A DNA stretch of 64,000 nucleotides, taken from positions 6,510,001 through 6,574,000 of the forward strand of contig NZ_JAUSZL010000002.1 in the NCBI RefSeq assembly GCF_030817535.1, given 5' to 3'. Made by a program: the position numbers and the translations under genes. Positions 1-64,000 of this stretch are shown piece after piece (within the stretch, counting starts at the first letter, position 1; each line of letters begins with the position of its first letter). The DNA comes from Streptomyces sp. V3I8. GTDB taxonomy: Bacteria > Actinomycetota > Actinomycetes > Streptomycetales > Streptomycetaceae. The notes below the pieces were generated by a model. It did no database searches and had not been told where the DNA came from. It saw only the letters and a program-made list of their open reading frames with translations.

Positions 1-670
1 GCCCCACCCCGAGGGCCTGCGCGGCGGTCGTGAGCCGCGCCCAGCGAAGGGCCTCGGCGGCCCCCGCGGCGACCTGCGGCCCGGCGTCGAGGAGTTCGCC
101 CCCGGCCCGGGGGAGGGAGAGGCGCCGGGCGGCGTCCAGGGAGCGGCGCACGCGGGAGGCGGGCGGGGACCCGGACGCCTGCGTCACCCGCAGCTCCGCA
201 CCGGCGGATCCGGTGCCGGTCCCGGTCTCCGCGGCGGATCCGGTGCCGGTCACCGTCAGTTCCATGTCCGACGCGTCGGTGTCCAGGACGTACGGCCCCC
301 CGCCCGGCAGGGCCACCGTCGCGATCGTCCGTCCGGCGGCCAGCCCCGGCAGGAACCGCTTCGCGGGGCCCGGCCCGGTGAGCAGCACGGCCGCCGCCAC
401 CGTCTCCGCCAGCGGCCCCGGTACCGCGTGCCTGCCCAGCTCCACGAAGGCGACGGCCAGTTCGACGGGCCGCCGTCCGAGCCCCTCGTACGCCTCGGGC
501 ACCGCCAGCGCGAACACCCCCGCGTCGGCGAGCCGCGACCACAGCGCCCGCCCGGCGGCCGGGTCCCCGGCGCCCCAGGACCGTACGACCGCGGGCGTGT
601 CCGCCGCCGTCAGCAGGGCGTCCAGGGAACGCGCGAAGGCGGTCTGCTCGGCGTCCAGGAGGAAGCGCAT
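1..670 (-). CDS. Acyl-CoA dehydrogenase (FadE family), 5' part only
   Basis: The first 223 or so residues of an acyl-CoA dehydrogenase are present; the rest lies beyond the left edge. The N-terminal alpha-helical domain is recognisable (MRFLLDAEQTAFARSLD, then VFALAVPEAYEGLGRRPVEL). Its ATG shares one base with the stop of the upstream dehydrogenase (TGATG), so the two are translationally coupled, as expected for a heteromeric steroid-type enzyme. Residues about 141-157 form a Thr/Gly/Ser-rich stretch encoded by a short repeat. By context it may correspond to one of the FadE31-33 group that acts late in HIP degradation. That assignment is inference, because the catalytic half is not visible. 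Confidence 0.85.
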   Translation of the reverse strand, partial: MRFLLDAEQTAFARSLDALLTAADTPAVVRSWGAGDPAAGRALWSRLADAGVFALAVPEAYEGLGRRPVELAVAFVELGRHAVPGPLAETVAAAVLLTGPGPAKRFLPGLAAGRTIATVALPGGGPYVLDTDASDMELTVTGTGSAAETGTGTGSAGAELRVTQASGSPPASRVRRSLDAARRLSLPRAGGELLDAGPQVAAGAAEALRWARLTTAAQALGVG

Positions 671-1809
671 CAGCGGCGCCCCCTCGGCAGGCCGAGAAGC
701 CGCTCGGCGATGATGTCGCGCTGGATCTCATTCGTGCCCGCGTAGATGGGCCCCGCCAGGGAGAAGAGGTACCCCTCGGCCCAGTCGCCGTCCGCCGGCT
801 CCCCGTCCGCGCCCAGCAGATCGAGTGCCGTCTCGTGCAGCGCCACGTCGTACTCGGACCAGAAGACCTTGTTCAGGCTGGACTCCGGACCCAGGGCCTC
901 CCCGTCGAGGAACCGGGACGCCGCCGCGTACGTGAACAACTGGTAGGCACGGGCGCCGATCACCGCGTCGGCCACCCGGTCCCGGGTGAACGGGTCCCGC
1001 CCGCGCCCGTGCCAGAGCGCGGCCAGCCGGTCCGCCGACGCGAGGAAGCGGCCGGGGGAACGGAGGGTGAGGCCGCGTTCGTCACCCGCCGTCGACATCG
1101 CGATCCGCCAGCCCCGGCCGGGCCCGCCGATCACGTCCTCGTCCGGCACGAACACCTCGTCCAGGAAGATCTCGGCGAAGGCCGGCTTCCCGTCCAGCCG
1201 GCCGATCGGGCGGACGGTCACGCCCGGCGCCCGCAGGTCGAACATCAGGTAGGTGAGGCCCTGATGGGGCTTCGGCATGTCCGGCTCGCTGCGGAACAGG
1301 CCGAACGCCCGGTCGGCGAACGCGGCCCGCGACGACCACGTCTTCTGCCCGCTCAGCAGCCAGCCGCCGTCCGTACGCACCGCCCTGGACCTGAGCGAGG
1401 CGAGGTCGGACCCGGCCTCCGGCTCGGACCAGGCCTGCGCCCAGACGACCTCGCCGCGGGCCATCGGGGGCAGGATCCGTACGCGCTGCTCCTCGGTGCC
1501 GTGGACGAGGAGGGTCGGCGCGAGGAGGCTGACGCCGTTCTGGCCGACCCGGCCCGGGGCGCCCGCCGCGTAGTACTCCTCCTCGAAGAGCAGCCACCGG
1601 ACCAGCCCGCAGTCCCGTCCGCCGTACGCGGCCGGCCAGGACACCACCGACCAGCGGTCCGCGCCGAGTTCGGCCTCCCAGGCGCGATGGGCCGCGAAGC
1701 CCTCCGCGGTCTCCAGGGAGGGCAGCGGCCGGGCCGGCACGTGCGCGCCGAGCCAGGTCCGGGCCTCGGCACGGAACGCCTCGTCGGCGGGGGAGTGGGT
1801 GAGGTCCAC
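670..1809 (-). CDS. fadE30: Acyl-CoA dehydrogenase, FadE30-like (HIP-CoA pathway)
   Basis: Flavin-dependent acyl-CoA dehydrogenase of 379 residues, close in length to mycobacterial FadE30 (about 385). The flavin/substrate region WAQAWSEPEAGSDLASL and the C-terminal GTNEIQRDIIAERLLG are clear. The residue that is the catalytic Glu in medium-chain enzymes (YEGT) reads Ala here (IYAGTNEIQ), which occurs in steroid-type FadE proteins. The GTG start at 1809 is chosen for the upstream GGGAAGG. FadE30 of mycobacteria dehydrogenates the propionyl-CoA side chain left on rings C/D. The gene is divergent from ipdF, with a KstR2-like palindrome between them, and overlaps the next dehydrogenase by one base. 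Confidence 0.85.
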   Translation of the reverse strand: MDLTHSPADEAFRAEARTWLGAHVPARPLPSLETAEGFAAHRAWEAELGADRWSVVSWPAAYGGRDCGLVRWLLFEEEYYAAGAPGRVGQNGVSLLAPTLLVHGTEEQRVRILPPMARGEVVWAQAWSEPEAGSDLASLRSRAVRTDGGWLLSGQKTWSSRAAFADRAFGLFRSEPDMPKPHQGLTYLMFDLRAPGVTVRPIGRLDGKPAFAEIFLDEVFVPDEDVIGGPGRGWRIAMSTAGDERGLTLRSPGRFLASADRLAALWHGRGRDPFTRDRVADAVIGARAYQLFTYAAASRFLDGEALGPESSLNKVFWSEYDVALHETALDLLGADGEPADGDWAEGYLFSLAGPIYAGTNEIQRDIIAERLLGLPRGRR

Positions 1810-1866
1810 GGTCGCCTGCCTTCCCAGGAGCTCTCGGAGCGTACGGATCAAGGACGGACAACCTTC

Positions 1867-1886
1867 CCTAACAAGTGTTTGGTAGG
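1867..1886. promoter_or_regulatory. KstR2-like operator, fadE30/ipdF divergent promoter
   Basis: A 20-bp imperfect palindrome (CCTA.CAA....TTG.TAGG symmetric positions) lies 13 bp before the ipdF ATG. Its core at 1870-1883 reads AACAAGTGTTTGGT. This fits the mycobacterial KstR2 motif AnCAAGnnCTTGnT, recalled from the literature, with one mismatch. A similar site is at 8269-8287. The TAGGTT at 1883-1888 could be the -10 of a nearly leaderless ipdF transcript, so bound repressor would cover the promoter. Confidence 0.7.
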
Positions 1887-1899
1887 TTAGCGTGGGCCC

Positions 1900-2733
1900 A
1901 TGACAGACGTCGAGGGCCCGGAGTACGTGCCCGGACACGGACTGCTGAAGGGGCGTACCGCCGTCGTCACGGCCGCCGCGGGCGCCGGTATCGGCGGTGC
2001 CACGGCCCGCCGCTTCCTCGAGGAGGGCGCGCGCGTACTGATCAGCGACGCGCACGAGCGGCGGCTGAAGGAGTACGGGGCCGCGCTGGCCCTGGAGTTC
2101 GAGGGTGTCGCGGTCCACGCCTGTGACGTCACCGACGAGGCCCAGGTGCGGGCGCTGTTCGGCGCGGCCCTGCGGCTGCACGGGCGGCTCGACATCGTGG
2201 TCAACAACGCCGGTCTGGGCGGGACCTCGGACCTCGTCGACATGACCGACGAGCAGTGGTCGGCCGTGCTCGACGTGACGTTGAACGGCACCTTCCGGTG
2301 CACGCGGGCGGCTCTGCGGGCCTTTCGCGAGGCCTTCCGTGCCGGCGGCCACGGCAGCGGCCACGGCGGCGGTCACGGGGGCGGTCGCGGAGGGGTGATC
2401 GTCAACAACGCCTCCGTCGTCGGCTGGCGCGCCCAGGCCGGCCAGGCGCACTACGCGGCGGCGAAGGCCGGGGTGATGGCACTGACCCGGTGCGCGGCGA
2501 TGGAGGCGGCCGCGTTCGGCGTGCGGGTCAACGCCGTGGCGCCCAGCCTCGCCATGCATCCGCACCTGGTGAAGGTGACCACTCCCGGACTGCTGGAGGA
2601 GCTGACGGCCCGCGAGGCGTTCGGGCGGTACGCCGAGCCGTGGGAGGTGGCCAACGCGATCGTGTTCCTGGCGTCGGGATACTCCTCCTACCTGACGGGT
2701 GAGGTCGTCTCCGTGAGCAGCCAGCATGCGTGA
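1900..2733 (+). CDS. ipdF: Short-chain dehydrogenase, IpdF-like
   Basis: NAD(P)-dependent short-chain dehydrogenase of 277 residues. Visible are a variant nucleotide-binding motif (TAAAGAGIGGATA), the NNAG motif and the active-site YAAAK. By context it corresponds to IpdF of the KstR2 regulon, which oxidises or reduces the 5-oxo/5-hydroxy group of HIP-CoA intermediates. An insertion of Gly and His (GGHGSGHGGGHGGGRGG, about residues 148-164, bases 2342-2395) sits just before the strand that carries the catalytic region. I would not expect it in the family core. The gene heads an apparent operon with kstR2 (61-bp gap) and fadA6. Confidence 0.8.
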   Translation: MTDVEGPEYVPGHGLLKGRTAVVTAAAGAGIGGATARRFLEEGARVLISDAHERRLKEYGAALALEFEGVAVHACDVTDEAQVRALFGAALRLHGRLDIVVNNAGLGGTSDLVDMTDEQWSAVLDVTLNGTFRCTRAALRAFREAFRAGGHGSGHGGGHGGGRGGVIVNNASVVGWRAQAGQAHYAAAKAGVMALTRCAAMEAAAFGVRVNAVAPSLAMHPHLVKVTTPGLLEELTAREAFGRYAEPWEVANAIVFLASGYSSYLTGEVVSVSSQHA

Positions 2734-2793
2734 GCGCTCCGGCAGGCCGGGGGGCGGAGCCGGTGTCCCTGCCTCCCGGACCACAATGGGGCC

Positions 2794-3429
2794 GTGCCTA
2801 CCAAGAAGAAGCCCCAGGTGACCGCCTCGCCCGTGCGGCGGCGTGAAATTCTCGGCACGGCCGCCGAGGTCTTCGCCGAACAGGGCTACAACGCCACCAC
2901 CGTACGCAAGATCGCCGACCACGCGGGCATGCTCGCCGGCAGCCTCTACTACCACTTCGACTCCAAGGAATCGATGCTGGAGGAGATCCTGCGGACCTTC
3001 CTGGACGAGCTCTGGGACGGCTACGACACCGTCCTGGACGCCGGACTGGGCCCGCGCGAGACGCTGGAGGCCCTGGTCACCGAGTCGTTCCGGGAGATCG
3101 ACCGGCACCGCTCGGCCGTCGCGATCTACCAGAAGGAGTCCAGGCGGCTCGTCGCACAGGAGCGCTTCGCGTTCCTCGCCGAGTCGCAGCGCAGGTTCGA
3201 GGAGGCGTGGCTGTCCACGCTGGAGCGGGGCGTGACGGGCGAGGTCTTCCGGGACGACCTCGACATCCGGCTCACCTACCGGTTCGTGCGCGACACCGTG
3301 TGGGTCGCCGCGTCCTGGTACCGGCCCGGCGGACAGCACAGCCCGGACGAGATCGCCCGGCAGTACCTGTCGATGGTGCTGGACGGGATCGCCGTACGGG
3401 AACAGCGGGCACCGGAGAAACAGCCGTAG
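2794..3429 (+). CDS. kstR2: TetR-family repressor, KstR2-like
   Basis: TetR-type regulator of 211 residues, close to KstR2 (about 200). The N-terminal helix-turn-helix is clear: RRREILGTAAEVFAEQGYN, then ATTVRKIADHAGMLAGSLYY. The C-terminal ligand domain is the variable TetR type. KstR2 in mycobacteria represses the ring C/D genes until HIP-CoA binds. Here it lies inside the ipdF-kstR2-fadA6 operon and would autoregulate through the 1867-1886 site. GTG start at 2794. Specific orthology is inferred from neighbours and the HTH sequence. Confidence 0.8.
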   Translation: MPTKKKPQVTASPVRRREILGTAAEVFAEQGYNATTVRKIADHAGMLAGSLYYHFDSKESMLEEILRTFLDELWDGYDTVLDAGLGPRETLEALVTESFREIDRHRSAVAIYQKESRRLVAQERFAFLAESQRRFEEAWLSTLERGVTGEVFRDDLDIRLTYRFVRDTVWVAASWYRPGGQHSPDEIARQYLSMVLDGIAVREQRAPEKQP

Positions 3430-3453
3430 GGACAGTCGAGCAGGGGAGCCGTC

Positions 3454-4611
3454 ATGGCCGAGGCCTACATCGTCGAAGCGGTCCGTACCCCCGTGGGGCG
3501 TCGCGGGGGAGGTCTGGGCGGGGTCCATCCGGCCGACCTGGGCGCACATGTGCTGACGGCCCTCGTCGCGCGCTCCGGGATCGATCCGGCCGCCGTCGAG
3601 GACGTCGTCTTCGGGTGCCTGGACACCGTCGGCCCGCAGGCCGGCGACATCGCACGGACGTCCTGGCTGGCGGCCGGACTGCCCGAGGAGGTGCCCGGGG
3701 TGACGGTCGACCGGCAGTGCGGCTCCTCGCAGCAGGCCGTGCACTTCGCCGCGCAGGGCGTGCTCTCCGGCACCCAGGACCTGGTGGTCGCGGGCGGGGT
3801 CCAGAACATGACCCAGGTCCCCATCGCCTTCGCCTCCCGGCGGGCCACCGAACCGCTCGGGCTGACCGAGGGGCCGTTCGCGGGCAGCGCGGGGTGGCGG
3901 GCCCGGTACGGCGACCGGCCCGTCAGCCAGTTCCACGGCGCCGAGCTGATCGCCGCGAAGTGGGGGATCAGCCGGCGCGACCAGGAGGAGTTCGCCCTGC
4001 TGTCCCACCGGCGGGCCGTCCGCGCCGTCGACGAGGGGCGCTTCGAGCGGGAAGTCGTGCCGCTCGGTGACGTCACGGTCGACGAAGGGCCGCGACGGGA
4101 CACCTCCCTGGAGAAGATGGCCGCCCTGCGACCGGTGCTCGAAGGCGGCACCGTCACCGCCGCGTGCTCCTCCCAGGTGTCCGACGGGGCCGCCGCGCTG
4201 CTGCTCGCCTCGGCCCGGGCCGTCCGCGAGCACGGGCTGACACCCCGGGCGCGGATCCACCATCTGTCCGTGCGCGGTGAGGATCCGATACGGATGCTGT
4301 CGGCGCCGATCCCGGCCACCGCGTACGCCCTGAAGAAGGCCGGGATGTCCATGGCGGAGATCGACCTCGTGGAGATCAACGAGGCGTTCGCGCCCGTCGT
4401 ACTGGCGTGGCTGAAGGAGACCGGGGCGGATCCCGAGCGGGTCAACGCCAACGGGGGCGCGATCGCGCTGGGGCATCCCCTGGGTGCCACGGGCGTCAGA
4501 CTGATGACGACGTTGCTGCACGAACTGGAACGGACCGGGGGGCGGTTCGGACTGCAGACGATGTGCGAGGGCGGGGGGCAGGCCAACGTGACCGTCATCG
4601 AGCGGCTCTAG
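3454..4611 (+). CDS. fadA6: Acetyl-CoA acetyltransferase (thiolase), FadA6-like
   Basis: Thiolase of 385 residues with the full catalytic set: nucleophile Cys89 in DRQCGSSQQA, NEAFA at 309-313, His341 in GHPLGATG and Cys371 in CEGGGQANV. FadA6 in mycobacteria cleaves the opened ring C intermediate (MeDODA-CoA) by thiolysis. The gene starts 24 bp after kstR2 and is probably the last of that operon. It converges on ipdC, with a hairpin repeat between them. A general beta-oxidation role cannot be excluded from sequence alone. Confidence 0.85.
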   Translation: MAEAYIVEAVRTPVGRRGGGLGGVHPADLGAHVLTALVARSGIDPAAVEDVVFGCLDTVGPQAGDIARTSWLAAGLPEEVPGVTVDRQCGSSQQAVHFAAQGVLSGTQDLVVAGGVQNMTQVPIAFASRRATEPLGLTEGPFAGSAGWRARYGDRPVSQFHGAELIAAKWGISRRDQEEFALLSHRRAVRAVDEGRFEREVVPLGDVTVDEGPRRDTSLEKMAALRPVLEGGTVTAACSSQVSDGAAALLLASARAVREHGLTPRARIHHLSVRGEDPIRMLSAPIPATAYALKKAGMSMAEIDLVEINEAFAPVVLAWLKETGADPERVNANGGAIALGHPLGATGVRLMTTLLHELERTGGRFGLQTMCEGGGQANVTVIERL

Positions 4612-4674
4612 GCCGGGTGCCCGTCGGCGGGCGGCTTCAGGTGGTGTGCCGGGTGCGGGCCCGGTGGGGGCTCG

Positions 4675-4706
4675 GCGCGCAGTTCCCCGCGCCCCTTCAG
4701 GGGCGC
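4675..4706. repeat. Dispersed GC repeat, copy 1, with hairpin
   Basis: Copy of the Streptomyces-type repeat GCGCGCAGTTCCCCGCGCCC, here followed by a hairpin with stem GCGCCCC/GGGGCGC (4689-4695 and 4700-4706, loop TTCA). It lies between the convergent fadA6 and ipdC genes and may end transcription from both sides, although there is no U tract. Confidence 0.7.
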
Positions 4707-4720
4707 TCACGCAGGGACGC

Positions 4721-5824
4721 TCATGGCGGGCCGGGGCCCAGAAGGGCGCGCAGTGTCTCGTTCGCCTCCCTCATGGTCCTGTCCACCAGTTCCGCGCAGG
4801 ACGGCAGGTCCTCGATCACGCCTGCCACCTGGCCCGAAGCCATCACCCCCAGGTCCGCACGGCCCTCCACCATCGCGGCGCGCAACAGCATCGGAGTGTT
4901 GGCGGCCAGCAGGGTCTGGCTCCAGGTCAGGTCCCTGCCGTGCCGCAGTGCCATGCCGTCGCGGATCATCCGGGACCAGGTCAGGCCCGAGAGTCTGCGG
5001 AAACCGGCCGCCCGGCGCACCGCCCGGGCCAGCGCCCGCGTACGGCCCGCCTGCTCCATGGACGCGACCAGGTCCGTACGGAGCATGCGGTGCGGCAGGC
5101 CGTCCACGGCCGTCGTCACCGTGACGTCCCGCACCGTGGCCGCGAGATAGCGGGCCTTCACCGCGTCCGGCACCGTCGAGTCCGAGGTCAGCAGGAAGCG
5201 GGTGCCCATGGCGACGCCCGCCGCGCCGTACGCCAGCGCCGCGACCAGGCCCCGGCCGTCGAAGAAGCCGCCCGCCGCGACGACGGGGATGTCCACGGCG
5301 TCCACGACCTGCGGGAGGAGCACGGTCGTCGCCACCTCGCCGGTGTGGCCGCCGCCCTCGCCGCCCTGCACGAGCACCGCGTCCGCGCCCCACGCCGCGA
5401 CCTTCTCGGCATGCCGACGGGCTCCGACCGAGGGGACGACCACCACACCCGCGTCCTTCAGCTCGGCGATCAGCTCGCGGGAGGGCGCCAGCGCGAAGGA
5501 GGCGACCCGCACACCCTCCTCCACGATGATCCGTACCCGGTCCCGGGCGTCGCCCGCGTCCGCGCGCAGGTTCACCCCGAACGGCGCCTGTGTACGGGCC
5601 TTCACCTCGCGGACCGCCGCTCTCAGGCGGCCGGGTGTCATCGTCGCGGAGGCGAGGATGCCCAGCGCGCCCGCGTTCGCCGTCGCGGAGACCAGGCGCG
5701 GGCCCGCGACCCAGCCCATCCCGGTCTGCACGATCGGGTACCGGACGCCGGTGAGCCTGGTCAGCGCGGTCTCCAGCGGTTTCTCCGCAGGCCTGTGCGG
5801 CGGCTTCCGCGGCACCTCCTCCAT
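4721..5824 (-). CDS. ipdC: IpdC-like flavin enzyme (nitronate monooxygenase fold)
   Basis: FMN-dependent TIM-barrel protein of 367 residues in the nitronate monooxygenase/2-nitropropane dioxygenase family. Typical segments are YPIVQTGMGWVAGPRLV, VQGGEGGGHTGE, IPVVAAGGFFDGRGL and VAMGTRFLLT. Its place after ipdA and ipdB matches Rv3550-Rv3553 of M. tuberculosis, where IpdC is needed for ring C/D opening through a flavin-dependent redox step. The ATG shares one base with the ipdB stop (TGATG), indicating translational coupling. It is the last gene of the echA20-ipdA-ipdB-ipdC operon. Confidence 0.82.
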   Translation of the reverse strand: MEEVPRKPPHRPAEKPLETALTRLTGVRYPIVQTGMGWVAGPRLVSATANAGALGILASATMTPGRLRAAVREVKARTQAPFGVNLRADAGDARDRVRIIVEEGVRVASFALAPSRELIAELKDAGVVVVPSVGARRHAEKVAAWGADAVLVQGGEGGGHTGEVATTVLLPQVVDAVDIPVVAAGGFFDGRGLVAALAYGAAGVAMGTRFLLTSDSTVPDAVKARYLAATVRDVTVTTAVDGLPHRMLRTDLVASMEQAGRTRALARAVRRAAGFRRLSGLTWSRMIRDGMALRHGRDLTWSQTLLAANTPMLLRAAMVEGRADLGVMASGQVAGVIEDLPSCAELVDRTMREANETLRALLGPGPP

Positions 5825-6594
5825 CAGGTCCCGACCTCGCGCTCGCGCAGGTTCCCCGGGTCGAGGACCTCGCGGATCGACTCCAGCTCCGCCGGGGACG
5901 GCTCACGGGTGTACGCCACCTCGTCCGGGAGGACCAGGCCGAAGCCCGTGGCCGCGACGACCTCCTCGACCGTCACTCCCGGATGCAGCGAGGCGAGCCG
6001 CATCGAGTGGTCCGGGGTCGCGAAGTCGAACACCCCCAGGTTCGAGACCACCCGCGGGAGGCGGTGGAAACGGGTCGCCGTGGGACCGGCCGCGGCGGCG
6101 CTGTCGTACCCCACCCCGCCGATCAGGTCGACCTTCTCGACGAAGACCCGCGCCGAGTGCCTCGGTATCCAGTAACTGACCGGGTTGTTCAGCGTGTTGA
6201 CGGGGCCGCCCCGCACTCCCAGCAACTGCCGTACGGGCCGCCGCCAGTCGCCCACGCACGAGATGTTCTGGTTGCCGAAACGGTCGATCTGGCTCGCGCC
6301 CATCATCACGTGCCGGCGCCCGCCCGTCACCAGCGCCAGATGCTGCCGGTACGGCAGCCAGCCCTCCGGCGCGCCGTCGGCGCCGATCAGCATCGCCTCC
6401 CCGTCGGTCAGCAGCAGGTCGGGCGCGAAGGTGCTCCGCGCGAGGCGGGCCCCGACGGACGGGATCAGGCCCATCGGGCTGGCCAGCACCTCACCGTCGC
6501 CCCGCCACGCCTCGGCGCAGGCGATCACGCAGTACTCGGCGCGGGTGGCGGGCCGCCGGGCACCGCCGGAGGACGCGTGCGGCACCGCGCTCAT
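5824..6594 (-). CDS. ipdB: IpdB-like CoA-transferase-family ring hydrolase subunit
   Basis: CoA-transferase beta-type subunit of 256 residues (IpdB is about 250). Visible motifs include GLIPSVGARLA, MMGASQIDRFGNQNIS and LPDEVAYTREP. In mycobacteria and Rhodococcus IpdAB is not a CoA transferase but hydrolyses ring C of COCHEA-CoA. The start ATG overlaps the ipdA stop (ATGA at 6591-6594) and the stop overlaps the ipdC start, so the subunits should be made in balance. Confidence 0.85.
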   Translation of the reverse strand: MSAVPHASSGGARRPATRAEYCVIACAEAWRGDGEVLASPMGLIPSVGARLARSTFAPDLLLTDGEAMLIGADGAPEGWLPYRQHLALVTGGRRHVMMGASQIDRFGNQNISCVGDWRRPVRQLLGVRGGPVNTLNNPVSYWIPRHSARVFVEKVDLIGGVGYDSAAAAGPTATRFHRLPRVVSNLGVFDFATPDHSMRLASLHPGVTVEEVVAATGFGLVLPDEVAYTREPSPAELESIREVLDPGNLREREVGT

Positions 6595-7475
6595 CGCCGC
6601 TCCTCGTGCCGGGCCCGCGCGTCCTCGTGCCAGGCCCGCACCGCGGTCCGGTAGGCCTGTTCGTCGCCGGTGAGGAACCGCTCGGCGAACTCGGCCCAGG
6701 GCAGCGACGCGTAGAGCCGCTGGAAGGCCTCGTCCCGCTCGTGGTCGGGCGCGCACGACGTGAAGTGCGCCCCGTCCGGCGCCTCCACCACGCCACCGAC
6801 ATGGAGCCGCTTGATCAGCAGCGTCTGCGGGGGCGCCGCCTTCGTCAGCTCCGCCGTGTCGACGATCCGCTCGCACGACACGTACGCCGTCCCGGCCGCC
6901 TCGCAGAACAGGTCGTCGAAGTACGGGTCGGGCCCCAGGTACTGGCCGTTGCCCGCGCGGTCGGCGCGGTTCACATGCACCAGCGCCGCGTCCAGCCGCA
7001 GGGCGGGCATCGCGACGAAGGTCTCGTACGATCCCGTCGACCCGTCCGGGTACGGCGAGGTGACCGTACGCAGGCCGGGGTTGACCCGCATCACGTCGGA
7101 GCCGATGCCGGCCCGCACCGGCAGGAAGGGAAGGCGGTGGGCGGCCGCCCGCAGCCCCCACATGAACATCGCCTCGTCGATCTCCGCCAGTTCGAGGCGG
7201 CCGCTCTCACGGGCCGCCCGGAAATGCGGCTCCAGCGCGATGGAGTCGAGCGTCGCGAAAGGGGCGACCAGTTTCCGGATCCGCCCGGCCGCCGCCAGCA
7301 TGCCGACGTCCGGGCCGCCGTACGAGACGACCGTGAGATCGGTGACCGGTGAGCGCAGCAGCGCCCGCACGAGGGCCATCGGCTTGCGGCGGGAGCCCCA
7401 GCCCCCGATGCCGAGGGTCATCCCGCTCTCCAGCCGGGCGACGGCCTCGTCGGCGGTCATCGTCTTGTCACCCAT
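6591..7475 (-). CDS. ipdA: IpdA-like CoA-transferase-family ring hydrolase subunit
   Basis: CoA-transferase alpha-type subunit of 294 residues (IpdA is about 292). It has GIGGWGSRRKPMALVRA near the N-terminus and HVNRADRAGNGQYLGPDPY in the middle. It pairs with the overlapping ipdB gene to form the ring C hydrolase. The first eight bases overlap the 3' end of echA20. The combination echA20-ipdA-ipdB-ipdC in this order makes the assignment stronger than similarity to generic 3-oxoacid CoA transferases would. Confidence 0.85.
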   Translation of the reverse strand: MGDKTMTADEAVARLESGMTLGIGGWGSRRKPMALVRALLRSPVTDLTVVSYGGPDVGMLAAAGRIRKLVAPFATLDSIALEPHFRAARESGRLELAEIDEAMFMWGLRAAAHRLPFLPVRAGIGSDVMRVNPGLRTVTSPYPDGSTGSYETFVAMPALRLDAALVHVNRADRAGNGQYLGPDPYFDDLFCEAAGTAYVSCERIVDTAELTKAAPPQTLLIKRLHVGGVVEAPDGAHFTSCAPDHERDEAFQRLYASLPWAEFAERFLTGDEQAYRTAVRAWHEDARARHEERR

Positions 7476-8244
7476 CCGCCCGCCCCTCCCTCTCCCTGCC
7501 GGATTCGCCTCCGAACGCGCCGCGGAGCCGGTCGCCCGTGCCGTCGAGACCCGCCTCGAACGTGAAGCCCTGCTCGAAGCGGTAACTGCGGCGCACGTCG
7601 ACGGGGTCGATGCCGTTGATCGCGGCCTTCGCGAGCCGGATCAGCCGGCCGTCCTTGCCCGCGATCTCACGGGCCAGCTCCAGCGCGGCGCGGCGCAGCC
7701 GGTCGCGCGCCACGACCCGCCACACCGAGCCGTGCCCGTGCAGCTCGGCCGCGGTCGCCGTGCGCGACGTGTAGTACAGCGCGCGCATCAGGTGCTGGGG
7801 CACCAGCCGGGACAGGTGCGTGGCCGCGCCCAGCGCGCCCCGGTCCAGCTCCGGCAGCCCGAAGGTGGCGTCCTCGCTGGCCACGATCGCGTCCGCGTTG
7901 CCCGCCAGGCCTATGCCGCCGCCCAGGCAGAAGCCGTGCACCTCCGCCACCACCGGCACCTCGCACTCGTACACGGCGGCGAAGGCCTCCGCGCAGCCGC
8001 GGTTGGCGCCGAGCAGGGCGCTCTCGCCCTTCACCTGTATCTCCTTGATGTCCACGCCCGCGTTGAACCCCCGGCCCTCGGCGGCCAGCACCACACAGCG
8101 GACCGCGGTGTCGCGCCCGGCCGCGCGCACGGTGTCGGCCAGCTCGAACCAGCCGTGCACCGGCAGCGCGTTCACCGGCGGGAAGTCGACCGTCACGACG
8201 GAAATCCCTTTTTCCGGGGACGAGGTGGAGACACCCATGGGCAC
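7468..8244 (-). CDS. echA20: Enoyl-CoA hydratase/isomerase family, EchA20-like
   Basis: Crotonase-fold protein of 258 residues with oxyanion-hole segments at FNAGVDIKEIQ and VHGFCLGGGIGLAGNAD. EchA20 in the KstR2 pathway hydrolyses ring D of HIEC-CoA to give the IpdAB substrate. The GTG at 8244 is eight bases after GGAAAGG; an in-frame ATG at 8238 is the alternative. It is the first gene of the coupled ring-opening operon and is divergent from two dehydrogenase genes, with a KstR2-like palindrome in the shared promoter. Confidence 0.83.
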   Translation of the reverse strand: MPMGVSTSSPEKGISVVTVDFPPVNALPVHGWFELADTVRAAGRDTAVRCVVLAAEGRGFNAGVDIKEIQVKGESALLGANRGCAEAFAAVYECEVPVVAEVHGFCLGGGIGLAGNADAIVASEDATFGLPELDRGALGAATHLSRLVPQHLMRALYYTSRTATAAELHGHGSVWRVVARDRLRRAALELAREIAGKDGRLIRLAKAAINGIDPVDVRRSYRFEQGFTFEAGLDGTGDRLRGAFGGESGREREGRADG

Positions 8245-8268
8245 ATCAGCTACCTTTCCCTTACGTTT

Positions 8269-8287
8269 CCACCAAACGTTTGTTAGG
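8269..8287. promoter_or_regulatory. KstR2-like operator, echA20/SDR divergent promoter
   Basis: A palindrome centred at 8277/8278 with core ACCAAACGTTTGTT (8271-8284). It has the form AnCAAAnnTTTGnT and shares most positions with the site at 1870-1883. It lies 27 bp from the echA20 start and about 50 bp from the dehydrogenase start on the other strand. Confidence 0.7.
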
Positions 8288-8336
8288 TGCGATCCGATCT
8301 GAAGGTAACAGCGAATGCCGACGGGCGGGAGGCCCT

Positions 8337-9071
8337 GTGGACAAGCGGCTCGTCGTGGTCACGGGCGGGACCAGAGGCGTCGGCGCCGGGATCGCCCGGG
8401 CGTTCGCCGAAGCGGGGGACGAGGTCGTGGTCTGCGCGCGCCACCCTTCGCGGACACCGCTCGGCGGGTGCGCGTTCGTCCCCCTCGACCTGCGCGATCC
8501 ACCGGCCGTCCGCGCGTTCTTCGGACGGCTGCCCCGGCTCGACGTCCTGGTCAACAACGCGGGCGGCACCCCGTACCGGCTGCTCACCGGGACGGAGGCC
8601 GAACGGCACGCCCGTGTGATCGACCTCAATCTCGTCACGCCCCTGACCGCCTCCCTGGCGGCGTACGACCGGCTGCGGCGCGCCCGCGGTTCCATCGTGA
8701 TGATCGGCAGTGTCAGCGGGACCCGTCCCTCGCCCGGCACCGCCGCCTACGGGGCGGCCAAGGCCGGACTGGAGAACCTGGCGCGCTCGATGGCCGTGGA
8801 GTGGGCGCCGGACGTGCGGGTCAACACACTGGTGGCCGGAATGGTCCGCACCGAGCTGTCCCCCCTCCACTACGGGGACGAGGACGGCGTCGAGGCCGTC
8901 TCCCGCACCGTCCCGCTGGGGCGGCTCGCCGTGCCTGCGGACGTCGGCGGGGCGGCCGTCTTCCTCGCGTCGGACGCCGCCGCGTACATCACCGGCGCGA
9001 GCCTCCTCGTCCACGGCGGCGGCGAGCGGCCCGCCTTTCTGGACGCGGCCACCGCCGACAAGGAGCAGTGA
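8337..9071 (+). CDS. Short-chain dehydrogenase, Rv3549c-like
   Basis: Short-chain dehydrogenase of 244 residues with TGGTRGVGAGIARAF (cofactor binding), NNAG and the active-site YGAAK. The GTG start at 8337 is chosen for GGGAGG four bases upstream; longer in-frame starts would run into the operator. It is divergent from echA20 and is followed one base later by a second dehydrogenase. This copies the Rv3549c-Rv3548c arrangement opposite echA20-ipdABC. The exact step in HIP degradation is not known to me. Confidence 0.78.
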   Translation: MDKRLVVVTGGTRGVGAGIARAFAEAGDEVVVCARHPSRTPLGGCAFVPLDLRDPPAVRAFFGRLPRLDVLVNNAGGTPYRLLTGTEAERHARVIDLNLVTPLTASLAAYDRLRRARGSIVMIGSVSGTRPSPGTAAYGAAKAGLENLARSMAVEWAPDVRVNTLVAGMVRTELSPLHYGDEDGVEAVSRTVPLGRLAVPADVGGAAVFLASDAAAYITGASLLVHGGGERPAFLDAATADKEQ

Positions 9072-9072
9072 C

Positions 9073-10059
9073 ATGACCTCAGGCACGAGTGCGGACACCG
9101 GCTCCGGCTCCGGCTTCGGTTCCGGTTCCGACTCCGGTTCCGGCTCCGGCGCGGGCATCTGCGACGGGCGGGTGGTGGTCGTCACGGGGGCGGGGCGCGG
9201 CCTCGGACGGGCCCACGCGCTCGCCTTCGCGGCCGAGGGGGCGCGGGTCGTCGTCAACGACCTGGGGGTCGGGCTCGACGGATCGCCGGAGGATGCCGAC
9301 AGCGCGGCCCGGCAGGTCGTGGCGGAGATCCGGGCGGCGGGCGGCGAGGCCGTCGCGCACACCGGGGACGTCGCGACCACCGAGGGCGCCGCCTCCCTCG
9401 TCCACACGGCGCTCGACGCCTTCGGACGGCTCGACACCCTCGTGAACAACGCCGGTTTCCTGCGCGACCGCATGCTCGTGAACCTCGACGAGGACGACTG
9501 GGACGCCGTCGTGCGCGTCCACCTGAAGGGCCACTTCCTGCCGCTGAAGCACGCCACCGCACACTGGCGGGCCGAGGCCGGGGCGGGGCGCGTACCGCAG
9601 GCCCGGGTCGTCAACACCAGCTCCGGAGCGGGCCTTTCGGGGTCGGTCGGGCAGGGCAACTACAGCGCGGCCAAGGCCGGCGTCATCGGGCTCACCCTGG
9701 TGGCCGCCGCCGAGACGGGGCGTTACGGGGTGCAGGTCAACGCCATCGCGCCGGCCGCCCGGACCCGGATGACCGAGACCGCCTTCGCGCAGGCCATGGC
9801 GGCACCGGACGGCGGCTTCGACGCAATGGCCCCCGAGAACGTGTCCCCCCTCGTCGTCTGGCTCGGTTCCGCCGCGAGCGCGGGGGTCACCGGCCGGGTC
9901 TTCGAGGCCGAAGGCGGCCGGATCGCGGTCATGGACGGCTGGCGCCCGGGACCCACGGCCGACAAGGGTTCCCGGTGGACCCCCGCCGAGGCGGGCGACA
10001 CGGCCCTGCGGCTCCTCGCGGAGGCGCTGCCTCCGACCGCGGTCCACGGGGCGCGCTAG
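9073..10059 (+). CDS. Short-chain dehydrogenase, Rv3548c-like
   Basis: Short-chain dehydrogenase of 328 residues resembling the hydroxyacyl-CoA dehydrogenase part of multifunctional enzyme type 2. Motifs are TGAGRGLGRAHALAFA, NNAGFLRDRM and YSAAKAG. The longer C-terminus fits a family length near 300. The first 30 residues are almost only Gly, Ser, Thr and Asp, encoded by a GGCTCC-type microsatellite (about 9100-9155), so the true domain starts near residue 31. The ATG is one base after the previous stop, so coupling is likely. A likely role is oxidation of a 3-hydroxyacyl-CoA in the same pathway. Confidence 0.78.
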   Translation: MTSGTSADTGSGSGFGSGSDSGSGSGAGICDGRVVVVTGAGRGLGRAHALAFAAEGARVVVNDLGVGLDGSPEDADSAARQVVAEIRAAGGEAVAHTGDVATTEGAASLVHTALDAFGRLDTLVNNAGFLRDRMLVNLDEDDWDAVVRVHLKGHFLPLKHATAHWRAEAGAGRVPQARVVNTSSGAGLSGSVGQGNYSAAKAGVIGLTLVAAAETGRYGVQVNAIAPAARTRMTETAFAQAMAAPDGGFDAMAPENVSPLVVWLGSAASAGVTGRVFEAEGGRIAVMDGWRPGPTADKGSRWTPAEAGDTALRLLAEALPPTAVHGAR

Positions 10060-10064
10060 CGCCA

Positions 10065-10083
10065 CCGCACCCGCCGGGTGCGG
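10065..10083. terminator. Hairpin after the dehydrogenase operon
   Basis: Perfect 8-bp stem CCGCACCC/GGGTGCGG with a 3-base loop, five bases after the dehydrogenase stop and between convergent genes. There is no U tract, which is common for Streptomyces terminators. Confidence 0.6.
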
Positions 10084-10094
10084 GGCGGCGGGTG

Positions 10095-10134
10095 CGGGGG
10101 CGGGGACGGAGGCACGGGGGCGGGGACGGAGGCA
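10095..10134. repeat. Two exact 20-bp tandem copies
   Basis: The 20-bp unit starting CGGGGGCGGGGACGG occurs twice head to tail (10095-10114 and 10115-10134) in the gap between convergent genes. No coding role is visible. Confidence 0.8.
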
Positions 10135-10170
10135 CGGGCGGTTGCCGGTGCCCCTGTCCGGGAACCGGCC

Positions 10171-11076
10171 CTAGGTGTCGCACTCCAGCACCGTCCGGCA
10201 CAGGCCACATCGCGCCCGGACCCGTCCCCGGACCTGCACCCGGATGCGCTGATGACAGGTCGGACAGGGGAACGAGACCCGCAACGGCCCCCGCCCGTCC
10301 GGCGTGAACGCGTACGCGGTGCCGCCGGTGCCCGCCCGCGCGACGGCGTGCGTACGCTCCTGCGCGTGGCGGCGGTCCTTCGCGTACCGGCGGCGCCCCG
10401 CCCACCCGGCCGCCGTCAACGGCGGCTGCCGTTCGTCCTCGCGGGCCCGCGCCAGGCCCTTCGTGTACGCGGTGTACGCCTGCGCGCTCGTGAACCAGAC
10501 GGCCGGGTCCTCCCCGAACGCCAGGGACCGCTTGGCCAGCACGTACCCGAACTCCTCAGGCGTCAGATAGCCGAGCTTCTGCGAGGACGACGCGTCCTCC
10601 CGGTACGCGTCGAGCAGCAGCCAGCCCGCGCCCAGGTACGTCGTCGCCGTGTCGGTGAGGATCTCGTTGTCCCGGGTGCCGGGGAAGGACAGGCCGAGGC
10701 GGTGCAGGTAGACGTGCATGACCTCGTGGGCCAGCGCGGCCCCGATGTCACGGCGGTGGGTACGGAAGCGGTCGTTCAGCTCGATGAAGTACTCCGGGCC
10801 CGCGGCGAGCTCGACGTTCGCCGCGAACTCCATCTCCCGGAAACCCACGATCATGCGGGCGTCCGGCAGCCGGAAGTGCCGCACCAGCTCGCGGGCCACC
10901 CGCTGGGTCCCCAGATGCAGGTCGTCCGTGTCGCGGAACGCCACGTCGACGGGGGCCACACTGGAGGCGAACGCGTGGATGGTGTCGTACGAAAGCCGCT
11001 TGTACAGCGCGGTGACCGCCGCCCGCACCGTCTCCAGGTGCGGGTAGCCGTGCTCGACCGGACCGCCGTTCGTCAC
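10171..11076 (-). CDS. Putative zinc metallopeptidase with C-terminal zinc ribbon
   Basis: Protein of 301 residues with an HExxH zinc site (HEVMHVYLH) followed by NEILTDTATTYLG, where an acidic third ligand is plausible. Near the C-terminus two CxxC pairs (CPTC and CGLC) look like a zinc ribbon. No signal peptide or membrane segment is visible, so it should be cytoplasmic. The GTG start at 11076 follows a run of G; longer in-frame starts exist up to 11187. Substrate unknown. It faces the secreted protease gene. Confidence 0.65.
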   Translation of the reverse strand: MTNGGPVEHGYPHLETVRAAVTALYKRLSYDTIHAFASSVAPVDVAFRDTDDLHLGTQRVARELVRHFRLPDARMIVGFREMEFAANVELAAGPEYFIELNDRFRTHRRDIGAALAHEVMHVYLHRLGLSFPGTRDNEILTDTATTYLGAGWLLLDAYREDASSSQKLGYLTPEEFGYVLAKRSLAFGEDPAVWFTSAQAYTAYTKGLARAREDERQPPLTAAGWAGRRRYAKDRRHAQERTHAVARAGTGGTAYAFTPDGRGPLRVSFPCPTCHQRIRVQVRGRVRARCGLCRTVLECDT

Positions 11077-11118
11077 GCCCGCACCCCCAGAGAGGTCCAG
11101 AACCCCGTTCCACCTTAA

Positions 11119-12072
<954 letters not shown>

Positions 12073-12160
12073 CCGTCCGGCCCGGTGGTGGAGGGGGGCG
12101 GGTGTTCGCCGGTTTCGGCCGGGGGCGCCCGTCCTTCTTCGTCCGCGGGCGTGTCGTGGC

Positions 12161-12190
12161 CGGTCGCGCGGTTCCCCGCGCCCCGGAGGA
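12161..12190. repeat. Dispersed GC repeat, copy 2
   Basis: CGCGCGGTTCCCCGCGCCCC variant of the repeat seen at 4675, 16505, 38631, 38704, 44401 and 50066. It lies downstream of the trypsin gene. Confidence 0.65.
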
Positions 12191-12208
12191 CTGTCTCAGG
12201 GCGTCGGG

Positions 12209-12838
12209 GTGATCAGCCGCGGGGGCGCCGCCGACGCCGGCGCGGCCCGCGTCGGCTCCGGACGCATCGTCCACGACGCCCGCCACGGCAACCCCCTCCT
12301 GGAGGCCGGGACCGGCGCCGCCGGCCACGAACTCCTCGTCGCCCTGCGCCGGGCCCGCGCCGCCACCGCCCCCGACGGCGCACGGGTCCTCCAGGTACTC
12401 CAGCTCCTCCAGACCCTCACCCTCGCCCGCGGCGCCTGCGAACCCCTGAGCGTCGCCGACCACGCCGCCCGGCACGGCATGGCCCCCGCCGCCCTGCACA
12501 CCGCCGCCCTGCCCCCCGCCGCTCTGCGCACCGCCGTCCGCCGCGGTGCCGGCCGCAGCCCCAAGGACTGCCCCCCGGGTGTCCGCCTCGGCCGCGCCAA
12601 GGAGCTCCCCGCCGTCACCGGACTCCCCGTCGCCGCCGTCGCCCGGCACGTCGCCCACGACGACCCGCCCGCTCCTCTTGCCTGTTCACCCGCCGTGCCG
12701 GCACCGCGCCCGTGCGCTTCCGCGGGCAGCGGGACCGCACCGTCCCCGCGGCCGGAGCGATCTGGTCCCCGACCCCGGCCACCCACCGACGACCGAACGG
12801 CTGCACAGCGCCCGAGGCACGCCGTAGGGTTGGCGCCC
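12209..12838 (+). other. Open frame of unknown status before chorismate mutase
   Basis: From a GTG at 12209 the frame stays open for about 210 codons and runs without a stop into the chorismate mutase gene. Up to about 12670 third positions are almost all G or C in this frame, as in real Streptomyces genes, and the product is Ala/Leu/Arg-rich (for example GHELLVALRRARAAT). After that the bias fades. I do not recognise the protein. It may be a decayed gene, a lineage-specific gene with a frameshift, or chance. The opposite strand is also open here and looks less coding. Confidence 0.3.
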
Positions 12839-13177
12839 ATGACCACCAGCAACACCGACAACACGGGCGCGGTCGCCTCGGACGTCCGCGCCGAACTCGC
12901 CCGGCTGCGCGAGAGCATCGACAACATCGACGCCGCCGTCGTCCACATGGTCGCCGAGCGCTTCAAGTGCACCCAGCAGGTCGGACACCTCAAGGCCGCC
13001 CACCAACTGCCGCCCGCCGACCCCTCCCGCGAGGCCCAGCAGATCGCCAGACTCCGCCGACTGGCCGAAAACGCCAACCTCGACCCGGCCTTCGCGGAGA
13101 AGCTGCTGAACTTCATCATCGCCGAGGTCATCCGCCATCACGAGCGCATCGCGGAGGACGCCGGCCCCCGGCAATGA
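12839..13177 (+). CDS. Chorismate mutase, AroQ type
   Basis: All-helical chorismate mutase of 112 residues that converts chorismate to prephenate for Phe and Tyr synthesis. Visible are LARLRESIDNIDAAVVHMVAERF, which holds the first active-site Arg, and KLLNFIIAEVIRHHE. The ATG at 12839 is preferred over an in-frame upstream extension. A TAGGGT hexamer at 12825-12830, eight bases before the ATG, suggests a leaderless transcript from its own promoter. No secretion signal is present, so this is the cytoplasmic form. Confidence 0.88.
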   Translation: MTTSNTDNTGAVASDVRAELARLRESIDNIDAAVVHMVAERFKCTQQVGHLKAAHQLPPADPSREAQQIARLRRLAENANLDPAFAEKLLNFIIAEVIRHHERIAEDAGPRQ

Positions 13178-13328
13178 CCCCTCCCGCACACCGGAACGCC
13201 CCAATTGCCGGGCCCTGAAACGACCCGTCCCCCCGGCGCGCGGACCGGATTGAGGCATCCTGCGCCAAGTGCTCCCCGCCGTCCTGATCGGACATAAGCT
13301 GTTCTTCCAAGCGAGGGGACTTCGCTCC

Positions 13329-13784
13329 ATGCCGCCGGACGCCAAGATCCTCATAGTCGACGACCACAAGGACACGCTGTACGCGCTGGAAAGCGCCCTG
13401 GCCCCCCTCGGCTACCAGCTGACGCGGGCGACCACCGGCGACGACGCGCTGAAGGAAGTCCTGCGCGGCCGGGTCGGCCTGCTCGTCCTGGACGTACACA
13501 TGCCCGGAGTCGGCGGTCTCGACGTCGTCCGCTACATGCGCGGCGTGGAACAGACCCAGCTCATCCCGGTCATCCTCGTCACCGGCTTCGGCACGGACAC
13601 CGAACTGGCCTCCACGGCCTTCCGGCTCGGCGTCGCCGACCTCGTCACCAAACCCATAGACCCCTGGATCCTGCGCACCAAGGTCCGCTACCTGTACGAC
13701 TCCCACCAGCGCCACCAGTCCCTGGAGAGGGAGATCCGCGCGTTACGGGCCCTCGTGAAGGGCTACGAACCCAGCGACCGCTGA
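13329..13784 (+). CDS. Single-domain response regulator with a TTA codon
   Basis: Receiver-only protein of 151 residues. Acidic Asp11/Asp12 (VDDHKD), phospho-acceptor Asp55 (LDVHMPG), Thr85 and Lys108 (TKPID) are all present, but no DNA-binding output domain follows; the tail is about 30 charged residues. The ATG at 13329 follows GAGGGGA; an upstream in-frame start at 13269 is less likely. Leu139 is encoded by TTA (13743-13745), rare in Streptomyces and dependent on the bldA tRNA, so translation may be developmentally timed. No histidine kinase is adjacent. Confidence 0.82.
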   Translation: MPPDAKILIVDDHKDTLYALESALAPLGYQLTRATTGDDALKEVLRGRVGLLVLDVHMPGVGGLDVVRYMRGVEQTQLIPVILVTGFGTDTELASTAFRLGVADLVTKPIDPWILRTKVRYLYDSHQRHQSLEREIRALRALVKGYEPSDR

Positions 13785-13916
13785 GCCCCACATCCCCCCG
13801 GTCGCCCCAGTGGTCGTTCCCGTCGTCCCGCCGGGGGCGTACGGGGCCGGGGGCGCGCGGCCGGCGGACCGGGCCGCCCCTGTGCCGGGCTCCGCCCATC
13901 AGGCAGCATGGCACCC

Positions 13917-16424
13917 ATGTCCGTACTGACGCGCGACGAAGCGCAGACCCGTGCCACACTCCTCGACGTCCACCGCTACCGGATCGAACTCGACCTGACG
14001 CGCGGCGACGACACCTTCGACTCCCTCACCACCATCGCCTTCACGGTACGCGGGGACCTCGCCGGCGGGGACACCTTCGTCGAGCTCAAGCCCGCCGAGC
14101 TGCGCTCCGCCACCCTCGACGGACACCCCCTCGACCCGGCGACGCTCCACGAGAACCGGCTGCCCCTCACCGGTCTCGCCGCGGGCCCCCACGAACTGCG
14201 CGTCGACGCCGCCATGCGCTACTCCCGCACCGGCGAGGGCATGCACCGCTTCACCGATCCCACCGACGGCGAGACCTACCTCTACACGCAGCTGTTCATG
14301 GACGACGTGCAGCGCGTCTTCGCCGCCTTCGACCAGCCCGACCTCAAGTCCGTCTTCGAACTCTCCGTGACGGCACCCGACAACTGGACCGTCCTCACCA
14401 ACACCGTCACCGCCCACGACGGCGACGGAACGTGGCAGGCCGCACCCACCCCGCCGATCTCCACCTACCTCGTCGCCGTCGCCGCCGGACCCTGGCACTC
14501 CGTGCGCACCGAACACCGCGGCCTGCCCTTCGGCATCCACTGCCGCCGCTCCCTGGCCCCTCATCTGGACGCCGACGCCGACGAGATCCTCGACATCACC
14601 CGCGCCTGCTTCGACCGCTACCACGAGAAGTTCGAGGAGCCCTACCCCTTCGACTCCTACGACCAGGCGTTCGTACCCGAATTCAACGCCGGCGCCATGG
14701 AGAACCCCGGCCTCGTCACCTTCCGCGACGAGTTCGTCTACCGCTCCGCCGTCACCGACACCGAACGCCAGACCCGCGCCATGGTCATCGCCCACGAGAT
14801 GGCCCACATGTGGTTCGGCGACCTCGTCACCCTGCGCTGGTGGGACGACATCTGGCTGAACGAGTCCTTCGCCGAGTACATGGGCTACCAGACCCTCACC
14901 GAGGCCACCCGCTTCACCGACACCTGGACCGACTTCGGCATCGTCCGCAAGGCCTGGGGCTACGACGCCGACCAGCGACCCTCCACCCACCCCGTCGCCC
15001 CCGACCCCGAGGCCGTCCCCGACACCGCCTCCGCCCTCCTCAACTTCGACGGCATCTCCTACGCCAAGGGCGCCTCGGCCCTGCGCCAACTCGTCGCCTG
15101 GCTCGGCGAGAAGGACTTCCTCATCGGCATCAACACCCACTTCGCCCGCCACAAATTCGGCAACGCCACCCTCGCCGACTTCATCGAGTCCCTCGCCGCC
15201 GGCACCGAACGCGACGTCCACGCCTGGGCCGACGCCTGGCTGCGCACCACCGGCGTCGACACCCTCACCGCGACCGTCACCGCCGAACCGGGCCAATGGG
15301 CCCTCACCGTCGACCGGGAGGGCAGCCGCCCCCACCGCGTCACCATCGGCGTCTACGACCGCGACCTGAACGACGGCCGCGCGCTCGTCCTGCGCGAACG
15401 GTACGAGACGGACCTCCCGCAGAACCCGTCCACGTCCGCCCGGCCCCGCCCCGGCACCCGGCCCGCCCTCGTCGTCCCCAACGACCTCGACCTCACCTAC
15501 GCCAAGATCCGCCTCGACGACGTGTCCGGGGAAACCGCCCTGCGCGGCATCTCCGGCATCCCCGACGCCCTCACCCGTGCCGTCCTGTGGAACACCCTGC
15601 GCGACATGGTCCGCGACGGCGACCTCGCCCCCGCCACCTACCTGGAGACCGCCCGGGCCCACCTCCCCGAGGAGACCGACCTCGCCGTCGTCCAGGGCGT
15701 CCTCACCTTCGCCGCCACCCAGGTCGCCGACCGGTACCTGCCCGCGCACGAGCGGCCCACCGCCCTCGCCACCCTCACCTCCCTGTGCCGCGACCTGATC
15801 CGCCGCACCGAGGACGGCGACAACCCCGGGCTGCGCCTCGTCGCCGTACGCCACCTCATCGACGTCGCCGCCCGGCCCGACATCATCAGCGCCTGGATCT
15901 CCGAGGGCACCGTCCCCGGCGGACCCGAACTCGACCCCGAACTGCGCTGGCGTATCCTCGGCCGGCTCGCCGTCCTCGGCGCCGTCGACGACGCCGTCAT
16001 CGAGGCCGAACTCGTCCAGGACCCCAGCGCCACCGGCCAGGAGGGCGCCGCCCGCTGCCGCGCCGCGCTGCCCGACCCGGCCGCCAAGCAGGCCGCCTGG
16101 GAGGCGATGTTCACCGGCGACGACCTGTCCAACTACCTCTTCACGGCCACCGCCCGCGGCTTCTGGCAGCCCGAACAGGCCGATCTGGTACGCGACTACG
16201 TGCCGCGCTACTTCGAGGACGCCGTCGCCCTCGCCGCCCGCCGGGGCCCCGCCATCGCCGAGGCCGCCGGCCGCTGGGCGTTCCCCTCGTACGCCATCAC
16301 CCAGGAGACCCTGTCCCTGGGCGAACGCTGCCTCGCCGACCGCGACCCGACCCCCGCCCTCCGCCGCAAACTGACCGACCAACTCGACGACCTGGCCCGC
16401 GCCCTGCGGGTCCGCACGCGCTAG
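13917..16424 (+). CDS. pepN: Aminopeptidase N (M1 zinc metallopeptidase)
   Basis: M1-family aminopeptidase of 835 residues that removes N-terminal residues from peptides in the cytoplasm. GAMEN (259-263) binds the free amino end. His293, Glu294 and His297 of HEMAHMW and Glu316 of NESFAEYMG form the zinc site. The C-terminal ERAP1-like helical domain is complete. The ATG at 13917 is used because homologues start MSVLTRDEA; an ATG three codons earlier is possible. The opposite strand is open for 827 codons as a mirror of strong codon bias. Confidence 0.95.
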   Translation: MSVLTRDEAQTRATLLDVHRYRIELDLTRGDDTFDSLTTIAFTVRGDLAGGDTFVELKPAELRSATLDGHPLDPATLHENRLPLTGLAAGPHELRVDAAMRYSRTGEGMHRFTDPTDGETYLYTQLFMDDVQRVFAAFDQPDLKSVFELSVTAPDNWTVLTNTVTAHDGDGTWQAAPTPPISTYLVAVAAGPWHSVRTEHRGLPFGIHCRRSLAPHLDADADEILDITRACFDRYHEKFEEPYPFDSYDQAFVPEFNAGAMENPGLVTFRDEFVYRSAVTDTERQTRAMVIAHEMAHMWFGDLVTLRWWDDIWLNESFAEYMGYQTLTEATRFTDTWTDFGIVRKAWGYDADQRPSTHPVAPDPEAVPDTASALLNFDGISYAKGASALRQLVAWLGEKDFLIGINTHFARHKFGNATLADFIESLAAGTERDVHAWADAWLRTTGVDTLTATVTAEPGQWALTVDREGSRPHRVTIGVYDRDLNDGRALVLRERYETDLPQNPSTSARPRPGTRPALVVPNDLDLTYAKIRLDDVSGETALRGISGIPDALTRAVLWNTLRDMVRDGDLAPATYLETARAHLPEETDLAVVQGVLTFAATQVADRYLPAHERPTALATLTSLCRDLIRRTEDGDNPGLRLVAVRHLIDVAARPDIISAWISEGTVPGGPELDPELRWRILGRLAVLGAVDDAVIEAELVQDPSATGQEGAARCRAALPDPAAKQAAWEAMFTGDDLSNYLFTATARGFWQPEQADLVRDYVPRYFEDAVALAARRGPAIAEAAGRWAFPSYAITQETLSLGERCLADRDPTPALRRKLTDQLDDLARALRVRTR

Positions 16425-16439
16425 TCGGACAACGCCCCG

Positions 16440-16471
16440 AGCCCCGCCCCCACCACGGGGAGCGGGGCTTT
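16440..16471 (+). terminator. Terminator after pepN
   Basis: Stem AGCCCCGC/GCGGGGCT (16440-16447 and 16462-16469) with an inner CCCC/GGGG extension, ending in a short TTT. It lies 15 bp after the pepN stop. The rest of the 307-bp gap to the next gene holds a dispersed repeat and no other gene I can see. Confidence 0.75.
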
Positions 16472-16504
16472 GGCGTGCGCGGGCACGGGCGCATCCCTGC
16501 CTTC

Positions 16505-16527
16505 AGGGGCGCGGGGAACCGCGCGAT
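16505..16527. repeat. Dispersed GC repeat, copy 3 (reverse orientation)
   Basis: AGGGGCGCGGGGAACCGCGC, the reverse complement form of the repeat at 4675, between the pepN terminator and the decarboxylase gene. Confidence 0.65.
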
Positions 16528-16731
16528 CGACCCCCACCGGCCCGCACCCGGCGTCCGACCCGCAACGCCTTTGCCAAACACCACGTACCTCTTTCGGGTG
16601 CAGATCGGTGAACCCCCCGGCGCGGCGCGCGAAACGCGACAACCTGAAACCACGCCTACGCCCAGGCGTCATGCCCACGCCCCATGCCCGTGCCCCACAC
16701 CCCGCAGCGCAGCGCCCCGCCGGAGAACAGA

Positions 16732-18162
16732 ATGAGCCCGCTCGCCTCAGGCCCCCACGGCCAGGACACCCTGCGACCGCTGCTCGACACCGTGCTCGAC
16801 GCGCTCGGCGCAGGCGCGGCCGCCCGGGGCGGCCCCCTCCCCGCCGGCGGCCCCGCGGAAGTCGCCGCCCGCCTCCGCGAAGCCCTCGGCGACCCCCTCC
16901 CGGACGACGGCGACGAACACGCCCTGCACACCCTCGTGCACGCCCTCGCCGCGGGCGCCGCGGACCCCGCCCACCCCCTGTGCACGGCCCACCTCCACTG
17001 CCCGCCCCTGGCCGTCGCCGCCGCGGCGGACCTCGCCGCCTCCGTCCTCAACCCGTCCCTCGACTCCTGGGACCAGGCCCCCGCCGCATCCGAACTGGAA
17101 GCCCTCGTCACCCGGGCCCTCGCCCACGAGGTCTATCCCCCCGACGGCGACACCACCCCGGCCCTCCGGGCCCCGGCCGCCCAGGCCCCGGTCACCCCCG
17201 ACGCCCTCGTCACCACCGGCGGCACCGAGTCCAACCAGCTCGCCCTCCTCCTCGCCCGCGAGAAGCACGGCCACGTCCAACTCGTCCAGGCCGAGGGCGC
17301 CCATCACTCCCTGCACCGCGCCACCTGGCTCCTGGGCCTCCCCGAACCGGTCACCGTGCCCGCCCCCGCCGGCACCATGGACATCGCCGCCCTGGACCAG
17401 GCCCTCACCGCCCTCACCGGCCCACCCGGCAGCCTCCTCGTCGCAGCCACCGCCGGCACCACCGACGCGGGCCTCATCGACCCGCTCCCCGAGATCGCCG
17501 ACCTCTGCGAACTCCACGGCGCGCGCCTGCACATCGACGCCGCCTACGGCGGAGGCCTCCTCCTCAGCGACCGCCACCGCCCCCGCCTCGACGGCCTCGC
17601 CCGCGCCCACACCGTCACCCTCGACCTGCACAAACTCGGCTGGCAGCCGGTAGCCGCAGGCATCCTCGCCGTCCGCGACCGCGACGATCTCACCGCACTC
17701 GGCCACCACGCCGACTACCTCAACGCCGACGACGACACCGAAGCCGGCCTGCCCGACCTCCTCGGCCGCTCCCTGCGCACCAGCCGCCGCCCCGACATCC
17801 TCAAGATCGCCGTCACCCTCAAGGCCCTCGGCCGCCGAGGACTCGGCGCACTCGTCGACCAGGTCTGCGCCCGCGCGGCCGAACTCGCCGAACTCATCGA
17901 CCACCACCCGCACCTCGACCTCTACGACCACCCCACCATCAGCACCGTCCTGTTCCGGCCCACCGGCGCCACCGACGACACGGTCGCCGCCGTCCGCCGC
18001 ACCCTCCTCACCGAAGGCCGCGCCGTCCTCGGCCGCGCCCGCCCCGACGGCCGCCTCTGGCTCAAAGCCACCCTGCTCGACCCGCACACCGGACCCGGCG
18101 ACCTCGCCGCACTCCTGCACCTCGTGGAACTCGCAACCGTGGAAGGACACACCGCACGATGA
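16732..18162 (+). CDS. PLP-dependent group II decarboxylase (siderophore type)
   Basis: Pyridoxal-phosphate decarboxylase of 476 residues in the DesA/2,4-diaminobutyrate decarboxylase group. The PLP lysine is Lys301 in LDLHKLGWQPV; TTGGTESNQLAL and HIDAAYGGG bind the cofactor phosphate and ring. DesA makes cadaverine from lysine for desferrioxamine; the true substrate here is unknown. The ATG at 16732 follows GGAGAAC. Its stop overlaps the start of an amine N-hydroxylase gene, so the two act together. No iron-box palindrome is seen upstream. Confidence 0.85.
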   Translation: MSPLASGPHGQDTLRPLLDTVLDALGAGAAARGGPLPAGGPAEVAARLREALGDPLPDDGDEHALHTLVHALAAGAADPAHPLCTAHLHCPPLAVAAAADLAASVLNPSLDSWDQAPAASELEALVTRALAHEVYPPDGDTTPALRAPAAQAPVTPDALVTTGGTESNQLALLLAREKHGHVQLVQAEGAHHSLHRATWLLGLPEPVTVPAPAGTMDIAALDQALTALTGPPGSLLVAATAGTTDAGLIDPLPEIADLCELHGARLHIDAAYGGGLLLSDRHRPRLDGLARAHTVTLDLHKLGWQPVAAGILAVRDRDDLTALGHHADYLNADDDTEAGLPDLLGRSLRTSRRPDILKIAVTLKALGRRGLGALVDQVCARAAELAELIDHHPHLDLYDHPTISTVLFRPTGATDDTVAAVRRTLLTEGRAVLGRARPDGRLWLKATLLDPHTGPGDLAALLHLVELATVEGHTAR

Positions 18163-19592
18163 GGCCGACGCCACCCCCCACCCCCGCCGCACCCCCCGCC
18201 CGCCGCGAACCCGAAGCACCCCGCGACCTCGTCGGCATCGGCATCGGCCCCAGCAACCTCTCCCTCGCCGCCCTCGCCCACCCCCTCACCGAACTCGACA
18301 CCGTCTTCTACGAACAGCGCCCCGCCTTCGACTGGCACCCCGGCCTCCTCATCGAGGGCACCACCCTCCAGGTCCCCTTCCTCGCCGACCTGGTGACCCT
18401 CGCCGACCCCGCCAGCCCCTGGACCTTCCTCAACTACCTCAAGACCCGCGAACGCCTCTTCCCCTTCTACTTCGCCGAGCGCTTCCACATCCACCGCGCC
18501 GAGTACGCCGCCTACTGCCGCTGGGTCAGCGACAGCCTCCCCGGACTCCACTTCGGCCACCAGGTCGACGCCGTCCGCTGGAACCACGAACGCGACGTGT
18601 TCGAAGTCGACTTCACCCAGCTCGACAGCGACGGCGAAGCGGAAGCCCTCGGCCGCACCCACACCAGGAACATCGCCCTCGGCATCGGCACCGCCCCCCA
18701 CATCCCCGAACCGCTCAGACCCCTCGTCGAGGCCCCCGGCGTGCCCGTCCTGCACGCCGCCGACTACCTCCAGCACCGCGAACGGCTCCTGAGCGCCGAG
18801 CACATCACCGTCATCGGCTCAGGACAGTCCGGCGCCGAGGTCTACCTCGACCTCCTCAAGAACCGCCCCGTGGGCCGGGAGAAGATCCACTGGCTCGCCC
18901 GCACCGAGGCCTTCGCCCCCATGGAGTACTCCAAACTCGGCCTCGAACACTTCACCCCCGACTACACGCACTACTTCCACGCCCTGCCCGAGTCCGTACG
19001 CGACCGGCTCGTCCCCGCCCAGTGGCAGCTCCACAAGGGCATCGACGGCGACACCATCACCGCCATCCACGACGAGCTCTACCGCCGCACCCTCCACGGC
19101 GGCTGGCCCGACACCGTCCTCACCCCCGGCGTCCTCGTCCGCACCGCGGGGCGCATCGCCACCACCAGGATCGAACTGCACCTCGAACACGTCGAACAGG
19201 GCAGCAGGTCCCGGCTCACCACCGACGCCGTCGTCCTCGCCACCGGCTACCGCGAACGCCCCCTCGACCGCATCCTCGCCGGCCTCGACCCCTACCTGCG
19301 CCGCGACGCCTCCGGCCGCCCCCGGATCGACGCACAGCACCGCCTCGTCCTCGACCCCGCCGTCGCCGGCGCCGTCCACGTCCAGAACGCCGAGAGCCAC
19401 ACCCACGGCGTCGGCGCCCCCGACCTCGGCCTCACCGCCTGGCGCAGCGCGAACATCCTCAACTCCCTGACCGGCAAGGACCCCTACCCCCTGCCCGGCC
19501 GCACCGCCTTCACCACCTTCGGACTCGCCCCCCAGCCCCGCATCCCGTCCGCCAGACGACCGAGGTCCCTCACACCACTGGTGGCCGACTGA
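18159..19592 (+). CDS. Lysine/ornithine/diamine N-hydroxylase (DesB/IucD/PvdA family)
   Basis: FAD- and NADPH-dependent N-monooxygenase of 477 residues. FAD site GIGIGPSNLSLAAL, NADPH site VIGSGQSGAEVYLDLL and the late ATGYRERP motif are intact. It overlaps the decarboxylase stop (ATGA, 18159-18162). Together the pair would decarboxylate a basic amino acid and hydroxylate the amine, the first two steps of hydroxamate siderophores such as desferrioxamine. The acyltransferase and NIS synthetase that normally complete this (DesC, DesD) are not next to it. Confidence 0.87.
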   Translation: MRPTPPPTPAAPPARREPEAPRDLVGIGIGPSNLSLAALAHPLTELDTVFYEQRPAFDWHPGLLIEGTTLQVPFLADLVTLADPASPWTFLNYLKTRERLFPFYFAERFHIHRAEYAAYCRWVSDSLPGLHFGHQVDAVRWNHERDVFEVDFTQLDSDGEAEALGRTHTRNIALGIGTAPHIPEPLRPLVEAPGVPVLHAADYLQHRERLLSAEHITVIGSGQSGAEVYLDLLKNRPVGREKIHWLARTEAFAPMEYSKLGLEHFTPDYTHYFHALPESVRDRLVPAQWQLHKGIDGDTITAIHDELYRRTLHGGWPDTVLTPGVLVRTAGRIATTRIELHLEHVEQGSRSRLTTDAVVLATGYRERPLDRILAGLDPYLRRDASGRPRIDAQHRLVLDPAVAGAVHVQNAESHTHGVGAPDLGLTAWRSANILNSLTGKDPYPLPGRTAFTTFGLAPQPRIPSARRPRSLTPLVAD

Positions 19593-19637
19593 ACATCAGC
19601 CGGCCACCGGTGACCCCACACCCCCGCACGCACACGA

Positions 19638-21446
19638 CTAGAAGACAGGCGTGCCCTCACGCGTCAGCTTCCAGTCCACCGACGCGAACTGCGCCGGGTC
19701 CAGCGAACCCTTCGCCGTCACCCACTCCGCGATCCGCGTACGGATCTCCGTCGACTCCGCCCACAGCTCCTTCGCCGACGCCACGTGCGGGAAGGCACCC
19801 CCACCGTTCGCCCGGTAGTTGTTCACCGCGAACACGAACTGCCGCGCGTCGTCCAGCGCCGCACCGTCGTAGGAGAGGTTCTTGATCCGCGACCCCGCCG
19901 GCTGCGCGATGTCGATGTCGTACGAGACCCCCGACACGTAGTCGTAGTTGTAGTCCGGCCGGTTGCCCGCGTTCGTCAGCTTCTCCACGTCGACCACCGC
20001 ACCGGCCGCCGTCCGCACGAAGTACTCCGCCGAGAACTCCAGGTACGCCCGCACCTGCGCACCCGTCATCAACTTCGCGACCAGCGTGTTGTCGTACACG
20101 TACAGACCCGACAGATCCCGGATCGTCACGTCCCCCGCCGGGATCTCCGACGTCCGCGAGAACGGTGACGCCTGCGACAGCACCGGCAGCGACGCGTACT
20201 CCGTACCCGCCAGCGCCGCCCTGACCACGTCCTCCTGCACCTTGTTGATCAGGTCGATGATCGGCGCGTCCTTGTAGCGCGCGTCCACCGTCGTCAGCGT
20301 CTGCGTCGCCGTACCGACCACCTGGTTGACGTACGCCACGACCACGGCGTGCTCGTCCTTCAACAACTTCGTGATCTTCGGGTCGTCCGCCACCGAGTTC
20401 GAGTTGCGGACCGACGCCGCCACCGACTCGACCGTCCACCGGCCCTTCTCGAAGACCAGCTCGAAGTCGAACAGCGACAGCCGCTCCGCGTACGCCAGCG
20501 GCTCCGACAGGACGACCGTCCGCCCCGTCCTCGCGTTCGTCACCTTCAGCTCGGGAATCTCCACATGCGCGTGCCCGACCAGGATCGCGTCGATCCCCGG
20601 CACCTGCTGCGCCACCAGCGCCGCCGAATTCTCCACGTACGGCAACTGGTCACCGTACGACGACGTACCCGACGAACCCGAGTGCGCCGACACGACCACC
20701 ACGTCCGCGCCCATCGACCGCAGCTTCGGCACCCACTTCGCCGCCTGCTCCTCAAGACCCGGGAAGACCAGCTTGCCCTGCACGTACGCCTTGTCCCAGA
20801 TCGCGATCCCCGGGTTCGTCAGACCCAGCACCGCCACCTTGACCGGCGGAGCACCCTTCACGTGGAACTTCTTGATGAAGTACGGCGGGAAAGCCGGCTT
20901 CAGCGTCTTCGCGTCCAGCGCGTTGGCGCCCAGCAGCGGAAAACGGCACTGCTGCTCGAACTTCCGCAGCGTCTCGATCCCGTAGTTGAACTCGTGGTTG
21001 CCCAGCGCCACCGCGTCGTACCCGATCGCGTTCATCGCCTGCGCCATCGGGTGCACGGGACCGCCCTTGGCGGTGATCGGATCGACCTTCGCGTAGTAGT
21101 ACGTCAGCGGCGTGCCCTGGATCGTGTCACCCGCGTCCAGCAGCAGCGTGTTCTCGCGGCCCTTCTCCTCGCGCACCGCGTTCACCAGCGTCGAGATACG
21201 CGCCAGACCCTGCGCGTTGCCCGCCGCGTCCTGGTACTCCGCGTCCTTGAAATAGTCCCAGTTGAAGACATGGCCGTGCAGGTCCGTCGTGCCCAGCACC
21301 GTCAGCGAGTACCGCTTCGGCTTCGGCTTCCCGTGCCCCGTCGCCACCGCGGCCTGCGCACCCGGCGCCGCGGCCGTACCGGCCAGGGCGACCCCCGCCC
21401 CGGTCACGGCGGACTTCTTCAGGAACTTCCGGCGGTTCAACGGCAT
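19638..21446 (-). CDS. Tat-exported 5'-nucleotidase / cyclic phosphodiesterase
   Basis: Secreted UshA-type metallophosphoesterase of 602 residues. A twin-arginine signal is present (NRRKFLKKSAVTGAGVALAG). Two-metal motifs are TTDLHGH, LDAGDTIQG, LGNHEFNYG and VGHAHVE, followed by the C-terminal 5'-nucleotidase domain (NNYRANGGGAFPH). It releases phosphate and nucleosides from extracellular nucleotides. The ATG at 21446 follows GAGGAGAAG. Its promoter region holds an exact 13-bp direct repeat around a TTGACA. Confidence 0.9.
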   Translation of the reverse strand: MPLNRRKFLKKSAVTGAGVALAGTAAAPGAQAAVATGHGKPKPKRYSLTVLGTTDLHGHVFNWDYFKDAEYQDAAGNAQGLARISTLVNAVREEKGRENTLLLDAGDTIQGTPLTYYYAKVDPITAKGGPVHPMAQAMNAIGYDAVALGNHEFNYGIETLRKFEQQCRFPLLGANALDAKTLKPAFPPYFIKKFHVKGAPPVKVAVLGLTNPGIAIWDKAYVQGKLVFPGLEEQAAKWVPKLRSMGADVVVVSAHSGSSGTSSYGDQLPYVENSAALVAQQVPGIDAILVGHAHVEIPELKVTNARTGRTVVLSEPLAYAERLSLFDFELVFEKGRWTVESVAASVRNSNSVADDPKITKLLKDEHAVVVAYVNQVVGTATQTLTTVDARYKDAPIIDLINKVQEDVVRAALAGTEYASLPVLSQASPFSRTSEIPAGDVTIRDLSGLYVYDNTLVAKLMTGAQVRAYLEFSAEYFVRTAAGAVVDVEKLTNAGNRPDYNYDYVSGVSYDIDIAQPAGSRIKNLSYDGAALDDARQFVFAVNNYRANGGGAFPHVASAKELWAESTEIRTRIAEWVTAKGSLDPAQFASVDWKLTREGTPVF

Positions 21447-21476
21447 GGCGGGCTTCTCCTCGGAGGAACGGTCGAC

Positions 21477-21509
21477 GACGCGCGTAGATGTCAACGGACG
21501 CGCGTAGAT
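21477..21509 (-). promoter_or_regulatory. 13-bp direct repeat in the 5'-nucleotidase promoter
   Basis: ATCTACGCGCGTC (read on the minus strand) occurs twice exactly, at 21497-21509 and 21477-21489. The start-to-start distance is 20 bp, about two helical turns. Between them, at 21491-21496, the minus strand reads TTGACA-like sequence, a possible -35 element. The spacing suggests two regulator subunits on one face of the DNA. It does not resemble a PHO box. Confidence 0.55.
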
Positions 21510-21625
21510 TCTGACCCGATCACGCCATACGGCGACACCCCCCGCAGGTTTCGATCTGATGACCTCCGGACACCGGCGCCCCCACCCCACTGACCCCGGA
21601 CGCCCCCGGTGCAAGAGTGGGGGAC

Positions 21626-22315
21626 ATGACCCCCACCCCCTACGGCACCCCCGACACCCCCCGGCTCGCCGTCCGCGGCGAAGCACACCTCGAGGTCGAC
21701 CCCGAGATCGCCCGCATCGGCATCACCGTCCAGGCCCGCGGCACCGACCGCCGCGAGACCCTCGCCGACCTCACCCGCCGCAACACCACCGCCCTCGACC
21801 TCCTGAGGACCTACACGGACGCCGTCGAGAAACTCGAGACCGGCACCTTCTCCCTCAGCCCCGAACTCACCAAACACGGCCGCGGCGAACGCGTCCGCTC
21901 CTACCAGGGCAGCGTCCACATCACCGCCGACCTCACCGACTTCACCGCCCTCGGCGAACTCACCACCCGCCTCGCCGACCTCGACCTCACCCGCGTCGAC
22001 GGCCCCTGGTGGACCCTGCGCCCCGACTCACCCGCCCACCGCGAAGCCCGGCAGCACGCCGTACGCGAAGCCGTCCAGCGAGCCCGCGAATACGCCGAGG
22101 CCCTCGGCACCACCCTCACCGCCCTCGTCGAACTCGCCGACATCGGAGCCGAGAACGCCCAGCCCTACGGCATGGAGCCCCACTCCCGCTCCCTGCGCAC
22201 CAAAGGCTTCGACGCCGCCCCCGAAGAACCCCAGATCCTCGACCTCGAACCCGAACGACAGCACGTGTACGCACAGGTCAACGCCCGCTTCACCATGGCA
22301 CCACCCGCGCTCTAG
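21626..22315 (+). CDS. SIMPL (DUF541) domain protein
   Basis: Protein of 229 residues with the SIMPL/DUF541 fold: RLAVRGEAHLEVDPEIARIG at the start, then a helix bundle and a late RQHAVREAVQRAREYAEAL. Unlike most family members it has no signal peptide, so it should be cytoplasmic. The ATG at 21626 is preferred to a GTG at 21617. Function unknown. It is divergent from the nucleotidase and precedes pyk by 142 bp. Confidence 0.75.
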   Translation: MTPTPYGTPDTPRLAVRGEAHLEVDPEIARIGITVQARGTDRRETLADLTRRNTTALDLLRTYTDAVEKLETGTFSLSPELTKHGRGERVRSYQGSVHITADLTDFTALGELTTRLADLDLTRVDGPWWTLRPDSPAHREARQHAVREAVQRAREYAEALGTTLTALVELADIGAENAQPYGMEPHSRSLRTKGFDAAPEEPQILDLEPERQHVYAQVNARFTMAPPAL

Positions 22316-22457
22316 CCGCCTCCGGCAAACCTTCGCCATGCTCACCGGAGCGCCGCCGTGCACAGTTCAACCCTTGTCAATTCCCCTTCACCCGGAGCTC
22401 GTTGAGTAGTCACGCAGTGCCAATTCCCTACCCACTGGTAAGGCCTACCCTCGTACC

Positions 22458-23894
22458 ATGCGCCGAGCCAAAATCGTCTGCACCCTCGGACCCGCCACCG
22501 ACTCGTACGACCAGATCAAGGCACTGGTCGACGCCGGAATGGACGTGGCCCGCCTCAACCTCAGCCACGGCGGCTACGCCGAGCACGAGGAGCGCCACCG
22601 ACGTGTGCGCAAGGCTGCCGACGAAACCGGCCGCAACGTCGGCATCCTCGCCGACCTTCAAGGCCCGAAGATCCGGCTCGGCCGCTTCACCGAAGGCCCC
22701 GTACTCCTCGAACGCGGCGACACCTTCACCATCACCGTCGAGGAAGGCGCCCAGGGCGACCGCCAGACCTGCGGCACCACCTACTCCGGCCTCGCCGCCG
22801 ACGTCACCACCGGCGAACGCATCCTTGTCGACGACGGCAAGGTCTGCCTCGAAGTCACCTCCGTCGACGGCCCCCGCGTCCGCACCACCGTCATCGAGGG
22901 CGGCATGGTCTCCGACAACAAGGGCCTCAACCTCCCCGGCGTCGCCGTCTCCGTCCCCGCCCTCTCCGGCAAGGACGAAGCCGACCTCCGCTGGGCCCTG
23001 CGCACCGGATGCGACGTCATCGCCCTCTCCTTCGTCCGCAGCGGACGCGACATCGACGACGTCCACCGCATCATGGACGAAGAAGGCCGCCGCCTCCCCG
23101 TCATCGCCAAGATCGAGAAACCGCAGGCCGTCGACACCATCGACGGCATCGTCGCCGCCTTCGACGGCATCATGGTCGCCCGCGGCGACCTCGGCGTCGA
23201 GATGCCCCTCGAACAGGTCCCGATCGTCCAGAAGCGCGCGATCACACTGGCCCGGCGCAACGCCAAACCGGTCATCGTCGCCACCCAGATGCTCGACTCC
23301 ATGATCGACAACTCGCGCCCCACCCGCGCCGAGGCCTCGGACGTCGCCAACGCGGTGATCGACGGCACGGACGCCGTGATGCTCTCCGGCGAGACCAGCG
23401 TCGGCAAATACCCCGTCGAGACGGTCCGCACGATGGCCCGCATCGTCGAGGCCGCCGAGGAGGACGTCCTGGCGAAGGGCCTCCCGCCCCTCACCGAACA
23501 GAACAAGCCCCGCACCCAGGGCGGCGCCGTCGCCCGCGCCGCCGCCGAGATGGGCGACTTCCTCGGCGCGAAGTTCCTGGTCGCCTTCACGCAGAGCGGC
23601 GACACGGTCCGCCGCCTCTCCCGCTACCGCTCACCCATCCCGCTCCTGGCCTTCACCCCGGACGAGGCGACCCGCGCCCAGCTCAACCTGACCTGGGGCG
23701 TCGAGACCCTGCTCGGCCCGCACGTCGACTCCACGGACGCGATGGTCGACCAGGTCGACGAACTGCTCCTGGCGCACGGCCACTGCCGAAAGGGCGACGT
23801 CGTGGTCATCACGGCCGGCTCCCCGCCCGGGGTCTCCGGCTCGACGAACCTGGTCCGGGTCCACCACATCGGAGAGGACGACAGCCCGAAGTAG
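22458..23894 (+). CDS. pyk: Pyruvate kinase
   Basis: Pyruvate kinase of 478 residues that converts phosphoenolpyruvate and ADP to pyruvate and ATP at the end of glycolysis. Motifs include MRRAKIVCTLGPA, LNLSHGGY, KIEKPQAVDTIDGI and MVARGDLGVEM; the C-terminal allosteric domain is complete. Upstream TACCCT and the short distance to the ATG suggest a nearly leaderless transcript. Position next to the ANTAR regulator and liv operon matches one of the two S. coelicolor pyk genes (SCO2014, from memory). Confidence 0.95.
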   Translation: MRRAKIVCTLGPATDSYDQIKALVDAGMDVARLNLSHGGYAEHEERHRRVRKAADETGRNVGILADLQGPKIRLGRFTEGPVLLERGDTFTITVEEGAQGDRQTCGTTYSGLAADVTTGERILVDDGKVCLEVTSVDGPRVRTTVIEGGMVSDNKGLNLPGVAVSVPALSGKDEADLRWALRTGCDVIALSFVRSGRDIDDVHRIMDEEGRRLPVIAKIEKPQAVDTIDGIVAAFDGIMVARGDLGVEMPLEQVPIVQKRAITLARRNAKPVIVATQMLDSMIDNSRPTRAEASDVANAVIDGTDAVMLSGETSVGKYPVETVRTMARIVEAAEEDVLAKGLPPLTEQNKPRTQGGAVARAAAEMGDFLGAKFLVAFTQSGDTVRRLSRYRSPIPLLAFTPDEATRAQLNLTWGVETLLGPHVDSTDAMVDQVDELLLAHGHCRKGDVVVITAGSPPGVSGSTNLVRVHHIGEDDSPK

Positions 23895-23904
23895 GCGCGG
23901 GGGT

Positions 23905-24666
23905 TCAGTACTTGGCCCCGACGTGGACGTCCATGAGGGCGACGGAGGCTTTACGGGCGATGGAGATGTTGCGCCGGTTCGCCTGTCTCCATTCCACGCC
24001 GACCCTGTCGAGGGCGTCGGTGAAAAGCCGACTGATGTCACTCGACGTATTGGTGAAGAAATACCGGGGATATTCGTAGAGCTTGCGCTCGCCCTTGACG
24101 AGACGGGTGGTCCAGTTGGTGATCCGGCACCCGTCGGAGTGGACGAGCCCACGGATGAAGTCCCACGAGCGGGTGTGAACGATCTCCTGTTGCCAGGGCT
24201 CCAGAGCGATGGTGCGCTCGTGCTTCTTGCCCGGACCGTGCTGGGGGAAGAAACAGGGCCAGTGCTTGCTGGCGGCGGTGACCGCGACGCAGCCGTCCTT
24301 CTTCACACGGGACACGCTGTTGTCCGGACGCGCGGAGCGAATGCCTGCTTCGCAGGCGTCGATGAGACCCGGCCAGGCGTTGTCGCACATGATGCGCAGG
24401 ACGTACACGCCTCGGCGGTGCGCGTTGATGCAGCCGTCGCCGAGATAGAGGCCGAGGAGATACGCGTACGCCGCCGGATCCCCGGGTGGGCCCGGCGCAC
24501 CCTGGCACCGGGGACATGGTTCACCGGCGCGCTTGAGCGGCTCGATACGGGTTTGCCATGAGCGTAAGAACGCTCGCGAGACGCCGGTCTCTTTACTGAC
24601 GGAGTTCAGGCTGCGGCCCTGGCCGACCAGGGCGAGCGCCCGCTCGCGTGTGCTCATGTCGTACAT
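23905..24666 (-). CDS. HTH plus LAGLIDADG homing-endonuclease-like protein
   Basis: Protein of 253 residues not embedded in any host gene. Residues about 5-45 form a helix-turn-helix (NSVSKETGVSRAFLRSWQ); a CPRC pair follows; then two LAGLIDADG-like helices, YAYLLGLYLGDGCI and WDFIRGLVHSDGCRI, each with the acidic residue. Both halves of a monomeric homing endonuclease are therefore present. Codon use is less GC-biased than neighbours, and Leu34 is a TTA codon (24567-24565). It lies just beyond a tRNA and its terminator. It could be a nuclease or a regulator built from one. Confidence 0.7.
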   Translation of the reverse strand: MYDMSTRERALALVGQGRSLNSVSKETGVSRAFLRSWQTRIEPLKRAGEPCPRCQGAPGPPGDPAAYAYLLGLYLGDGCINAHRRGVYVLRIMCDNAWPGLIDACEAGIRSARPDNSVSRVKKDGCVAVTAASKHWPCFFPQHGPGKKHERTIALEPWQQEIVHTRSWDFIRGLVHSDGCRITNWTTRLVKGERKLYEYPRYFFTNTSSDISRLFTDALDRVGVEWRQANRRNISIARKASVALMDVHVGAKY

Positions 24667-24704
24667 GTGGCCACTGTGCGGAGCTGATCGTCTCCGCACA
24701 CAGC

Positions 24705-24747
24705 AAAAAGCGGATGTTCACGAGAACGGGAACATCCGCTTTATTTT
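24705..24747. terminator. Bidirectional intrinsic terminator beside the tRNA
   Basis: Perfect 10-bp stem GCGGATGTTC/GAACATCCGC (24710-24719 and 24730-24739) with a 10-base loop. It is flanked by AAAAA on the left and TTTATTTT on the right, so it has a U tract in both directions. On the minus strand it ends the tRNA transcript. Strong for Streptomyces. Confidence 0.88.
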
Positions 24748-24772
24748 GGTGACCTTGCAAACCAAGGAAAAG

Positions 24773-24847
24773 TGCCCCGAGTCGGACTCGAACCGACACT
24801 GTATGGGTTTTGAATCCATTGCCTGCTGCCAATTGGGCTACCGGGGC
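24773..24847 (-). tRNA. tRNA with CAA anticodon, class I (short variable arm), Leu-type codon
   Basis: A 75-nt cloverleaf can be folded: acceptor GCCCCGG/TCGGGGC with one G-T pair, discriminator A, D loop AATTGGCAGC, anticodon loop TTCAAAA, variable loop ACAGT of 5 nt, T arm GTCGG-TTCGAGT-CCGAC. The anticodon CAA reads UUG (Leu). Leucine tRNAs normally carry a long variable arm, which is missing. The D stem has only three pairs and the anticodon stem has an A-C mismatch next to the loop. CCA is not encoded. Charging with Leu is therefore uncertain. Confidence 0.8.
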
Positions 24848-24950
24848 CCGGTGAATCGAAGGTTTACCTCGACCCGCCGCCTGACCACCATACCGTAGCT
24901 AGGTACGCTCTTGGGAGCAGTACTTGCCTGCCCTGGAACAAGGAGCAACC

Positions 24951-25610
24951 GTGACCACCCCCGAGTCGCCCCAGCCCGTAGACGCGCCCGACGACGACAA
25001 GTCGCACGTGCCTCCGCTGACGACCCGTGTCGTCATCGCCGAGGACGAGGCGCTGATCCGTCTCGACCTCAAGGAGATGCTCGAGGAAGAGGGGTACTCG
25101 GTCGTGGGGGAGGCCGGGGACGGCGAGGAGGCCGTCGAGCTGGCGCGGGAGCACCGGCCCGACCTGGTCATCCTCGACGTGAAGATGCCGAAGCTGGACG
25201 GCATCTCCGCGGCCGAGAAGATTGCGGAGGAGTCCATCGCCCCGGTGCTGATGCTGACCGCGTTCTCGCAGCGCGACCTGGTCGAGCGGGCGAGGGACGC
25301 CGGCGCGATGGCGTACCTGGTGAAGCCGTTCAGCAAGAGCGACGTGGTCCCGGCGATCGAGATGGCCGTCTCGCGGTTCACGGAGCTGAAGGCGCTGGAG
25401 AAGGAGATCGAGGATCTCACCCAGCGCCTGGAGACGCGCAAGCTGGTGGACCGGGCGAAGTCGGTGCTGCAGACGGAGTACGGCCTGACGGAGCCGGCGG
25501 CGTTCCGCTGGATCCAGAAGACGTCGATGGACCGCCGGATGTCGATGCAGCAGGTGGCCGAGGCGGTCATCCAGGACGCGGACGAGAAGAAGGCCGCGAA
25601 GAACGGCTGA
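24951..25610 (+). CDS. pdtaR: ANTAR-domain response regulator, PdtaR-like
   Basis: Response regulator of 219 residues: receiver domain with phospho-acceptor Asp76 (ILDVKMPKLDG), then a coiled linker and a C-terminal ANTAR RNA-binding domain (LVDRAKSVLQTEYGLTEPAA). Such proteins bind paired hairpins in mRNA leaders and prevent termination; PdtaR is the mycobacterial orthologue. The GTG at 24951 is chosen for AAGGAG six bases upstream. No partner histidine kinase is adjacent. Confidence 0.9.
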   Translation: MTTPESPQPVDAPDDDKSHVPPLTTRVVIAEDEALIRLDLKEMLEEEGYSVVGEAGDGEEAVELAREHRPDLVILDVKMPKLDGISAAEKIAEESIAPVLMLTAFSQRDLVERARDAGAMAYLVKPFSKSDVVPAIEMAVSRFTELKALEKEIEDLTQRLETRKLVDRAKSVLQTEYGLTEPAAFRWIQKTSMDRRMSMQQVAEAVIQDADEKKAAKNG

Positions 25611-25633
25611 CCGGGAGCTCCCGTCGTACGGCT

Positions 25634-25668
25634 GAGGCCCGCACCCCGAGTGATCGGGTGCGGGCCTC
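25634..25668. terminator. Shared terminator between pdtaR-like gene and livF
   Basis: Perfect 13-bp stem GAGGCCCGCACCC/GGGTGCGGGCCTC with a 9-base loop, lying between two convergent genes and symmetrical enough to serve both. Confidence 0.85.
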
Positions 25669-25702
25669 GGTCGTGTGACGAGCGGGGAGCGGGCCGCGGG
25701 GC

Positions 25703-26419
25703 TCAGTCCTCGCCGAGGTACGCCTTGCGGACGGACTCGTCGGTGAGGAGGTCGCGGCCGGTGCCGGAGAGCACGATGGACCCGACCTCCATGACGTGTC
25801 CCTGGTCGGCGAGGGAGAGCGCCGCCTGGGCGTTCTGCTCGACGAGGAGGATCGTCGTGCCCTGGGACTTCAGTTCCGCGATGGTCGCCATGATCTTCTG
25901 CATCATGATCGGCGAGAGGCCCATGGAGGGCTCGTCGAGCATGAGCAGTTTCGGCTGGGACATCAGGGCGCGCCCCATGGCGAGCATCTGCTGCTCGCCG
26001 CCGGAGAGGGTGCCGGCGGCCTGCTTGCGGCGTTCTCCGAGGATGGCGAAGAGGTCGTAGGCGCGCTGGATGTCCTTCTCGATGCCGGCCCGGTCGTTGC
26101 GGAGGAAGGCGCCGAGGCGGAGGTTGTCCTCGATCGTCATGCGGGGGAAGATGTGCCGCCCCTCGGGGGAGTGCGCGAGTCCGAGGGCGACGATCTCGTG
26201 GGCGGGGGTCTTCTTGAGCGACTTGCCCTGGAACTTGATCTGGCCGCCGACGGGCTTGAGGAGGCCGGAGAGGGTGCGCAGGGTGGTGGTCTTGCCGGCG
26301 CCGTTGGTGCCGATGAGGGTGACGACCTGACCGGCGTCGACCTTGAAGGAGATGCCCTTGACGGCTTCGATCTTGCCGTAGGCGACCCGGAGGTCCTCGA
26401 CTTCGAGCAGTGCTGTCAT
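25703..26419 (-). CDS. livF: Branched-chain amino-acid ABC transporter ATPase LivF
   Basis: ABC ATPase of 238 residues with Walker A GTNGAGKTT, signature LSGGEQQML and Walker B LLMLDEPSMG. One of two ATPases that power high-affinity uptake of Leu, Ile and Val. It is the last gene of livK-livH-livM-livG-livF and overlaps livG by four bases (26416-26419). Confidence 0.93.
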   Translation of the reverse strand: MTALLEVEDLRVAYGKIEAVKGISFKVDAGQVVTLIGTNGAGKTTTLRTLSGLLKPVGGQIKFQGKSLKKTPAHEIVALGLAHSPEGRHIFPRMTIEDNLRLGAFLRNDRAGIEKDIQRAYDLFAILGERRKQAAGTLSGGEQQMLAMGRALMSQPKLLMLDEPSMGLSPIMMQKIMATIAELKSQGTTILLVEQNAQAALSLADQGHVMEVGSIVLSGTGRDLLTDESVRKAYLGED

Positions 26420-27312
26420 CGGTCGGTCTCCTTGCGGGGCGCGGCGTCGGCCTGTGCTTCGGCTGCTTCGACCTCCGCGACCTCGGCCTGGCCGGGTGCT
26501 TCTTCGTAGGGTTCGCCGAGGTAGGCGGCGACCACGCGTTCGTCGCCCTGGACGGTGGCGCTGTCGCCCTCGACGAGTTTTTCGCCCTGGACGAGTACGG
26601 CGACGCGGTCGCAGAGGTTGAAGATGAAGCGCATGTCGTGCTCGATGACGAGTACGGCGATGCCCATGTCGCGGATGGCGAAGACGAGTTCTTCGGTGGC
26701 GCGGGTTTCCTGCGGGTTCATGCCGGCGGTGGGCTCGTCGAGGAGGAGGAGTCCGGGTTCGCTGGCGAGGGCGCGGGCGATCTCGAGCTTGCGCTGTTCG
26801 CCGTAGGGGAGGTTCCTGGCGAGGTGGTCGCGCTTGGCGGCGAGGCCGATGAACTCGAGGAGTTCCATGGCGCGTGCCTCGGACTCCCTTTCGGCCTTCT
26901 TGAAGCCGGGGCCGCGCAGGAGTGCGGACCAGAGTCCTTCTTTGGTGCGGGTGTGGCGGCCGACGAGCACGTTCTCCAGGACGGTCATGTTGGAGAACAG
27001 GCGGATGTTCTGGAAGGTGCGGGCGACGCCGGCGGCGGTGACCTTGAAGGACTGGGACGGCAGGACGGTGCCCTTGTAGCGGACTTCTCCCTCGGTGGGG
27101 ATGTAGAGCCCGGTGAGGCAGTTGAAGAAGGTCGTCTTGCCGGCGCCGTTGGGGCCGATGAGTCCCACGATCTCGCCGCTGTTGACGGTGAGGTCGACGT
27201 TCTTCACGGCGGTGAGGCCGCCGAAGCGCATGGTGACGCCGCGTGCGTCGAGGACGGTCTCGCCGGGGGTGGCGCCGGGACGGGTGCCCTGGGTGGTGGT
27301 GTCGGTTGTCAT
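26416..27312 (-). CDS. livG: Branched-chain amino-acid ABC transporter ATPase LivG
   Basis: ABC ATPase of 298 residues with GPNGAGKTT, the LivG-type signature LPYGEQRKLEIARAL and LLLLDEPTAGMNP. Longer than the usual 250-260 because of a 20-residue N-terminal extension and an acidic Ala/Glu-rich tail of about 30 residues after VAAYLGEPYEE. Five bases separate it from livM. Confidence 0.93.
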   Translation of the reverse strand: MTTDTTTQGTRPGATPGETVLDARGVTMRFGGLTAVKNVDLTVNSGEIVGLIGPNGAGKTTFFNCLTGLYIPTEGEVRYKGTVLPSQSFKVTAAGVARTFQNIRLFSNMTVLENVLVGRHTRTKEGLWSALLRGPGFKKAERESEARAMELLEFIGLAAKRDHLARNLPYGEQRKLEIARALASEPGLLLLDEPTAGMNPQETRATEELVFAIRDMGIAVLVIEHDMRFIFNLCDRVAVLVQGEKLVEGDSATVQGDERVVAAYLGEPYEEAPGQAEVAEVEAAEAQADAAPRKETDR

Positions 27313-27317
27313 CGTGG

Positions 27318-29147
27318 TCAGGCCCCTGCCTTGCTGAGGACTGTGGGCGCTTCGGCTTCCTCGTGGAATTCGAGCTGGCGGCGCCGGTTCGGGATGAGGC
27401 CTTCCGGTCGGAAGCGCATCAGCAGGACGAGCGCGAGGCCGAAGGCGAGGAGCTGGTAGTCGCCGAGGAACTGGAGCTTGGCGGGGATGATGTAGAGCAG
27501 TGCGGCGCCGACGAGGGGTCCGCTGATGGTGCCCATGCCGCCGAGGACGACCGCCGCGAGGAGGAAGGCCGAGTTGGGGGGTACGACGTGGGCGAACTGG
27601 TACTGCTCGGGTGTCACGGTGTAGGTGACGTGTGCCTGGACGGATCCGGCGAGGCCGGCGAGGGCGGCGCCGAGGGCGAAGGCGATGAGTTTGACGCGGA
27701 AGCCGTTGATGCCCATGGCGAGTGCGGCGGTCTCGTCCTCGCGGATGGCGACCCAGGCGCGGCCGATGCGGGAGTCACCGCTGCGGCGGAAGACGACCAC
27801 GACGATCAGCGTGATGAGCAGCATCAGGAAGAAGTAGTTGGCGAAGCGCGCGATGGTGAAGCCGGCGATGCTGTGTTCCTGGCCGAAGTCGAAGCCGAGG
27901 ATGTTGAGGTTCGGGATCGAGGAGATGCCGTTAGAGCCGTTGGTGATGTCGGGTCCGCTGGTGCCGTCCATGTTGAGGACGGTGATGCGGAAGATCTCGC
28001 CGAAGCCGAGGGTGACGATGGCGAGGTAGTCGCCGCGCAGCCGCAGGGTCGGGGCGCCGATGATGACGCCGAAGATCATGGCGACGGCCGCTCCGAGGAG
28101 GGCGGCGGCCCAGAACGGCAGGTGGATGTCGAAGGGGGAGGAGGGGGAGCCGGAGACCATGGCCGCGGTGTAGGCACCGACGCCGAGGAAGGCGACGTAT
28201 CCGAGGTCGAGGAGGCCGGCGAGGCCGACGACGATGTTGAGGCCGAGGGCGACGGTGGCGAAGATGAGGATGTAGACGCCGATGGTCGCGTACTGGTCGT
28301 CGGACTGGGTGAAGGGGAATGCGGCGGCGGCGAGGAACGCGCCGAGCATGGTGACGTTGCGGTGCTTGGCGGTGAGGGCGGAGACGCGGTTGACGAGTCC
28401 GGCCTTGGTCGCGGCGGCGAAGCCGAAGCCCGCGGTGATGAGGAAGCCGATGAACTGTTCGTCGTACTCGGTGCCGATGCCGTAAGTGAAGACGATCAGG
28501 CCGAGGCTGAGTGCGGCGATGATGACGAGGATTTCGGCGTACGCGGGGAGCTTGTGGGCCGGGGCCCTGGTGGTGCCGGAGGCGAAGGCGGTCTTGACGA
28601 CGGTGCCGGTGTGCCGCAGGCGGTGGCGGAACTGCTCCCAGCCGGTGTCGTCCGGGTCGGACGGGTCGGGCGCCGGGCGCTGGAACGGCAGGGAGAGTGC
28701 GCCGGTCAGGGCCGCCAGGGTGGCGACGGCCGCGATCCAGCCGCCGGGTTCGAGGTTGGCGAGGCCGCCGAGTTCGGAGGCGATTGCGAGGACCGTGTAC
28801 CAGGCGGTGGCGAACGCGGCGAGTGCGGCGAGTTTGACGGCGCTGTCGGCGCCGGCGGGGGTCAGCCAGCGCAGGCCCTTGACTCCGTAGGAGGAGAGGG
28901 CGAAGAGCGTGGTGAGGAGGCCGCCGATGAGGACGAGGACCTGCAGGCCGCCGGGGTAGCCGTAGACGGTGAGGTCGCCGGGGAAGGCGTCCGTCCAGGT
29001 CCAGGCGAGGAAGGTGGAGACGATGGTGAGGAGGCCGCCGCCGGTGGCGAGGGCGCGTCCGATGTGGGGCGGGATGCCGATGAGTCCGGCGGTGGAGCCC
29101 GTGGGCTCCTTCGCGGGCGTCTGGGGCGCGTCGGTCTGTGTGGTCAT
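27318..29147 (-). CDS. livM: Branched-chain amino-acid ABC transporter permease LivM, long form
   Basis: Membrane permease of 609 residues. The C-terminal half (from about residue 280) is a normal LivM with GLNIVVGLAGLLDLGYVAF and the coupling-loop region AWVAIREDETAALAMGI. The N-terminal half adds several extra hydrophobic segments and a hydrophilic linker (PDPSDPDDTGWEQF) not found in short LivM proteins. The ATG at 29147 has AGGG about ten bases upstream; a GTG at 29156 overlapping the livH stop (GTGA) is equally possible. Confidence 0.9.
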   Translation of the reverse strand: MTTQTDAPQTPAKEPTGSTAGLIGIPPHIGRALATGGGLLTIVSTFLAWTWTDAFPGDLTVYGYPGGLQVLVLIGGLLTTLFALSSYGVKGLRWLTPAGADSAVKLAALAAFATAWYTVLAIASELGGLANLEPGGWIAAVATLAALTGALSLPFQRPAPDPSDPDDTGWEQFRHRLRHTGTVVKTAFASGTTRAPAHKLPAYAEILVIIAALSLGLIVFTYGIGTEYDEQFIGFLITAGFGFAAATKAGLVNRVSALTAKHRNVTMLGAFLAAAAFPFTQSDDQYATIGVYILIFATVALGLNIVVGLAGLLDLGYVAFLGVGAYTAAMVSGSPSSPFDIHLPFWAAALLGAAVAMIFGVIIGAPTLRLRGDYLAIVTLGFGEIFRITVLNMDGTSGPDITNGSNGISSIPNLNILGFDFGQEHSIAGFTIARFANYFFLMLLITLIVVVVFRRSGDSRIGRAWVAIREDETAALAMGINGFRVKLIAFALGAALAGLAGSVQAHVTYTVTPEQYQFAHVVPPNSAFLLAAVVLGGMGTISGPLVGAALLYIIPAKLQFLGDYQLLAFGLALVLLMRFRPEGLIPNRRRQLEFHEEAEAPTVLSKAGA

Positions 29148-29152
29148 AGGTC

Positions 29153-30085
29153 TCACGCCCTGTCCGCGACGCGCTCGCCGAGCAGGCCCTGTGGCCTGAA
29201 GAGGAGCACGAGGATGAGGAGTACGAAGGCCCAGACGTTGGCCCAGGACTGGCCGCCGAGCTGTTCCATGCCGGGGACGTCGGCGATGTAGGCGGTGGCG
29301 AGGGTCTCGGCGAGGCCGAGGACGAGGCCGCCGATCATGGCGCCGTAGATGTTGCCGATGCCGCCGAGGACGGCCGCGGTGAAGGCCTTGAGGCCGAGGA
29401 TGAAGCCCATGCGGAACTGGACCTGGCCGTACTTGAGGCCGTAGGCGACGGCTCCGACGGCGGCGAAGACGGCGCCGAGGGCGAAGGCGACCACGATGAT
29501 GCGGTCGGTGTTGATGCCCATGAGCTTCGCGGTGTCCGGGTCCTGCGCGGTGGCCTGCATGCCGCGTCCGGTGCGGGTCTTCATCACGAAGAACGCGAGG
29601 ATCGCCATGCTGATGGGGGCGGCGATCAGGAGGAAGATGTCACCGGTCTGGATGGTGACGTCGCCGATCTTGAAGGGGCCGCCCTCGATCTCGGGGAAGT
29701 TGATGGACTGCTTCGCGTCGGGGTACCACGCCCACACGGCCTGCTGGAGGGCGAGGGAGAGGCCGATGGCGGTGATGAGCGGGGCGAGGCGTGGCGCGGT
29801 GCGCAGCGGGCGGTAGGCGAACCGTTCCGCTCCCACGGCGACGGTGGTCGCCGTGATGACGGCTCCGAGGAGCATCAGGGGCAGTGCGATCCACATGGTG
29901 GTGCCGTCGGGCAGCACGTACAGGTAGACCGTGAGCGCGCCGAAGCCTCCGATCATGAAGATCTCGCCGTGGGCGAAGTTGATGAGCTGGACGATGCCAT
30001 AGACCATCGTGTAGCCGATGGCGACCAGCCCGTACATGGATCCCAGTAGCAGGCCGTTGACCAGCTGCTGCGGCAGTTCGTTCAC
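29153..30085 (-). CDS. livH: Branched-chain amino-acid ABC transporter permease LivH
   Basis: Membrane permease of 310 residues with typical GLLLGSMYGLVAIGYTMVYG and INFAHGEIFMIGGF near the start and coupling loop GRGMQATAQDPDTAKLMGI. The GTG at 30085 is chosen because GGAGG lies seven bases upstream; the frame is open further but lacks a signal there. It follows livK after 112 bp that contain a strong hairpin. Confidence 0.92.
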   Translation of the reverse strand: MNELPQQLVNGLLLGSMYGLVAIGYTMVYGIVQLINFAHGEIFMIGGFGALTVYLYVLPDGTTMWIALPLMLLGAVITATTVAVGAERFAYRPLRTAPRLAPLITAIGLSLALQQAVWAWYPDAKQSINFPEIEGGPFKIGDVTIQTGDIFLLIAAPISMAILAFFVMKTRTGRGMQATAQDPDTAKLMGINTDRIIVVAFALGAVFAAVGAVAYGLKYGQVQFRMGFILGLKAFTAAVLGGIGNIYGAMIGGLVLGLAETLATAYIADVPGMEQLGGQSWANVWAFVLLILVLLFRPQGLLGERVADRA

Positions 30086-30137
30086 CGCATGTCCTCCGAG
30101 ACGTTCGGATAGTCGAGGGATGTGACCGGATGTGGGT

Positions 30138-30173
30138 CCGCGCGGGGCGCTTGTCCTGCAGCGCCCCGCGCGG
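30138..30173 (-). terminator. Intra-operon hairpin between livK and livH
   Basis: Perfect 13-bp stem CCGCGCGGGGCGC/GCGCCCCGCGCGG with a 10-base loop, 25 bp after the livK stop. In binding-protein operons such a hairpin acts as partial terminator or 3' stabiliser, so that more binding protein than permease is made. Confidence 0.75.
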
Positions 30174-30197
30174 CTCAAGAGGTGGTGCGGGTGTGGG

Positions 30198-31430
30198 TCA
30201 GCCGGTGTAGGTGCCGGACTTGACGGCCTTCCAGTCGCCGCCCTCGACGGAGTAGACGGTGAGCTGCTTGTTGGTGGCGTCGCCGTACTCGTCGAAGGAG
30301 ACCTTGCCGGTCACGCCGTCGAAGGTGACGTTCTGCATGGCCTCGGTGACCTTGGCGCGGGCGTCGTCCGGGAGCTTGCCGTCGTTGTCCTCGACGACCT
30401 TCTTCACGGCCTCGATGATGGCCCAGCCCGAGTCGTAGGAGTAGCCGCCGTAGGCCTCGTAGGCCTCCTTGTAGCCCGCCGTCTTGTAGTTGGCGACGAA
30501 CTCCTTGGCGGAGGGCAGGTCCTCGACGGGCGCGCCGACCGAGGTGGCGAGGTCGCCGGTGCCGCTGGCGCCGGCCAGCTTGATGAAGTCGGCGCTGTAG
30601 ATGCCGTCACCGCCGACGAGCGGGATCTTGGCGCCCGCGGCCTTGATCTGCTTGCTGAGGGGGCCGGCCTGCGGGTACTCGCCGCCGTAGTAGACGACGT
30701 CGGCGCCGGAGCTCTTCACCTGGGTGGCGACGGCGGAGAAGTCCTTGGTCTCGGGGTCGATGTGCTGGGTCCCCACGACCTTGCCGCCGAGCTTCTTGAA
30801 CTCCTCGGTGAAGGTGGCGGCCAGGCCGGCGCCGTAGGTCTTCTTGTCGTCGATGACATAGACCTTCTTCTTCTTGGCGTCGTTGAAGACGTACTGCGCG
30901 GCGAACGGGCCCTGGATGGCGTCCGTGGTCGCGGTGCGGAAGTACGACTTGTAGGGGCGCACCTTGTCGCCGCCGTTCCACTTCGTGCCCTGGGTGAGGG
31001 CCGGGTTGGTGTTGGCGGGCGAGACCTCGGTGAGCTTGGCGTCGTCGAAGACCTTCTGCATGGACTCGGCGACGGAGGAGTTCAGCGGGCCGACGACGCC
31101 GAGGACGTCCTTGTCGGCGACGAACTTGGTGGCGTTCTGCTGGCCCGAGGAGGGCTGCGCCTGGTCGTCGAGGGCTTCGACCTTGAAGGTGACGCCTTCG
31201 ACGGTCTTCTCCTTGTTGGCCGTCTTGGCGGCGAGGTCCACGGAGTTCTTGATGCCGAGGCCCAGCGCGGAGAGGTCGCCGGTCAGCGGGGCGTCGACAC
31301 CGATGACGACAGTGGTGCCGTCGCTGCCGGAGTCCGAGCCGCCGTCGTCGTCGCGTGAGCCACAGGCGGTGAGGGTGAGTGCTCCCGCCGCCAGCGCGGC
31401 GGTGATGGCGATGAGCGAACGTTGACGCAC
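30198..31430 (-). CDS. livK: Branched-chain amino-acid binding lipoprotein LivK
   Basis: Periplasmic-type binding protein of 410 residues anchored as a lipoprotein: signal RQRSLIAITAALAAGALTLT with lipobox LTAC. Peripla_BP_6 features include VVIGVDAPLTGDLSALG, LGVVGPLNSSVAES and YGAGLAATFTEEFKKLG. The GTG at 31430 follows AAAGGA. First gene of the liv operon. The 280-bp region upstream holds the promoter, but no box stands out by eye. Confidence 0.93.
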   Translation of the reverse strand: MRQRSLIAITAALAAGALTLTACGSRDDDGGSDSGSDGTTVVIGVDAPLTGDLSALGLGIKNSVDLAAKTANKEKTVEGVTFKVEALDDQAQPSSGQQNATKFVADKDVLGVVGPLNSSVAESMQKVFDDAKLTEVSPANTNPALTQGTKWNGGDKVRPYKSYFRTATTDAIQGPFAAQYVFNDAKKKKVYVIDDKKTYGAGLAATFTEEFKKLGGKVVGTQHIDPETKDFSAVATQVKSSGADVVYYGGEYPQAGPLSKQIKAAGAKIPLVGGDGIYSADFIKLAGASGTGDLATSVGAPVEDLPSAKEFVANYKTAGYKEAYEAYGGYSYDSGWAIIEAVKKVVEDNDGKLPDDARAKVTEAMQNVTFDGVTGKVSFDEYGDATNKQLTVYSVEGGDWKAVKSGTYTG

Positions 31431-31710
31431 GATCAGCAGTCCTTTCCCTGGCACGGCCGTTCCTCGTGGAACGGGCCGAGTCGAGCGCTGGGCCGAAAAT
31501 TCTTCGAATCCGATGGCGCGGTGACTGGCCGTGACTCTAAGCGGGTGGAGGGAACGTGGAGGAGAGTCTGACGAAGGCTGTGACGCTCTTGTTATGACAC
31601 GAGGTAATGCAGAGCGGTACTCAGTGGGTGGATGGGCGGAATTACGACCGATTCGTCCGGTCCACATAGTGAGAACCCGCAGATCGTACGGCGGTGATTC
31701 CAGCAGTGTC

Positions 31711-32349
31711 CTACCGTTTTGCTAGTGACCGGAGGTCGTTGCTGCAGGCGACTTGAAGTGCTTCCGCGAAGTCGTGCGCATAGCGCTCGCCCAGGATGTA
31801 ACTGTGGTCTTCTATTGCGCGCGTATTACGCAGAGTTACGTCCAGGAAAGGTAGTCCGGCGTTCTTCGGCGTATTCGCGCATTCCGTGACATTCATAGTG
31901 ACAACGATCTTGTGGCCGAAACCCGTCCTCGTCCGGAAGGGCGGCTTGGGCACGGAGGTCAGGGAGAGGCCGGCATAGGGCTGCGAGATGCCCATGACGG
32001 TGACCGTGGGCCCGGGCCCGGCGGTGACCCGCATCGCGAAGGTGAAGCTCCCGCCCGGCGTGTGCGCGGGCGCCCCCTCCTTGCCCAGGTAGCGGATGTC
32101 GATGACCTGGGACGGGTACGGCACGGGGTCCGGCGGCGCCGCGTGCGGGCGGGTCGCGAAGAGGTAACCGCCCCCCGCGCAGAGCACGGCCGCGGCGGCG
32201 GACGCGAGCACGGCGCGGCGGTGCCGGGCGTAGAACGCCACCAGGCGTTCGTACGGCGGCGGGCGGCCCGTTCCCGGGGACGGCTCGGCCGCGTCCCACG
32301 CGCGCGTGCCCTCGCCCGGCTCGACCGGACCGACTCCGCTCAACTCCAC
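31711..32349 (-). CDS. Single-pass membrane protein of unknown function
   Basis: Protein of 212 residues. A hydrophilic cytoplasmic part of about 45 residues, one membrane segment (RRAVLASAAAAVLCAGGGYLF without a full stop in hydrophobicity) and an outer domain with two Cys (TECAN and VACSN) that could form a disulfide. The GTG start overlaps the stop of the lipoprotein gene upstream by ten bases. The last third uses A/T-ending codons (AAT, ATA, CTA, AGT) far more than the first part, an unusual shift within one gene. No family recognised. Confidence 0.65.
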   Translation of the reverse strand: MELSGVGPVEPGEGTRAWDAAEPSPGTGRPPPYERLVAFYARHRRAVLASAAAAVLCAGGGYLFATRPHAAPPDPVPYPSQVIDIRYLGKEGAPAHTPGGSFTFAMRVTAGPGPTVTVMGISQPYAGLSLTSVPKPPFRTRTGFGHKIVVTMNVTECANTPKNAGLPFLDVTLRNTRAIEDHSYILGERYAHDFAEALQVACSNDLRSLAKR

Positions 32350-32771
32350 GGCCCTTCACTCGGGTTGCCGTCGCGGTACCGCTCCGCGCAGCGTTCGCGC
32401 GCGGTGCGGTCGATCAGCCGTTCCGCGGCCTCGGCGCCCTTGCGCCCGCGCTCGGTCCGGGCGGCCTCCACGACGTCCGTCAGGATCTCGTACTGCCTGT
32501 TCGACAGCCCCATGGACTGGTAGTCCCCGTAGGTGCCGTCGTCCAGGGCCTTTCGCGACCAGTACGCGACGAGGCGCGCGCACACGTCCCCGGGAGGGGT
32601 CGCGGTGGCCGCCGGGGAGGACGCCGGCCCGTCGGAATCCGGCCACGAGGCCCCTGCCGCCCCGCCGGGCGCCCCGGACCCGCCGCACCCGGTGATCCCA
32701 CCGGCCAGTACGCCGCTCAGGAGCGCCAGCCCCAGTGCCGGCCCCCGCCAGAAGGTTCCATCCGTCCCCAT
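32340..32771 (-). CDS. Putative small lipoprotein
   Basis: Protein of 143 residues with a signal peptide ending in lipobox GGITGCGG, a Ser/Ala/Pro-rich linker of about 35 residues and a folded part containing CARLVAYWSRKALDDGTYGDY and a second Cys near the end. It overlaps the membrane protein gene downstream, so the two are likely made together at the cell envelope. Function unknown. Confidence 0.7.
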   Translation of the reverse strand: MGTDGTFWRGPALGLALLSGVLAGGITGCGGSGAPGGAAGASWPDSDGPASSPAATATPPGDVCARLVAYWSRKALDDGTYGDYQSMGLSNRQYEILTDVVEAARTERGRKGAEAAERLIDRTARERCAERYRDGNPSEGPWS

Positions 32772-32834
32772 CCCCCGAAGCTAGGCCGCCGGGCGCCCGG
32801 GATCAACGCCGGGCGGGCAACGGCCACCGGCGGC

Positions 32835-33323
32835 TCAGTCGGCGGCGCCGACCCGCTGCGCGTCGCTCGGGCCCACGTCGCGCAGCAGGCACGTCAGCCG
32901 CGCGCTGCACACCCGCCTGCCGTCCTCGTCACTGATCACGATCTCGTACGTGGCGGTCGAGCGGCCCCGGTGCAGCGGTGTGGCCACCGCGGTGACCAGG
33001 CCGGAGCGGGCGCCCCGGTGGTGGGTGCAGTTGAGGTCGACACCGACGGCGATCTTGGAGCTGCCGCCGTGCAGCATGGCGCCGACCGAGCCGAGGGTCT
33101 CCGCCAGCACGGCGGAGGCGCCGCCGTGCAGGAGCCCGTACGGCTGGGTGTTGCCCTCCACCGGCATGGTGCCCACGACGCGGTCCGCGGAGGCCTCGAC
33201 GATCCGCACGCCCATGCGCGTGCCGAGGTGGCCGGCGGAGAACATGGCGGTCAGGTCCACGCCGAGCGCCGCGTACTCGTCGATGACCTCCTGCGGGAAC
33301 TTCACGTCGTGCTGCTCGCCCAT
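32835..33323 (-). CDS. Hotdog-fold thioesterase (PaaI/YdiI type)
   Basis: Acyl-CoA thioesterase of 162 residues with the family motif GLLHGGASAVLAETLGS followed by VGVDLNCTHHRGA. This group hydrolyses aromatic or medium acyl-CoA esters. The ATG at 33323 is used. It sits between the lipoprotein and the YdeP-type oxidoreductase on the same strand, with no overlap. Confidence 0.82.
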   Translation of the reverse strand: MGEQHDVKFPQEVIDEYAALGVDLTAMFSAGHLGTRMGVRIVEASADRVVGTMPVEGNTQPYGLLHGGASAVLAETLGSVGAMLHGGSSKIAVGVDLNCTHHRGARSGLVTAVATPLHRGRSTATYEIVISDEDGRRVCSARLTCLLRDVGPSDAQRVGAAD

Positions 33324-33381
33324 GGATCCGTTTCCTCACGTCGTCGGTCGTGCGCCCGGCGGGGCGCTTCTAAGCGAACGC

Positions 33382-35661
<2,280 letters not shown>

Positions 35662-35843
35662 CTCGGCCTCCTCTTCGGGCACACGTGTGAGGTACGTCCG
35701 CGATCCTCCCACGTGGTACCCGCACCGATCGTGCCCCGGTACGGGGAACGACCGCGGACGCTCCGCCCGGCGGCGGACGGGAGCACCCGACCGCGGACGG
35801 CGGGGCGGGACCGACTGTCGGTGGGGCGTGGCAGGATCGGGGT

Positions 35844-38570
35844 GTGGCAGAGACAGGATCGAAGAAGACCGAGAAGACCTCCGGCCGGGCACGTCCGCGG
35901 CTGATGCTCATGGACGGGCACTCACTGGCCTACCGGGCGTTCTTCGCGCTGCCCGTGGAGAACTTCACGACGGCGACGGGCCAGCCGACGAACGCGATCT
36001 ACGGCTTCGCGTCGATGCTCGCCAACACGCTGCGCGACGAGGCGCCCACGCACTTCGCGGTGGCGTTCGACGTCTCCCGCAAGACGTGGCGCTCCGAGGA
36101 GTTCCCGGAGTACAAGGCGAACAGGTCGAAGACCCCGGACGAGTTCAAGGGCCAGGTCGAGCTGATCGGCGAGCTGCTGGACGCGATGCACGCCGAGCGG
36201 TTCGCCGTCGACGGCTTCGAGGCGGACGACATCATCGCCACGCTCGCCACGCAGGCCGAGGCCGAGGGCTTCGACGTACTGATCGTCACCGGTGACCGTG
36301 ACTCCTTCCAGCTGGTCTCCGAGCACACCACCGTGCTCTACCCCACCAAGGGCGTCTCCGAGCTGACCCGGTTCACCCCCGAGAAGGTCTTCGAGAAGTA
36401 CGGCCTCACGCCCGCCCAGTACCCCGACTTCGCGGCCCTGCGCGGCGACCCGTCCGACAACCTGCCGGGCATCCCCGGCGTCGGCGAGAAGACCGCCGCG
36501 AAGTGGATCAACCAGTTCGGTTCGTTCGCGGAACTGGTCGAGCGCGCCGAGGAGGTCAAGGGCAAGGCCGGGCAGAACTTCCGCGACCACCTGGAGTCGG
36601 TCCAGCTCAACCGCCGCCTCACCGAGATGGTGCGCGACGTCGAGCTGCCCAAGGAGGTCCCCGCCCTGGAGCGCGCCCCGTACGACCGCACGGCCGTCGC
36701 GATGGTCCTGGACACCCTGGAGATCCGCAACCCCTCGCTGCGCGAGCGGCTGCTGGCCGTCGACCCCGGGACGCAGGAGGCCGAGGACGCCGCGCCGGTC
36801 GCCGCGGGAGTGGCCGTGGACGGCACGGTCCTCGAGGCGGGTGAGCTGGCTCCCTGGCTCGCCGAGCACGGCACGACGGTCCTCGGTGTGGCCACGGTCG
36901 ACACCTGGGCGCTGGGCACCGGATCGGTCGCCGAGATCGCGCTCGCCGCGGCCGACGGGGCCGCCGCGTGGTTCGACCCGTCGACGCTCGACGAGGGCGA
37001 CGAGAACGCGTTCGCGCACTGGATCGCCGACGCCGGCAGCCCCAAGGTGCTGCACAACGCCAAGGCCGTCATGCGGGTCTTCGCCGAGCACGGCTGGCGG
37101 GTCGGGGGCATCGCCATGGACACCGCCCTCGCCGCCTACCTCGTCAAGCCGGGGCGCCGCTCCTTCGACCTGGACGCGCTGTCCCTGGAGTACCTCGGCC
37201 GGGAGCTGGCGCCCGCCGCGACCGCCGACGGGCAGCTCGCCTTCGGCGCGGACGAGGGCGCCGAGGCCGACGCGCTGATGGTGCAGGCCCGCGCCATCCT
37301 CGACCTGGGCGAAGCCTTCGGGGAGCGGCTGCGGGAGGTCGGCGCGGCCGACCTGCTCCAGGACATGGAGCTGCCCACCTCCGAGCTGCTCGCCCGTCTG
37401 GAGCGGCACGGCATCGCCGCGGACAGGGCGCACCTGGAGGCCATGGAGCAGATGTTCGCCGGCGCCGTCCAGCAGGCCGTGAAGGAGGCGCACGCGGCCG
37501 CCGGGCACGAGTTCAACCTCGGCTCGCCCAAGCAGCTCCAGGAGGTCCTCTTCGGTGAGCTGGGCCTGCCGAAGACGAAGAAGACGAAGACCGGCTACAC
37601 GACGGACGCCGACGCGCTGGCCTGGCTCGCCGCCCAGACCGACAACGAACTGCCCGTCGTCATGCTGCGCCACCGCGAGCAGGCGAAGCTGCGGGTCACC
37701 GTCGAGGGCCTGATCAAGACGATCGCCGCGGACGGCCGCATCCACACCACCTTCCACCAGACGGTGGCCGCGACGGGCCGCCTCTCGTCGCAGGACCCGA
37801 ACCTGCAGAACATCCCGGTCCGCACCGAGGAGGGCCGCGCGATCCGGCGCGGCTTCGTGGTCGGCGAGGGCTTCGAGTCCCTCATGACCGCCGACTACAG
37901 CCAGATCGAGCTGCGGGTGATGGCCCATCTGTCCGAGGACGAAGGACTGCTGGCGGCCTTCACCTCCGGCGAGGACCTGCACACCACCGTCGCCTCCCAG
38001 GTGTTCTCGGTGGAGCGCGACGCCGTCGACGCGGAGATGCGCCGCAAGATCAAGGCGATGTCGTACGGGCTGGCCTACGGTCTGTCGGCCTTCGGCCTGT
38101 CCCAGCAGCTCAACATCGACGCGGGCGAGGCACGTGGCCTGATGGACACGTACTTCGAGCGCTTCGGAGGAGTACGGGACTATCTGCGCCGGGCGGTCGA
38201 CGAGGCACGGGCCACCGGTTACACGGCGACGCTCTTCGGGCGCCGCCGCTACCTCCCCGACCTCAACAGCGACAACCGGCAGCGGCGGGAGGCGGCCGAG
38301 CGGATGGCGCTGAACGCGCCGATCCAGGGCACGGCGGCCGACATCGTCAAGATCGCGATGCTGCACGTGGACCGGGCGCTGCGCGAGGCCGGTCTCACGT
38401 CCCGGATGCTCCTCCAGGTCCACGACGAAATCGTCCTGGAGATCGCTCCGGGGGAGCGGGCGCGGGTGGAGGAGCTGGTCCGCCGGGAGATGGCCGGCGC
38501 CGTGCGGCTCCGGGCCCCGCTGGACGTCTCGGTGGGGGCGGGCAGGGACTGGGAGTCGGCGGCCCACTAG
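35844..38570 (+). CDS. polA: DNA polymerase I
   Basis: Family A polymerase of 908 residues for Okazaki fragment processing and repair. The N-terminal 5' nuclease domain (MDGHSLAYRAFFAL, FEADDIIATLA, VTGDRDSFQLV) and polymerase motifs A (TADYSQIELRVMAHLS), B (RRKIKAMSYGLAYGLSAFG) and C (LLQVHDEIVLE) are complete. In the middle domain the proofreading DxE motif is missing (GVATVDTW at that place), so 3'-5' exonuclease activity is not expected, as in mycobacterial PolA. GTG start at 35844, probably leaderless. Confidence 0.95.
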   Translation: MAETGSKKTEKTSGRARPRLMLMDGHSLAYRAFFALPVENFTTATGQPTNAIYGFASMLANTLRDEAPTHFAVAFDVSRKTWRSEEFPEYKANRSKTPDEFKGQVELIGELLDAMHAERFAVDGFEADDIIATLATQAEAEGFDVLIVTGDRDSFQLVSEHTTVLYPTKGVSELTRFTPEKVFEKYGLTPAQYPDFAALRGDPSDNLPGIPGVGEKTAAKWINQFGSFAELVERAEEVKGKAGQNFRDHLESVQLNRRLTEMVRDVELPKEVPALERAPYDRTAVAMVLDTLEIRNPSLRERLLAVDPGTQEAEDAAPVAAGVAVDGTVLEAGELAPWLAEHGTTVLGVATVDTWALGTGSVAEIALAAADGAAAWFDPSTLDEGDENAFAHWIADAGSPKVLHNAKAVMRVFAEHGWRVGGIAMDTALAAYLVKPGRRSFDLDALSLEYLGRELAPAATADGQLAFGADEGAEADALMVQARAILDLGEAFGERLREVGAADLLQDMELPTSELLARLERHGIAADRAHLEAMEQMFAGAVQQAVKEAHAAAGHEFNLGSPKQLQEVLFGELGLPKTKKTKTGYTTDADALAWLAAQTDNELPVVMLRHREQAKLRVTVEGLIKTIAADGRIHTTFHQTVAATGRLSSQDPNLQNIPVRTEEGRAIRRGFVVGEGFESLMTADYSQIELRVMAHLSEDEGLLAAFTSGEDLHTTVASQVFSVERDAVDAEMRRKIKAMSYGLAYGLSAFGLSQQLNIDAGEARGLMDTYFERFGGVRDYLRRAVDEARATGYTATLFGRRRYLPDLNSDNRQRREAAERMALNAPIQGTAADIVKIAMLHVDRALREAGLTSRMLLQVHDEIVLEIAPGERARVEELVRREMAGAVRLRAPLDVSVGAGRDWESAAH

Positions 38571-38596
38571 CCCCACCGGGCCGCCGGGGGCTGGCC

Positions 38597-38749
38597 GCAG
38601 CCATGGAACCGGCCTCGGCCCCACCTACCCAGGGGCGCGGGGAACTGCGCGCTCAGCCCCCGGCGGCCCGCAGCCATGGAACCGGCCTCGGCCCCACCTA
38701 CCCGGGGGCGCGGGGAACTGCGCGCTGAGCCACACGCGGCCCGCAGCCG
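38597..38749. repeat. Tandem duplication (73-bp unit) containing the dispersed GC repeat
   Basis: Two nearly identical units start with GCAGCCATGGAACCGGCC at 38597 and 38670, 73 bp apart, with a partial third start at 38743. Each holds one copy of the dispersed repeat (AGGGGCGCGGGGAACTGCGC at 38631 and its variant at 38704). It lies directly after polA. The rest of the 576-bp gap contains a 12-bp palindrome CGGTACGTACCG (38855-38866) and a doubtful small open frame. Confidence 0.85.
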
Positions 38750-38821
38750 GAGAAGTGGCCCCGTCACCCGCGTGGCCCCCGACCGGGAGCCCCCGGCGGG
38801 ACCCGCGCGGAGGATGCGGGC

Positions 38822-39145
38822 ATGGGTCCTCACATACGGAACACGCGGCGCACGCGGTACGTACCGTACGTACGACACCGCCGCACCGCACTCACCGCAA
38901 CTCTCACCTCACTGCTCCCCGCGCGGAGCCCCGTCCGGGCCCCCGCCCCCGTCCCCGCCACCTCGCCGGCCGCCGCCAGTCCCAGATTCCCGGCCCGCGG
39001 CGCGACCGGACGCATCCTGGCCGGCACCCTTGAGCGGACCGGACGGACAGCGGCCACCAGTCACCGCTTCCTCCCCGACGACCCCACCGACTCCGTCACC
39101 TGCCACGCCCCGCACACCCCGGGCCCCGGCCCCACCGTCCGCTAG
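38822..39145 (+). CDS. Doubtful small open frame, possibly secreted
   Basis: A 107-codon frame with an Arg-rich start and a weakly hydrophobic stretch (TALTATLTSLL). The second half has good third-position GC. No clear ribosome site and no recognised family. It spans the palindrome at 38855. It may be a relic or chance. Confidence 0.25.
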   Translation: MGPHIRNTRRTRYVPYVRHRRTALTATLTSLLPARSPVRAPAPVPATSPAAASPRFPARGATGRILAGTLERTGRTAATSHRFLPDDPTDSVTCHAPHTPGPGPTVR

Positions 39146-39146
39146 C

Positions 39147-40001
39147 TCACCGCGCAACGGTGCGGCTCGGCTCCGCACGGGGCCCCGCCGGGCCGGGACC
39201 GACCGGAGCCGGACGCCCCACCCTGACCGCCACGGCGTACACGGCGAACCCGACGGCCAGCCCCGCCCCCGCCCCGAAGCACACGGTGGGAATCAGCTCC
39301 CAGGGCTCGGCCCGCGACCCCCAGTGGTCCCACCAGCGGGTGGCCCGCTGCACGGCCGCCGCCACCGCGCAGACCCCGATCAGCGCACCCGCCGACCAGC
39401 GGTCGCGCGCCGGGAGGACCGGCACCCCCAGGGGCTCCGCGTCCCGCTGCCGCCGCAGGGCCACCACCAGGAACGTGGCGATCACGACGGCCGACAGCGC
39501 CGAACCGCCGTACTGCAGGTACCAGTACAGAGGCGACCCCGCGACGTCCTGCCCCAGGACGGGGAAGATCCGCATCCCCCACCGGTCGGGGTGCGTGAAC
39601 GCGTCCCACCCGACATGGGTCAGCCCACCCAGCACCGCGGACACGTACCACCACAGGGCGAGCGCCGGGCGGACGCGGGCGCGCGGCGCACCGCAGCGCA
39701 GGAGGGCACCGATCCGTCCCTGCCGGCTCCGCGGCAGCAGCGCCACCAGCGGTTCGCGCAGCACCAGCCAGGCGCCCACGAGCGCCCAGGCGACCAGGAC
39801 GTCGAACGTGAACACCCCGGGGAGGGAGTGCGTGAACCCTCCGAACTCCATGGCCCGCGGCAGTACACTCGCCGCGTAATAGGTCATGTCGGGCGCGAAC
39901 GAACCGGCGACCAGCACGGCCGGGACCAGGCGGCCGCGTCCGGACCCGTCCGCGCGCACCGCGGGCAGGACGGCCGCGGCATGGCTGAGGGTGAACGGCA
40001 A
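39147..40001 (-). CDS. DUF4184-family membrane protein
   Basis: Polytopic membrane protein of 284 residues with the DUF4184 hallmark start MPFTLSHAAAVLP, FAPDMTYY and GLTHVGWDAFTHPDRWG. The conserved His/Asp residues resemble membrane metal-dependent hydrolases, but the activity is not known to me. The TTG at 40001 is used because AGGGGG lies five bases upstream and homologues begin here. Divergent from the transglycosylase gene. Confidence 0.8.
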   Translation of the reverse strand: MPFTLSHAAAVLPAVRADGSGRGRLVPAVLVAGSFAPDMTYYAASVLPRAMEFGGFTHSLPGVFTFDVLVAWALVGAWLVLREPLVALLPRSRQGRIGALLRCGAPRARVRPALALWWYVSAVLGGLTHVGWDAFTHPDRWGMRIFPVLGQDVAGSPLYWYLQYGGSALSAVVIATFLVVALRRQRDAEPLGVPVLPARDRWSAGALIGVCAVAAAVQRATRWWDHWGSRAEPWELIPTVCFGAGAGLAVGFAVYAVAVRVGRPAPVGPGPAGPRAEPSRTVAR

Positions 40002-40128
40002 CGGGGCCCCCTGCGAACGGCGTTGAACGGTGTTGAGCGGCGTTGACCGGACCCGGCGACTCCGGCTGTTCGCCGGGCGGTCCTGTCATCCTTTGATCCT
40101 GACGTCCGGCGCGGAGAAACGGTTCCCG

Positions 40129-40150
40129 GCTCCCCGGCATGCCGGGGAGC
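40129..40150. promoter_or_regulatory. Perfect 22-bp palindrome in a divergent promoter region
   Basis: GCTCCCCGGC followed by ATGCCGGGGAGC forms an exact inverted repeat. It sits in the 350-bp region between the DUF4184 and transglycosylase genes. It could be an operator or, as RNA, a hairpin. A TAGGGT hexamer lies further on (about 40227) in the direction of the transglycosylase. No c-di-AMP riboswitch consensus is visible. Confidence 0.45.
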
Positions 40151-40351
40151 GGCCCGGGCAGGACAAACGGGATATGGCCAACCGGTGAAGACCGGGTACG
40201 AACAGGTGTTGGGGCGGAGGAAGTTGTCGTAGGGTCGCCTGGGTCGTCGTACTGGGGAGTGCGGCCGCACGGCACCGGACGGCGGCACGGCACCGGACAG
40301 CAGGAGAAGGCGCGGGGCAACGGGCGATCGCCCACGGGAGGGGTTCACGCA

Positions 40352-42073
40352 ATGGCGGCGCAATTCGGCAGGCGGGTCGTCAAGGGAGCGGCGACGACCG
40401 CTGTGGCCGCGCTCGCGGTCGCGGCACTGTCCGCATCCCAGGCACCGGGCGTCACGGACACCACCCAGGGCAGAGAGAGCGCCAACTCGCAGCCCTCGCC
40501 CGACGCGAAGACCGGCGACAGCGCGACCGGCAACTCGCCCTACTACACCGACCTGCCGCCGCTCAACACCCCGACGCCGTTGCCGAGCGCGAGCAGTGGC
40601 GGCCCCGGCGCCGCGGGCGATGCCGAGGCGGGCATACCCGCGACCGTCCTGGACGCCTACAAGAAGGCCGAGGCGTCGCTGGCCGGGTCCAAGCCCGGGT
40701 GCAAGCTCCCCTGGCAGCTCCTCGCGGCCATCGGCAAGGTCGAGTCCGGGCACGCCCGCGGCGGCCGCGTCGACGCGAACGGCACCACGACCAGTCCGAT
40801 CCTCGGCCCGGTTCTCAACGGCATCGGCTTCGCGCGGATCACCGACACCGACGGCGGCGCGTACGACGGCGACACCACGCACGACCGCGCCGTCGGCCCG
40901 ATGCAGTTCATCCCCTCCACCTGGGAGTGGTCGGGCCGCGACGGCAACGGTGACGGCAGGAAGGACCCGAACAACGTCTACGACGCGGCCCTCGCGGCCG
41001 GGCACTACCTGTGCCGGTTCGGCTGGGACCTGTCCGACAGCGGCGACCTCCGGCGCGCCATCCTCAGCTACAACAACTCGACGGACTACCTGAACACGGT
41101 CCTGTCGTGGGTGGAGTACTACCGCAAGGGCACCCACGAGGTCCCGGACGGCACGGGCACGCTGCCCTCCGGCCGCAGCGACGGCAGCACCGGCACCGGC
41201 AACGGCGGGACGGTCACCACCCCGCGGACCCCGCAGACCCCGCCGGCCTCGACACCGCCCAGCAGCCACACCCCGGGCGGCGGCGGCTCCACGAGCCCCG
41301 AACCGAAGCCGCCCGCCACGACTCCGCCCGCCACCACCCCGCCCCCCACCACGCCTCCGGCGTCCCCGGCTCCCACCCCCACCGAGACGGTGGACCACCT
41401 GGAGGACGCGGGCACCGGCAAGCTCACCGCGACCGCGGGCGACACCTTCGCCGAGAAGATCAGCGCCCGTGCCGAGACGAAGGCCGGCAAGGCCGTCGGG
41501 AAGGTCCGCGTCCGGTTCACCGTCACCGGTGGTACCGGCACGACCTTCGCCGGCGGCGAGAGTGTCGCGACCGTCGTCACGAACAGCTCCGGGGTGGCGA
41601 CCGCGCCCGCGCTCCAGGCGGGCGAGAAGACCGGCGGGTTCACGGTCCGCGCGGCCGTCGTCGGCCGCACCGTCCCCGGTCTCGACTACGCGGCGACCGT
41701 CACCGCCCGCCAGGCCGACGGACTCACCCGCACCACGGACACCGCGCTGACCTGCGTCCCGGGCGGCGCGTTCGCGGACCAGGTCGAGGTGAAGGCCACC
41801 TACAAGGGCGCCGCCGCGGCCGGTGTCGCCGCGACGGCCACGCTCGTCAAGGCGGCGGACGACGCGACCGAGAACGACAAGGGCCCGTACTTCGAGGACG
41901 CGGACGGCAAGGCGGTACGCACCCTCGCGGGCCTCGAGACCGGTGAGGGCGGCCTGCTCCGGCTTCCCAAGCTGTACGCGGACGGCGCGGCCGGCACGTA
42001 CCTGCTGCGCATCACGACGACCGGCGGCGCGACCCTGACCGTCGAGCTGAAGGTGGCCGCGGCCGCCTCGTAA
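40352..42073 (+). CDS. Secreted lytic transglycosylase with Ig-like C-terminal domains
   Basis: Exported protein of 573 residues. Signal peptide, then an SLT-type muramidase domain (KLPWQLLAAIGKVESGHA with catalytic Glu, GPMQFIPSTWEWSG, NNVYDAALAAGHYLC), a Pro/Thr/Ser linker of about 80 residues and a C-terminal part with repeated beta-strand segments like bacterial Ig domains (GKVRVRFTVTGGTGTTFAGG). It should cut peptidoglycan glycan strands outside the membrane. The ATG at 40352 follows GGGAGGGG. Confidence 0.87.
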   Translation: MAAQFGRRVVKGAATTAVAALAVAALSASQAPGVTDTTQGRESANSQPSPDAKTGDSATGNSPYYTDLPPLNTPTPLPSASSGGPGAAGDAEAGIPATVLDAYKKAEASLAGSKPGCKLPWQLLAAIGKVESGHARGGRVDANGTTTSPILGPVLNGIGFARITDTDGGAYDGDTTHDRAVGPMQFIPSTWEWSGRDGNGDGRKDPNNVYDAALAAGHYLCRFGWDLSDSGDLRRAILSYNNSTDYLNTVLSWVEYYRKGTHEVPDGTGTLPSGRSDGSTGTGNGGTVTTPRTPQTPPASTPPSSHTPGGGGSTSPEPKPPATTPPATTPPPTTPPASPAPTPTETVDHLEDAGTGKLTATAGDTFAEKISARAETKAGKAVGKVRVRFTVTGGTGTTFAGGESVATVVTNSSGVATAPALQAGEKTGGFTVRAAVVGRTVPGLDYAATVTARQADGLTRTTDTALTCVPGGAFADQVEVKATYKGAAAAGVAATATLVKAADDATENDKGPYFEDADGKAVRTLAGLETGEGGLLRLPKLYADGAAGTYLLRITTTGGATLTVELKVAAAAS

Positions 42074-42087
42074 CCCGGCGGACGCAC

Positions 42088-42128
42088 CGGCGGCGCCCCC
42101 TCGCTCCTTCGGCGAGGGGGCGCCGCCG
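42088..42128 (+). terminator. Strong terminator after the transglycosylase gene
   Basis: Perfect 17-bp stem CGGCGGCGCCCCCTCGC/GCGAGGGGGCGCCGCCG with loop TCCTTCG, followed by TTGTGTG. Confidence 0.85.
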
Positions 42129-42217
42129 TTGTGTGCGCGACGTGTTCTCATCCCGCCCGCCCGTTGCTACGGTGCCGTAACTGACGAGGTGTCAGCTCCG
42201 TCCGTCGGGAGGCCCGT

Positions 42218-42352
42218 ATGCGTGCCCTGATCGCCGCCGCGACCGGTCTCGCCCTGGCCGTCGCGCTGGTCCTCACGCTCACCGCCCTGGGCTCTCCCGA
42301 GGGCGAGACGTCACCCGAACCGCTGCTCACCACCGTCCCCAGCCATCCGTGA
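42218..42352 (+). CDS. SPW_0924-type small membrane peptide
   Basis: A 44-residue peptide: one hydrophobic segment (LIAAATGLALAVALVLTLT) and a short polar tail ending LLTTVPSHP. GGGAGG lies five bases before the ATG, and codon bias is typical. It matches the short Streptomyces family named SPW_0924 as I remember it. It is either a membrane-anchored peptide or a very short secreted one. It lies just before the DUF3068 gene on the same strand. Confidence 0.75.
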   Translation: MRALIAAATGLALAVALVLTLTALGSPEGETSPEPLLTTVPSHP

Positions 42353-42425
42353 CGCACCCGCGCGACCGCACCCGCATGACGCACACCCGTGACGCACGCC
42401 CCAACGCACAGGGAGGGCCGTCGAG

Positions 42426-43418
42426 ATGCGCCGCAAGGCCAGCCTGATCCTGCTCGCCCTCGCCGTGTTCTTCGCGGCCCTGTCCCCGCTGCTGCGCTGG
42501 TACGCCTATCCCCGCCTGGCCAAGGTCCCCGCCGGCCAGTACCAGGACATGGTCCTGGAGGCGGACGACGCGACCCTCCTCGACTACGGCACGATGACCG
42601 CCGAGAAGGTCGGCAGGATCACCGTCGTGCAGACCCTCAGGGGCGACGTCGAGGCGTCCCGCAGGATCGAGCGCAGCGCGAACCGCGACGTGGTCGTCTG
42701 GGACGGCCTCTCCTACGTCCAGGGCCCCGACGGCGAGACGGTCTCGAGTTTCCCCGAGCGGTACATCTTCGACGCGCACACCCAGGAACCCGTCCACGCC
42801 ACCGGCGAGACGGTCGACGGCGACCCCGTCAGGCGCGGGGGCATCGAGTTCAAGTGGCCCTTCCGTACGGAGAAGAGGGACTACGAGTACTTCGACGCGC
42901 AGGCCCGCCTCACCGCACCCATCCACTACGAGGGCACCCGGGACTTCCGGGGCGTGGAGGTCTACTACTTCGAGCAGACCGTCCCCTGGACGAAGGTGCC
43001 CCTCCCGAAGACCCTGCCCGTCGAGGGCGTCACCGCGGAGTCGGTCGCGAAGACGGGCACGACCCGCTGGTACACCACCGTCCGCAAATTCTGGGTCGAA
43101 CCCGTCACCGGCGCACCCGTCTACGGGGAGGAGATCCACCGGGAGGAGCTGCGCGGCGGCACCCTCCTGGGCGACCGCGACAAGGTGACCGCCTTCTCCG
43201 GGCACGTGAAGATGCGCGAGGACTACATCCGGCACACGGTCGACCTGGTCAGGTCCCAGCGCCTCCTGCTGCTGATGATGACCTCGTACCTGCCCTGGGG
43301 CTTCCTCGTCCTCGGCGTCGGACTCCTGGCGCTGTCCCTGTACCTGGAAGCCCGCGGCCGCCGGCCCGGCGACCCGGCACCCGCCGAGCCCCGTGCGCCC
43401 GAGCCGCTCAGCGCCTGA
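42426..43418 (+). CDS. DUF3068 (PorA-family) membrane-anchored protein
   Basis: Protein of 330 residues with one membrane segment at each end (SLILLALAVFFAALSPLL and YLPWGFLVLGVGLLALSLYL) and an outer domain between. DUF3068 proteins are common in actinobacteria and of unknown function. Conserved pieces include YQDMVLEADDATLLDYGTM and RWYTTVRKFWVEPVTGAPVY. Its 3' end overlaps the 3' end of hrpB by 11 bases. Confidence 0.85.
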   Translation: MRRKASLILLALAVFFAALSPLLRWYAYPRLAKVPAGQYQDMVLEADDATLLDYGTMTAEKVGRITVVQTLRGDVEASRRIERSANRDVVVWDGLSYVQGPDGETVSSFPERYIFDAHTQEPVHATGETVDGDPVRRGGIEFKWPFRTEKRDYEYFDAQARLTAPIHYEGTRDFRGVEVYYFEQTVPWTKVPLPKTLPVEGVTAESVAKTGTTRWYTTVRKFWVEPVTGAPVYGEEIHREELRGGTLLGDRDKVTAFSGHVKMREDYIRHTVDLVRSQRLLLLMMTSYLPWGFLVLGVGLLALSLYLEARGRRPGDPAPAEPRAPEPLSA

Positions 43419-45990
43419 GGCGCGCGTTCGTGTGCCGGGTCGGCCGCGCGGCCGCCGGGTCCTCCGGCCAGGGATGCTTCGGGTACCGCCCGCGCAGTTC
43501 CGCCCGTACGCCCCGGTAGCCGTCCCCCCAGAACGACGCGAGGTCCGAGGTGACGGCGGCCGGACGCCCCGCCGGTGACAGCAGGTGCACCTGCACGGGC
43601 ACCCCGGCGACCACCGGTGACTCCTGTGCCCCGAACATCTCCTGGAGCTTCACCGCGAGCACCGGCCGCTCGGGATCCGCGTAGTCGATCCTGATCCGGG
43701 ACCCGCTCGGCACCTCGATCCGCTCCGGCGCCAGCTCGTCGAACCGGGCCGCGTCCCCGGACGCCCACGGCAGCAGCCGGTTCAGCGCCTGGCCGGCCTC
43801 GATGCGCGCCAGGTCGGCCCGCCGTCGCGCGCGGCCCAGCTCCGGTTCGAGCCACTCGTCCACGCGCGCGTGCAGCGCGTCGTCCGACACGTCGGGCCAG
43901 GGGGACCCGACCCGGTGGTGCAGAAAGGCCAGCCGCTGCCGCAGCACCCCGGCCTCCCGCGACCAGCGCAGCAGGCCGAACCCCTCCTGCGCCAGCCCGT
44001 CGAGGAGCGCGGCCCGTACGAGGCCGGGGCCGGGTGTGCGCAGCGGCCGTACCGTCAACTCCACGGCGCCCAGCCGCCGGACCCGCCGTGCCACGACGTC
44101 CCCGCCGTCCCAGCGGACCTCGTCGGCCTCGCCGTACAGGGCCCCCGCGGCCTCGCGCGCGATCCCCTCGTCGACGACGGCCCCGAGCCGCACGCGCGCG
44201 TGCCCCGCCCCGAGCGGCCGGTCGGCGACCGCGACGGCGACCCACTCGGCATCCCGCAGCCCACTGCCCTCACCGGCCTCGGCCCGGGTCCCGGACACCA
44301 TGAGGAAGGACCCCCCCTGCTTCCGGGCGACCCGCTCCGGAAAAGCGAGAGCGGCGACGAGCCCCACAACCCGGTCGTCACCGAGCGCCGCCACCGCGTC
44401 AGGGACGCGGGGAACCGCGGGCCCGGCCACGACGGACCCGCGCCCGTCCACCGACCCCTCCGACGCGCCGGGCGCAGCCCGTCCCGCGGTCCGCCCCGCG
44501 GCCCGCAGCCGCCGCACCTCCGTCCGCCACCGCCCGGCGTAGGCGTCACCCCCGCGCCGGGCCCCCCGCAACGCCGACGCGAGGTCGTCCCCGTACTCCC
44601 GCGGCGGCTCCTCGCTCAGCAGGGCGACCACCTCCGCTGCCCGGTCGGCCCCCACGGCCGCCCCCGCGTCCAGCAGCGCACGCCCGAGCCGCGGATGCAG
44701 CCCGAGCCGCGACATCCGCACTCCCCGGTCGGTGGCCCGCCCGCCGGGGGCGACCGCGCCGACGGCCTCCAGGACTTCCCGGGCGGCGGCCATGGCGCCT
44801 GACGGCGGGGGGTCCAGCAGCGCCAGCCCCGAGGCGTCGGGATCACCCCAGCAGGCCGCCTGCAGGGCGAACGCCGTCAGGTCGGCCACCTTGATCTCCG
44901 GAGCCGGGAAACGCGCCAGCCGGACGTCCTCCGCCTCCGTCCAGCACCGGTACACCGCACCCGGGGCCTCGCGCCCCGCCCGCCCGGCCCGCTGCCGTCC
45001 GGCCGCCTGCGAGGCCCGTACGGTCGCGAGGGCGCTCAGACCCCGCGCGTGGTCCACCCGCGGTTCGCGCGCCAGCCCGCAGTCCACGACCACCCGCACT
45101 CCCGGGACCGTCAGCGAGGACTCGGCCACCGACGTCGCCAGGACCACCCGCCGCCGCGTACCGCCGGACAGCACCGCGTCCTGCACGGCCGCCGGCGCCC
45201 GGCCGTGCACCTGGAGCACCTCGACGTCGCCGGTCCCGCCGAGCTGTCCGGCGACCCGCGCGATCTCCCCGACCCCGGGCAGGAAGCACAGCACGTCCCC
45301 GTCGCGCTCGGACAGCGCCCGCCGCACCACCGACGCCACATGGGTCAGCAGCACCGGATCCACCCGCATCCCGTGGGGCGGCCGCACCGGGCGCAGGGGA
45401 GGCGCCCACACCACGTCGACCGGGTGGGAGACGCCCGCCGCCTCGACCACCGGCACGTCGCCGAGCAGCCGTGCCCACCCCTGGGCGTCGGTCGTCGCCG
45501 ACGCGGCCACCAGTCGCAGTTCGGGACGCAGGGCGGCGCGCACGTCCAGCAGGAACGCCGCCGCCGTGTCCGCGTCCAGGTGCCGCTCGTGGCACTCGTC
45601 GAGCACGACCGCGTCGACACCGGCCAGCTCCTGGTCGCGCTGCAGCCGCTGCAGCAGCACCCCGGTCGTGACGACCTCCACGCGCGTGCGTGGCCCGACG
45701 ACCCGCTCGCCGCGCACGGTGTACCCGACGCTCTCCCCGGCCTTCTCGCCGAGCAGCCACGCCATCCGCCGCGCGGCCGCCCGCGCCGCGATCCGCCGCG
45801 GCTCGGCCACCACGACCCGGCGCGGGGGCCCCTCGCCGACCAGCCCGGCGAGCACCAGCGGCACCAGGGTCGTCTTGCCCGTGCCGGGCGGCGCGACGAG
45901 CACGGCGGCGCCGTGCTCCTCCAGGGCGTCGCCCAGCCGGGGCAGCGCACCGCGTACGGGCAGCAGGTCCAGGGCGTCGTGACGGATCAC
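43408..45990 (-). CDS. hrpB: ATP-dependent helicase HrpB
   Basis: DEAH-type helicase of 860 residues. Walker A APPGTGKTTLVPLVL, DECHERHLDAD in motif II, SATTD in motif III and QAAGRQRAGRAGREAPG in motif VI are present, followed by the HrpB C-terminal domain. RNA helicase family; cellular role poorly known. GTG start at 45990. Around residue 525 a low-complexity linker contains a copy of the dispersed GC repeat (44401-44420) read as GPAVPRVPD, apparently a captured repeat. Confidence 0.92.
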   Translation of the reverse strand: MIRHDALDLLPVRGALPRLGDALEEHGAAVLVAPPGTGKTTLVPLVLAGLVGEGPPRRVVVAEPRRIAARAAARRMAWLLGEKAGESVGYTVRGERVVGPRTRVEVVTTGVLLQRLQRDQELAGVDAVVLDECHERHLDADTAAAFLLDVRAALRPELRLVAASATTDAQGWARLLGDVPVVEAAGVSHPVDVVWAPPLRPVRPPHGMRVDPVLLTHVASVVRRALSERDGDVLCFLPGVGEIARVAGQLGGTGDVEVLQVHGRAPAAVQDAVLSGGTRRRVVLATSVAESSLTVPGVRVVVDCGLAREPRVDHARGLSALATVRASQAAGRQRAGRAGREAPGAVYRCWTEAEDVRLARFPAPEIKVADLTAFALQAACWGDPDASGLALLDPPPSGAMAAAREVLEAVGAVAPGGRATDRGVRMSRLGLHPRLGRALLDAGAAVGADRAAEVVALLSEEPPREYGDDLASALRGARRGGDAYAGRWRTEVRRLRAAGRTAGRAAPGASEGSVDGRGSVVAGPAVPRVPDAVAALGDDRVVGLVAALAFPERVARKQGGSFLMVSGTRAEAGEGSGLRDAEWVAVAVADRPLGAGHARVRLGAVVDEGIAREAAGALYGEADEVRWDGGDVVARRVRRLGAVELTVRPLRTPGPGLVRAALLDGLAQEGFGLLRWSREAGVLRQRLAFLHHRVGSPWPDVSDDALHARVDEWLEPELGRARRRADLARIEAGQALNRLLPWASGDAARFDELAPERIEVPSGSRIRIDYADPERPVLAVKLQEMFGAQESPVVAGVPVQVHLLSPAGRPAAVTSDLASFWGDGYRGVRAELRGRYPKHPWPEDPAAARPTRHTNARLRR

Positions 45991-46020
45991 GTGATCACAT
46001 GCTCGGTACGGCTCACCCGC

Positions 46021-46911
46021 TCAGTCTCTCCCCCGGCCTCCGGCCGAAGGTGCCCCCGTCCCGCTCCGCTCGCACACGAAGATCGCCGTGCCCGGGATCA
46101 GGTTTCCGCGCAGGGGCGACCAGCCGCCCCACTCCTGGGTGTTCCAGGCGGGCCACTCCGGCTCGACCAGGTCGACCAGGCGGAAGCCGCCGGCCACGAC
46201 GTCCCGGACGCGGTCGCCCACCGTCCTGTGGTGCTCGACGTACACCGCGTCGCCCGCCTCGTCCTGCTCGACGTACGGCGTGCGGTCGAAGTAGGAGGCG
46301 GCCACGCTCAGCCCCTCGGGCCCCGGCTCGTCGGGGAAGGCCCAGCGCACCGGGTGCGTGACGGAGAAGACGAACCGGCCGCCCGGCCGCAGCACCCGGT
46401 GCACCTCCTCGATGACCCGCACCGGTTCGGCGACGAACGGCAGCGCCCCGTACGCGGAGCACGCCAGGTCGAAGGAGCCGTCCGCGAAGGGCAGCGCCGT
46501 GGCGTCCGCCTCCACGAGCCGCACGCTGTCGGCGCCGATCCGCAGGGCGTGCTGGAGCTGCCGGTGCGAGAGGTCCAGGGCGACCGGACGGGCCCCCTGG
46601 GCGGCCAGCCAGCGCGAGCACTGGGCGGCCCCCGCGCCGATCTCCAGGACGTCCTTGCCCTTCAGCTCCTCCAGCGGGCCCAGCAGCTCGGCCTCGATCT
46701 CGTCGAGGCCCTCCGGGCACCACACGAAGCGGTCGTCGCCGAGGAAGGTGCCGTGCTCGACCTGGTAGTCGTCCGCGTTCCGGTCCCACCAGCCACGATT
46801 GGCCCGGGAGCTCTCGGAGCCCCCCGCCTCCCGCCGGGTCGCCTCGGGCTCGTACTCCTCGGACTGCTCCGGCGCGGACCGCTGCGGCCTGGCCTGTTCG
46901 GACTCTTGGAT
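46021..46911 (-). CDS. SAM-dependent methyltransferase with non-standard start
   Basis: Class I methyltransferase with VLEIGAGAAQCSRWLAAQGA (SAM site) and ALPFADGSFDLACS. The family N-terminus NRGWWDRNADDYQVEHGTFL is encoded upstream of the first standard start codon (GTG 46725), so translation must begin earlier. Back to the next in-frame stop there is no ATG, GTG, TTG or CTG. An ATC at 46911, six bases after GGGAG, or an ATT at 46930-46932 behind GGAAGGG, are the best candidates. The start given here is therefore a guess; a sequencing error is possible. Confidence 0.7.
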   Translation of the reverse strand: MQESEQARPQRSAPEQSEEYEPEATRREAGGSESSRANRGWWDRNADDYQVEHGTFLGDDRFVWCPEGLDEIEAELLGPLEELKGKDVLEIGAGAAQCSRWLAAQGARPVALDLSHRQLQHALRIGADSVRLVEADATALPFADGSFDLACSAYGALPFVAEPVRVIEEVHRVLRPGGRFVFSVTHPVRWAFPDEPGPEGLSVAASYFDRTPYVEQDEAGDAVYVEHHRTVGDRVRDVVAGGFRLVDLVEPEWPAWNTQEWGGWSPLRGNLIPGTAIFVCERSGTGAPSAGGRGRD

Positions 46912-47096
46912 GATCGGCTCCCTCGTATTAATCTGCGGACCCTTCCGTGCGCACCGTCCCGGCGGCGGTCACGAAAGGGGCGCCGCCGGGTCCGCACGAG
47001 CTCGTGGACCCGTGGCGTTGCCCGATGTGCGGCTGCCGCCGAGAGGGTCCTGTGCCGGGTATGCGGGGATCCGCCCCGGGTGTGCGCCTTCGCGCA

Positions 47097-47125
47097 TTGA
47101 CCCTGCTCGGCTGCCCCCGTATGCT
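47097..47125 (+). promoter_or_regulatory. Sigma70-type promoter of rpsA
   Basis: TTGACC (47097-47102), a 17-bp spacer and TATGCT (47120-47125) give a near-consensus vegetative promoter. The start point would be near 47132, leaving a leader of about 210 nt before rpsA. Confidence 0.75.
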
Positions 47126-47344
47126 ACAAGTTGCGCTGCGGGCCTGCGCTCCTCAGACGTAGCAGGCTGCGCTCGCATCTGTATGTATGACCCCTCGGTT
47201 GTCGAGGCGCCACCGGCGGTGTTCGTGACAGGACACCATCCGGATCTGGCGCTTCCTTGGCTGTCCGGCCTTCTACAGAGCGAAACGGGCTCCCGGCGTA
47301 AGCAGTACCTACGACTCACTGTCCGTACCGGAGCCCTTTCCCAC

Positions 47345-48859
47345 ATGACGAGCAGCACCGAGACCACCTCTACCACGCCGCAGGTAGCGGTCAACGACAT
47401 CGGTAACGAGGAAGCCTTCCTCGCCGCGATCGACGAGACGATCAAGTACTTCAACGACGGCGACATCGTCGACGGCGTCATCGTGAAGGTCGACCGGGAC
47501 GAGGTCCTGCTCGACATCGGTTACAAGACCGAAGGTGTCATCCCGAGCCGCGAGCTCTCGATCAAGCACGACGTCGACCCCAACGAGGTCGTCAAGGTCG
47601 GCGACGAGATCGAAGCCCTTGTTCTCCAGAAGGAGGACAAGGAAGGCCGCCTGATCCTCTCGAAGAAGCGCGCCCAGTACGAGCGCGCCTGGGGCACCAT
47701 CGAGAAGATCAAGGAAGAGGACGGCATCGTCACCGGCACCGTCATCGAGGTCGTCAAGGGTGGACTCATCCTCGACATCGGCCTCCGTGGCTTCCTGCCG
47801 GCCTCCCTCGTCGAGATGCGCCGTGTCCGCGACCTCCAGCCCTACGTGGGCAAGGAGCTCGAGGCCAAGATCATCGAGCTGGACAAGAACCGCAACAACG
47901 TGGTCCTGTCCCGCCGTGCCTGGCTGGAGCAGACCCAGTCCGAGGTCCGCCAGACGTTCCTCACCACCCTCCAGAAGGGTCAGGTCCGTTCCGGCGTCGT
48001 CTCCTCGATCGTCAACTTCGGTGCCTTCGTGGACCTGGGTGGCGTCGACGGTCTGGTGCACGTCTCGGAGCTCTCCTGGAAGCACATCGACCACCCGTCC
48101 GAGGTTGTCGAGGTCGGCCAGGAAGTCACCGTCGAGGTCCTCGACGTCGACATGGACCGCGAGCGTGTCTCCCTGTCGCTGAAGGCGACGCAGGAAGACC
48201 CGTGGCAGCAGTTCGCCCGCACGCACCAGATCGGCCAGGTCGTGCCCGGCAAGGTCACGAAGCTGGTTCCGTTCGGCGCGTTCGTCCGCGTGGACGAGGG
48301 CATCGAGGGTCTGGTCCACATCTCCGAGCTGGCCGAGCGCCACGTGGAGATCCCGGAGCAGGTCGTCCAGGTCAACGACGAGATCTTCGTCAAGGTCATC
48401 GACATCGACCTCGAGCGCCGTCGCATCAGCCTCTCGCTGAAGCAGGCCAACGAGTCCTTCGGTTCGGACCCGGCCTCGGTCGAGTTCGACCCGACGCTGT
48501 ACGGCATGGCCGCGTCGTACGACGACCAGGGCAACTACATCTACCCCGAGGGCTTCGACCCCGAGACCAACGACTGGCTCGAGGGCTACGAGTCCCAGCG
48601 CGAGGTGTGGGAGAACCAGTACGCCGAGGCGCAGACGCGCTTCGAGCAGCACCAGGCTCAGGTCATCAAGTCCCGCGAGGCGGACGCCCAGGCCGAGGCC
48701 GAGGGTGTCACCACCCCGGGTGCGGCTCCGGCCGCCTCCAGCGGTGGCGGCGGTGGCGGCGGTTCGTACTCCTCGGAGTCGGACGACAACTCCGGCGCCC
48801 TGGCGTCGGACGAGGCCCTGGCGGCTCTGCGCGAGAAGCTCGCCGGCGGCCAGAGCTGA
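47345..48859 (+). CDS. rpsA: 30S ribosomal protein S1
   Basis: Ribosomal protein S1 of 504 residues with four S1 RNA-binding domains (for example GDIVDGVIVKVDRDEVLLDI and SGVVSSIVNFGAFVDLGGVD) and a Gly/Ser-rich then Ala-rich tail. S1 helps mRNA bind the ribosome. E. coli S1 has six domains; the four-domain form is the usual actinobacterial one. The codons are unusually rich in highly expressed choices (GTC, CTC, AAG). A long leader and a strong promoter precede it. Confidence 0.96.
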   Translation: MTSSTETTSTTPQVAVNDIGNEEAFLAAIDETIKYFNDGDIVDGVIVKVDRDEVLLDIGYKTEGVIPSRELSIKHDVDPNEVVKVGDEIEALVLQKEDKEGRLILSKKRAQYERAWGTIEKIKEEDGIVTGTVIEVVKGGLILDIGLRGFLPASLVEMRRVRDLQPYVGKELEAKIIELDKNRNNVVLSRRAWLEQTQSEVRQTFLTTLQKGQVRSGVVSSIVNFGAFVDLGGVDGLVHVSELSWKHIDHPSEVVEVGQEVTVEVLDVDMDRERVSLSLKATQEDPWQQFARTHQIGQVVPGKVTKLVPFGAFVRVDEGIEGLVHISELAERHVEIPEQVVQVNDEIFVKVIDIDLERRRISLSLKQANESFGSDPASVEFDPTLYGMAASYDDQGNYIYPEGFDPETNDWLEGYESQREVWENQYAEAQTRFEQHQAQVIKSREADAQAEAEGVTTPGAAPAASSGGGGGGGSYSSESDDNSGALASDEALAALREKLAGGQS

Positions 48860-48889
48860 CGGCTCACCGCCAGCGGTAGCAGCTGGTAA

Positions 48890-48926
48890 CCGCGGGCCCG
48901 CACCCTTCCTGGGTGCGGGCCCGCGG
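48890..48926 (+). terminator. Terminator after rpsA
   Basis: Perfect 16-bp stem CCGCGGGCCCGCACCC/GGGTGCGGGCCCGCGG with loop TTCCT, 31 bp after the rpsA stop. No U tract. Confidence 0.85.
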
Positions 48927-49049
48927 TGCGTTCCGCCGTACGGGTCCGCCATGCGTTTCGCGGTGACTCGGCGGTGATCCGGTGGTGAGCGGGAATGCCC
49001 GTGTCCTGACCTGTGTTGTCGATGACGAACACGAGGAGGAGCGGTCACA

Positions 49050-49988
49050 GTGCTTGATCCACAGGGTTTGTACGCATGGGAGCCGAAGGGCCTGGCCGTC
49101 GTGGACGTGGCGCTGGCCCAGGAGTCGGCCGGTCTTGTCATGCTCTACCACTTCGACGGGTACATCGACGCGGGCGAGACCGGCGACCAGATCGTCGACC
49201 GTCTGCTCGACTCGCTGCCCCACCAGGTCGTGGCCCGCTTCGACCACGACCGGCTCGTGGACTACCGTGCCCGCCGCCCGCTGCTGACGTTCAAGCGGGA
49301 CCGCTGGGAGGACTACGAGGAGCCCACGCTGGACGTGCGGCTCGTCCAGGACGCCACCGGCGCGCCCTTCCTGCTGCTCTCCGGGCCCGAACCGGACGTG
49401 GAGTGGGAGCGCTTCGCCGCGGCCGTCCAGCAGATCGTGGAGCGCCTCGGCGTACGGCTGTCCGTGAACTTCCACGGCATCCCCATGGGCGTCCCGCACA
49501 CCAGGCCCGTGGGCCTGACCCCGCACGGCAACCGGACGGACCTCGTCCCCGGCCACCGCAGCCCCTTCGACGAGGCGCAGGTCCCGGGCAGCGCCGAGTC
49601 GTTGGTCGAGTACCGCCTCATGCAGGCCGGACACGACGTCCTGGGTGTCGCCGCGCACGTACCGCACTACATCGCCCGGTCCCCGTACCCGGACGCGGCG
49701 CTGACGGTCATGGAGTCGATCACGGCCGCGACCGGTCTCGTGCTGCCGGGCATCGCGCACGGGCTGCGCACCGAGGCGCACCGCACGCAGACCGAGATCG
49801 ACCGGCAGATCCAGGAGGGCGACGAGGAACTCGTCGCGCTCGTACAGGGACTCGAGCATCAGTACGATGCCGCCGCGGGTGCCGAGACGCGGGGGAACAT
49901 GCTCGCCGAACCGGTCGACATCCCGTCCGCGGACGAGATCGGGATGGAGTTCGAGAAGTTCCTCGCCGAGCGTGAGGGTGATGCCTAG
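49050..49988 (+). CDS. PAC2-family protein
   Basis: Protein of 312 residues of the PAC2 (proteasome assembly chaperone 2-like) family: [33 protein letters not shown] and [18 protein letters not shown]. In actinobacteria this gene is commonly near rpsA and coaE; its role is not established and a link with the actinobacterial proteasome is only suggested by the fold. GTG start with GAGGAG upstream. Confidence 0.85.
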
Positions 49989-50065
49989 CCCGCTCTCTTG
50001 GGCGAGCCGAGCGGTGCCGCTTCGCGGGAGGGGCTGTTCACCGGCCGCGGGTGCGTGGAGGTGAG

Positions 50066-50096
50066 CGCGCAGTTCCCCGCGCCCCCGACGGGGCGC
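50066..50096. repeat. Dispersed GC repeat, copy 7, next to the coaE promoter
   Basis: GCGCGCAGTTCCCCGCGCCC followed by the stem GCGCCCC/GGGGCGC (50079-50085 and 50090-50096). It ends 17 bp before the -10 element of coaE and so occupies the place of a -35 element. Confidence 0.7.
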
Positions 50097-50125
50097 TCCC
50101 GGCCGCGGGGCCTATGCTGCTGGGC

Positions 50126-50734
50126 ATGGTGAAGGTGGGGCTGACCGGTGGGATCGGGGCCGGCAAGAGCGAGGTGTCGGGGCTGCTCGTGGGGCACGGT
50201 GCCGTACTGATCGACGCCGACAGGATCGCGCGGGAGGTCGTCGCACCGGGCACACCCGGACTGGCGGCGGTCGTCGACGCCTTCGGCGAGGACGTGCTCA
50301 CCGCGGACGGCACGCTGGACCGGCCGAAGCTCGGCGGCATCGTCTTCTCGGACGCCGACAGGCTGGCCGTGCTGAACTCGATCGTGCACCCCCTGGTGGG
50401 TGCCCGCTCCCGCGCGCTCGAAGAGGCCGCCCCGGCGGACTCCGTCGTGGTGCACGACGTGCCCCTGCTCGCGGAGAACGGCCTCGCGAAACTGTACGAC
50501 CTCGTGATCGTGGTCGACGTGAGCCCGCGGACCCAGCTCGACCGGCTCGTCCGGCTGCGCGGCATGACCGAGGAGGACGCGCGGGCCAGGATGGCCGCGC
50601 AGGCCACCCGCGAAAGGCGCCTGGAGATCGCGGACATCGTGATCGACAACGACGTCCCCCTGGAGGCGCTGCGGCAGCGGGTACGGGACGTGTGGGCGGA
50701 GCTGACCCGGCGGGCGCGGGCGGCCTCGGAATAG
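50126..50734 (+). CDS. coaE: Dephospho-CoA kinase
   Basis: Last enzyme of CoA synthesis, 202 residues: P-loop [27 protein letters not shown] and [17 protein letters not shown] at 50113-50118 is followed after seven bases by the ATG at 50126, which points to a leaderless transcript and decides the start; an in-frame ATG at 50114 lies inside this -10 element. Confidence 0.93.
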
Positions 50735-50783
50735 CGGGTGGCTCCGAGGCGTTGATCCCCTCCAGCGAGGGAAGGATTTTGCC

Positions 50784-51164
50784 GTGCCCGAGACCAGCGG
50801 ATTCGCCGGACGTACTCCGGAGACGCATGTCATCGACTTCCGTGCCGCCGAGCAGCTGCTCGCCGCGCGGGACCCCAGGGGCGCGGTGAAGCTGCTCGAC
50901 AACGTCATCGCCGCCTACCCGGAGAACACGGCGGCCCGGCTGCTGCGGGCGCGTGCCTTCTTCGCGGCGGCGCAACTGCGACCCGCCGAGCTCGAGTTCA
51001 CCATCGTGCTGGAGCGCGAACCGGACAACGCCTTCGCGCACTTCGCGCTGGCCCGCACCTACGAGCGCTCCGGGCAGCCCGCCCAGGCCAAGCGACACTT
51101 CCGGCTGGCCGCGGCGCTGGACCCGCAGCCCGAGTACCTGGCCGCGGCGCGCTTCGACTCCTGA
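50784..51164 (+). CDS. Tetratricopeptide-repeat protein
   Basis: Protein of 126 residues with about three TPR helix pairs (AVKLLDNVIAAYPENTAARL, AELEFTIVLEREPDNAFAHF, AKRHFRLAAALDPQPEY). Probably a protein-interaction adaptor. GTG start at 50784 with GGGAAGGA upstream. Downstream the same frame stays open into the methyltransferase gene, separated only by this stop codon. Confidence 0.82.
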   Translation: MPETSGFAGRTPETHVIDFRAAEQLLAARDPRGAVKLLDNVIAAYPENTAARLLRARAFFAAAQLRPAELEFTIVLEREPDNAFAHFALARTYERSGQPAQAKRHFRLAAALDPQPEYLAAARFDS

Positions 51165-51389
51165 GCATCTTCTGAGCATCGGTCCACCGGGCGCCGGCCG
51201 GCGGACGCCGGGCTCGCCGGATGGCTGAGGGACCTGGCGGCCGGAGGCGGACCCCGCGCGCAGGCGACGCTTCCCGGCGCGGTCGCGCTGCCCGACGTCC
51301 TGCTCGATCCGGCGGTGCCGCACGAGTGCGTCGACGAACGGGTCGGCGGGTCGGGGAACGGTGCGGCGGTCGCGGGCCGTTGGGCCGGT
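51165..51389 (+). other. Coding-like relic between TPR and methyltransferase genes
   Basis: In the frame of both flanking genes, 75 codons without a stop read like real protein (ADAGLAGWLRDLAAGGGPRA, then GAVALPDVLLDPAVPHECVD). It has good codon bias but no start of its own. It could be a degraded gene, an unrecognised N-terminal extension of the methyltransferase, or the end of a former longer TPR protein. Confidence 0.35.
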
Positions 51390-52085
51390 ATGACGATCGA
51401 GATGCGTGAGGGGTACGAAGGCACGGGACCCGGCGCCATCACGCCGGACGGCTGCGCGGTGGAGCTGTACGCGCGGCTGCCCGTCCGCGACGAGCCGGAC
51501 ATCATCGCTTCCGCCGTGCCGGCCGGGGCGCACATCCTCGAACTGGGCTGCGGTGTGGGGCGGGTGACCCACCCGCTCCTGGAACGGGGCTTCACGGTGA
51601 CGGCCGTGGACGAGTCCGCCGAGATGCTCGAACGGGTACGCGGGGCGCGCACGGTACGCGGCGCCATCGAGACGCTCGACCTGGGGGAGAGGTTCGACGT
51701 GGTGATGCTCGGGTCGTTCCTCGTGCACGCGGGCGACACCGGGGTCCGGCGCGGCATGCTGGACGTGTGCCGCAACCATGTCGCGGACGGCGGCTGTGTG
51801 CTGATCCAGCGGGAGGGCGAGGACTACCACACCGACCTGCCGCGTGAACGGGTCGACCCGAGCGGGTTCACGGTACGCATGGTGTCCGCCGAGCCGGTCG
51901 GGGACGGGGTCAACTCCGTCCGGGCGGAGTACGAGTTCCCGGACGCCGCGTGGACGCAGACCTTCCTCGCCCGGCCGCTCACCGAGGAGCGGTTCGAGGA
52001 GGCGCTGGCGGAGGCGGGGCTGGCGGTCGACACGTACCTGACGGAGGACCGGACCTGGGTGCGGGCGGTGCCGGTGGAGGCGTGA
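51390..52085 (+). CDS. SAM-dependent methyltransferase
   Basis: Class I methyltransferase of 231 residues: ILELGCGVGRVTHPLLERG (SAM site), VTAVDESAEML and FDVVMLGSFLVHAGD. The ATG at 51390 is taken as start because the conserved part begins there; an upstream GTG at 51315 in the same frame is possible. Substrate unknown. Confidence 0.8.
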   Translation: MTIEMREGYEGTGPGAITPDGCAVELYARLPVRDEPDIIASAVPAGAHILELGCGVGRVTHPLLERGFTVTAVDESAEMLERVRGARTVRGAIETLDLGERFDVVMLGSFLVHAGDTGVRRGMLDVCRNHVADGGCVLIQREGEDYHTDLPRERVDPSGFTVRMVSAEPVGDGVNSVRAEYEFPDAAWTQTFLARPLTEERFEEALAEAGLAVDTYLTEDRTWVRAVPVEA

Positions 52086-52177
52086 GAGCACCTCGTCGGG
52101 CGATGAGTTCTGTCGCGCGGCCCGGTCTACCTCTGTGACAGCAACGCAAGCCGCTTCGCTTCACGGAGGAGACCCCC

Positions 52178-52612
52178 ATGTCCGAGACCACCGCTCCCCT
52201 CGTCGCCGAGTCCACGACCGCTCGTGGCCGTCGCGCACGCCTCGCCCTGAAGGGGCTGCAGGTGCTGCTCGCGCTCTTCTTCGTGGGCGCGAGCGCGGTG
52301 CCCAAGCTCGTCGCGCACCCCTCGGCCGTCGAGTCGTTCGACACGATCGGCTGGGGCAGCGCGGGGATGTACACCATCGGACTCCTCGAACTGCTCGGCG
52401 GCGTAGCGCTGGTGATCCCCCTCCTGGCCTCCGTGGCGGCCGTGTCGCTGAGCGCGCTGATGGTGGGCGCCTTCATCACACAGGTCGCCGTGTTCGACGG
52501 GGAGTACGCGGCGACTCCGCTCATCCTGATCGTGCCGCTCGCACTGATCGCCTGGGCGCGGCGGGGACAGGCCGCGGAGCTGGTGAGGGTCGTCCGCCGC
52601 CGACAGTCCTGA
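52178..52612 (+). CDS. DoxX-family membrane protein
   Basis: Four-helix membrane protein of 144 residues: LQVLLALFFVGASAVPKL, IGLLELLGGVALVIPLLA, VSLSALMVGAFITQVAVF and TPLILIVPLALIAWARRG. DoxX proteins are often linked to redox stress, but no partner is adjacent. GGAGGA precedes the ATG. Confidence 0.82.
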   Translation: MSETTAPLVAESTTARGRRARLALKGLQVLLALFFVGASAVPKLVAHPSAVESFDTIGWGSAGMYTIGLLELLGGVALVIPLLASVAAVSLSALMVGAFITQVAVFDGEYAATPLILIVPLALIAWARRGQAAELVRVVRRRQS

Positions 52613-52652
52613 CCCTGATGCCGGGCCCGGAGCCCGGAGCCCGGAGCGGTTT

Positions 52653-53153
52653 TCAGGGAGCTTTCGGGCCGTCGGCGTCGGGCGAGCCGAATCCGCGCAG
52701 ACGTTCCAGCTCGCGGCGGTCGCGCTTGGTGGGACGGCCCGCGCCGCGGTCACGGATGCCGGCGGGGGCGACGGCCTCACGGGGCGGGGGCGGCGGGCTG
52801 TTGTCGACGTAGCACTCGGCGGCGACCGGGGCCCCGACCCGCTTGCGGATCACGCGCTTCACGACGACGACCCGTTCCCGTTCCGCCTGGCGCAGGCGGA
52901 CCTCGTCACCGACGCGCAGGGCGTACGCCGGCTTGACCCGCTCGCCGTTCACCCTGACGTGGCCGCCGCGACAGGCGGTGGCACCCGCGGAGCGGGTCTT
53001 CACGAGGCGGACGGACCAGATCCAGCTGTCGACACGCACGGTCTCACCGCTCGACGGCGCGGCCGCCTTCGCGACGGCCGCGGCATCGGCGGAGCCGCCC
53101 GCGCCCGGCCCGTCCTCGTCGCCCGCCTCGTTCCCCTGCGTCCCTGAAGCCAT
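52653..53153 (-). CDS. S4-domain RNA-binding protein (Hsp15-like)
   Basis: Protein of 166 residues. After a 35-residue Ala/Gly-rich head comes the S4 domain: [19 protein letters not shown] and [20 protein letters not shown]. The tail is basic ([18 protein letters not shown]). E. coli Hsp15 rescues stalled 50S subunits that carry nascent chains; the same role is possible here. It is convergent with the DoxX gene. Confidence 0.85.
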
Positions 53154-53240
53154 GGTCCGACCTTAGTCCCCGGCGGGCGTGCGGCCGGAGTCGTTTTCCG
53201 TCGTGCCGGGCGGGGCCCCGGCCGGGCATACCGTGGGGGA

Positions 53241-53957
53241 ATGGATCAGGAAAGCAGCCTGGCGGAGCTGGACCGGCGGATCTCCGGGTGCCGGGCGTGC
53301 CCGCGGCTGGTCGAGTGGCGGGAGGAGGTGGCCCGGACGAAGCGGGCCGCCTTCGCGGACTGGACGTACTGGGGCCGCCCGGTCCCGGGGTTCGGGCCGC
53401 CGGACGCCTCGCTGCTGGTGGTCGGGCTCGCTCCCGCGGCGCACGGCGGGAACCGTACCGGCCGGATGTTCACGGGGGACCGTTCCGGGGACGTGCTGTA
53501 CGCGGCGCTGCACGACGTGGGGCTCGCGTCGCAGCCGACGGCCGAGAGCATCGACGACGGACTGGCCCTGTACGGCGTCCGCATCACGTCGCCCGTGCAC
53601 TGCGCTCCGCCCGCCAACAAGCCGACCCCCGAGGAACGGAACACCTGCCGGCCCTGGCTCGTGAGCGAACTGCGCCTGCTGGCACCCACGGTCCGCGCGG
53701 TCGTCGTGCTCGGCGGCTTCGGCTGGCAGGCCGCGCTGCCCGCGTTCGCCGAGGCGGGATGGAAGGTGCCCGCACCCCGGCCGGTGTTCGGGCACGGGGC
53801 ACGGGTCACCTTGCAGGGCCCGGAGCGGCCCCTGGAGCTCTTCGGCTGCTTCCACGTGAGCCAGCGCAACACGTTCACGGGCCGGCTGACCCCGGACATG
53901 CTCCGGGACGTACTGCGCACGGCGGGCCGAACGGCGGGGCTGCCCACCGTCTCGTGA
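53241..53957 (+). CDS. Uracil-DNA glycosylase, family 5 (UdgB type)
   Basis: DNA repair glycosylase of 238 residues. Typical of family 5 are [19 protein letters not shown] (motif A lacking the polar catalytic residue of other families) and [13 protein letters not shown] (motif B). Cys residues in [14 protein letters not shown] and NTCRPW fit the four ligands of an iron-sulfur cluster. It removes uracil and other deaminated bases, useful in high-GC DNA. ATG at 53241. Confidence 0.92.
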
Positions 53958-54021
53958 CGACGGCCCGGGGCGGACCGGGGCGCCGCTGACAGCGACCGCC
54001 GGCAGGTACGCGTCCGACTGC

Positions 54022-54453
54022 CTATCCGCGGTTCCTGCCTCCGTCCGCACCGCGGAGCGAGCCGCGTTCGCCCGCCGACCGGACGAACTGCAGTTCCAGG
54101 GCCGCCGGGGCGGTGGCGACTCCGGGGCCGCCGGCCTCCGCCCACCGGAGTATCTCGTCGGTGCAGTCCTCACCCGTCGACCAGCCGATCCAGACGGCCC
54201 GGCCGCCACGCCTGCGGCCCTCGCCCGAGGGCTGTACGACGATGATGTCGGCCTGGTCGCAGGGGCCGAGGCAGTCCGCCGTACGGACCGCGAGACGGCC
54301 GCCCGAGGCGTCGGCGGCGGCGCGCAGCCGGGCCAGTTGCCGGTCGTGGTCGTAGCCGGGGTACTTGCGGGCGTCACCGCAGCAGCAGCCGCGGCACACG
54401 ACGAGCGTGCAGGGCCGGGTCCTCGCGGCGCCGATCGCCGTACGGGCCGTCAC
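54022..54453 (-). CDS. (2Fe-2S) ferredoxin-like thioredoxin-fold protein
   Basis: Protein of 143 residues with CRGCCCGDARK near the start and DCLGPCDQADII in the middle, the Cys spacing of thioredoxin-like [2Fe-2S] ferredoxins. Its GTG overlaps the stop of the GntR gene (GTGA), so it is co-translated with the regulator. Role unknown; possibly electron transfer. Confidence 0.75.
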   Translation of the reverse strand: MTARTAIGAARTRPCTLVVCRGCCCGDARKYPGYDHDRQLARLRAAADASGGRLAVRTADCLGPCDQADIIVVQPSGEGRRRGGRAVWIGWSTGEDCTDEILRWAEAGGPGVATAPAALELQFVRSAGERGSLRGADGGRNRG

Positions 54454-55121
54454 GCGTCCCCCTCGAATCCGGCGACCGTGTCGCCGAAGAGGTGACGCAC
54501 CGTCGAGCGGTGGTTGGCCTGGACATGGACCAGGGCGTGCGCACGGGCCCGCTCGCGGTCGCCGGACGCGATGGCCGCGTACAGCTCCCGGTGTTCGGCC
54601 AGGAGCTGCGGCCACTCCTCGTTCTGGCGGGTGAGCCACCGCAGCCGTCCGTCGACCGGTTCCATCACGGAGATCAGCAGGCCGTTCCCGGCCATCGCCA
54701 GGATCCGGTCGTGGAAGCGGGTGTTGATGTCGGTGATCGCCTCGGCGTCGTCGGCGTCGGTCGCGTCCGCCGCGCGGTCGAGGAGCTCCTCCAGTTCGGC
54801 CAGGTCGGCCCGGGTGGCGCGCTCGGCGGCCAGCCCGGTGGCGTACACCTCCAGGGCCTCGCGCAGTTCGAAGAGTTCCGTGACGTCCGTCGGGGTCAGG
54901 CGGCGGACGACCGTACGGCGGGGGGTCTCGAAGTGGACGAAGCCCTCGGCGACCAGGGCCCGGATCGCCTCGCGCACCGGCACCCGGGAGACCCCGAACC
55001 GTTCGGCCACCTCGCGCTCGACCAGCCGGTCGCCGGGCAGCAGCCGGCCGGCGATGATCTCCTGCCGCAGCGAGCTGAGCACCCGCTCGCGCACCGCCCC
55101 CAGCGGTTCCACCGTCTTCAT
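54450..55121 (-). CDS. GntR-family regulator, FCD (FadR-like) subgroup
   Basis: Transcription factor of 223 residues: winged helix (DRLVEREVAERFGVSRVPVR then EAIRALVAEGFV) and an all-helical FCD ligand domain with metal-type residues (DINTRFHDRILAMAGN and EHRELYAAI). Divergent from a hydantoin permease/racemase operon, with a 20-bp palindrome between, so it probably represses that operon and itself until an allantoin- or hydantoin-like ligand binds. Confidence 0.88.
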   Translation of the reverse strand: MKTVEPLGAVRERVLSSLRQEIIAGRLLPGDRLVEREVAERFGVSRVPVREAIRALVAEGFVHFETPRRTVVRRLTPTDVTELFELREALEVYATGLAAERATRADLAELEELLDRAADATDADDAEAITDINTRFHDRILAMAGNGLLISVMEPVDGRLRWLTRQNEEWPQLLAEHRELYAAIASGDRERARAHALVHVQANHRSTVRHLFGDTVAGFEGDA

Positions 55122-55210
55122 GCGTCCATCCTCGCCGACCCAGGGACTGTTTTACCGAGCTGTAACCGCACGGACATGGCCGACCGACGTCGGAAGCGGG
55201 ACCATGACGA

Positions 55211-55230
55211 AGCTTTGGTATACCAAAGCT
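55211..55230. promoter_or_regulatory. Perfect 20-bp palindrome, GntR operator
   Basis: AGCTTTGGTATACCAAAGCT is an exact inverted repeat with the TTGGTATACCAA core typical of FCD-type GntR regulators. It lies 90 bp from the GntR start and 108 bp from the permease start. Confidence 0.8.
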
Positions 55231-55254
55231 GCCCTGCTGTGAGTCCTCCCACCG

Positions 55255-55309
55255 TCCCCCCTCTCCTCCCTTTCCCCTCCTCCTCCCTCCCCTCCTACCT
55301 CCTCTCCCC
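55255..55309 (+). other. Polypyrimidine leader with repeated CCTCC
   Basis: Fifty-five bases with a single purine, upstream of the permease. It contains several CCTCC pentamers, complementary to the GGAGG ribosome site at 55328-55332. If transcribed it could hide that site. Confidence 0.6.
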
Positions 55310-55337
55310 GCCCCGGCCCACGCTCATGGAGGTCCCT

Positions 55338-56837
55338 GTGTCCCTAGCCGATCCCGCCGCGGCCACCGGCACGCCGGCGTTCGTCCCCGATCCACGGCTC
55401 ACCAACGAAGACCTCGCGCCCGCGGGCAAGCGCAACTGGAAGGTCTTCGACCTCTTCGCCATGTGGATGTCCGACGTCCACAACCTCGGCAACTACACGT
55501 TCGCGGCCGGGCTGCTGGTACTCGGCATGAACGTCTGGCAGATCTTCACGTCCCTGCTCGTCGGCTTCGTACTCATCTACGTCGGCATGAACTGGATGGG
55601 GAAGATCGGACAGAGCCACGGCGTGCCGTTCCCGGTCATCAGCCGCATCAGCTTCGGCGTCTGGGGCGCCAACATCCCCGCCCTGATCAGGGCCGTCATC
55701 GCCATCATGTGGTACGGCATCCAGACCTATCTGGCCTCCGTCGCCGTCAACATCATGCTGCTCGCGGCCTGGCCCGGCCTGGAGTCCTGGACGCACAATT
55801 CGTTCCTCGGCCTCGACGCGCTCGGCTGGCTGTCCTTCGTCTCGCTGTGGCTGGTCCAGGCGCTGATCATCAGCCAGGGCATGGAGTCCGTACGAAAGTT
55901 CCAGGACTTCTGCGGTCCCGCGATCTGGCTCGTGATGATCGCTCTCGCCATCTGGATCCTCGCGAAGGCCGGCTGGACCATCTCGCTCACCTCGACCCCG
56001 AACCCGGTCTCCGTGGGCGAGCAGTGGCGGCAGTGGTTCGGTGCGATCGGGCTGATCCTCGCCACGTACGGCACGCTGATGCTCAACTTCTGCGACTTCT
56101 CGCGCTTCGCGCCCAGCTACCGGACGGTCAAGCGCGGCAACTTCTGGGGCCTGCCGATCAACTCGACCGCCTTCGTGATCGTGTCGGTCATCGTCACGGC
56201 CGGTTCCATGGAGGTCTTCGGCAAGGCCATCACCGATCCCGCCCACCTCGTCGCCGAGATCGGCAACAAGTGGGTGCTGACCCTGGGTGCGCTGACCTTC
56301 GCCGTCGCCACCATGGGCGTCAACATCGTCGCCAACTTCGTCTCGCCCGCGTACGACCTCGCCAACGTCTGGCCACAGAAGATCACCTTCAGGATCGGCG
56401 GCATGATCAGCACGGTCGCCGCGCTGGTCGTGACCCCGTGGAACCTCTTCTCCAACCCCACGGTCGTCAACTACTTCCTCGGCGGTCTCGGCGCCTTCCT
56501 GGGCCCGCTGTTCGGTGTGATCATGCTCGACTACTTCTGGGTCAAGCGCGGCCGCATCGACGCCGACGAGCTCTTCAACGCCGAGCCCGGATCCCGCTAC
56601 TACTACCGCAAGGGCGTCAACCCCAAGGCGCTGTGGGCGTTCCTGCCCGCGGCGGCGGTCTCGGCGGTCCTCGCGCTGGTGAAGACCTTCAGCGACGTGG
56701 CCCCGTACTCCTGGTTCATCGGGACGGCGCTCGCCGCGGGGCTGTACGCGCTGCTGTGCCGCTCCGAGCGCGCCGCCCCGCAGACGTCCGCCGACACGGC
56801 CGCCGCGGCCCCGGCCGCCGCTCCTCAGGAGGGCTGA
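55338..56837 (+). CDS. NCS1-family nucleobase/hydantoin permease
   Basis: Cation symporter of 499 residues with about 12 membrane segments. NCS1 motifs include NWKVFDLFAMWMSDVHNLGN, GVPFPVISRISFGVWGANIP and FCDFSRFAPSY. The neighbouring racemase points to hydantoins or allantoin as substrate. The GTG at 55338 is chosen for GGAGG five bases upstream; an ATG at 55326 overlaps that site. It is the first gene of the two-gene operon. Confidence 0.9.
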   Translation: MSLADPAAATGTPAFVPDPRLTNEDLAPAGKRNWKVFDLFAMWMSDVHNLGNYTFAAGLLVLGMNVWQIFTSLLVGFVLIYVGMNWMGKIGQSHGVPFPVISRISFGVWGANIPALIRAVIAIMWYGIQTYLASVAVNIMLLAAWPGLESWTHNSFLGLDALGWLSFVSLWLVQALIISQGMESVRKFQDFCGPAIWLVMIALAIWILAKAGWTISLTSTPNPVSVGEQWRQWFGAIGLILATYGTLMLNFCDFSRFAPSYRTVKRGNFWGLPINSTAFVIVSVIVTAGSMEVFGKAITDPAHLVAEIGNKWVLTLGALTFAVATMGVNIVANFVSPAYDLANVWPQKITFRIGGMISTVAALVVTPWNLFSNPTVVNYFLGGLGAFLGPLFGVIMLDYFWVKRGRIDADELFNAEPGSRYYYRKGVNPKALWAFLPAAAVSAVLALVKTFSDVAPYSWFIGTALAAGLYALLCRSERAAPQTSADTAAAAPAAAPQEG

Positions 56838-56839
56838 GC

Positions 56840-57556
56840 GTGCGGATCGTCGTCACCAACTGCAACACGACGCAGGGGATGACCGAGGAGATCGTACGAG
56901 GTGCCCGGGCCGTGGCAGGGCCGGGCACCACCGTGCTCGGACTCACCCCCGCCTGGGGGCCCGAGTCCGCGGAGGGCTGGCTGGACAGCTACCTGTCGGC
57001 AGCCGCCGTCCTCGACACCCTGCGGACGTACGAGGGTCCCTACGACGCCGTCGTCATGGCCGGCTTCGGGGAGCACGGGCGCGAGGGCGTACGGGAACTC
57101 GTGGACGTACCCGTCGTCGACATCACCGAGGCGGCCGCCCATCTCGCGTGCCTGCTCGGACGGCGGTACGGGGTCGTCACCACGCTGGAGCGCTCGGCCG
57201 GGCAGATCGAGGACAGCCTGTGCACGGCAGGCGTGGCCCGGAACTGCGCCGCCGTCGTGGGCACCGGGCTCGGCGTGCTCGACCTCGGCGACCCGGAGCG
57301 CACGGAAGCGGCCTTCGTCGCCGCGGCCGAACGGGCCCGGGACGCCGGCGCCGAGGTCCTGGTGCTCGGGTGCGCCGGGATGACCGGTCTGCAGCGGGCC
57401 GTGGGGGAGAAGCTCGGCCTGCCGGTCGTCGACGGGGTGGGCGCGGCGGTGAAGCTCGCCGAGTCGCTCGTGTCGCTGGGCCTCAGGACGAGCCGCGCGG
57501 GCGGGTACGCGAAGCCGCTGCCGAAGCGGCGGGTATGGGGGCCGCCGTCGGAGTGA
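56840..57556 (+). CDS. Asp/Glu/hydantoin racemase family
   Basis: Racemase-family protein of 238 residues: VRIVVTNCNTTQGMTEEIV at the start and LVLGCAGMTGLQR, which carries the second catalytic Cys. The first catalytic Cys expected in a CFGDPG-like motif is Gly here (MAGFGEHGREG), so a two-base racemase mechanism is doubtful. The start is two bases after the permease stop, with GGAGGG six bases upstream. Confidence 0.85.
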   Translation: MRIVVTNCNTTQGMTEEIVRGARAVAGPGTTVLGLTPAWGPESAEGWLDSYLSAAAVLDTLRTYEGPYDAVVMAGFGEHGREGVRELVDVPVVDITEAAAHLACLLGRRYGVVTTLERSAGQIEDSLCTAGVARNCAAVVGTGLGVLDLGDPERTEAAFVAAAERARDAGAEVLVLGCAGMTGLQRAVGEKLGLPVVDGVGAAVKLAESLVSLGLRTSRAGGYAKPLPKRRVWGPPSE

Positions 57557-57657
57557 TTCCGGGTGCGGTGGCTGCGGCGGGCGCGGTCGCGGATCGCGGG
57601 TGACCGCAGACTCCGGGGAGAGCCGCCGGCGGCAGCGGCGGCGGAACGGAGTCGGTC

Positions 57658-58920
57658 GTGGCCACGACTGCTGGTGCCCGTGCCCGTGCCCGTGTCCGGG
57701 CTCTCGTCGTCGCGCTGGTCGCGCTGCTCGTACTGGGCGTGGCCGTGTCGGCCGTTCTGCGGGGCGGCGGGGGCACCGGCGGTGCCGGTGCCGGGGGTGG
57801 CGTGAGCGATGGCATCGGGAAAGGTGACGGCTCCGGGAAAGGTGACGGGCCCGGACCGGTGGTTCCCGAGATTCCCGAGGCTCCCGAGGTCTCCTTCTGG
57901 GTGGACCCCGAGTCCGGTGCCGCCCGGCAGGCGGCGGAGTGGCGTCGTACGGGGCGGGACGCCGACGCCGCGCTGATGGACCGGATCGCCGCCCGCGCCC
58001 AGGCCGAGTGGCTGGCGGGCTCCGGGCCGCGGGCCGTGGTGGAGGCCCGCACCACGGCCGCCGCGCGGGAGGGGCGTACGGCGGTACTCGTCGCCTACTA
58101 CGTCCCGCACCGCGACTGCGGCTCCTACTCGGAGGGCGGGGCCTGGAGCGCGACGGAATACCGCGAGTGGGCCGACCAGTTCGCGGCGGGACTCGGTGAT
58201 CGGAGCGCGTACGTGATCGTCGAACCCGACGCCGTGGCCCAGGCGGTGGCGGGCTGCGACCGAATCGTGCCCGAGGAGCGGTACGCGCTGCTGGCGTACG
58301 CCGTGGACCTGCTGAAACAGCAGGCGAACACCCGTGTCTACCTCGACGCGGGCAACTCCGCCTGGCACCCGGACCCGGCACGGCTGGTCGAGCCGCTGGT
58401 CCGGTCGGGGATCGCCCGGGCCGACGGCTTCGCCCTGAACGTCTCCAGCTTCCAGACCGACGCCGTCAGCTCGGAGTACGGCACCAGGCTGTCCGCGGCC
58501 CTGGGCGGCAAGCACTTCGTGCTCGACAGCAGCCGCAACGGCAACGGGCCCTTCTCCGGTACGGAGCCCTGGTGCAACCCGCCGGGCCGGGCCCTCGGCG
58601 TGCCGCCGACCACCGTCACGGGCGCGCCGCTGATCGACGCCCACCTGTGGGTCAAGCGCCCGGGCGAGTCGGACGGCACGTGCCGGGGCGGGCCGCCGGC
58701 GGGACGGTGGTGGCCGTCGTACGCGCTGGAGCTCGCGCGGAACGCGCACGGCCGGCTCCCGGAGGCCACGGCTCGGCCGACCGGGTCTCAGCCGGCCGCG
58801 GTTCAACCGACCGGAGGGTGGCCTTCGACAGGGTGGCCGTCGCCGGAGCCGTCTTCGCCGGAGCCGTCTTCGACGGGGCTGTCCTCGACCGGGCGGTCTT
58901 CGAGGTGGGCGCCGAAGTAG
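57658..58920 (+). CDS. Glycoside hydrolase family 6 (cellulase), membrane-anchored or secreted
   Basis: Protein of 420 residues. An Arg-rich head and one hydrophobic segment (ALVVALVALLVLGVAVSAVL), a Gly-rich linker, then a GH6 domain with VAYYVPHRDCGSYSEGG, YVIVEPDAVAQ, YLDAGNSAWHPDP and DSSRNGNGP. It should cut beta-1,4-glucan. There is no carbohydrate-binding module; the tail is Pro/Ser/Thr repeats. The last 118 bases overlap the 3' end of the gene on the other strand. Codons 3-14 contain a GTGCCC-type repeat. Confidence 0.88.
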   Translation: MATTAGARARARVRALVVALVALLVLGVAVSAVLRGGGGTGGAGAGGGVSDGIGKGDGSGKGDGPGPVVPEIPEAPEVSFWVDPESGAARQAAEWRRTGRDADAALMDRIAARAQAEWLAGSGPRAVVEARTTAAAREGRTAVLVAYYVPHRDCGSYSEGGAWSATEYREWADQFAAGLGDRSAYVIVEPDAVAQAVAGCDRIVPEERYALLAYAVDLLKQQANTRVYLDAGNSAWHPDPARLVEPLVRSGIARADGFALNVSSFQTDAVSSEYGTRLSAALGGKHFVLDSSRNGNGPFSGTEPWCNPPGRALGVPPTTVTGAPLIDAHLWVKRPGESDGTCRGGPPAGRWWPSYALELARNAHGRLPEATARPTGSQPAAVQPTGGWPSTGWPSPEPSSPEPSSTGLSSTGRSSRWAPK

Positions 58921-59477
58921 GCGGTCTGCCCGGCCATGATGTCCCGCATGGAGGTCCCGCGGGGGACGCCGTACACCGTGCCCGGGAAGTCCAGTTCCCT
59001 CTGCACCTCCCACAGCTCGTCGTGCCGGTCGGGGGAGAAGAGCTCTGCCTGCGGGGCGCCGGCCGCGATCCACCCGATGGGAACGACCGTGCCGGGCGGC
59101 AGGACCGAGTTCGCGTGCAGCACGCTGTTGATCCGCAGCTCCGAACCGGCGCCCACGACGGCTCCGGGAAAGGCGGAGGCCCCGGTGGCCACGAAGACCT
59201 CGTCCTCGATGCGGGCACCGTTGATATGGGCGTGCGGGCCGATGAGTACGGCGTTCCCGATGATTGCGGGGTGCCGGCGGCGGCCCCGTACGAGGGCGTT
59301 CTCCATGATGACGACGTCCGCGCCGGTCCGTACCTGCCCGTCCTCCGCCGTGAGCACGGCACCGTGCAGGACACGGGCCCGCTCGCCCAGGACGACGGCG
59401 CCGCACAGGACGGCCGACGGGGCGACATAGGCGGAGGCCGGGACGACGGGGCGCTGCCCGCGGTGCTCGATCAGCAT
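58803..59477 (-). CDS. Gamma-carbonic-anhydrase-like hexapeptide-repeat protein
   Basis: Left-handed beta-helix protein of 224 residues: VVPASAYVAPSAVLCGAVVL, GNAVLIGPHAHINGARIED and VFVATGASAFPGAVVGAGSE. His residues in RVLHGAV and GPHAHINGA could be zinc ligands as in gamma carbonic anhydrases. The tail is repetitive and acidic (EDRPVEDSPVEDGSGEDG) and overlaps the cellulase tail on the opposite strand. Activity not proven by sequence. Confidence 0.82.
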   Translation of the reverse strand: MLIEHRGQRPVVPASAYVAPSAVLCGAVVLGERARVLHGAVLTAEDGQVRTGADVVIMENALVRGRRRHPAIIGNAVLIGPHAHINGARIEDEVFVATGASAFPGAVVGAGSELRINSVLHANSVLPPGTVVPIGWIAAGAPQAELFSPDRHDELWEVQRELDFPGTVYGVPRGTSMRDIMAGQTAYFGAHLEDRPVEDSPVEDGSGEDGSGDGHPVEGHPPVG

Positions 59478-59486
59478 GGAACGACT

Positions 59487-60002
59487 TTAGGCGGAGCCGG
59501 AGCCGGAGCCGGAGCCGGAGCTGAAGTCGAAGTCGGTGCCTGTGCCTGTGCCGGTGGCCGGTGGTTGCCAGCCCTGCCTGCGCAGGACCTCCGACACGTC
59601 CGGGGCCCGGTAGTGCTCCCCTTTCAGCACCTTGCCGTCGGCCCGGCGGCTGACCCGCCCGCCGGGCCCGAGCTTCGTCATGTTGGCGCGGTGGATCTCG
59701 GCGATCACCGCGTCCAGGTCGATGCCGTGCACGAGAGCGGTGCCGTACGCGACGTACACGACGTCCGCCAGTTCGTGCGCCAGCGCGTCGAGCGGCCCGG
59801 ACACGGACACCTCCGCCACCTCGGCGGCCTCCTCCGCCAGCAGCTCACCGCGGTGGGCGGCGTGCCGCGGCGAGATCTCGGTCGGAGTCGTACGGGCGTC
59901 GAGTCCGAACGCCAGATGGAACTCACGCACGAGCCGCGCCGGGGAGGCGGCCGGGCGGGAGCCGGTCGGGTCCGGTGCGTGCGGCTCGGAGGATGAACGC
60001 AT
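59487..60002 (-). CDS. MazG-like nucleotide pyrophosphohydrolase
   Basis: Protein of 171 residues with MazG-type metal motifs: RGELLAEEAAEVAE and LAHELADVVYVAYG (ExxE and ExxD spacing). Such enzymes hydrolyse aberrant or signalling nucleotides. The C-terminus is a Gly-Ser run (SSGSGSGSGSA) from a GGCTCC microsatellite (59490-59521). It ends nine bases before the carbonic-anhydrase-like gene begins, same strand. Confidence 0.82.
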   Translation of the reverse strand: MRSSSEPHAPDPTGSRPAASPARLVREFHLAFGLDARTTPTEISPRHAAHRGELLAEEAAEVAEVSVSGPLDALAHELADVVYVAYGTALVHGIDLDAVIAEIHRANMTKLGPGGRVSRRADGKVLKGEHYRAPDVSEVLRRQGWQPPATGTGTGTDFDFSSGSGSGSGSA

Positions 60003-60114
60003 CCGGGAATTTTAGCGAGGGACCCGAACGGCGCCGGTGCGTCGCGCCCCGATGGTCCGCCGCGTCTTCAAGCATGGCCGGAAAGCGGATCACGTACACC
60101 GGAGGACTCCTTTC

Positions 60115-61287
60115 ATGACTGTTCCCCCCAAGAGCCCCACCGACGCCACCCCCTCGTCCCTCTTGTCTCCCTCGTCCCCTTCGTCCCCCTTGTTCGCGGA
60201 CCGTGCCCCGGCACGCGTCACGCGGCGGGGGCTGATCGGGGCGGCGGGCGCGCTCGCGGCGGGTGCCGTGTTCGCGCCCGCCGCGACGGCGGACCCGACC
60301 CCGCCCCCGGCGGCGGCCGGTACGACCTCCGAGGCGTTCCCCGAGACCCGCGTGAAGGCGGCCACGGGAGAGGGGTCCGTCCAGGCGGACTTCCCCATCG
60401 GCTATGTGGGGGTCCGCTGGTCCGGCACCCGCGGGGCCACCGGCGGCGGCATCCGGCTGATCGGTGCGAACGGCGCCGAGGGCCCCTGGCGGCCGCTCAC
60501 CGGGACCGGCTGTTCGGACGGCGACGGCGGCACGCTGCTGATCCCCGCGGACGGGGCCTCGGGGTACGAACTGAGGGCCCCGGACGGTGCCACGGATCTG
60601 CGGTCGCTGGCCATCGACACCACGCACGGCCCGATGCGCGAGGTCGCCGTACCGACCGACACCACACGGGTGCGCGGCGTCGCGTACCTGACGCGGGCGG
60701 CCTGGGGCGCGGACGAGAAACTCCGCTTCAGGTCGGACGGCACGGAGATCTCACCGCAGACGTACCACCCGTTCCAGACCCTCACGGTCCACCACACCGC
60801 CACGGCCAACGGCGACCCGGACCCGGCCGCCACGGTGCGCGCGCTCTACCACGTGCACACGGTCACCAACGACTGGGGCGACATCGGCTACCACTACCTC
60901 ATCGACGAGGCAGGGCAGATCTACGAGGGCCGTTACTCGGGCGAGGGGGCCACCCCGGCCCACGACGACAACGGCAAACTGGTGACCGGATTCCACGTGC
61001 TCAGCTTCAACCCGGGCAACCTCGGCATCGCGCTCATCGGCAACCTGGTGAAGCAGGGCCCGACCGCCGCGGCCCGCACCGCCCTGACCGACCTGGTCCG
61101 GTCCGTCGTCCGCATGCACGGGGTCGACCCGGAGGCCAGGGTCGAGTACGTCAGCCCCACCACCGGCAGGACGAAGGAGGTCCACGAGATCGGCGGCCAC
61201 CGCGACTGGATGGCGACGGAGTGCCCGGGCGAGGCGATGTACGGAGAACTGGCGGCGCTGCGGAAGGCGGCGGCGAGCGGGGGGTGA
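60115..61287 (+). CDS. Tat-exported PGRP/amidase_2 peptidoglycan hydrolase
   Basis: Protein of 390 residues with a twin-arginine signal (VTRRGLIGAAGALAAGAVFA), a middle beta domain and a C-terminal N-acetylmuramoyl-L-alanine amidase/PGRP domain. Zinc ligands are expected in TVHHTATANG and GGHRDWMATECPG, with GYHYLIDEAGQIYEGR between. It should cut the peptide from muramic acid in the wall. The ATG at 60115 follows GGAGG by nine bases. Confidence 0.88.
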   Translation: MTVPPKSPTDATPSSLLSPSSPSSPLFADRAPARVTRRGLIGAAGALAAGAVFAPAATADPTPPPAAAGTTSEAFPETRVKAATGEGSVQADFPIGYVGVRWSGTRGATGGGIRLIGANGAEGPWRPLTGTGCSDGDGGTLLIPADGASGYELRAPDGATDLRSLAIDTTHGPMREVAVPTDTTRVRGVAYLTRAAWGADEKLRFRSDGTEISPQTYHPFQTLTVHHTATANGDPDPAATVRALYHVHTVTNDWGDIGYHYLIDEAGQIYEGRYSGEGATPAHDDNGKLVTGFHVLSFNPGNLGIALIGNLVKQGPTAAARTALTDLVRSVVRMHGVDPEARVEYVSPTTGRTKEVHEIGGHRDWMATECPGEAMYGELAALRKAAASGG

Positions 61288-61305
61288 GCCCGAGGGCTCA
61301 TCACG

Positions 61306-61344
61306 CAGCGTAACGCTGTGGGCGGTGCGTTGCGATTTTCGCAA
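61306..61344. promoter_or_regulatory. Two palindromes in the XRE/PIN promoter
   Basis: CAGCGTAACGCTG (61306-61318) and TTGCGATTTTCGCAA (61330-61344) are both exact inverted repeats, 24 bp apart by centre. TACGGT at 61353-61358 may be the -10 of a leaderless transcript starting at the ATG. They are likely autoregulatory sites of the XRE protein. Confidence 0.6.
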
Positions 61345-61364
61345 TACGCGGTTACGGTGAGTAC

Positions 61365-62570
61365 ATGCCTGAATCTGTGATCGATCGTGTGCGCAGAGTG
61401 ATGGAAGCGACCTCGATGAGCCAGGCTGCGTTCGCCGAGAAGGTGGGGCTCACGCCCGACAAGCTGTCCAAGTCGCTGGCGGGGGTGCGCCGGTTCACGT
61501 CGCTGGACCTGGCGCTGATCGCCGAGACGGGCGGCAGGACCGTGGACTGGCTGCTCACCGGGCGCGAGCCGCTGCGCCCGGCGTTCGCGGCCCGGACCGC
61601 CGGCGGGGCGGCCCCACGGCGGGGCCGGGTCAGCGATGCCGCGGAGCGGTTCACCGCGGCGTACGAAGTGCTGGAGCTGCTGGGGAGGCCGCCGAAACTG
61701 CCGCCCATGCCTACCGTGCGCACCGATCTCAAGCGTTTCGTCGACCAGGGCAAGCAGCTCGCCCAGGACGCCGTCGGTGTGCTCACGGCGGCGGACGGTC
61801 CCGGGACGGTGGCGGGACTGGAGACCGACGTACTGATCACCGCCTGTACGCAGGCGTTCGGCGTGGACGTCGCGGTCACGCGCCTGCCCGACGCCGTGGA
61901 CGGTCTCACCTGGCAGACGGACACGTTCCGGCTCATCCTCATCAGGCCCACGGAGACCTGGACCCGCCAGAGGTTCACCCTCGCCCACGAACTCGGCCAC
62001 ATACTGGCCCGGGACGCCCAGGGACTCGTCGTCGAATCGCATCTCGCGCCGGGGAGGCAGAAGGACCTGACAGAGGTCCGGGCCAACGTCTTCGCCTCCA
62101 ACCTGCTGATGCCGGCGTCCGAAGTCCGTGACCAGTTCCGCCAGGTCGCCGACAGGCACGGCCGGCTCACGGACGAGGCGTTCTCCGCGCTGGTCGTCGC
62201 GTTCAAGGTCTCGCCCAGCGCGCTGAGCGCGAGGCTCAGCCAACTGCGCCTCATCGATCCGAAGTCGGCGCTCCACTGCAAGGGCCTGACCACGGAGATC
62301 TGCCACCTGCTCGCCGGCGCGACGGACGCCTTCCAGCGGCAGCTCGCGTGGGCCAGGGCCGAACGCTTCCCCGTACGTCTCGTGGCGGCGCTCTACAAGT
62401 GTTACGCCGAGGGTGAGACCACTCTCCGGCCGCTGGCTGCGCTGCTCGGCATGGACGTGGACCACCTGCACGACCTGCTGGACCCGGCCGATCCGGAGAT
62501 CCCGGAACCCGTGGCCGGTGAAGCGGAGGAAAACGCGGTGGAAGAAGGGGACCTGATTTTCCAGCCATGA
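61365..62570 (+). CDS. XRE helix-turn-helix plus ImmA/IrrE metallopeptidase (antitoxin-like)
   Basis: Protein of 401 residues. N-terminal XRE domain (MSQAAFAEKVGLTPDKLSKS), then an ImmA/IrrE zinc peptidase domain with HELGH at 208-212 and a later E in VRANVFASNLLMP, and an uncharacterised C-terminal part of about 100 residues. Fused XRE-COG2856 proteins act as antitoxins or as regulators inactivated by damage signals. Its last four bases overlap the start of a PIN-like gene (ATGA), the usual layout of a toxin-antitoxin pair. Confidence 0.85.
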   Translation: MPESVIDRVRRVMEATSMSQAAFAEKVGLTPDKLSKSLAGVRRFTSLDLALIAETGGRTVDWLLTGREPLRPAFAARTAGGAAPRRGRVSDAAERFTAAYEVLELLGRPPKLPPMPTVRTDLKRFVDQGKQLAQDAVGVLTAADGPGTVAGLETDVLITACTQAFGVDVAVTRLPDAVDGLTWQTDTFRLILIRPTETWTRQRFTLAHELGHILARDAQGLVVESHLAPGRQKDLTEVRANVFASNLLMPASEVRDQFRQVADRHGRLTDEAFSALVVAFKVSPSALSARLSQLRLIDPKSALHCKGLTTEICHLLAGATDAFQRQLAWARAERFPVRLVAALYKCYAEGETTLRPLAALLGMDVDHLHDLLDPADPEIPEPVAGEAEENAVEEGDLIFQP

Positions 62571-63109
62571 GAATCTGCTGGTTCCCGGACAACACCGTCC
62601 TGTGCAACTTCGCGGTCGTCGACCGTGTGCCTCTGCTGGAGAAAGTGCTCGACGGGCGCGGCCGCTGGACCGAAGCCGTGGCCCATGAAGCCGGGCGGTC
62701 CGCCCGGCACATCCCTCGATTACGGGACGTCGCGTCGCGCGGCATGCTCGGTGAGCCGATCGCCATCACCGACGTCGAGGAGATCGCCGCGGTCGACCGC
62801 CTGCGCCGAGCGGTCTTCGGCGGCGTCGCGTCGGTGCCGACCGGACACCTCGGTGAGGCCGAGACCTGCGTACTGATCACGAAGCGCCCCGAGTTCCGCG
62901 ATTCCGTATGGATCACCGACGACCGGTCGGCCGGCTCGTACGCGTGGCGGCGGGGCATCACCACGAAGGAAACCTTCGACCTCATGAACGAGGCCGTGGT
63001 CGGTGGGCTGACCAGTGCCGTGGACGGCCATGAACTGCTCCGGCGGATGACGGCCGCCGGCCGTCACCTGCATCGCGTGTCCGCACGCCCCGATGAGCTG
63101 ATGCGCTGA
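62567..63109 (+). CDS. PIN-domain-like protein, putative toxin
   Basis: Protein of 180 residues with PIN-type acidic clusters: FPDNTVLCNFA at the start, GEAETCVL in the middle and WITDDRSAGSYAWRRG later. PIN toxins are Mg-dependent RNases. It is translationally coupled to the XRE-ImmA/IrrE gene. Leu52 is encoded by TTA (62720-62722), so full-length toxin should need the bldA tRNA. The family assignment rests on the acidic pattern and context. Confidence 0.72.
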   Translation: MRICWFPDNTVLCNFAVVDRVPLLEKVLDGRGRWTEAVAHEAGRSARHIPRLRDVASRGMLGEPIAITDVEEIAAVDRLRRAVFGGVASVPTGHLGEAETCVLITKRPEFRDSVWITDDRSAGSYAWRRGITTKETFDLMNEAVVGGLTSAVDGHELLRRMTAAGRHLHRVSARPDELMR

Positions 63110-63294
63110 GCCGATGCCCGAAGGACTTCACGGAAGTGATGAAGCGTCAGCAGGACGACGCCGTGACCGCATCCGCACGCATGCCGAACCGTGGCAGGGC
63201 CGACGCGGTGTGCGGGACGCCGCCCGCGACGGTGCGGCGGCGGTGTCGAATAACCCTTCGAAAGGGCGCGGCCGATCCTGATACCGTCACCGGC

Positions 63295-64000
63295 GTGGCG
63301 AAACTCAATCAGATCATCGCAGTCGAGAAGGGCATCAAGTCCAAGTCCCACCAGGACCTGACGGCTGCTCACCACGGGCTGCAGAAGCCCGCCCTGCTGG
63401 CCGGGATCTCGCGTACCTACCAGCCCAAGGACGAGGAGGGTGAGCAGCTGCCGCCCGAGTCGACCCGGGTGCAGGTACAGACCGAGAACGTGCTGCGGGA
63501 GACCGCGGCCACCCTGACCCGCCTGTTCGACGTGACCGCCACCAAGGACTGGGCCAACTGCACGGCCCGCGCGGACGTCAAGGTCGACGGACGGGTACTC
63601 GTCGCCGACGTTCCGGTGTCCTACCTGCTCTTCCTCGAGAAGCAGCTCACCGACCTCAACACCTTCGTGCGGAAGCTCCCCGTGCTCGACGCCTCGGAGT
63701 CGTGGGTCCAGGACCCGTCGACCGACGCGTGGAAGACCGAGCCGGTACGGACCCTGCGCACGAAGAAGGTCCCGCGCAACCACGTCAAGGCCGAGGCCAC
63801 CGACAAGCACCCCGCCCAGGTCGAGGTGTACTACGAGGACATCCCGGTCGGGTACTGGACGACCGTGAAGTTCTCCGGAGCCCTGCCCGCACGGCGTGTC
63901 AACGAGCTGCTCGACCGGGTCGAGAAGCTGCAGCAGGCCGTCAAGTTCGCCAGGGAAGAGGCGAACGCCGCGGAGGTCACCGACCAGCGCGTCGGGGATG
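63295..64000 (+). CDS. DUF7873-type protein, 3' end beyond the window
   Basis: A GTG at 63295 opens a frame with no stop to the right edge (at least 235 codons). It begins VAKLNQIIAVEKGIKSKSHQ and contains YLLFLEKQLTDLNTFVRKLP and VEVYYEDIPVGYWTTVKFSG. This is a well conserved Streptomyces protein that I remember as DUF7873; function unknown. Codon bias is typical. A weak hairpin (CCCTT/AAGGG, 63254-63266) lies upstream, in the 185-bp gap after the PIN gene. Confidence 0.8.
   Translation, partial: MAKLNQIIAVEKGIKSKSHQDLTAAHHGLQKPALLAGISRTYQPKDEEGEQLPPESTRVQVQTENVLRETAATLTRLFDVTATKDWANCTARADVKVDGRVLVADVPVSYLLFLEKQLTDLNTFVRKLPVLDASESWVQDPSTDAWKTEPVRTLRTKKVPRNHVKAEATDKHPAQVEVYYEDIPVGYWTTVKFSGALPARRVNELLDRVEKLQQAVKFAREEANAAEVTDQRVGD

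Follow-up and report, generated by a model that had tools for sequence, protein, structure and literature searches.

Degradation of steroid rings C and D is regarded as the tail end of complete steroid catabolism. The first genes of a 64-kb stretch of the Streptomyces sp. V3I8 genome (the window) raise the question of what such a tail would degrade, and what would feed it, in a genus of which 55 of 57 genomes were counted without a steroid pathway in the excerpt of a genome survey (PMC4810484). A preliminary description had read these genes as a complete-looking HIP degradation cluster, unusual for Streptomyces and lacking canonical ring A/B genes.

Every gene named in that description is present as an uninterrupted reading frame (Table 1), including two acyl-CoA dehydrogenases that we assign as FadE32- and FadE31-like. 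Seven of the 11 genes pass a filter based on GC content by codon position (GC3 of 0.89-0.95), the FadE32-like dehydrogenase has a GC3 of 0.94, and the remaining three genes sit inside over-long frames. The IpdF, FadA6, and EchA20 proteins and both SDRs exceed their curated NCBIfam cut-offs, and PRK07938, PRK07831, and PRK07801, which we take to be the families of Rv3550, Rv3559c, and Rv3556c, respectively, fit the observed gene order. In the PDB, IpdA and IpdB match the 6co6/6con pairs best, at 336 and 291 bits, whereas glutaconate CoA-transferase scores far lower (83 and 58 bits); 6co6 is presumably IpdAB, of the COCHEA-CoA hydrolase type, and residues E98, D100, and E101 of IpdA are kept in 100 of 100 aligned homologues. 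The IpdC-like flavoprotein falls below the cut-off of the FabK model (249 versus 453 bits), and in three mycobacterium-type loci the gene occupying the ipdC position is 65-68% identical to it. The order SDR2-SDR1 / echA20-ipdA-ipdB-ipdC, to which the preliminary description had drawn attention, recurs in three mycobacterium-type loci, and the family assignments and the predicted HIP-type function are likewise supported.

Table 1. Features of the window cluster in Streptomyces sp. V3I8. Negative positions lie left of window base 1.
Feature	Position	Strand	Evidence
FadE32-like acyl-CoA dehydrogenase	1..670, extends to about -385 outside window	-	45-47% to FadE32 of four mycobacterium-type loci; 56-62% to four KshA+ Streptomyces
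FadE31-like acyl-CoA dehydrogenase	670..1809	-	GTG start 1809; 61-64% to FadE31 of four mycobacterium-type loci; 78-80% to four KshA+ Streptomyces
KstR2-type operator AACAAGTGTTTGGT	1870..1883		fadE31/ipdF divergent promoter; core in 90/90 extracted intergenic regions
IpdF-like SDR	1900..2733	+	PRK07831 413.8 bits vs cut-off 336
KstR2-like TetR repressor	2794..3429	+	KstR2 4w97 3.7e-55; 2ibd 6.2e-67
FadA6-like thiolase	3454..4611	+	PRK07801 693 bits vs cut-off 591
IpdC-like flavoprotein (nitronate monooxygenase / FabK family)	4721..5824	-	PF03060 293 bits
IpdB-like subunit	5824..6594	-	6co6_B 8.3e-86
IpdA-like subunit	6591..7475	-	6co6_A 2.4e-99
EchA20-like enoyl-CoA hydratase family protein	7468..8238	-	PRK07938 398.6 bits vs cut-off 260
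KstR2-type operator ACCAAACGTTTGTT	8271..8284		echA20/SDR divergent promoter; 103 extracted intergenic regions: 8/8 core in 87, 7/8 in 16
SDR, PRK07856 family, Rv3549c position	8337..9071	+	GTG start 8337; 349.9 bits vs cut-off 255
SDR, PRK07791 family, Rv3548c position	9073..10059	+	480.4 bits vs cut-off 373

KstR2 recognizes a 14-bp palindromic motif, AnCAAGnnCTTGnT, as given in the excerpt of PMC3068626, and the two operators in the window fit this motif with 1 and 2 mismatches. They are the only strict-core sites in the 64 kb, one in each divergent promoter. In the repressor itself, the R and W of the RDTVW motif are retained in 96 of 96 aligned homologues, two genomes occurring in both of the locus sets that underlie the operator and residue conservation counts. 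A third operator-like site elsewhere in the genome (G000:C2:8263313) was rejected, as a reversed control pattern matched about as often and the surrounding 20 kb held no match to a reference protein.

The cluster proved less complete than it had appeared, as fadD3, fadE30 (ipdE1), and fadE33 (ipdE2) are found neither within it nor in its flanks. Of the genes for which an inspection left of base 1 had been suggested, the FadE32-like frame does continue there, but fadD3 and fadE33 are absent and the neighbours are, as judged by eye, qcrB-like and gltBD-like. Equivalents of the three missing genes lie 2.7 Mb away in the same genome, in a stretch that we term locus B (G000:C2, about 3,809,000-3,868,000), whose genes were delimited by conservation between genomes, with some boundaries approximate. 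The FadD3-like protein of locus B scores 772.9 bits with PRK07656 against a FadD3 equivalog cut-off of 657. Two locus-B dehydrogenases have FadE33 and FadE30 as their best matches, with identities to the proteins of four mycobacterium-type loci of 35-47% and 55%, respectively. The FadE33-like protein falls below the IpdE2 cut-off (207 versus 450 bits) and an HsaB-like reductase falls below its own (185 versus 230), as do their counterparts in the KshA-positive Streptomyces genome G086 (245 and 213 bits). Locus B further encodes an Ltp1 that matches 6ok1, a lipid-transfer protein of solved structure (1.1e-98), two Ltp/DUF35 sets, further CoA ligases, two LLM oxidoreductases, an FMO-like enzyme, a flavin reductase, a cyclase, amidohydrolases, and its own regulators, and its content is largely alike across the seven Streptomyces genomes read. 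CYP125, ChsH1, KshA, HsaC, and HsaA are absent from locus B and the window region of V3I8. As no KstR2-type core site occurs in the locus-B stretches of V3I8, G107, G080, G089, or G109, control of locus B by KstR2 was set aside, and joint KstR2 control of both loci is not supported.

In a sample of 150 Streptomyces genomes IpdA is present in 103, about two thirds, and thus the window cluster, far from being unusual, is common in the genus. Locus-B markers accompany it closely: Ltp1 occurs in 97 of the 103 IpdA-positive genomes versus 1 of the 47 others (p 9e-31), FadE30-like proteins in 99 versus 3 (p 1.5e-29), and FadD3-like proteins in 98 versus 3 (p 1.4e-28), with a statistic that ignores phylogeny and with absences judged on scored candidates (per genome at most 16 for IpdA, 9 for FadD3, and 12 for FadE30 and Ltp1). 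The threshold for FadD3-like proteins, 1e-130, was set post hoc, within a gap that the scores showed from 1.9e-135 to 1.7e-101. Distant Rieske proteins, the one control family compared, do not co-occur with IpdA in this way (p 0.28), while the 4-6 IpdA-positive genomes of 103 that lack a given locus-B marker count against a functional link. Among IpdA-positive genomes, 82 of the 86 without another FadE30 carry the locus-B type, but just 7 of the 17 with the FadE30 type of KshA-positive genomes do, as expected if both types do the same job.

Marker genes of the classical 9,10-seco pathway, KshA and HsaC, were not found in the V3I8 genome, in agreement with the preliminary description. For HsaC, none of the 15 candidates scored, out of 22 at first look, matched at 1e-40, and in place of a true KshA there is a distant KshA_C match of 78 bits. 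Across the sample, strong KshA is found in 9 of 150 genomes and close HsaC in 8. In KshA-positive G086, HsaA lies above its NCBIfam cut-off (610 versus 450 bits) while HsaC (378 versus 450), HsaB, and FadE33 lie below theirs. In a tree of ipd proteins (FastTree, 54 loci, several nodes weak) the KshA-positive clusters appear at three or more separate positions among the reduced ones, suggesting that genes were lost or gained several times and giving no support to one recent loss of the ring A/B genes. The scattering speaks for the reading that the cluster is a relict, decaying after the steroid pathway was lost; this explanation, however, is discounted as highly improbable given the uninterrupted frames, the conserved operators and residues, and the wide distribution of the cluster.

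We favour, with a probability of roughly three in four, the reading that a KstR2-controlled module degrades HIP-CoA-type substrates in V3I8 and is fed by locus B without the classical 9,10-seco ring A/B genes. The substrate, the inducer, and each catalytic step in this strain are inferred. The KstR2-like repressor would hold the ring C/D module off, most likely sensing HIP-CoA or a close analogue, and FadD3 of locus B would activate a HIP-like hydrindane propionate to its CoA ester, whereupon HIP-CoA would release KstR2. The side chain would be shortened by the FadE30/FadE33 (IpdE1-IpdE2) pair of locus B together with hydratases; ring C would be prepared by IpdF and IpdC, ring D opened by EchA20, and ring C opened by IpdAB, with FadA6 and FadE31/FadE32 finishing the open chain. 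In support of this reading, FadE30 and FadE33 are described as one complex in the excerpt of PMC8708139, and a streptomycete growing on HIP accumulated MOODA according to a 1977 report cited in the excerpt of PMC5380842.

Where the HIP-type substrate comes from admits several answers. V3I8 may lack its own route through rings A and B and take up HIP or HIP-like acids released by other steroid degraders, locus B just activating them and shortening the side chain while its remainder serves other acids. This is a serious possibility, at somewhat less than even odds: KshA and HsaC are scarce relative to IpdA, the FadD3-type ligase that acts on free HIP accompanies IpdA almost throughout and passes its cut-off in V3I8, the excerpt of PMC8399759 deals with extracellular intermediates and cross-feeding, and the excerpt of PMC5380842 has a streptomycete acting on HIP. 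Locus B is, however, far larger than such a role needs, and its content is largely alike in seven genomes. We consider it rather unlikely that the substrate is no steroid but a different hydrindane-bearing compound, for instance a terpenoid or a hopanoid with its D/E rings, whose breakdown leads to HIP-like CoA esters. The D/E rings of hopanoids are similar to the C/D rings of steroids, and a cluster spread through the genus, with most carriers lacking strong KshA and close HsaC, would suit such a source, but the conserved KstR2 motif residues and operators and a FadD3 above its cut-off point to HIP or something very close.

Sterols are also suggested by CYP125 in a distant actinobacterium, G349, one of three genomes (with G275 and G405) in which ipd and locus-B genes are physically linked. 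In G349, ipd genes share a single 160-kb region with CYP125 (4e-163), a ChsH2-like protein, and homologues of 16 of 29 locus-B proteins (at least 43% identity); neither KstR2 nor a strong FadE30 was matched in this region, and a search of the whole genome matched neither KshA_C nor, at 1e-30, HsaC. In G275 a locus-B amidohydrolase (64%) lies between fadE31 and ipdC, and Ltp2 (72%) adjoins fadE30. This placement, the joint region of G349, and the match of Ltp1 to 6ok1 raise the possibility that locus B encodes an as yet undescribed aerobic removal of rings A and B, or an equivalent, ending at HIP and proceeding through LLM and FMO oxygenases, hydrolases, CoA ligases, and Ltp-type aldolases in place of KshA and HsaC. 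We hold this only tentatively, as none of the locus-B enzymes has been linked to the chemistry of ring A or B, the sterol and ring A/B genes sought in locus B and the window region of V3I8 are absent there, the HsaB-like reductase, like that of KshA-positive G086, does not reach its cut-off, and G349 is about 96% complete, so that single genes could be missing from it. Equally speculative is the broader conjecture that most Streptomyces and some deep-branching actinobacteria possess a locus-B-encoded aerobic route for steroids or polycyclic terpenoids that bypasses KshA and HsaC and converges on HIP-CoA for the KstR2 module of the window.

The ring C/D tail is thus present in some two thirds of the Streptomyces sampled, nearly always with a conserved second locus, and the classical head is usually missing. 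There are two options: HIP circulates as a common currency on which Streptomyces draw by scavenging, or it can also be reached by a second route; both concern a very common soil genus. Among the matches listed from openly licensed PMC papers, we saw none that describes the split pathway, the window cluster, or locus B in Streptomyces.

Among the closest known systems is the KstR2 regulon of mycobacteria and rhodococci (Rv3548c-Rv3564 type), with which the V3I8 cluster shares enzyme families, gene order, repressor family, and operator type. Unlike that regulon, V3I8 has its fadD3, fadE30, and fadE33 equivalents at a distance and without a core site, and strong KshA and HsaC were not found. The HIP clusters of KshA-positive Streptomyces (G086, G074, G012, G083, and others) have matching genes that are mostly 69-88% identical to those of V3I8 (56-62% for FadE32), but they mostly carry fadE30 and echA13 between ipdF and fadE31, in most cases have fadE33 and fadD3 in the same stretch, and in 8 of 9 have kshA within 60 kb of ipdA on the same contig, all of which are absent from the V3I8 window. 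Saccharopolyspora hirsuta likewise has fadD3 outside its ring C/D cluster but degrades cholesterol fully, according to the excerpt of PMC8708139, and possesses kshA and kstD genes, according to that of PMC9782250. G349 resembles V3I8 in its ipd genes, its locus-B homologues, and its unmatched KshA_C and HsaC, and differs in having these genes in one 160-kb region, together with CYP125 and a ChsH2-like gene, in which neither KstR2 nor a strong FadE30 was matched.

The window is bases 6,510,001-6,574,000 of contig 2 of the 9.32-Mb genome, which comprises four contigs; eleven cluster genes with unbroken reading frames span about -385 to 10,059. Five of the encoded proteins exceeded curated NCBIfam cut-offs, and IpdA, IpdB and KstR2 matched solved relatives at 2e-99, 8e-86 and 4e-55, respectively. 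IpdC, which has no specific model, was assigned from its nitronate-monooxygenase/FabK family and its gene position, and the two acyl-CoA dehydrogenases gave as their best matches FadE31 (61-64% to four mycobacterium-type FadE31 proteins) and FadE32 (45-47% to mycobacterium-type FadE32). The IpdA of Streptomyces apricus is 93% identical to the one encoded here and those of the next five named relatives are 88-92% identical, which points to a Streptomyces strain. The preliminary description of a KstR2/HIP cluster is borne out by the eleven genes and their families, but its term complete-looking goes too far: fadD3, fadE30 and fadE33 were not found in the cluster. To the left of base 1, where that description had proposed looking for fadD3 and fadE31-33, a dehydrogenase gene extends to about -385 and is followed by qcrB- and gltBD-like genes (by eye).

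Features of the ring C/D cluster and its KstR2-type operators
Feature	Position	Strand	Remarks
Two acyl-CoA dehydrogenases	cluster left end	minus	
ipdF, kstR2, fadA6	cluster	plus	
ipdC, ipdB, ipdA, echA20	cluster	minus	
Two SDRs	cluster right end	plus	
KstR2-type operator	1870-1883		one mismatch to mycobacterial motif; divergent promoter
KstR2-type operator	8271-8284		two mismatches to mycobacterial motif; divergent promoter

Of 80 named loci, 60 are 20.8 kb or longer; among these, each of the eleven genes was found in 58-60 and a homologue of the peptidase-like gene on the right flank (by eye) in 59, and the genomic place of the cluster therefore looks settled. Locus L231 of Streptomyces coeruleorubidus ATCC 13740 likewise contains the full set of eleven genes. 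The qcrB-like cytochrome b gene immediately to the left (by eye; 17922-19643 of locus L001) has a homologue in 35/60 of the long named loci. Three further loci, L288, L289 and L285 (genomes G096, G055 and G069), carried only the ipdC-ipdB-ipdA-echA20-SDR-SDR half in the 20 kb read, and kstR2, ipdF, fadA6 and fadE31/32 were not found beside it in that stretch. Elsewhere in the window, judged by eye, 33382-35892 encodes a molybdopterin oxidoreductase resembling formate dehydrogenase, and 27318-29156 encodes components of an ABC transporter for branched-chain amino acids.

When two or fewer mismatches were allowed, the mycobacterial KstR2 motif given in PMC3068626, AnCAAGnnCTTGnT, matched 22 times in the window versus 5.7 expected. 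The strict core A.CAA....TTG.T occurred within the 64 kb solely at the two tabulated sites, and shuffles of an 80-kb stretch gave 0.04. Across 106 related loci, all 90 extractable fadE31-ipdF regions held an 8/8 core, as did 87 of the 103 extractable echA20-SDR regions, with 7/8 in the other 16; these counts are not independent, because the loci are related by descent and include at least two genomes twice. One shuffle per region yielded an 8/8 core in 0/90 and 0/103 and a 7/8 core in 1/103. The R and W of the KstR2 motif RDTVW, which we take to be HIP-CoA contacts of the mycobacterial repressor, were retained in 96/96 aligned proteins. A third operator-like site (G000:C2:8263313-8263326 of the same genome), exact to the Streptomyces KstR2-type pattern, is probably due to chance, and the 20 kb around it lacked reference genes.

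The genome was searched with FadD3 and FadE30 of G086, a Streptomyces genome with a strong KshA (KshA+). This revealed matches of 54% and 61% at C2:3,826,495 and C2:3,857,050, 30 kb apart and about 2.7 Mb from the window, in a gene group termed locus B. The FadD3 scored 772.9 bits, above the equivalog cut-off of 657. A FadE33-like protein in locus B (35-47% to mycobacterium-type FadE33) reached 207 bits versus the IpdE2 cut-off of 450, and the G086 FadE33 was likewise below it at 245. IpdE1-IpdE2, the complex of FadE30 and FadE33, dehydrogenates 5-OH-HIP-CoA (PMC8708139). Locus B also encodes two thiolase-like proteins with DUF35/ChsH2-type partners, one above the lipid-transfer cut-off PRK07855, two LLM oxidoreductases, an FMO-like enzyme, SDRs and a flavin reductase that resembles HsaB but scores 185 bits where the cut-off is 230. 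Two enoyl-CoA hydratases, another pair of acyl-CoA dehydrogenases, one further FadD, an NDP-forming CoA ligase, three amidohydrolases and, by eye, a cyclase are encoded there as well. Its regulators are SARP, AraC and TetR (the last by eye), and no KstR2-type core site was found in the locus-B stretches of five genomes checked.

Co-occurrence was assessed in 150 Streptomyces genomes, our own included, with absences resting on candidates scored by search and p values computed without phylogeny correction. IpdA (1e-60) was present in 103/150. A FadE30-like protein (1e-90) was found in 99/103 IpdA-positive versus 3/47 other genomes (p 1.5e-29), a FadD3-like protein (1e-130) in 98/103 versus 3/47 (p 1.4e-28) and the lipid-transfer protein Ltp1 (1e-150) in 97/103 versus 1/47 (p 9e-31); two of the three FadE30-like genomes lacking IpdA, G001 and G079, are just 78-79% complete. 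Distant Rieske proteins, the control family, showed no association with IpdA in the 150 genomes (p 0.28). The locus-B-type FadE30 (1e-90) occurred in 7 of the 17 genomes with a KshA+-type FadE30 (75% or more) versus 82/86 other IpdA-positive genomes, suggesting that the two types substitute for each other.

Across the phylum, where IpdA (1e-40) was present in 55/396 genomes, the distant member G349 holds in a single 160-kb region ipd genes, IpdF (64%), FadD3 (55%) and FadE31 (56%). There, 16/29 locus-B reference proteins have homologues at 43% or more: besides FadD3, they are LLM1 (51%), LLM2 (54%), the cyclase (56%), FadDx (49%), the NDP-CoA ligase (52%), SDR (67%), SDRx (50%), Ltp1 (46%), Ltp2 (60%), DUF35b (55%), ECHa (52%), ECHb (57%), TetR (43%), and ACADd (64%) and ACADc (45%) immediately behind FadD3. 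The region also encodes CYP125 (4e-163 to solved CYP125) and a MaoC-DUF35 protein resembling ChsH2; the small protein encoded next, which has no Pfam match, was taken by eye for ChsH1. No amidohydrolase, FMO, flavin reductase or KstR2 was found in the region, nor was a strong FadE30. In G275 (L305), locus-B-type genes lie inside a distant ipd cluster at about 5.9 kb and 19.3 kb, an amidohydrolase (64%) between fadE31 and ipdC and a thiolase-like Ltp2 (72%) adjoining fadE30, and in G405 a locus-B SDR (62%) adjoins fadE30. Of the 14 regions read, each spanning 20 kb to 80 kb, the remaining 11 had either no locus-B match or matches of at most 39%. Because the two gene sets are physically linked in three lineages and are inherited together across 2.7 Mb, a functional link of the ipd cluster and locus B is likely.

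Searching 15 genomes for both KshA_C and HsaC revealed neither in G349 (whole genome; HsaC at 1e-30), G507, G188 and G247, a KshA_C match of 32 bits only in G495, KshA_C at 113-142 bits and no HsaC in G165, G535, G394 and G443, moderate matches to both in G388 and G439, and strong matches to both in four mycobacterium-type genomes. Within Streptomyces, KshA_C (PF19298, 1e-3) matched in 40/150 genomes, with best matches of at least 296 bits in 9 and at most 101 bits in the remaining 31. All 9 are IpdA-positive, on the same contig and within 60 kb in 8/9. The G086 HsaC query, which scores highest against the HsaC family (378 bits, short of the 450-bit cut-off), matched 28/150 genomes at 1e-40, 8 of them at 73% or more (next best 49%), and these 8 are all among the nine strong-KshA genomes. 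KshA and a close HsaC lie near the ipd genes in G086 (L094, L095), G074, G083, G103, G098 and G076; G086 additionally has HsaA above cut-off with an HsaB-like reductase close by, and a KstD-like gene by eye. These KshA+ Streptomyces look like genuine full steroid degraders inside the genus. In an ipd protein tree with several weak nodes, KshA+ clusters branched among the reduced ones at three or more positions, a scatter that speaks against a single or a recent origin of the reduced form. Our own genome has a KshA_C match of 78 bits and no HsaC match at 1e-40 among the candidates scored, in line with the preliminary remark that the window has no ring A/B genes (kshAB, hsa).

Using the mycobacterial ring C/D pathway described in PMC5380842 as a template for step order, FadD3 would form HIP-CoA, upon which KstR2 would release DNA. 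The side chain would be shortened by FadE30/FadE33 and hydratases, ring C prepared by IpdF and IpdC, ring D opened by EchA20 and ring C by IpdAB, with FadA6 and FadE31/FadE32 predicted to carry out the final steps. HIP may be scavenged from other degraders or produced via an undescribed route encoded in locus B, or a related terpenoid acid may take its place. PMC5380842 also cites a 1977 report of MOODA accumulation by a streptomycete during growth on HIP, in keeping with a ring C/D function under any of these three readings.

Bergstrand and colleagues reported 55/57 Streptomyces genomes to be without a steroid pathway (PMC4810484), and among the openly licensed papers listed we found no description of a stand-alone ring C/D module or of locus B in Streptomyces. 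The ring C/D pathway is already known, as are KstR2 and IpdE1-IpdE2. Sharing the enzyme and operator features of the KstR2/HIP kind but not its regulon completeness, the cluster is classed here as a variant of that kind.
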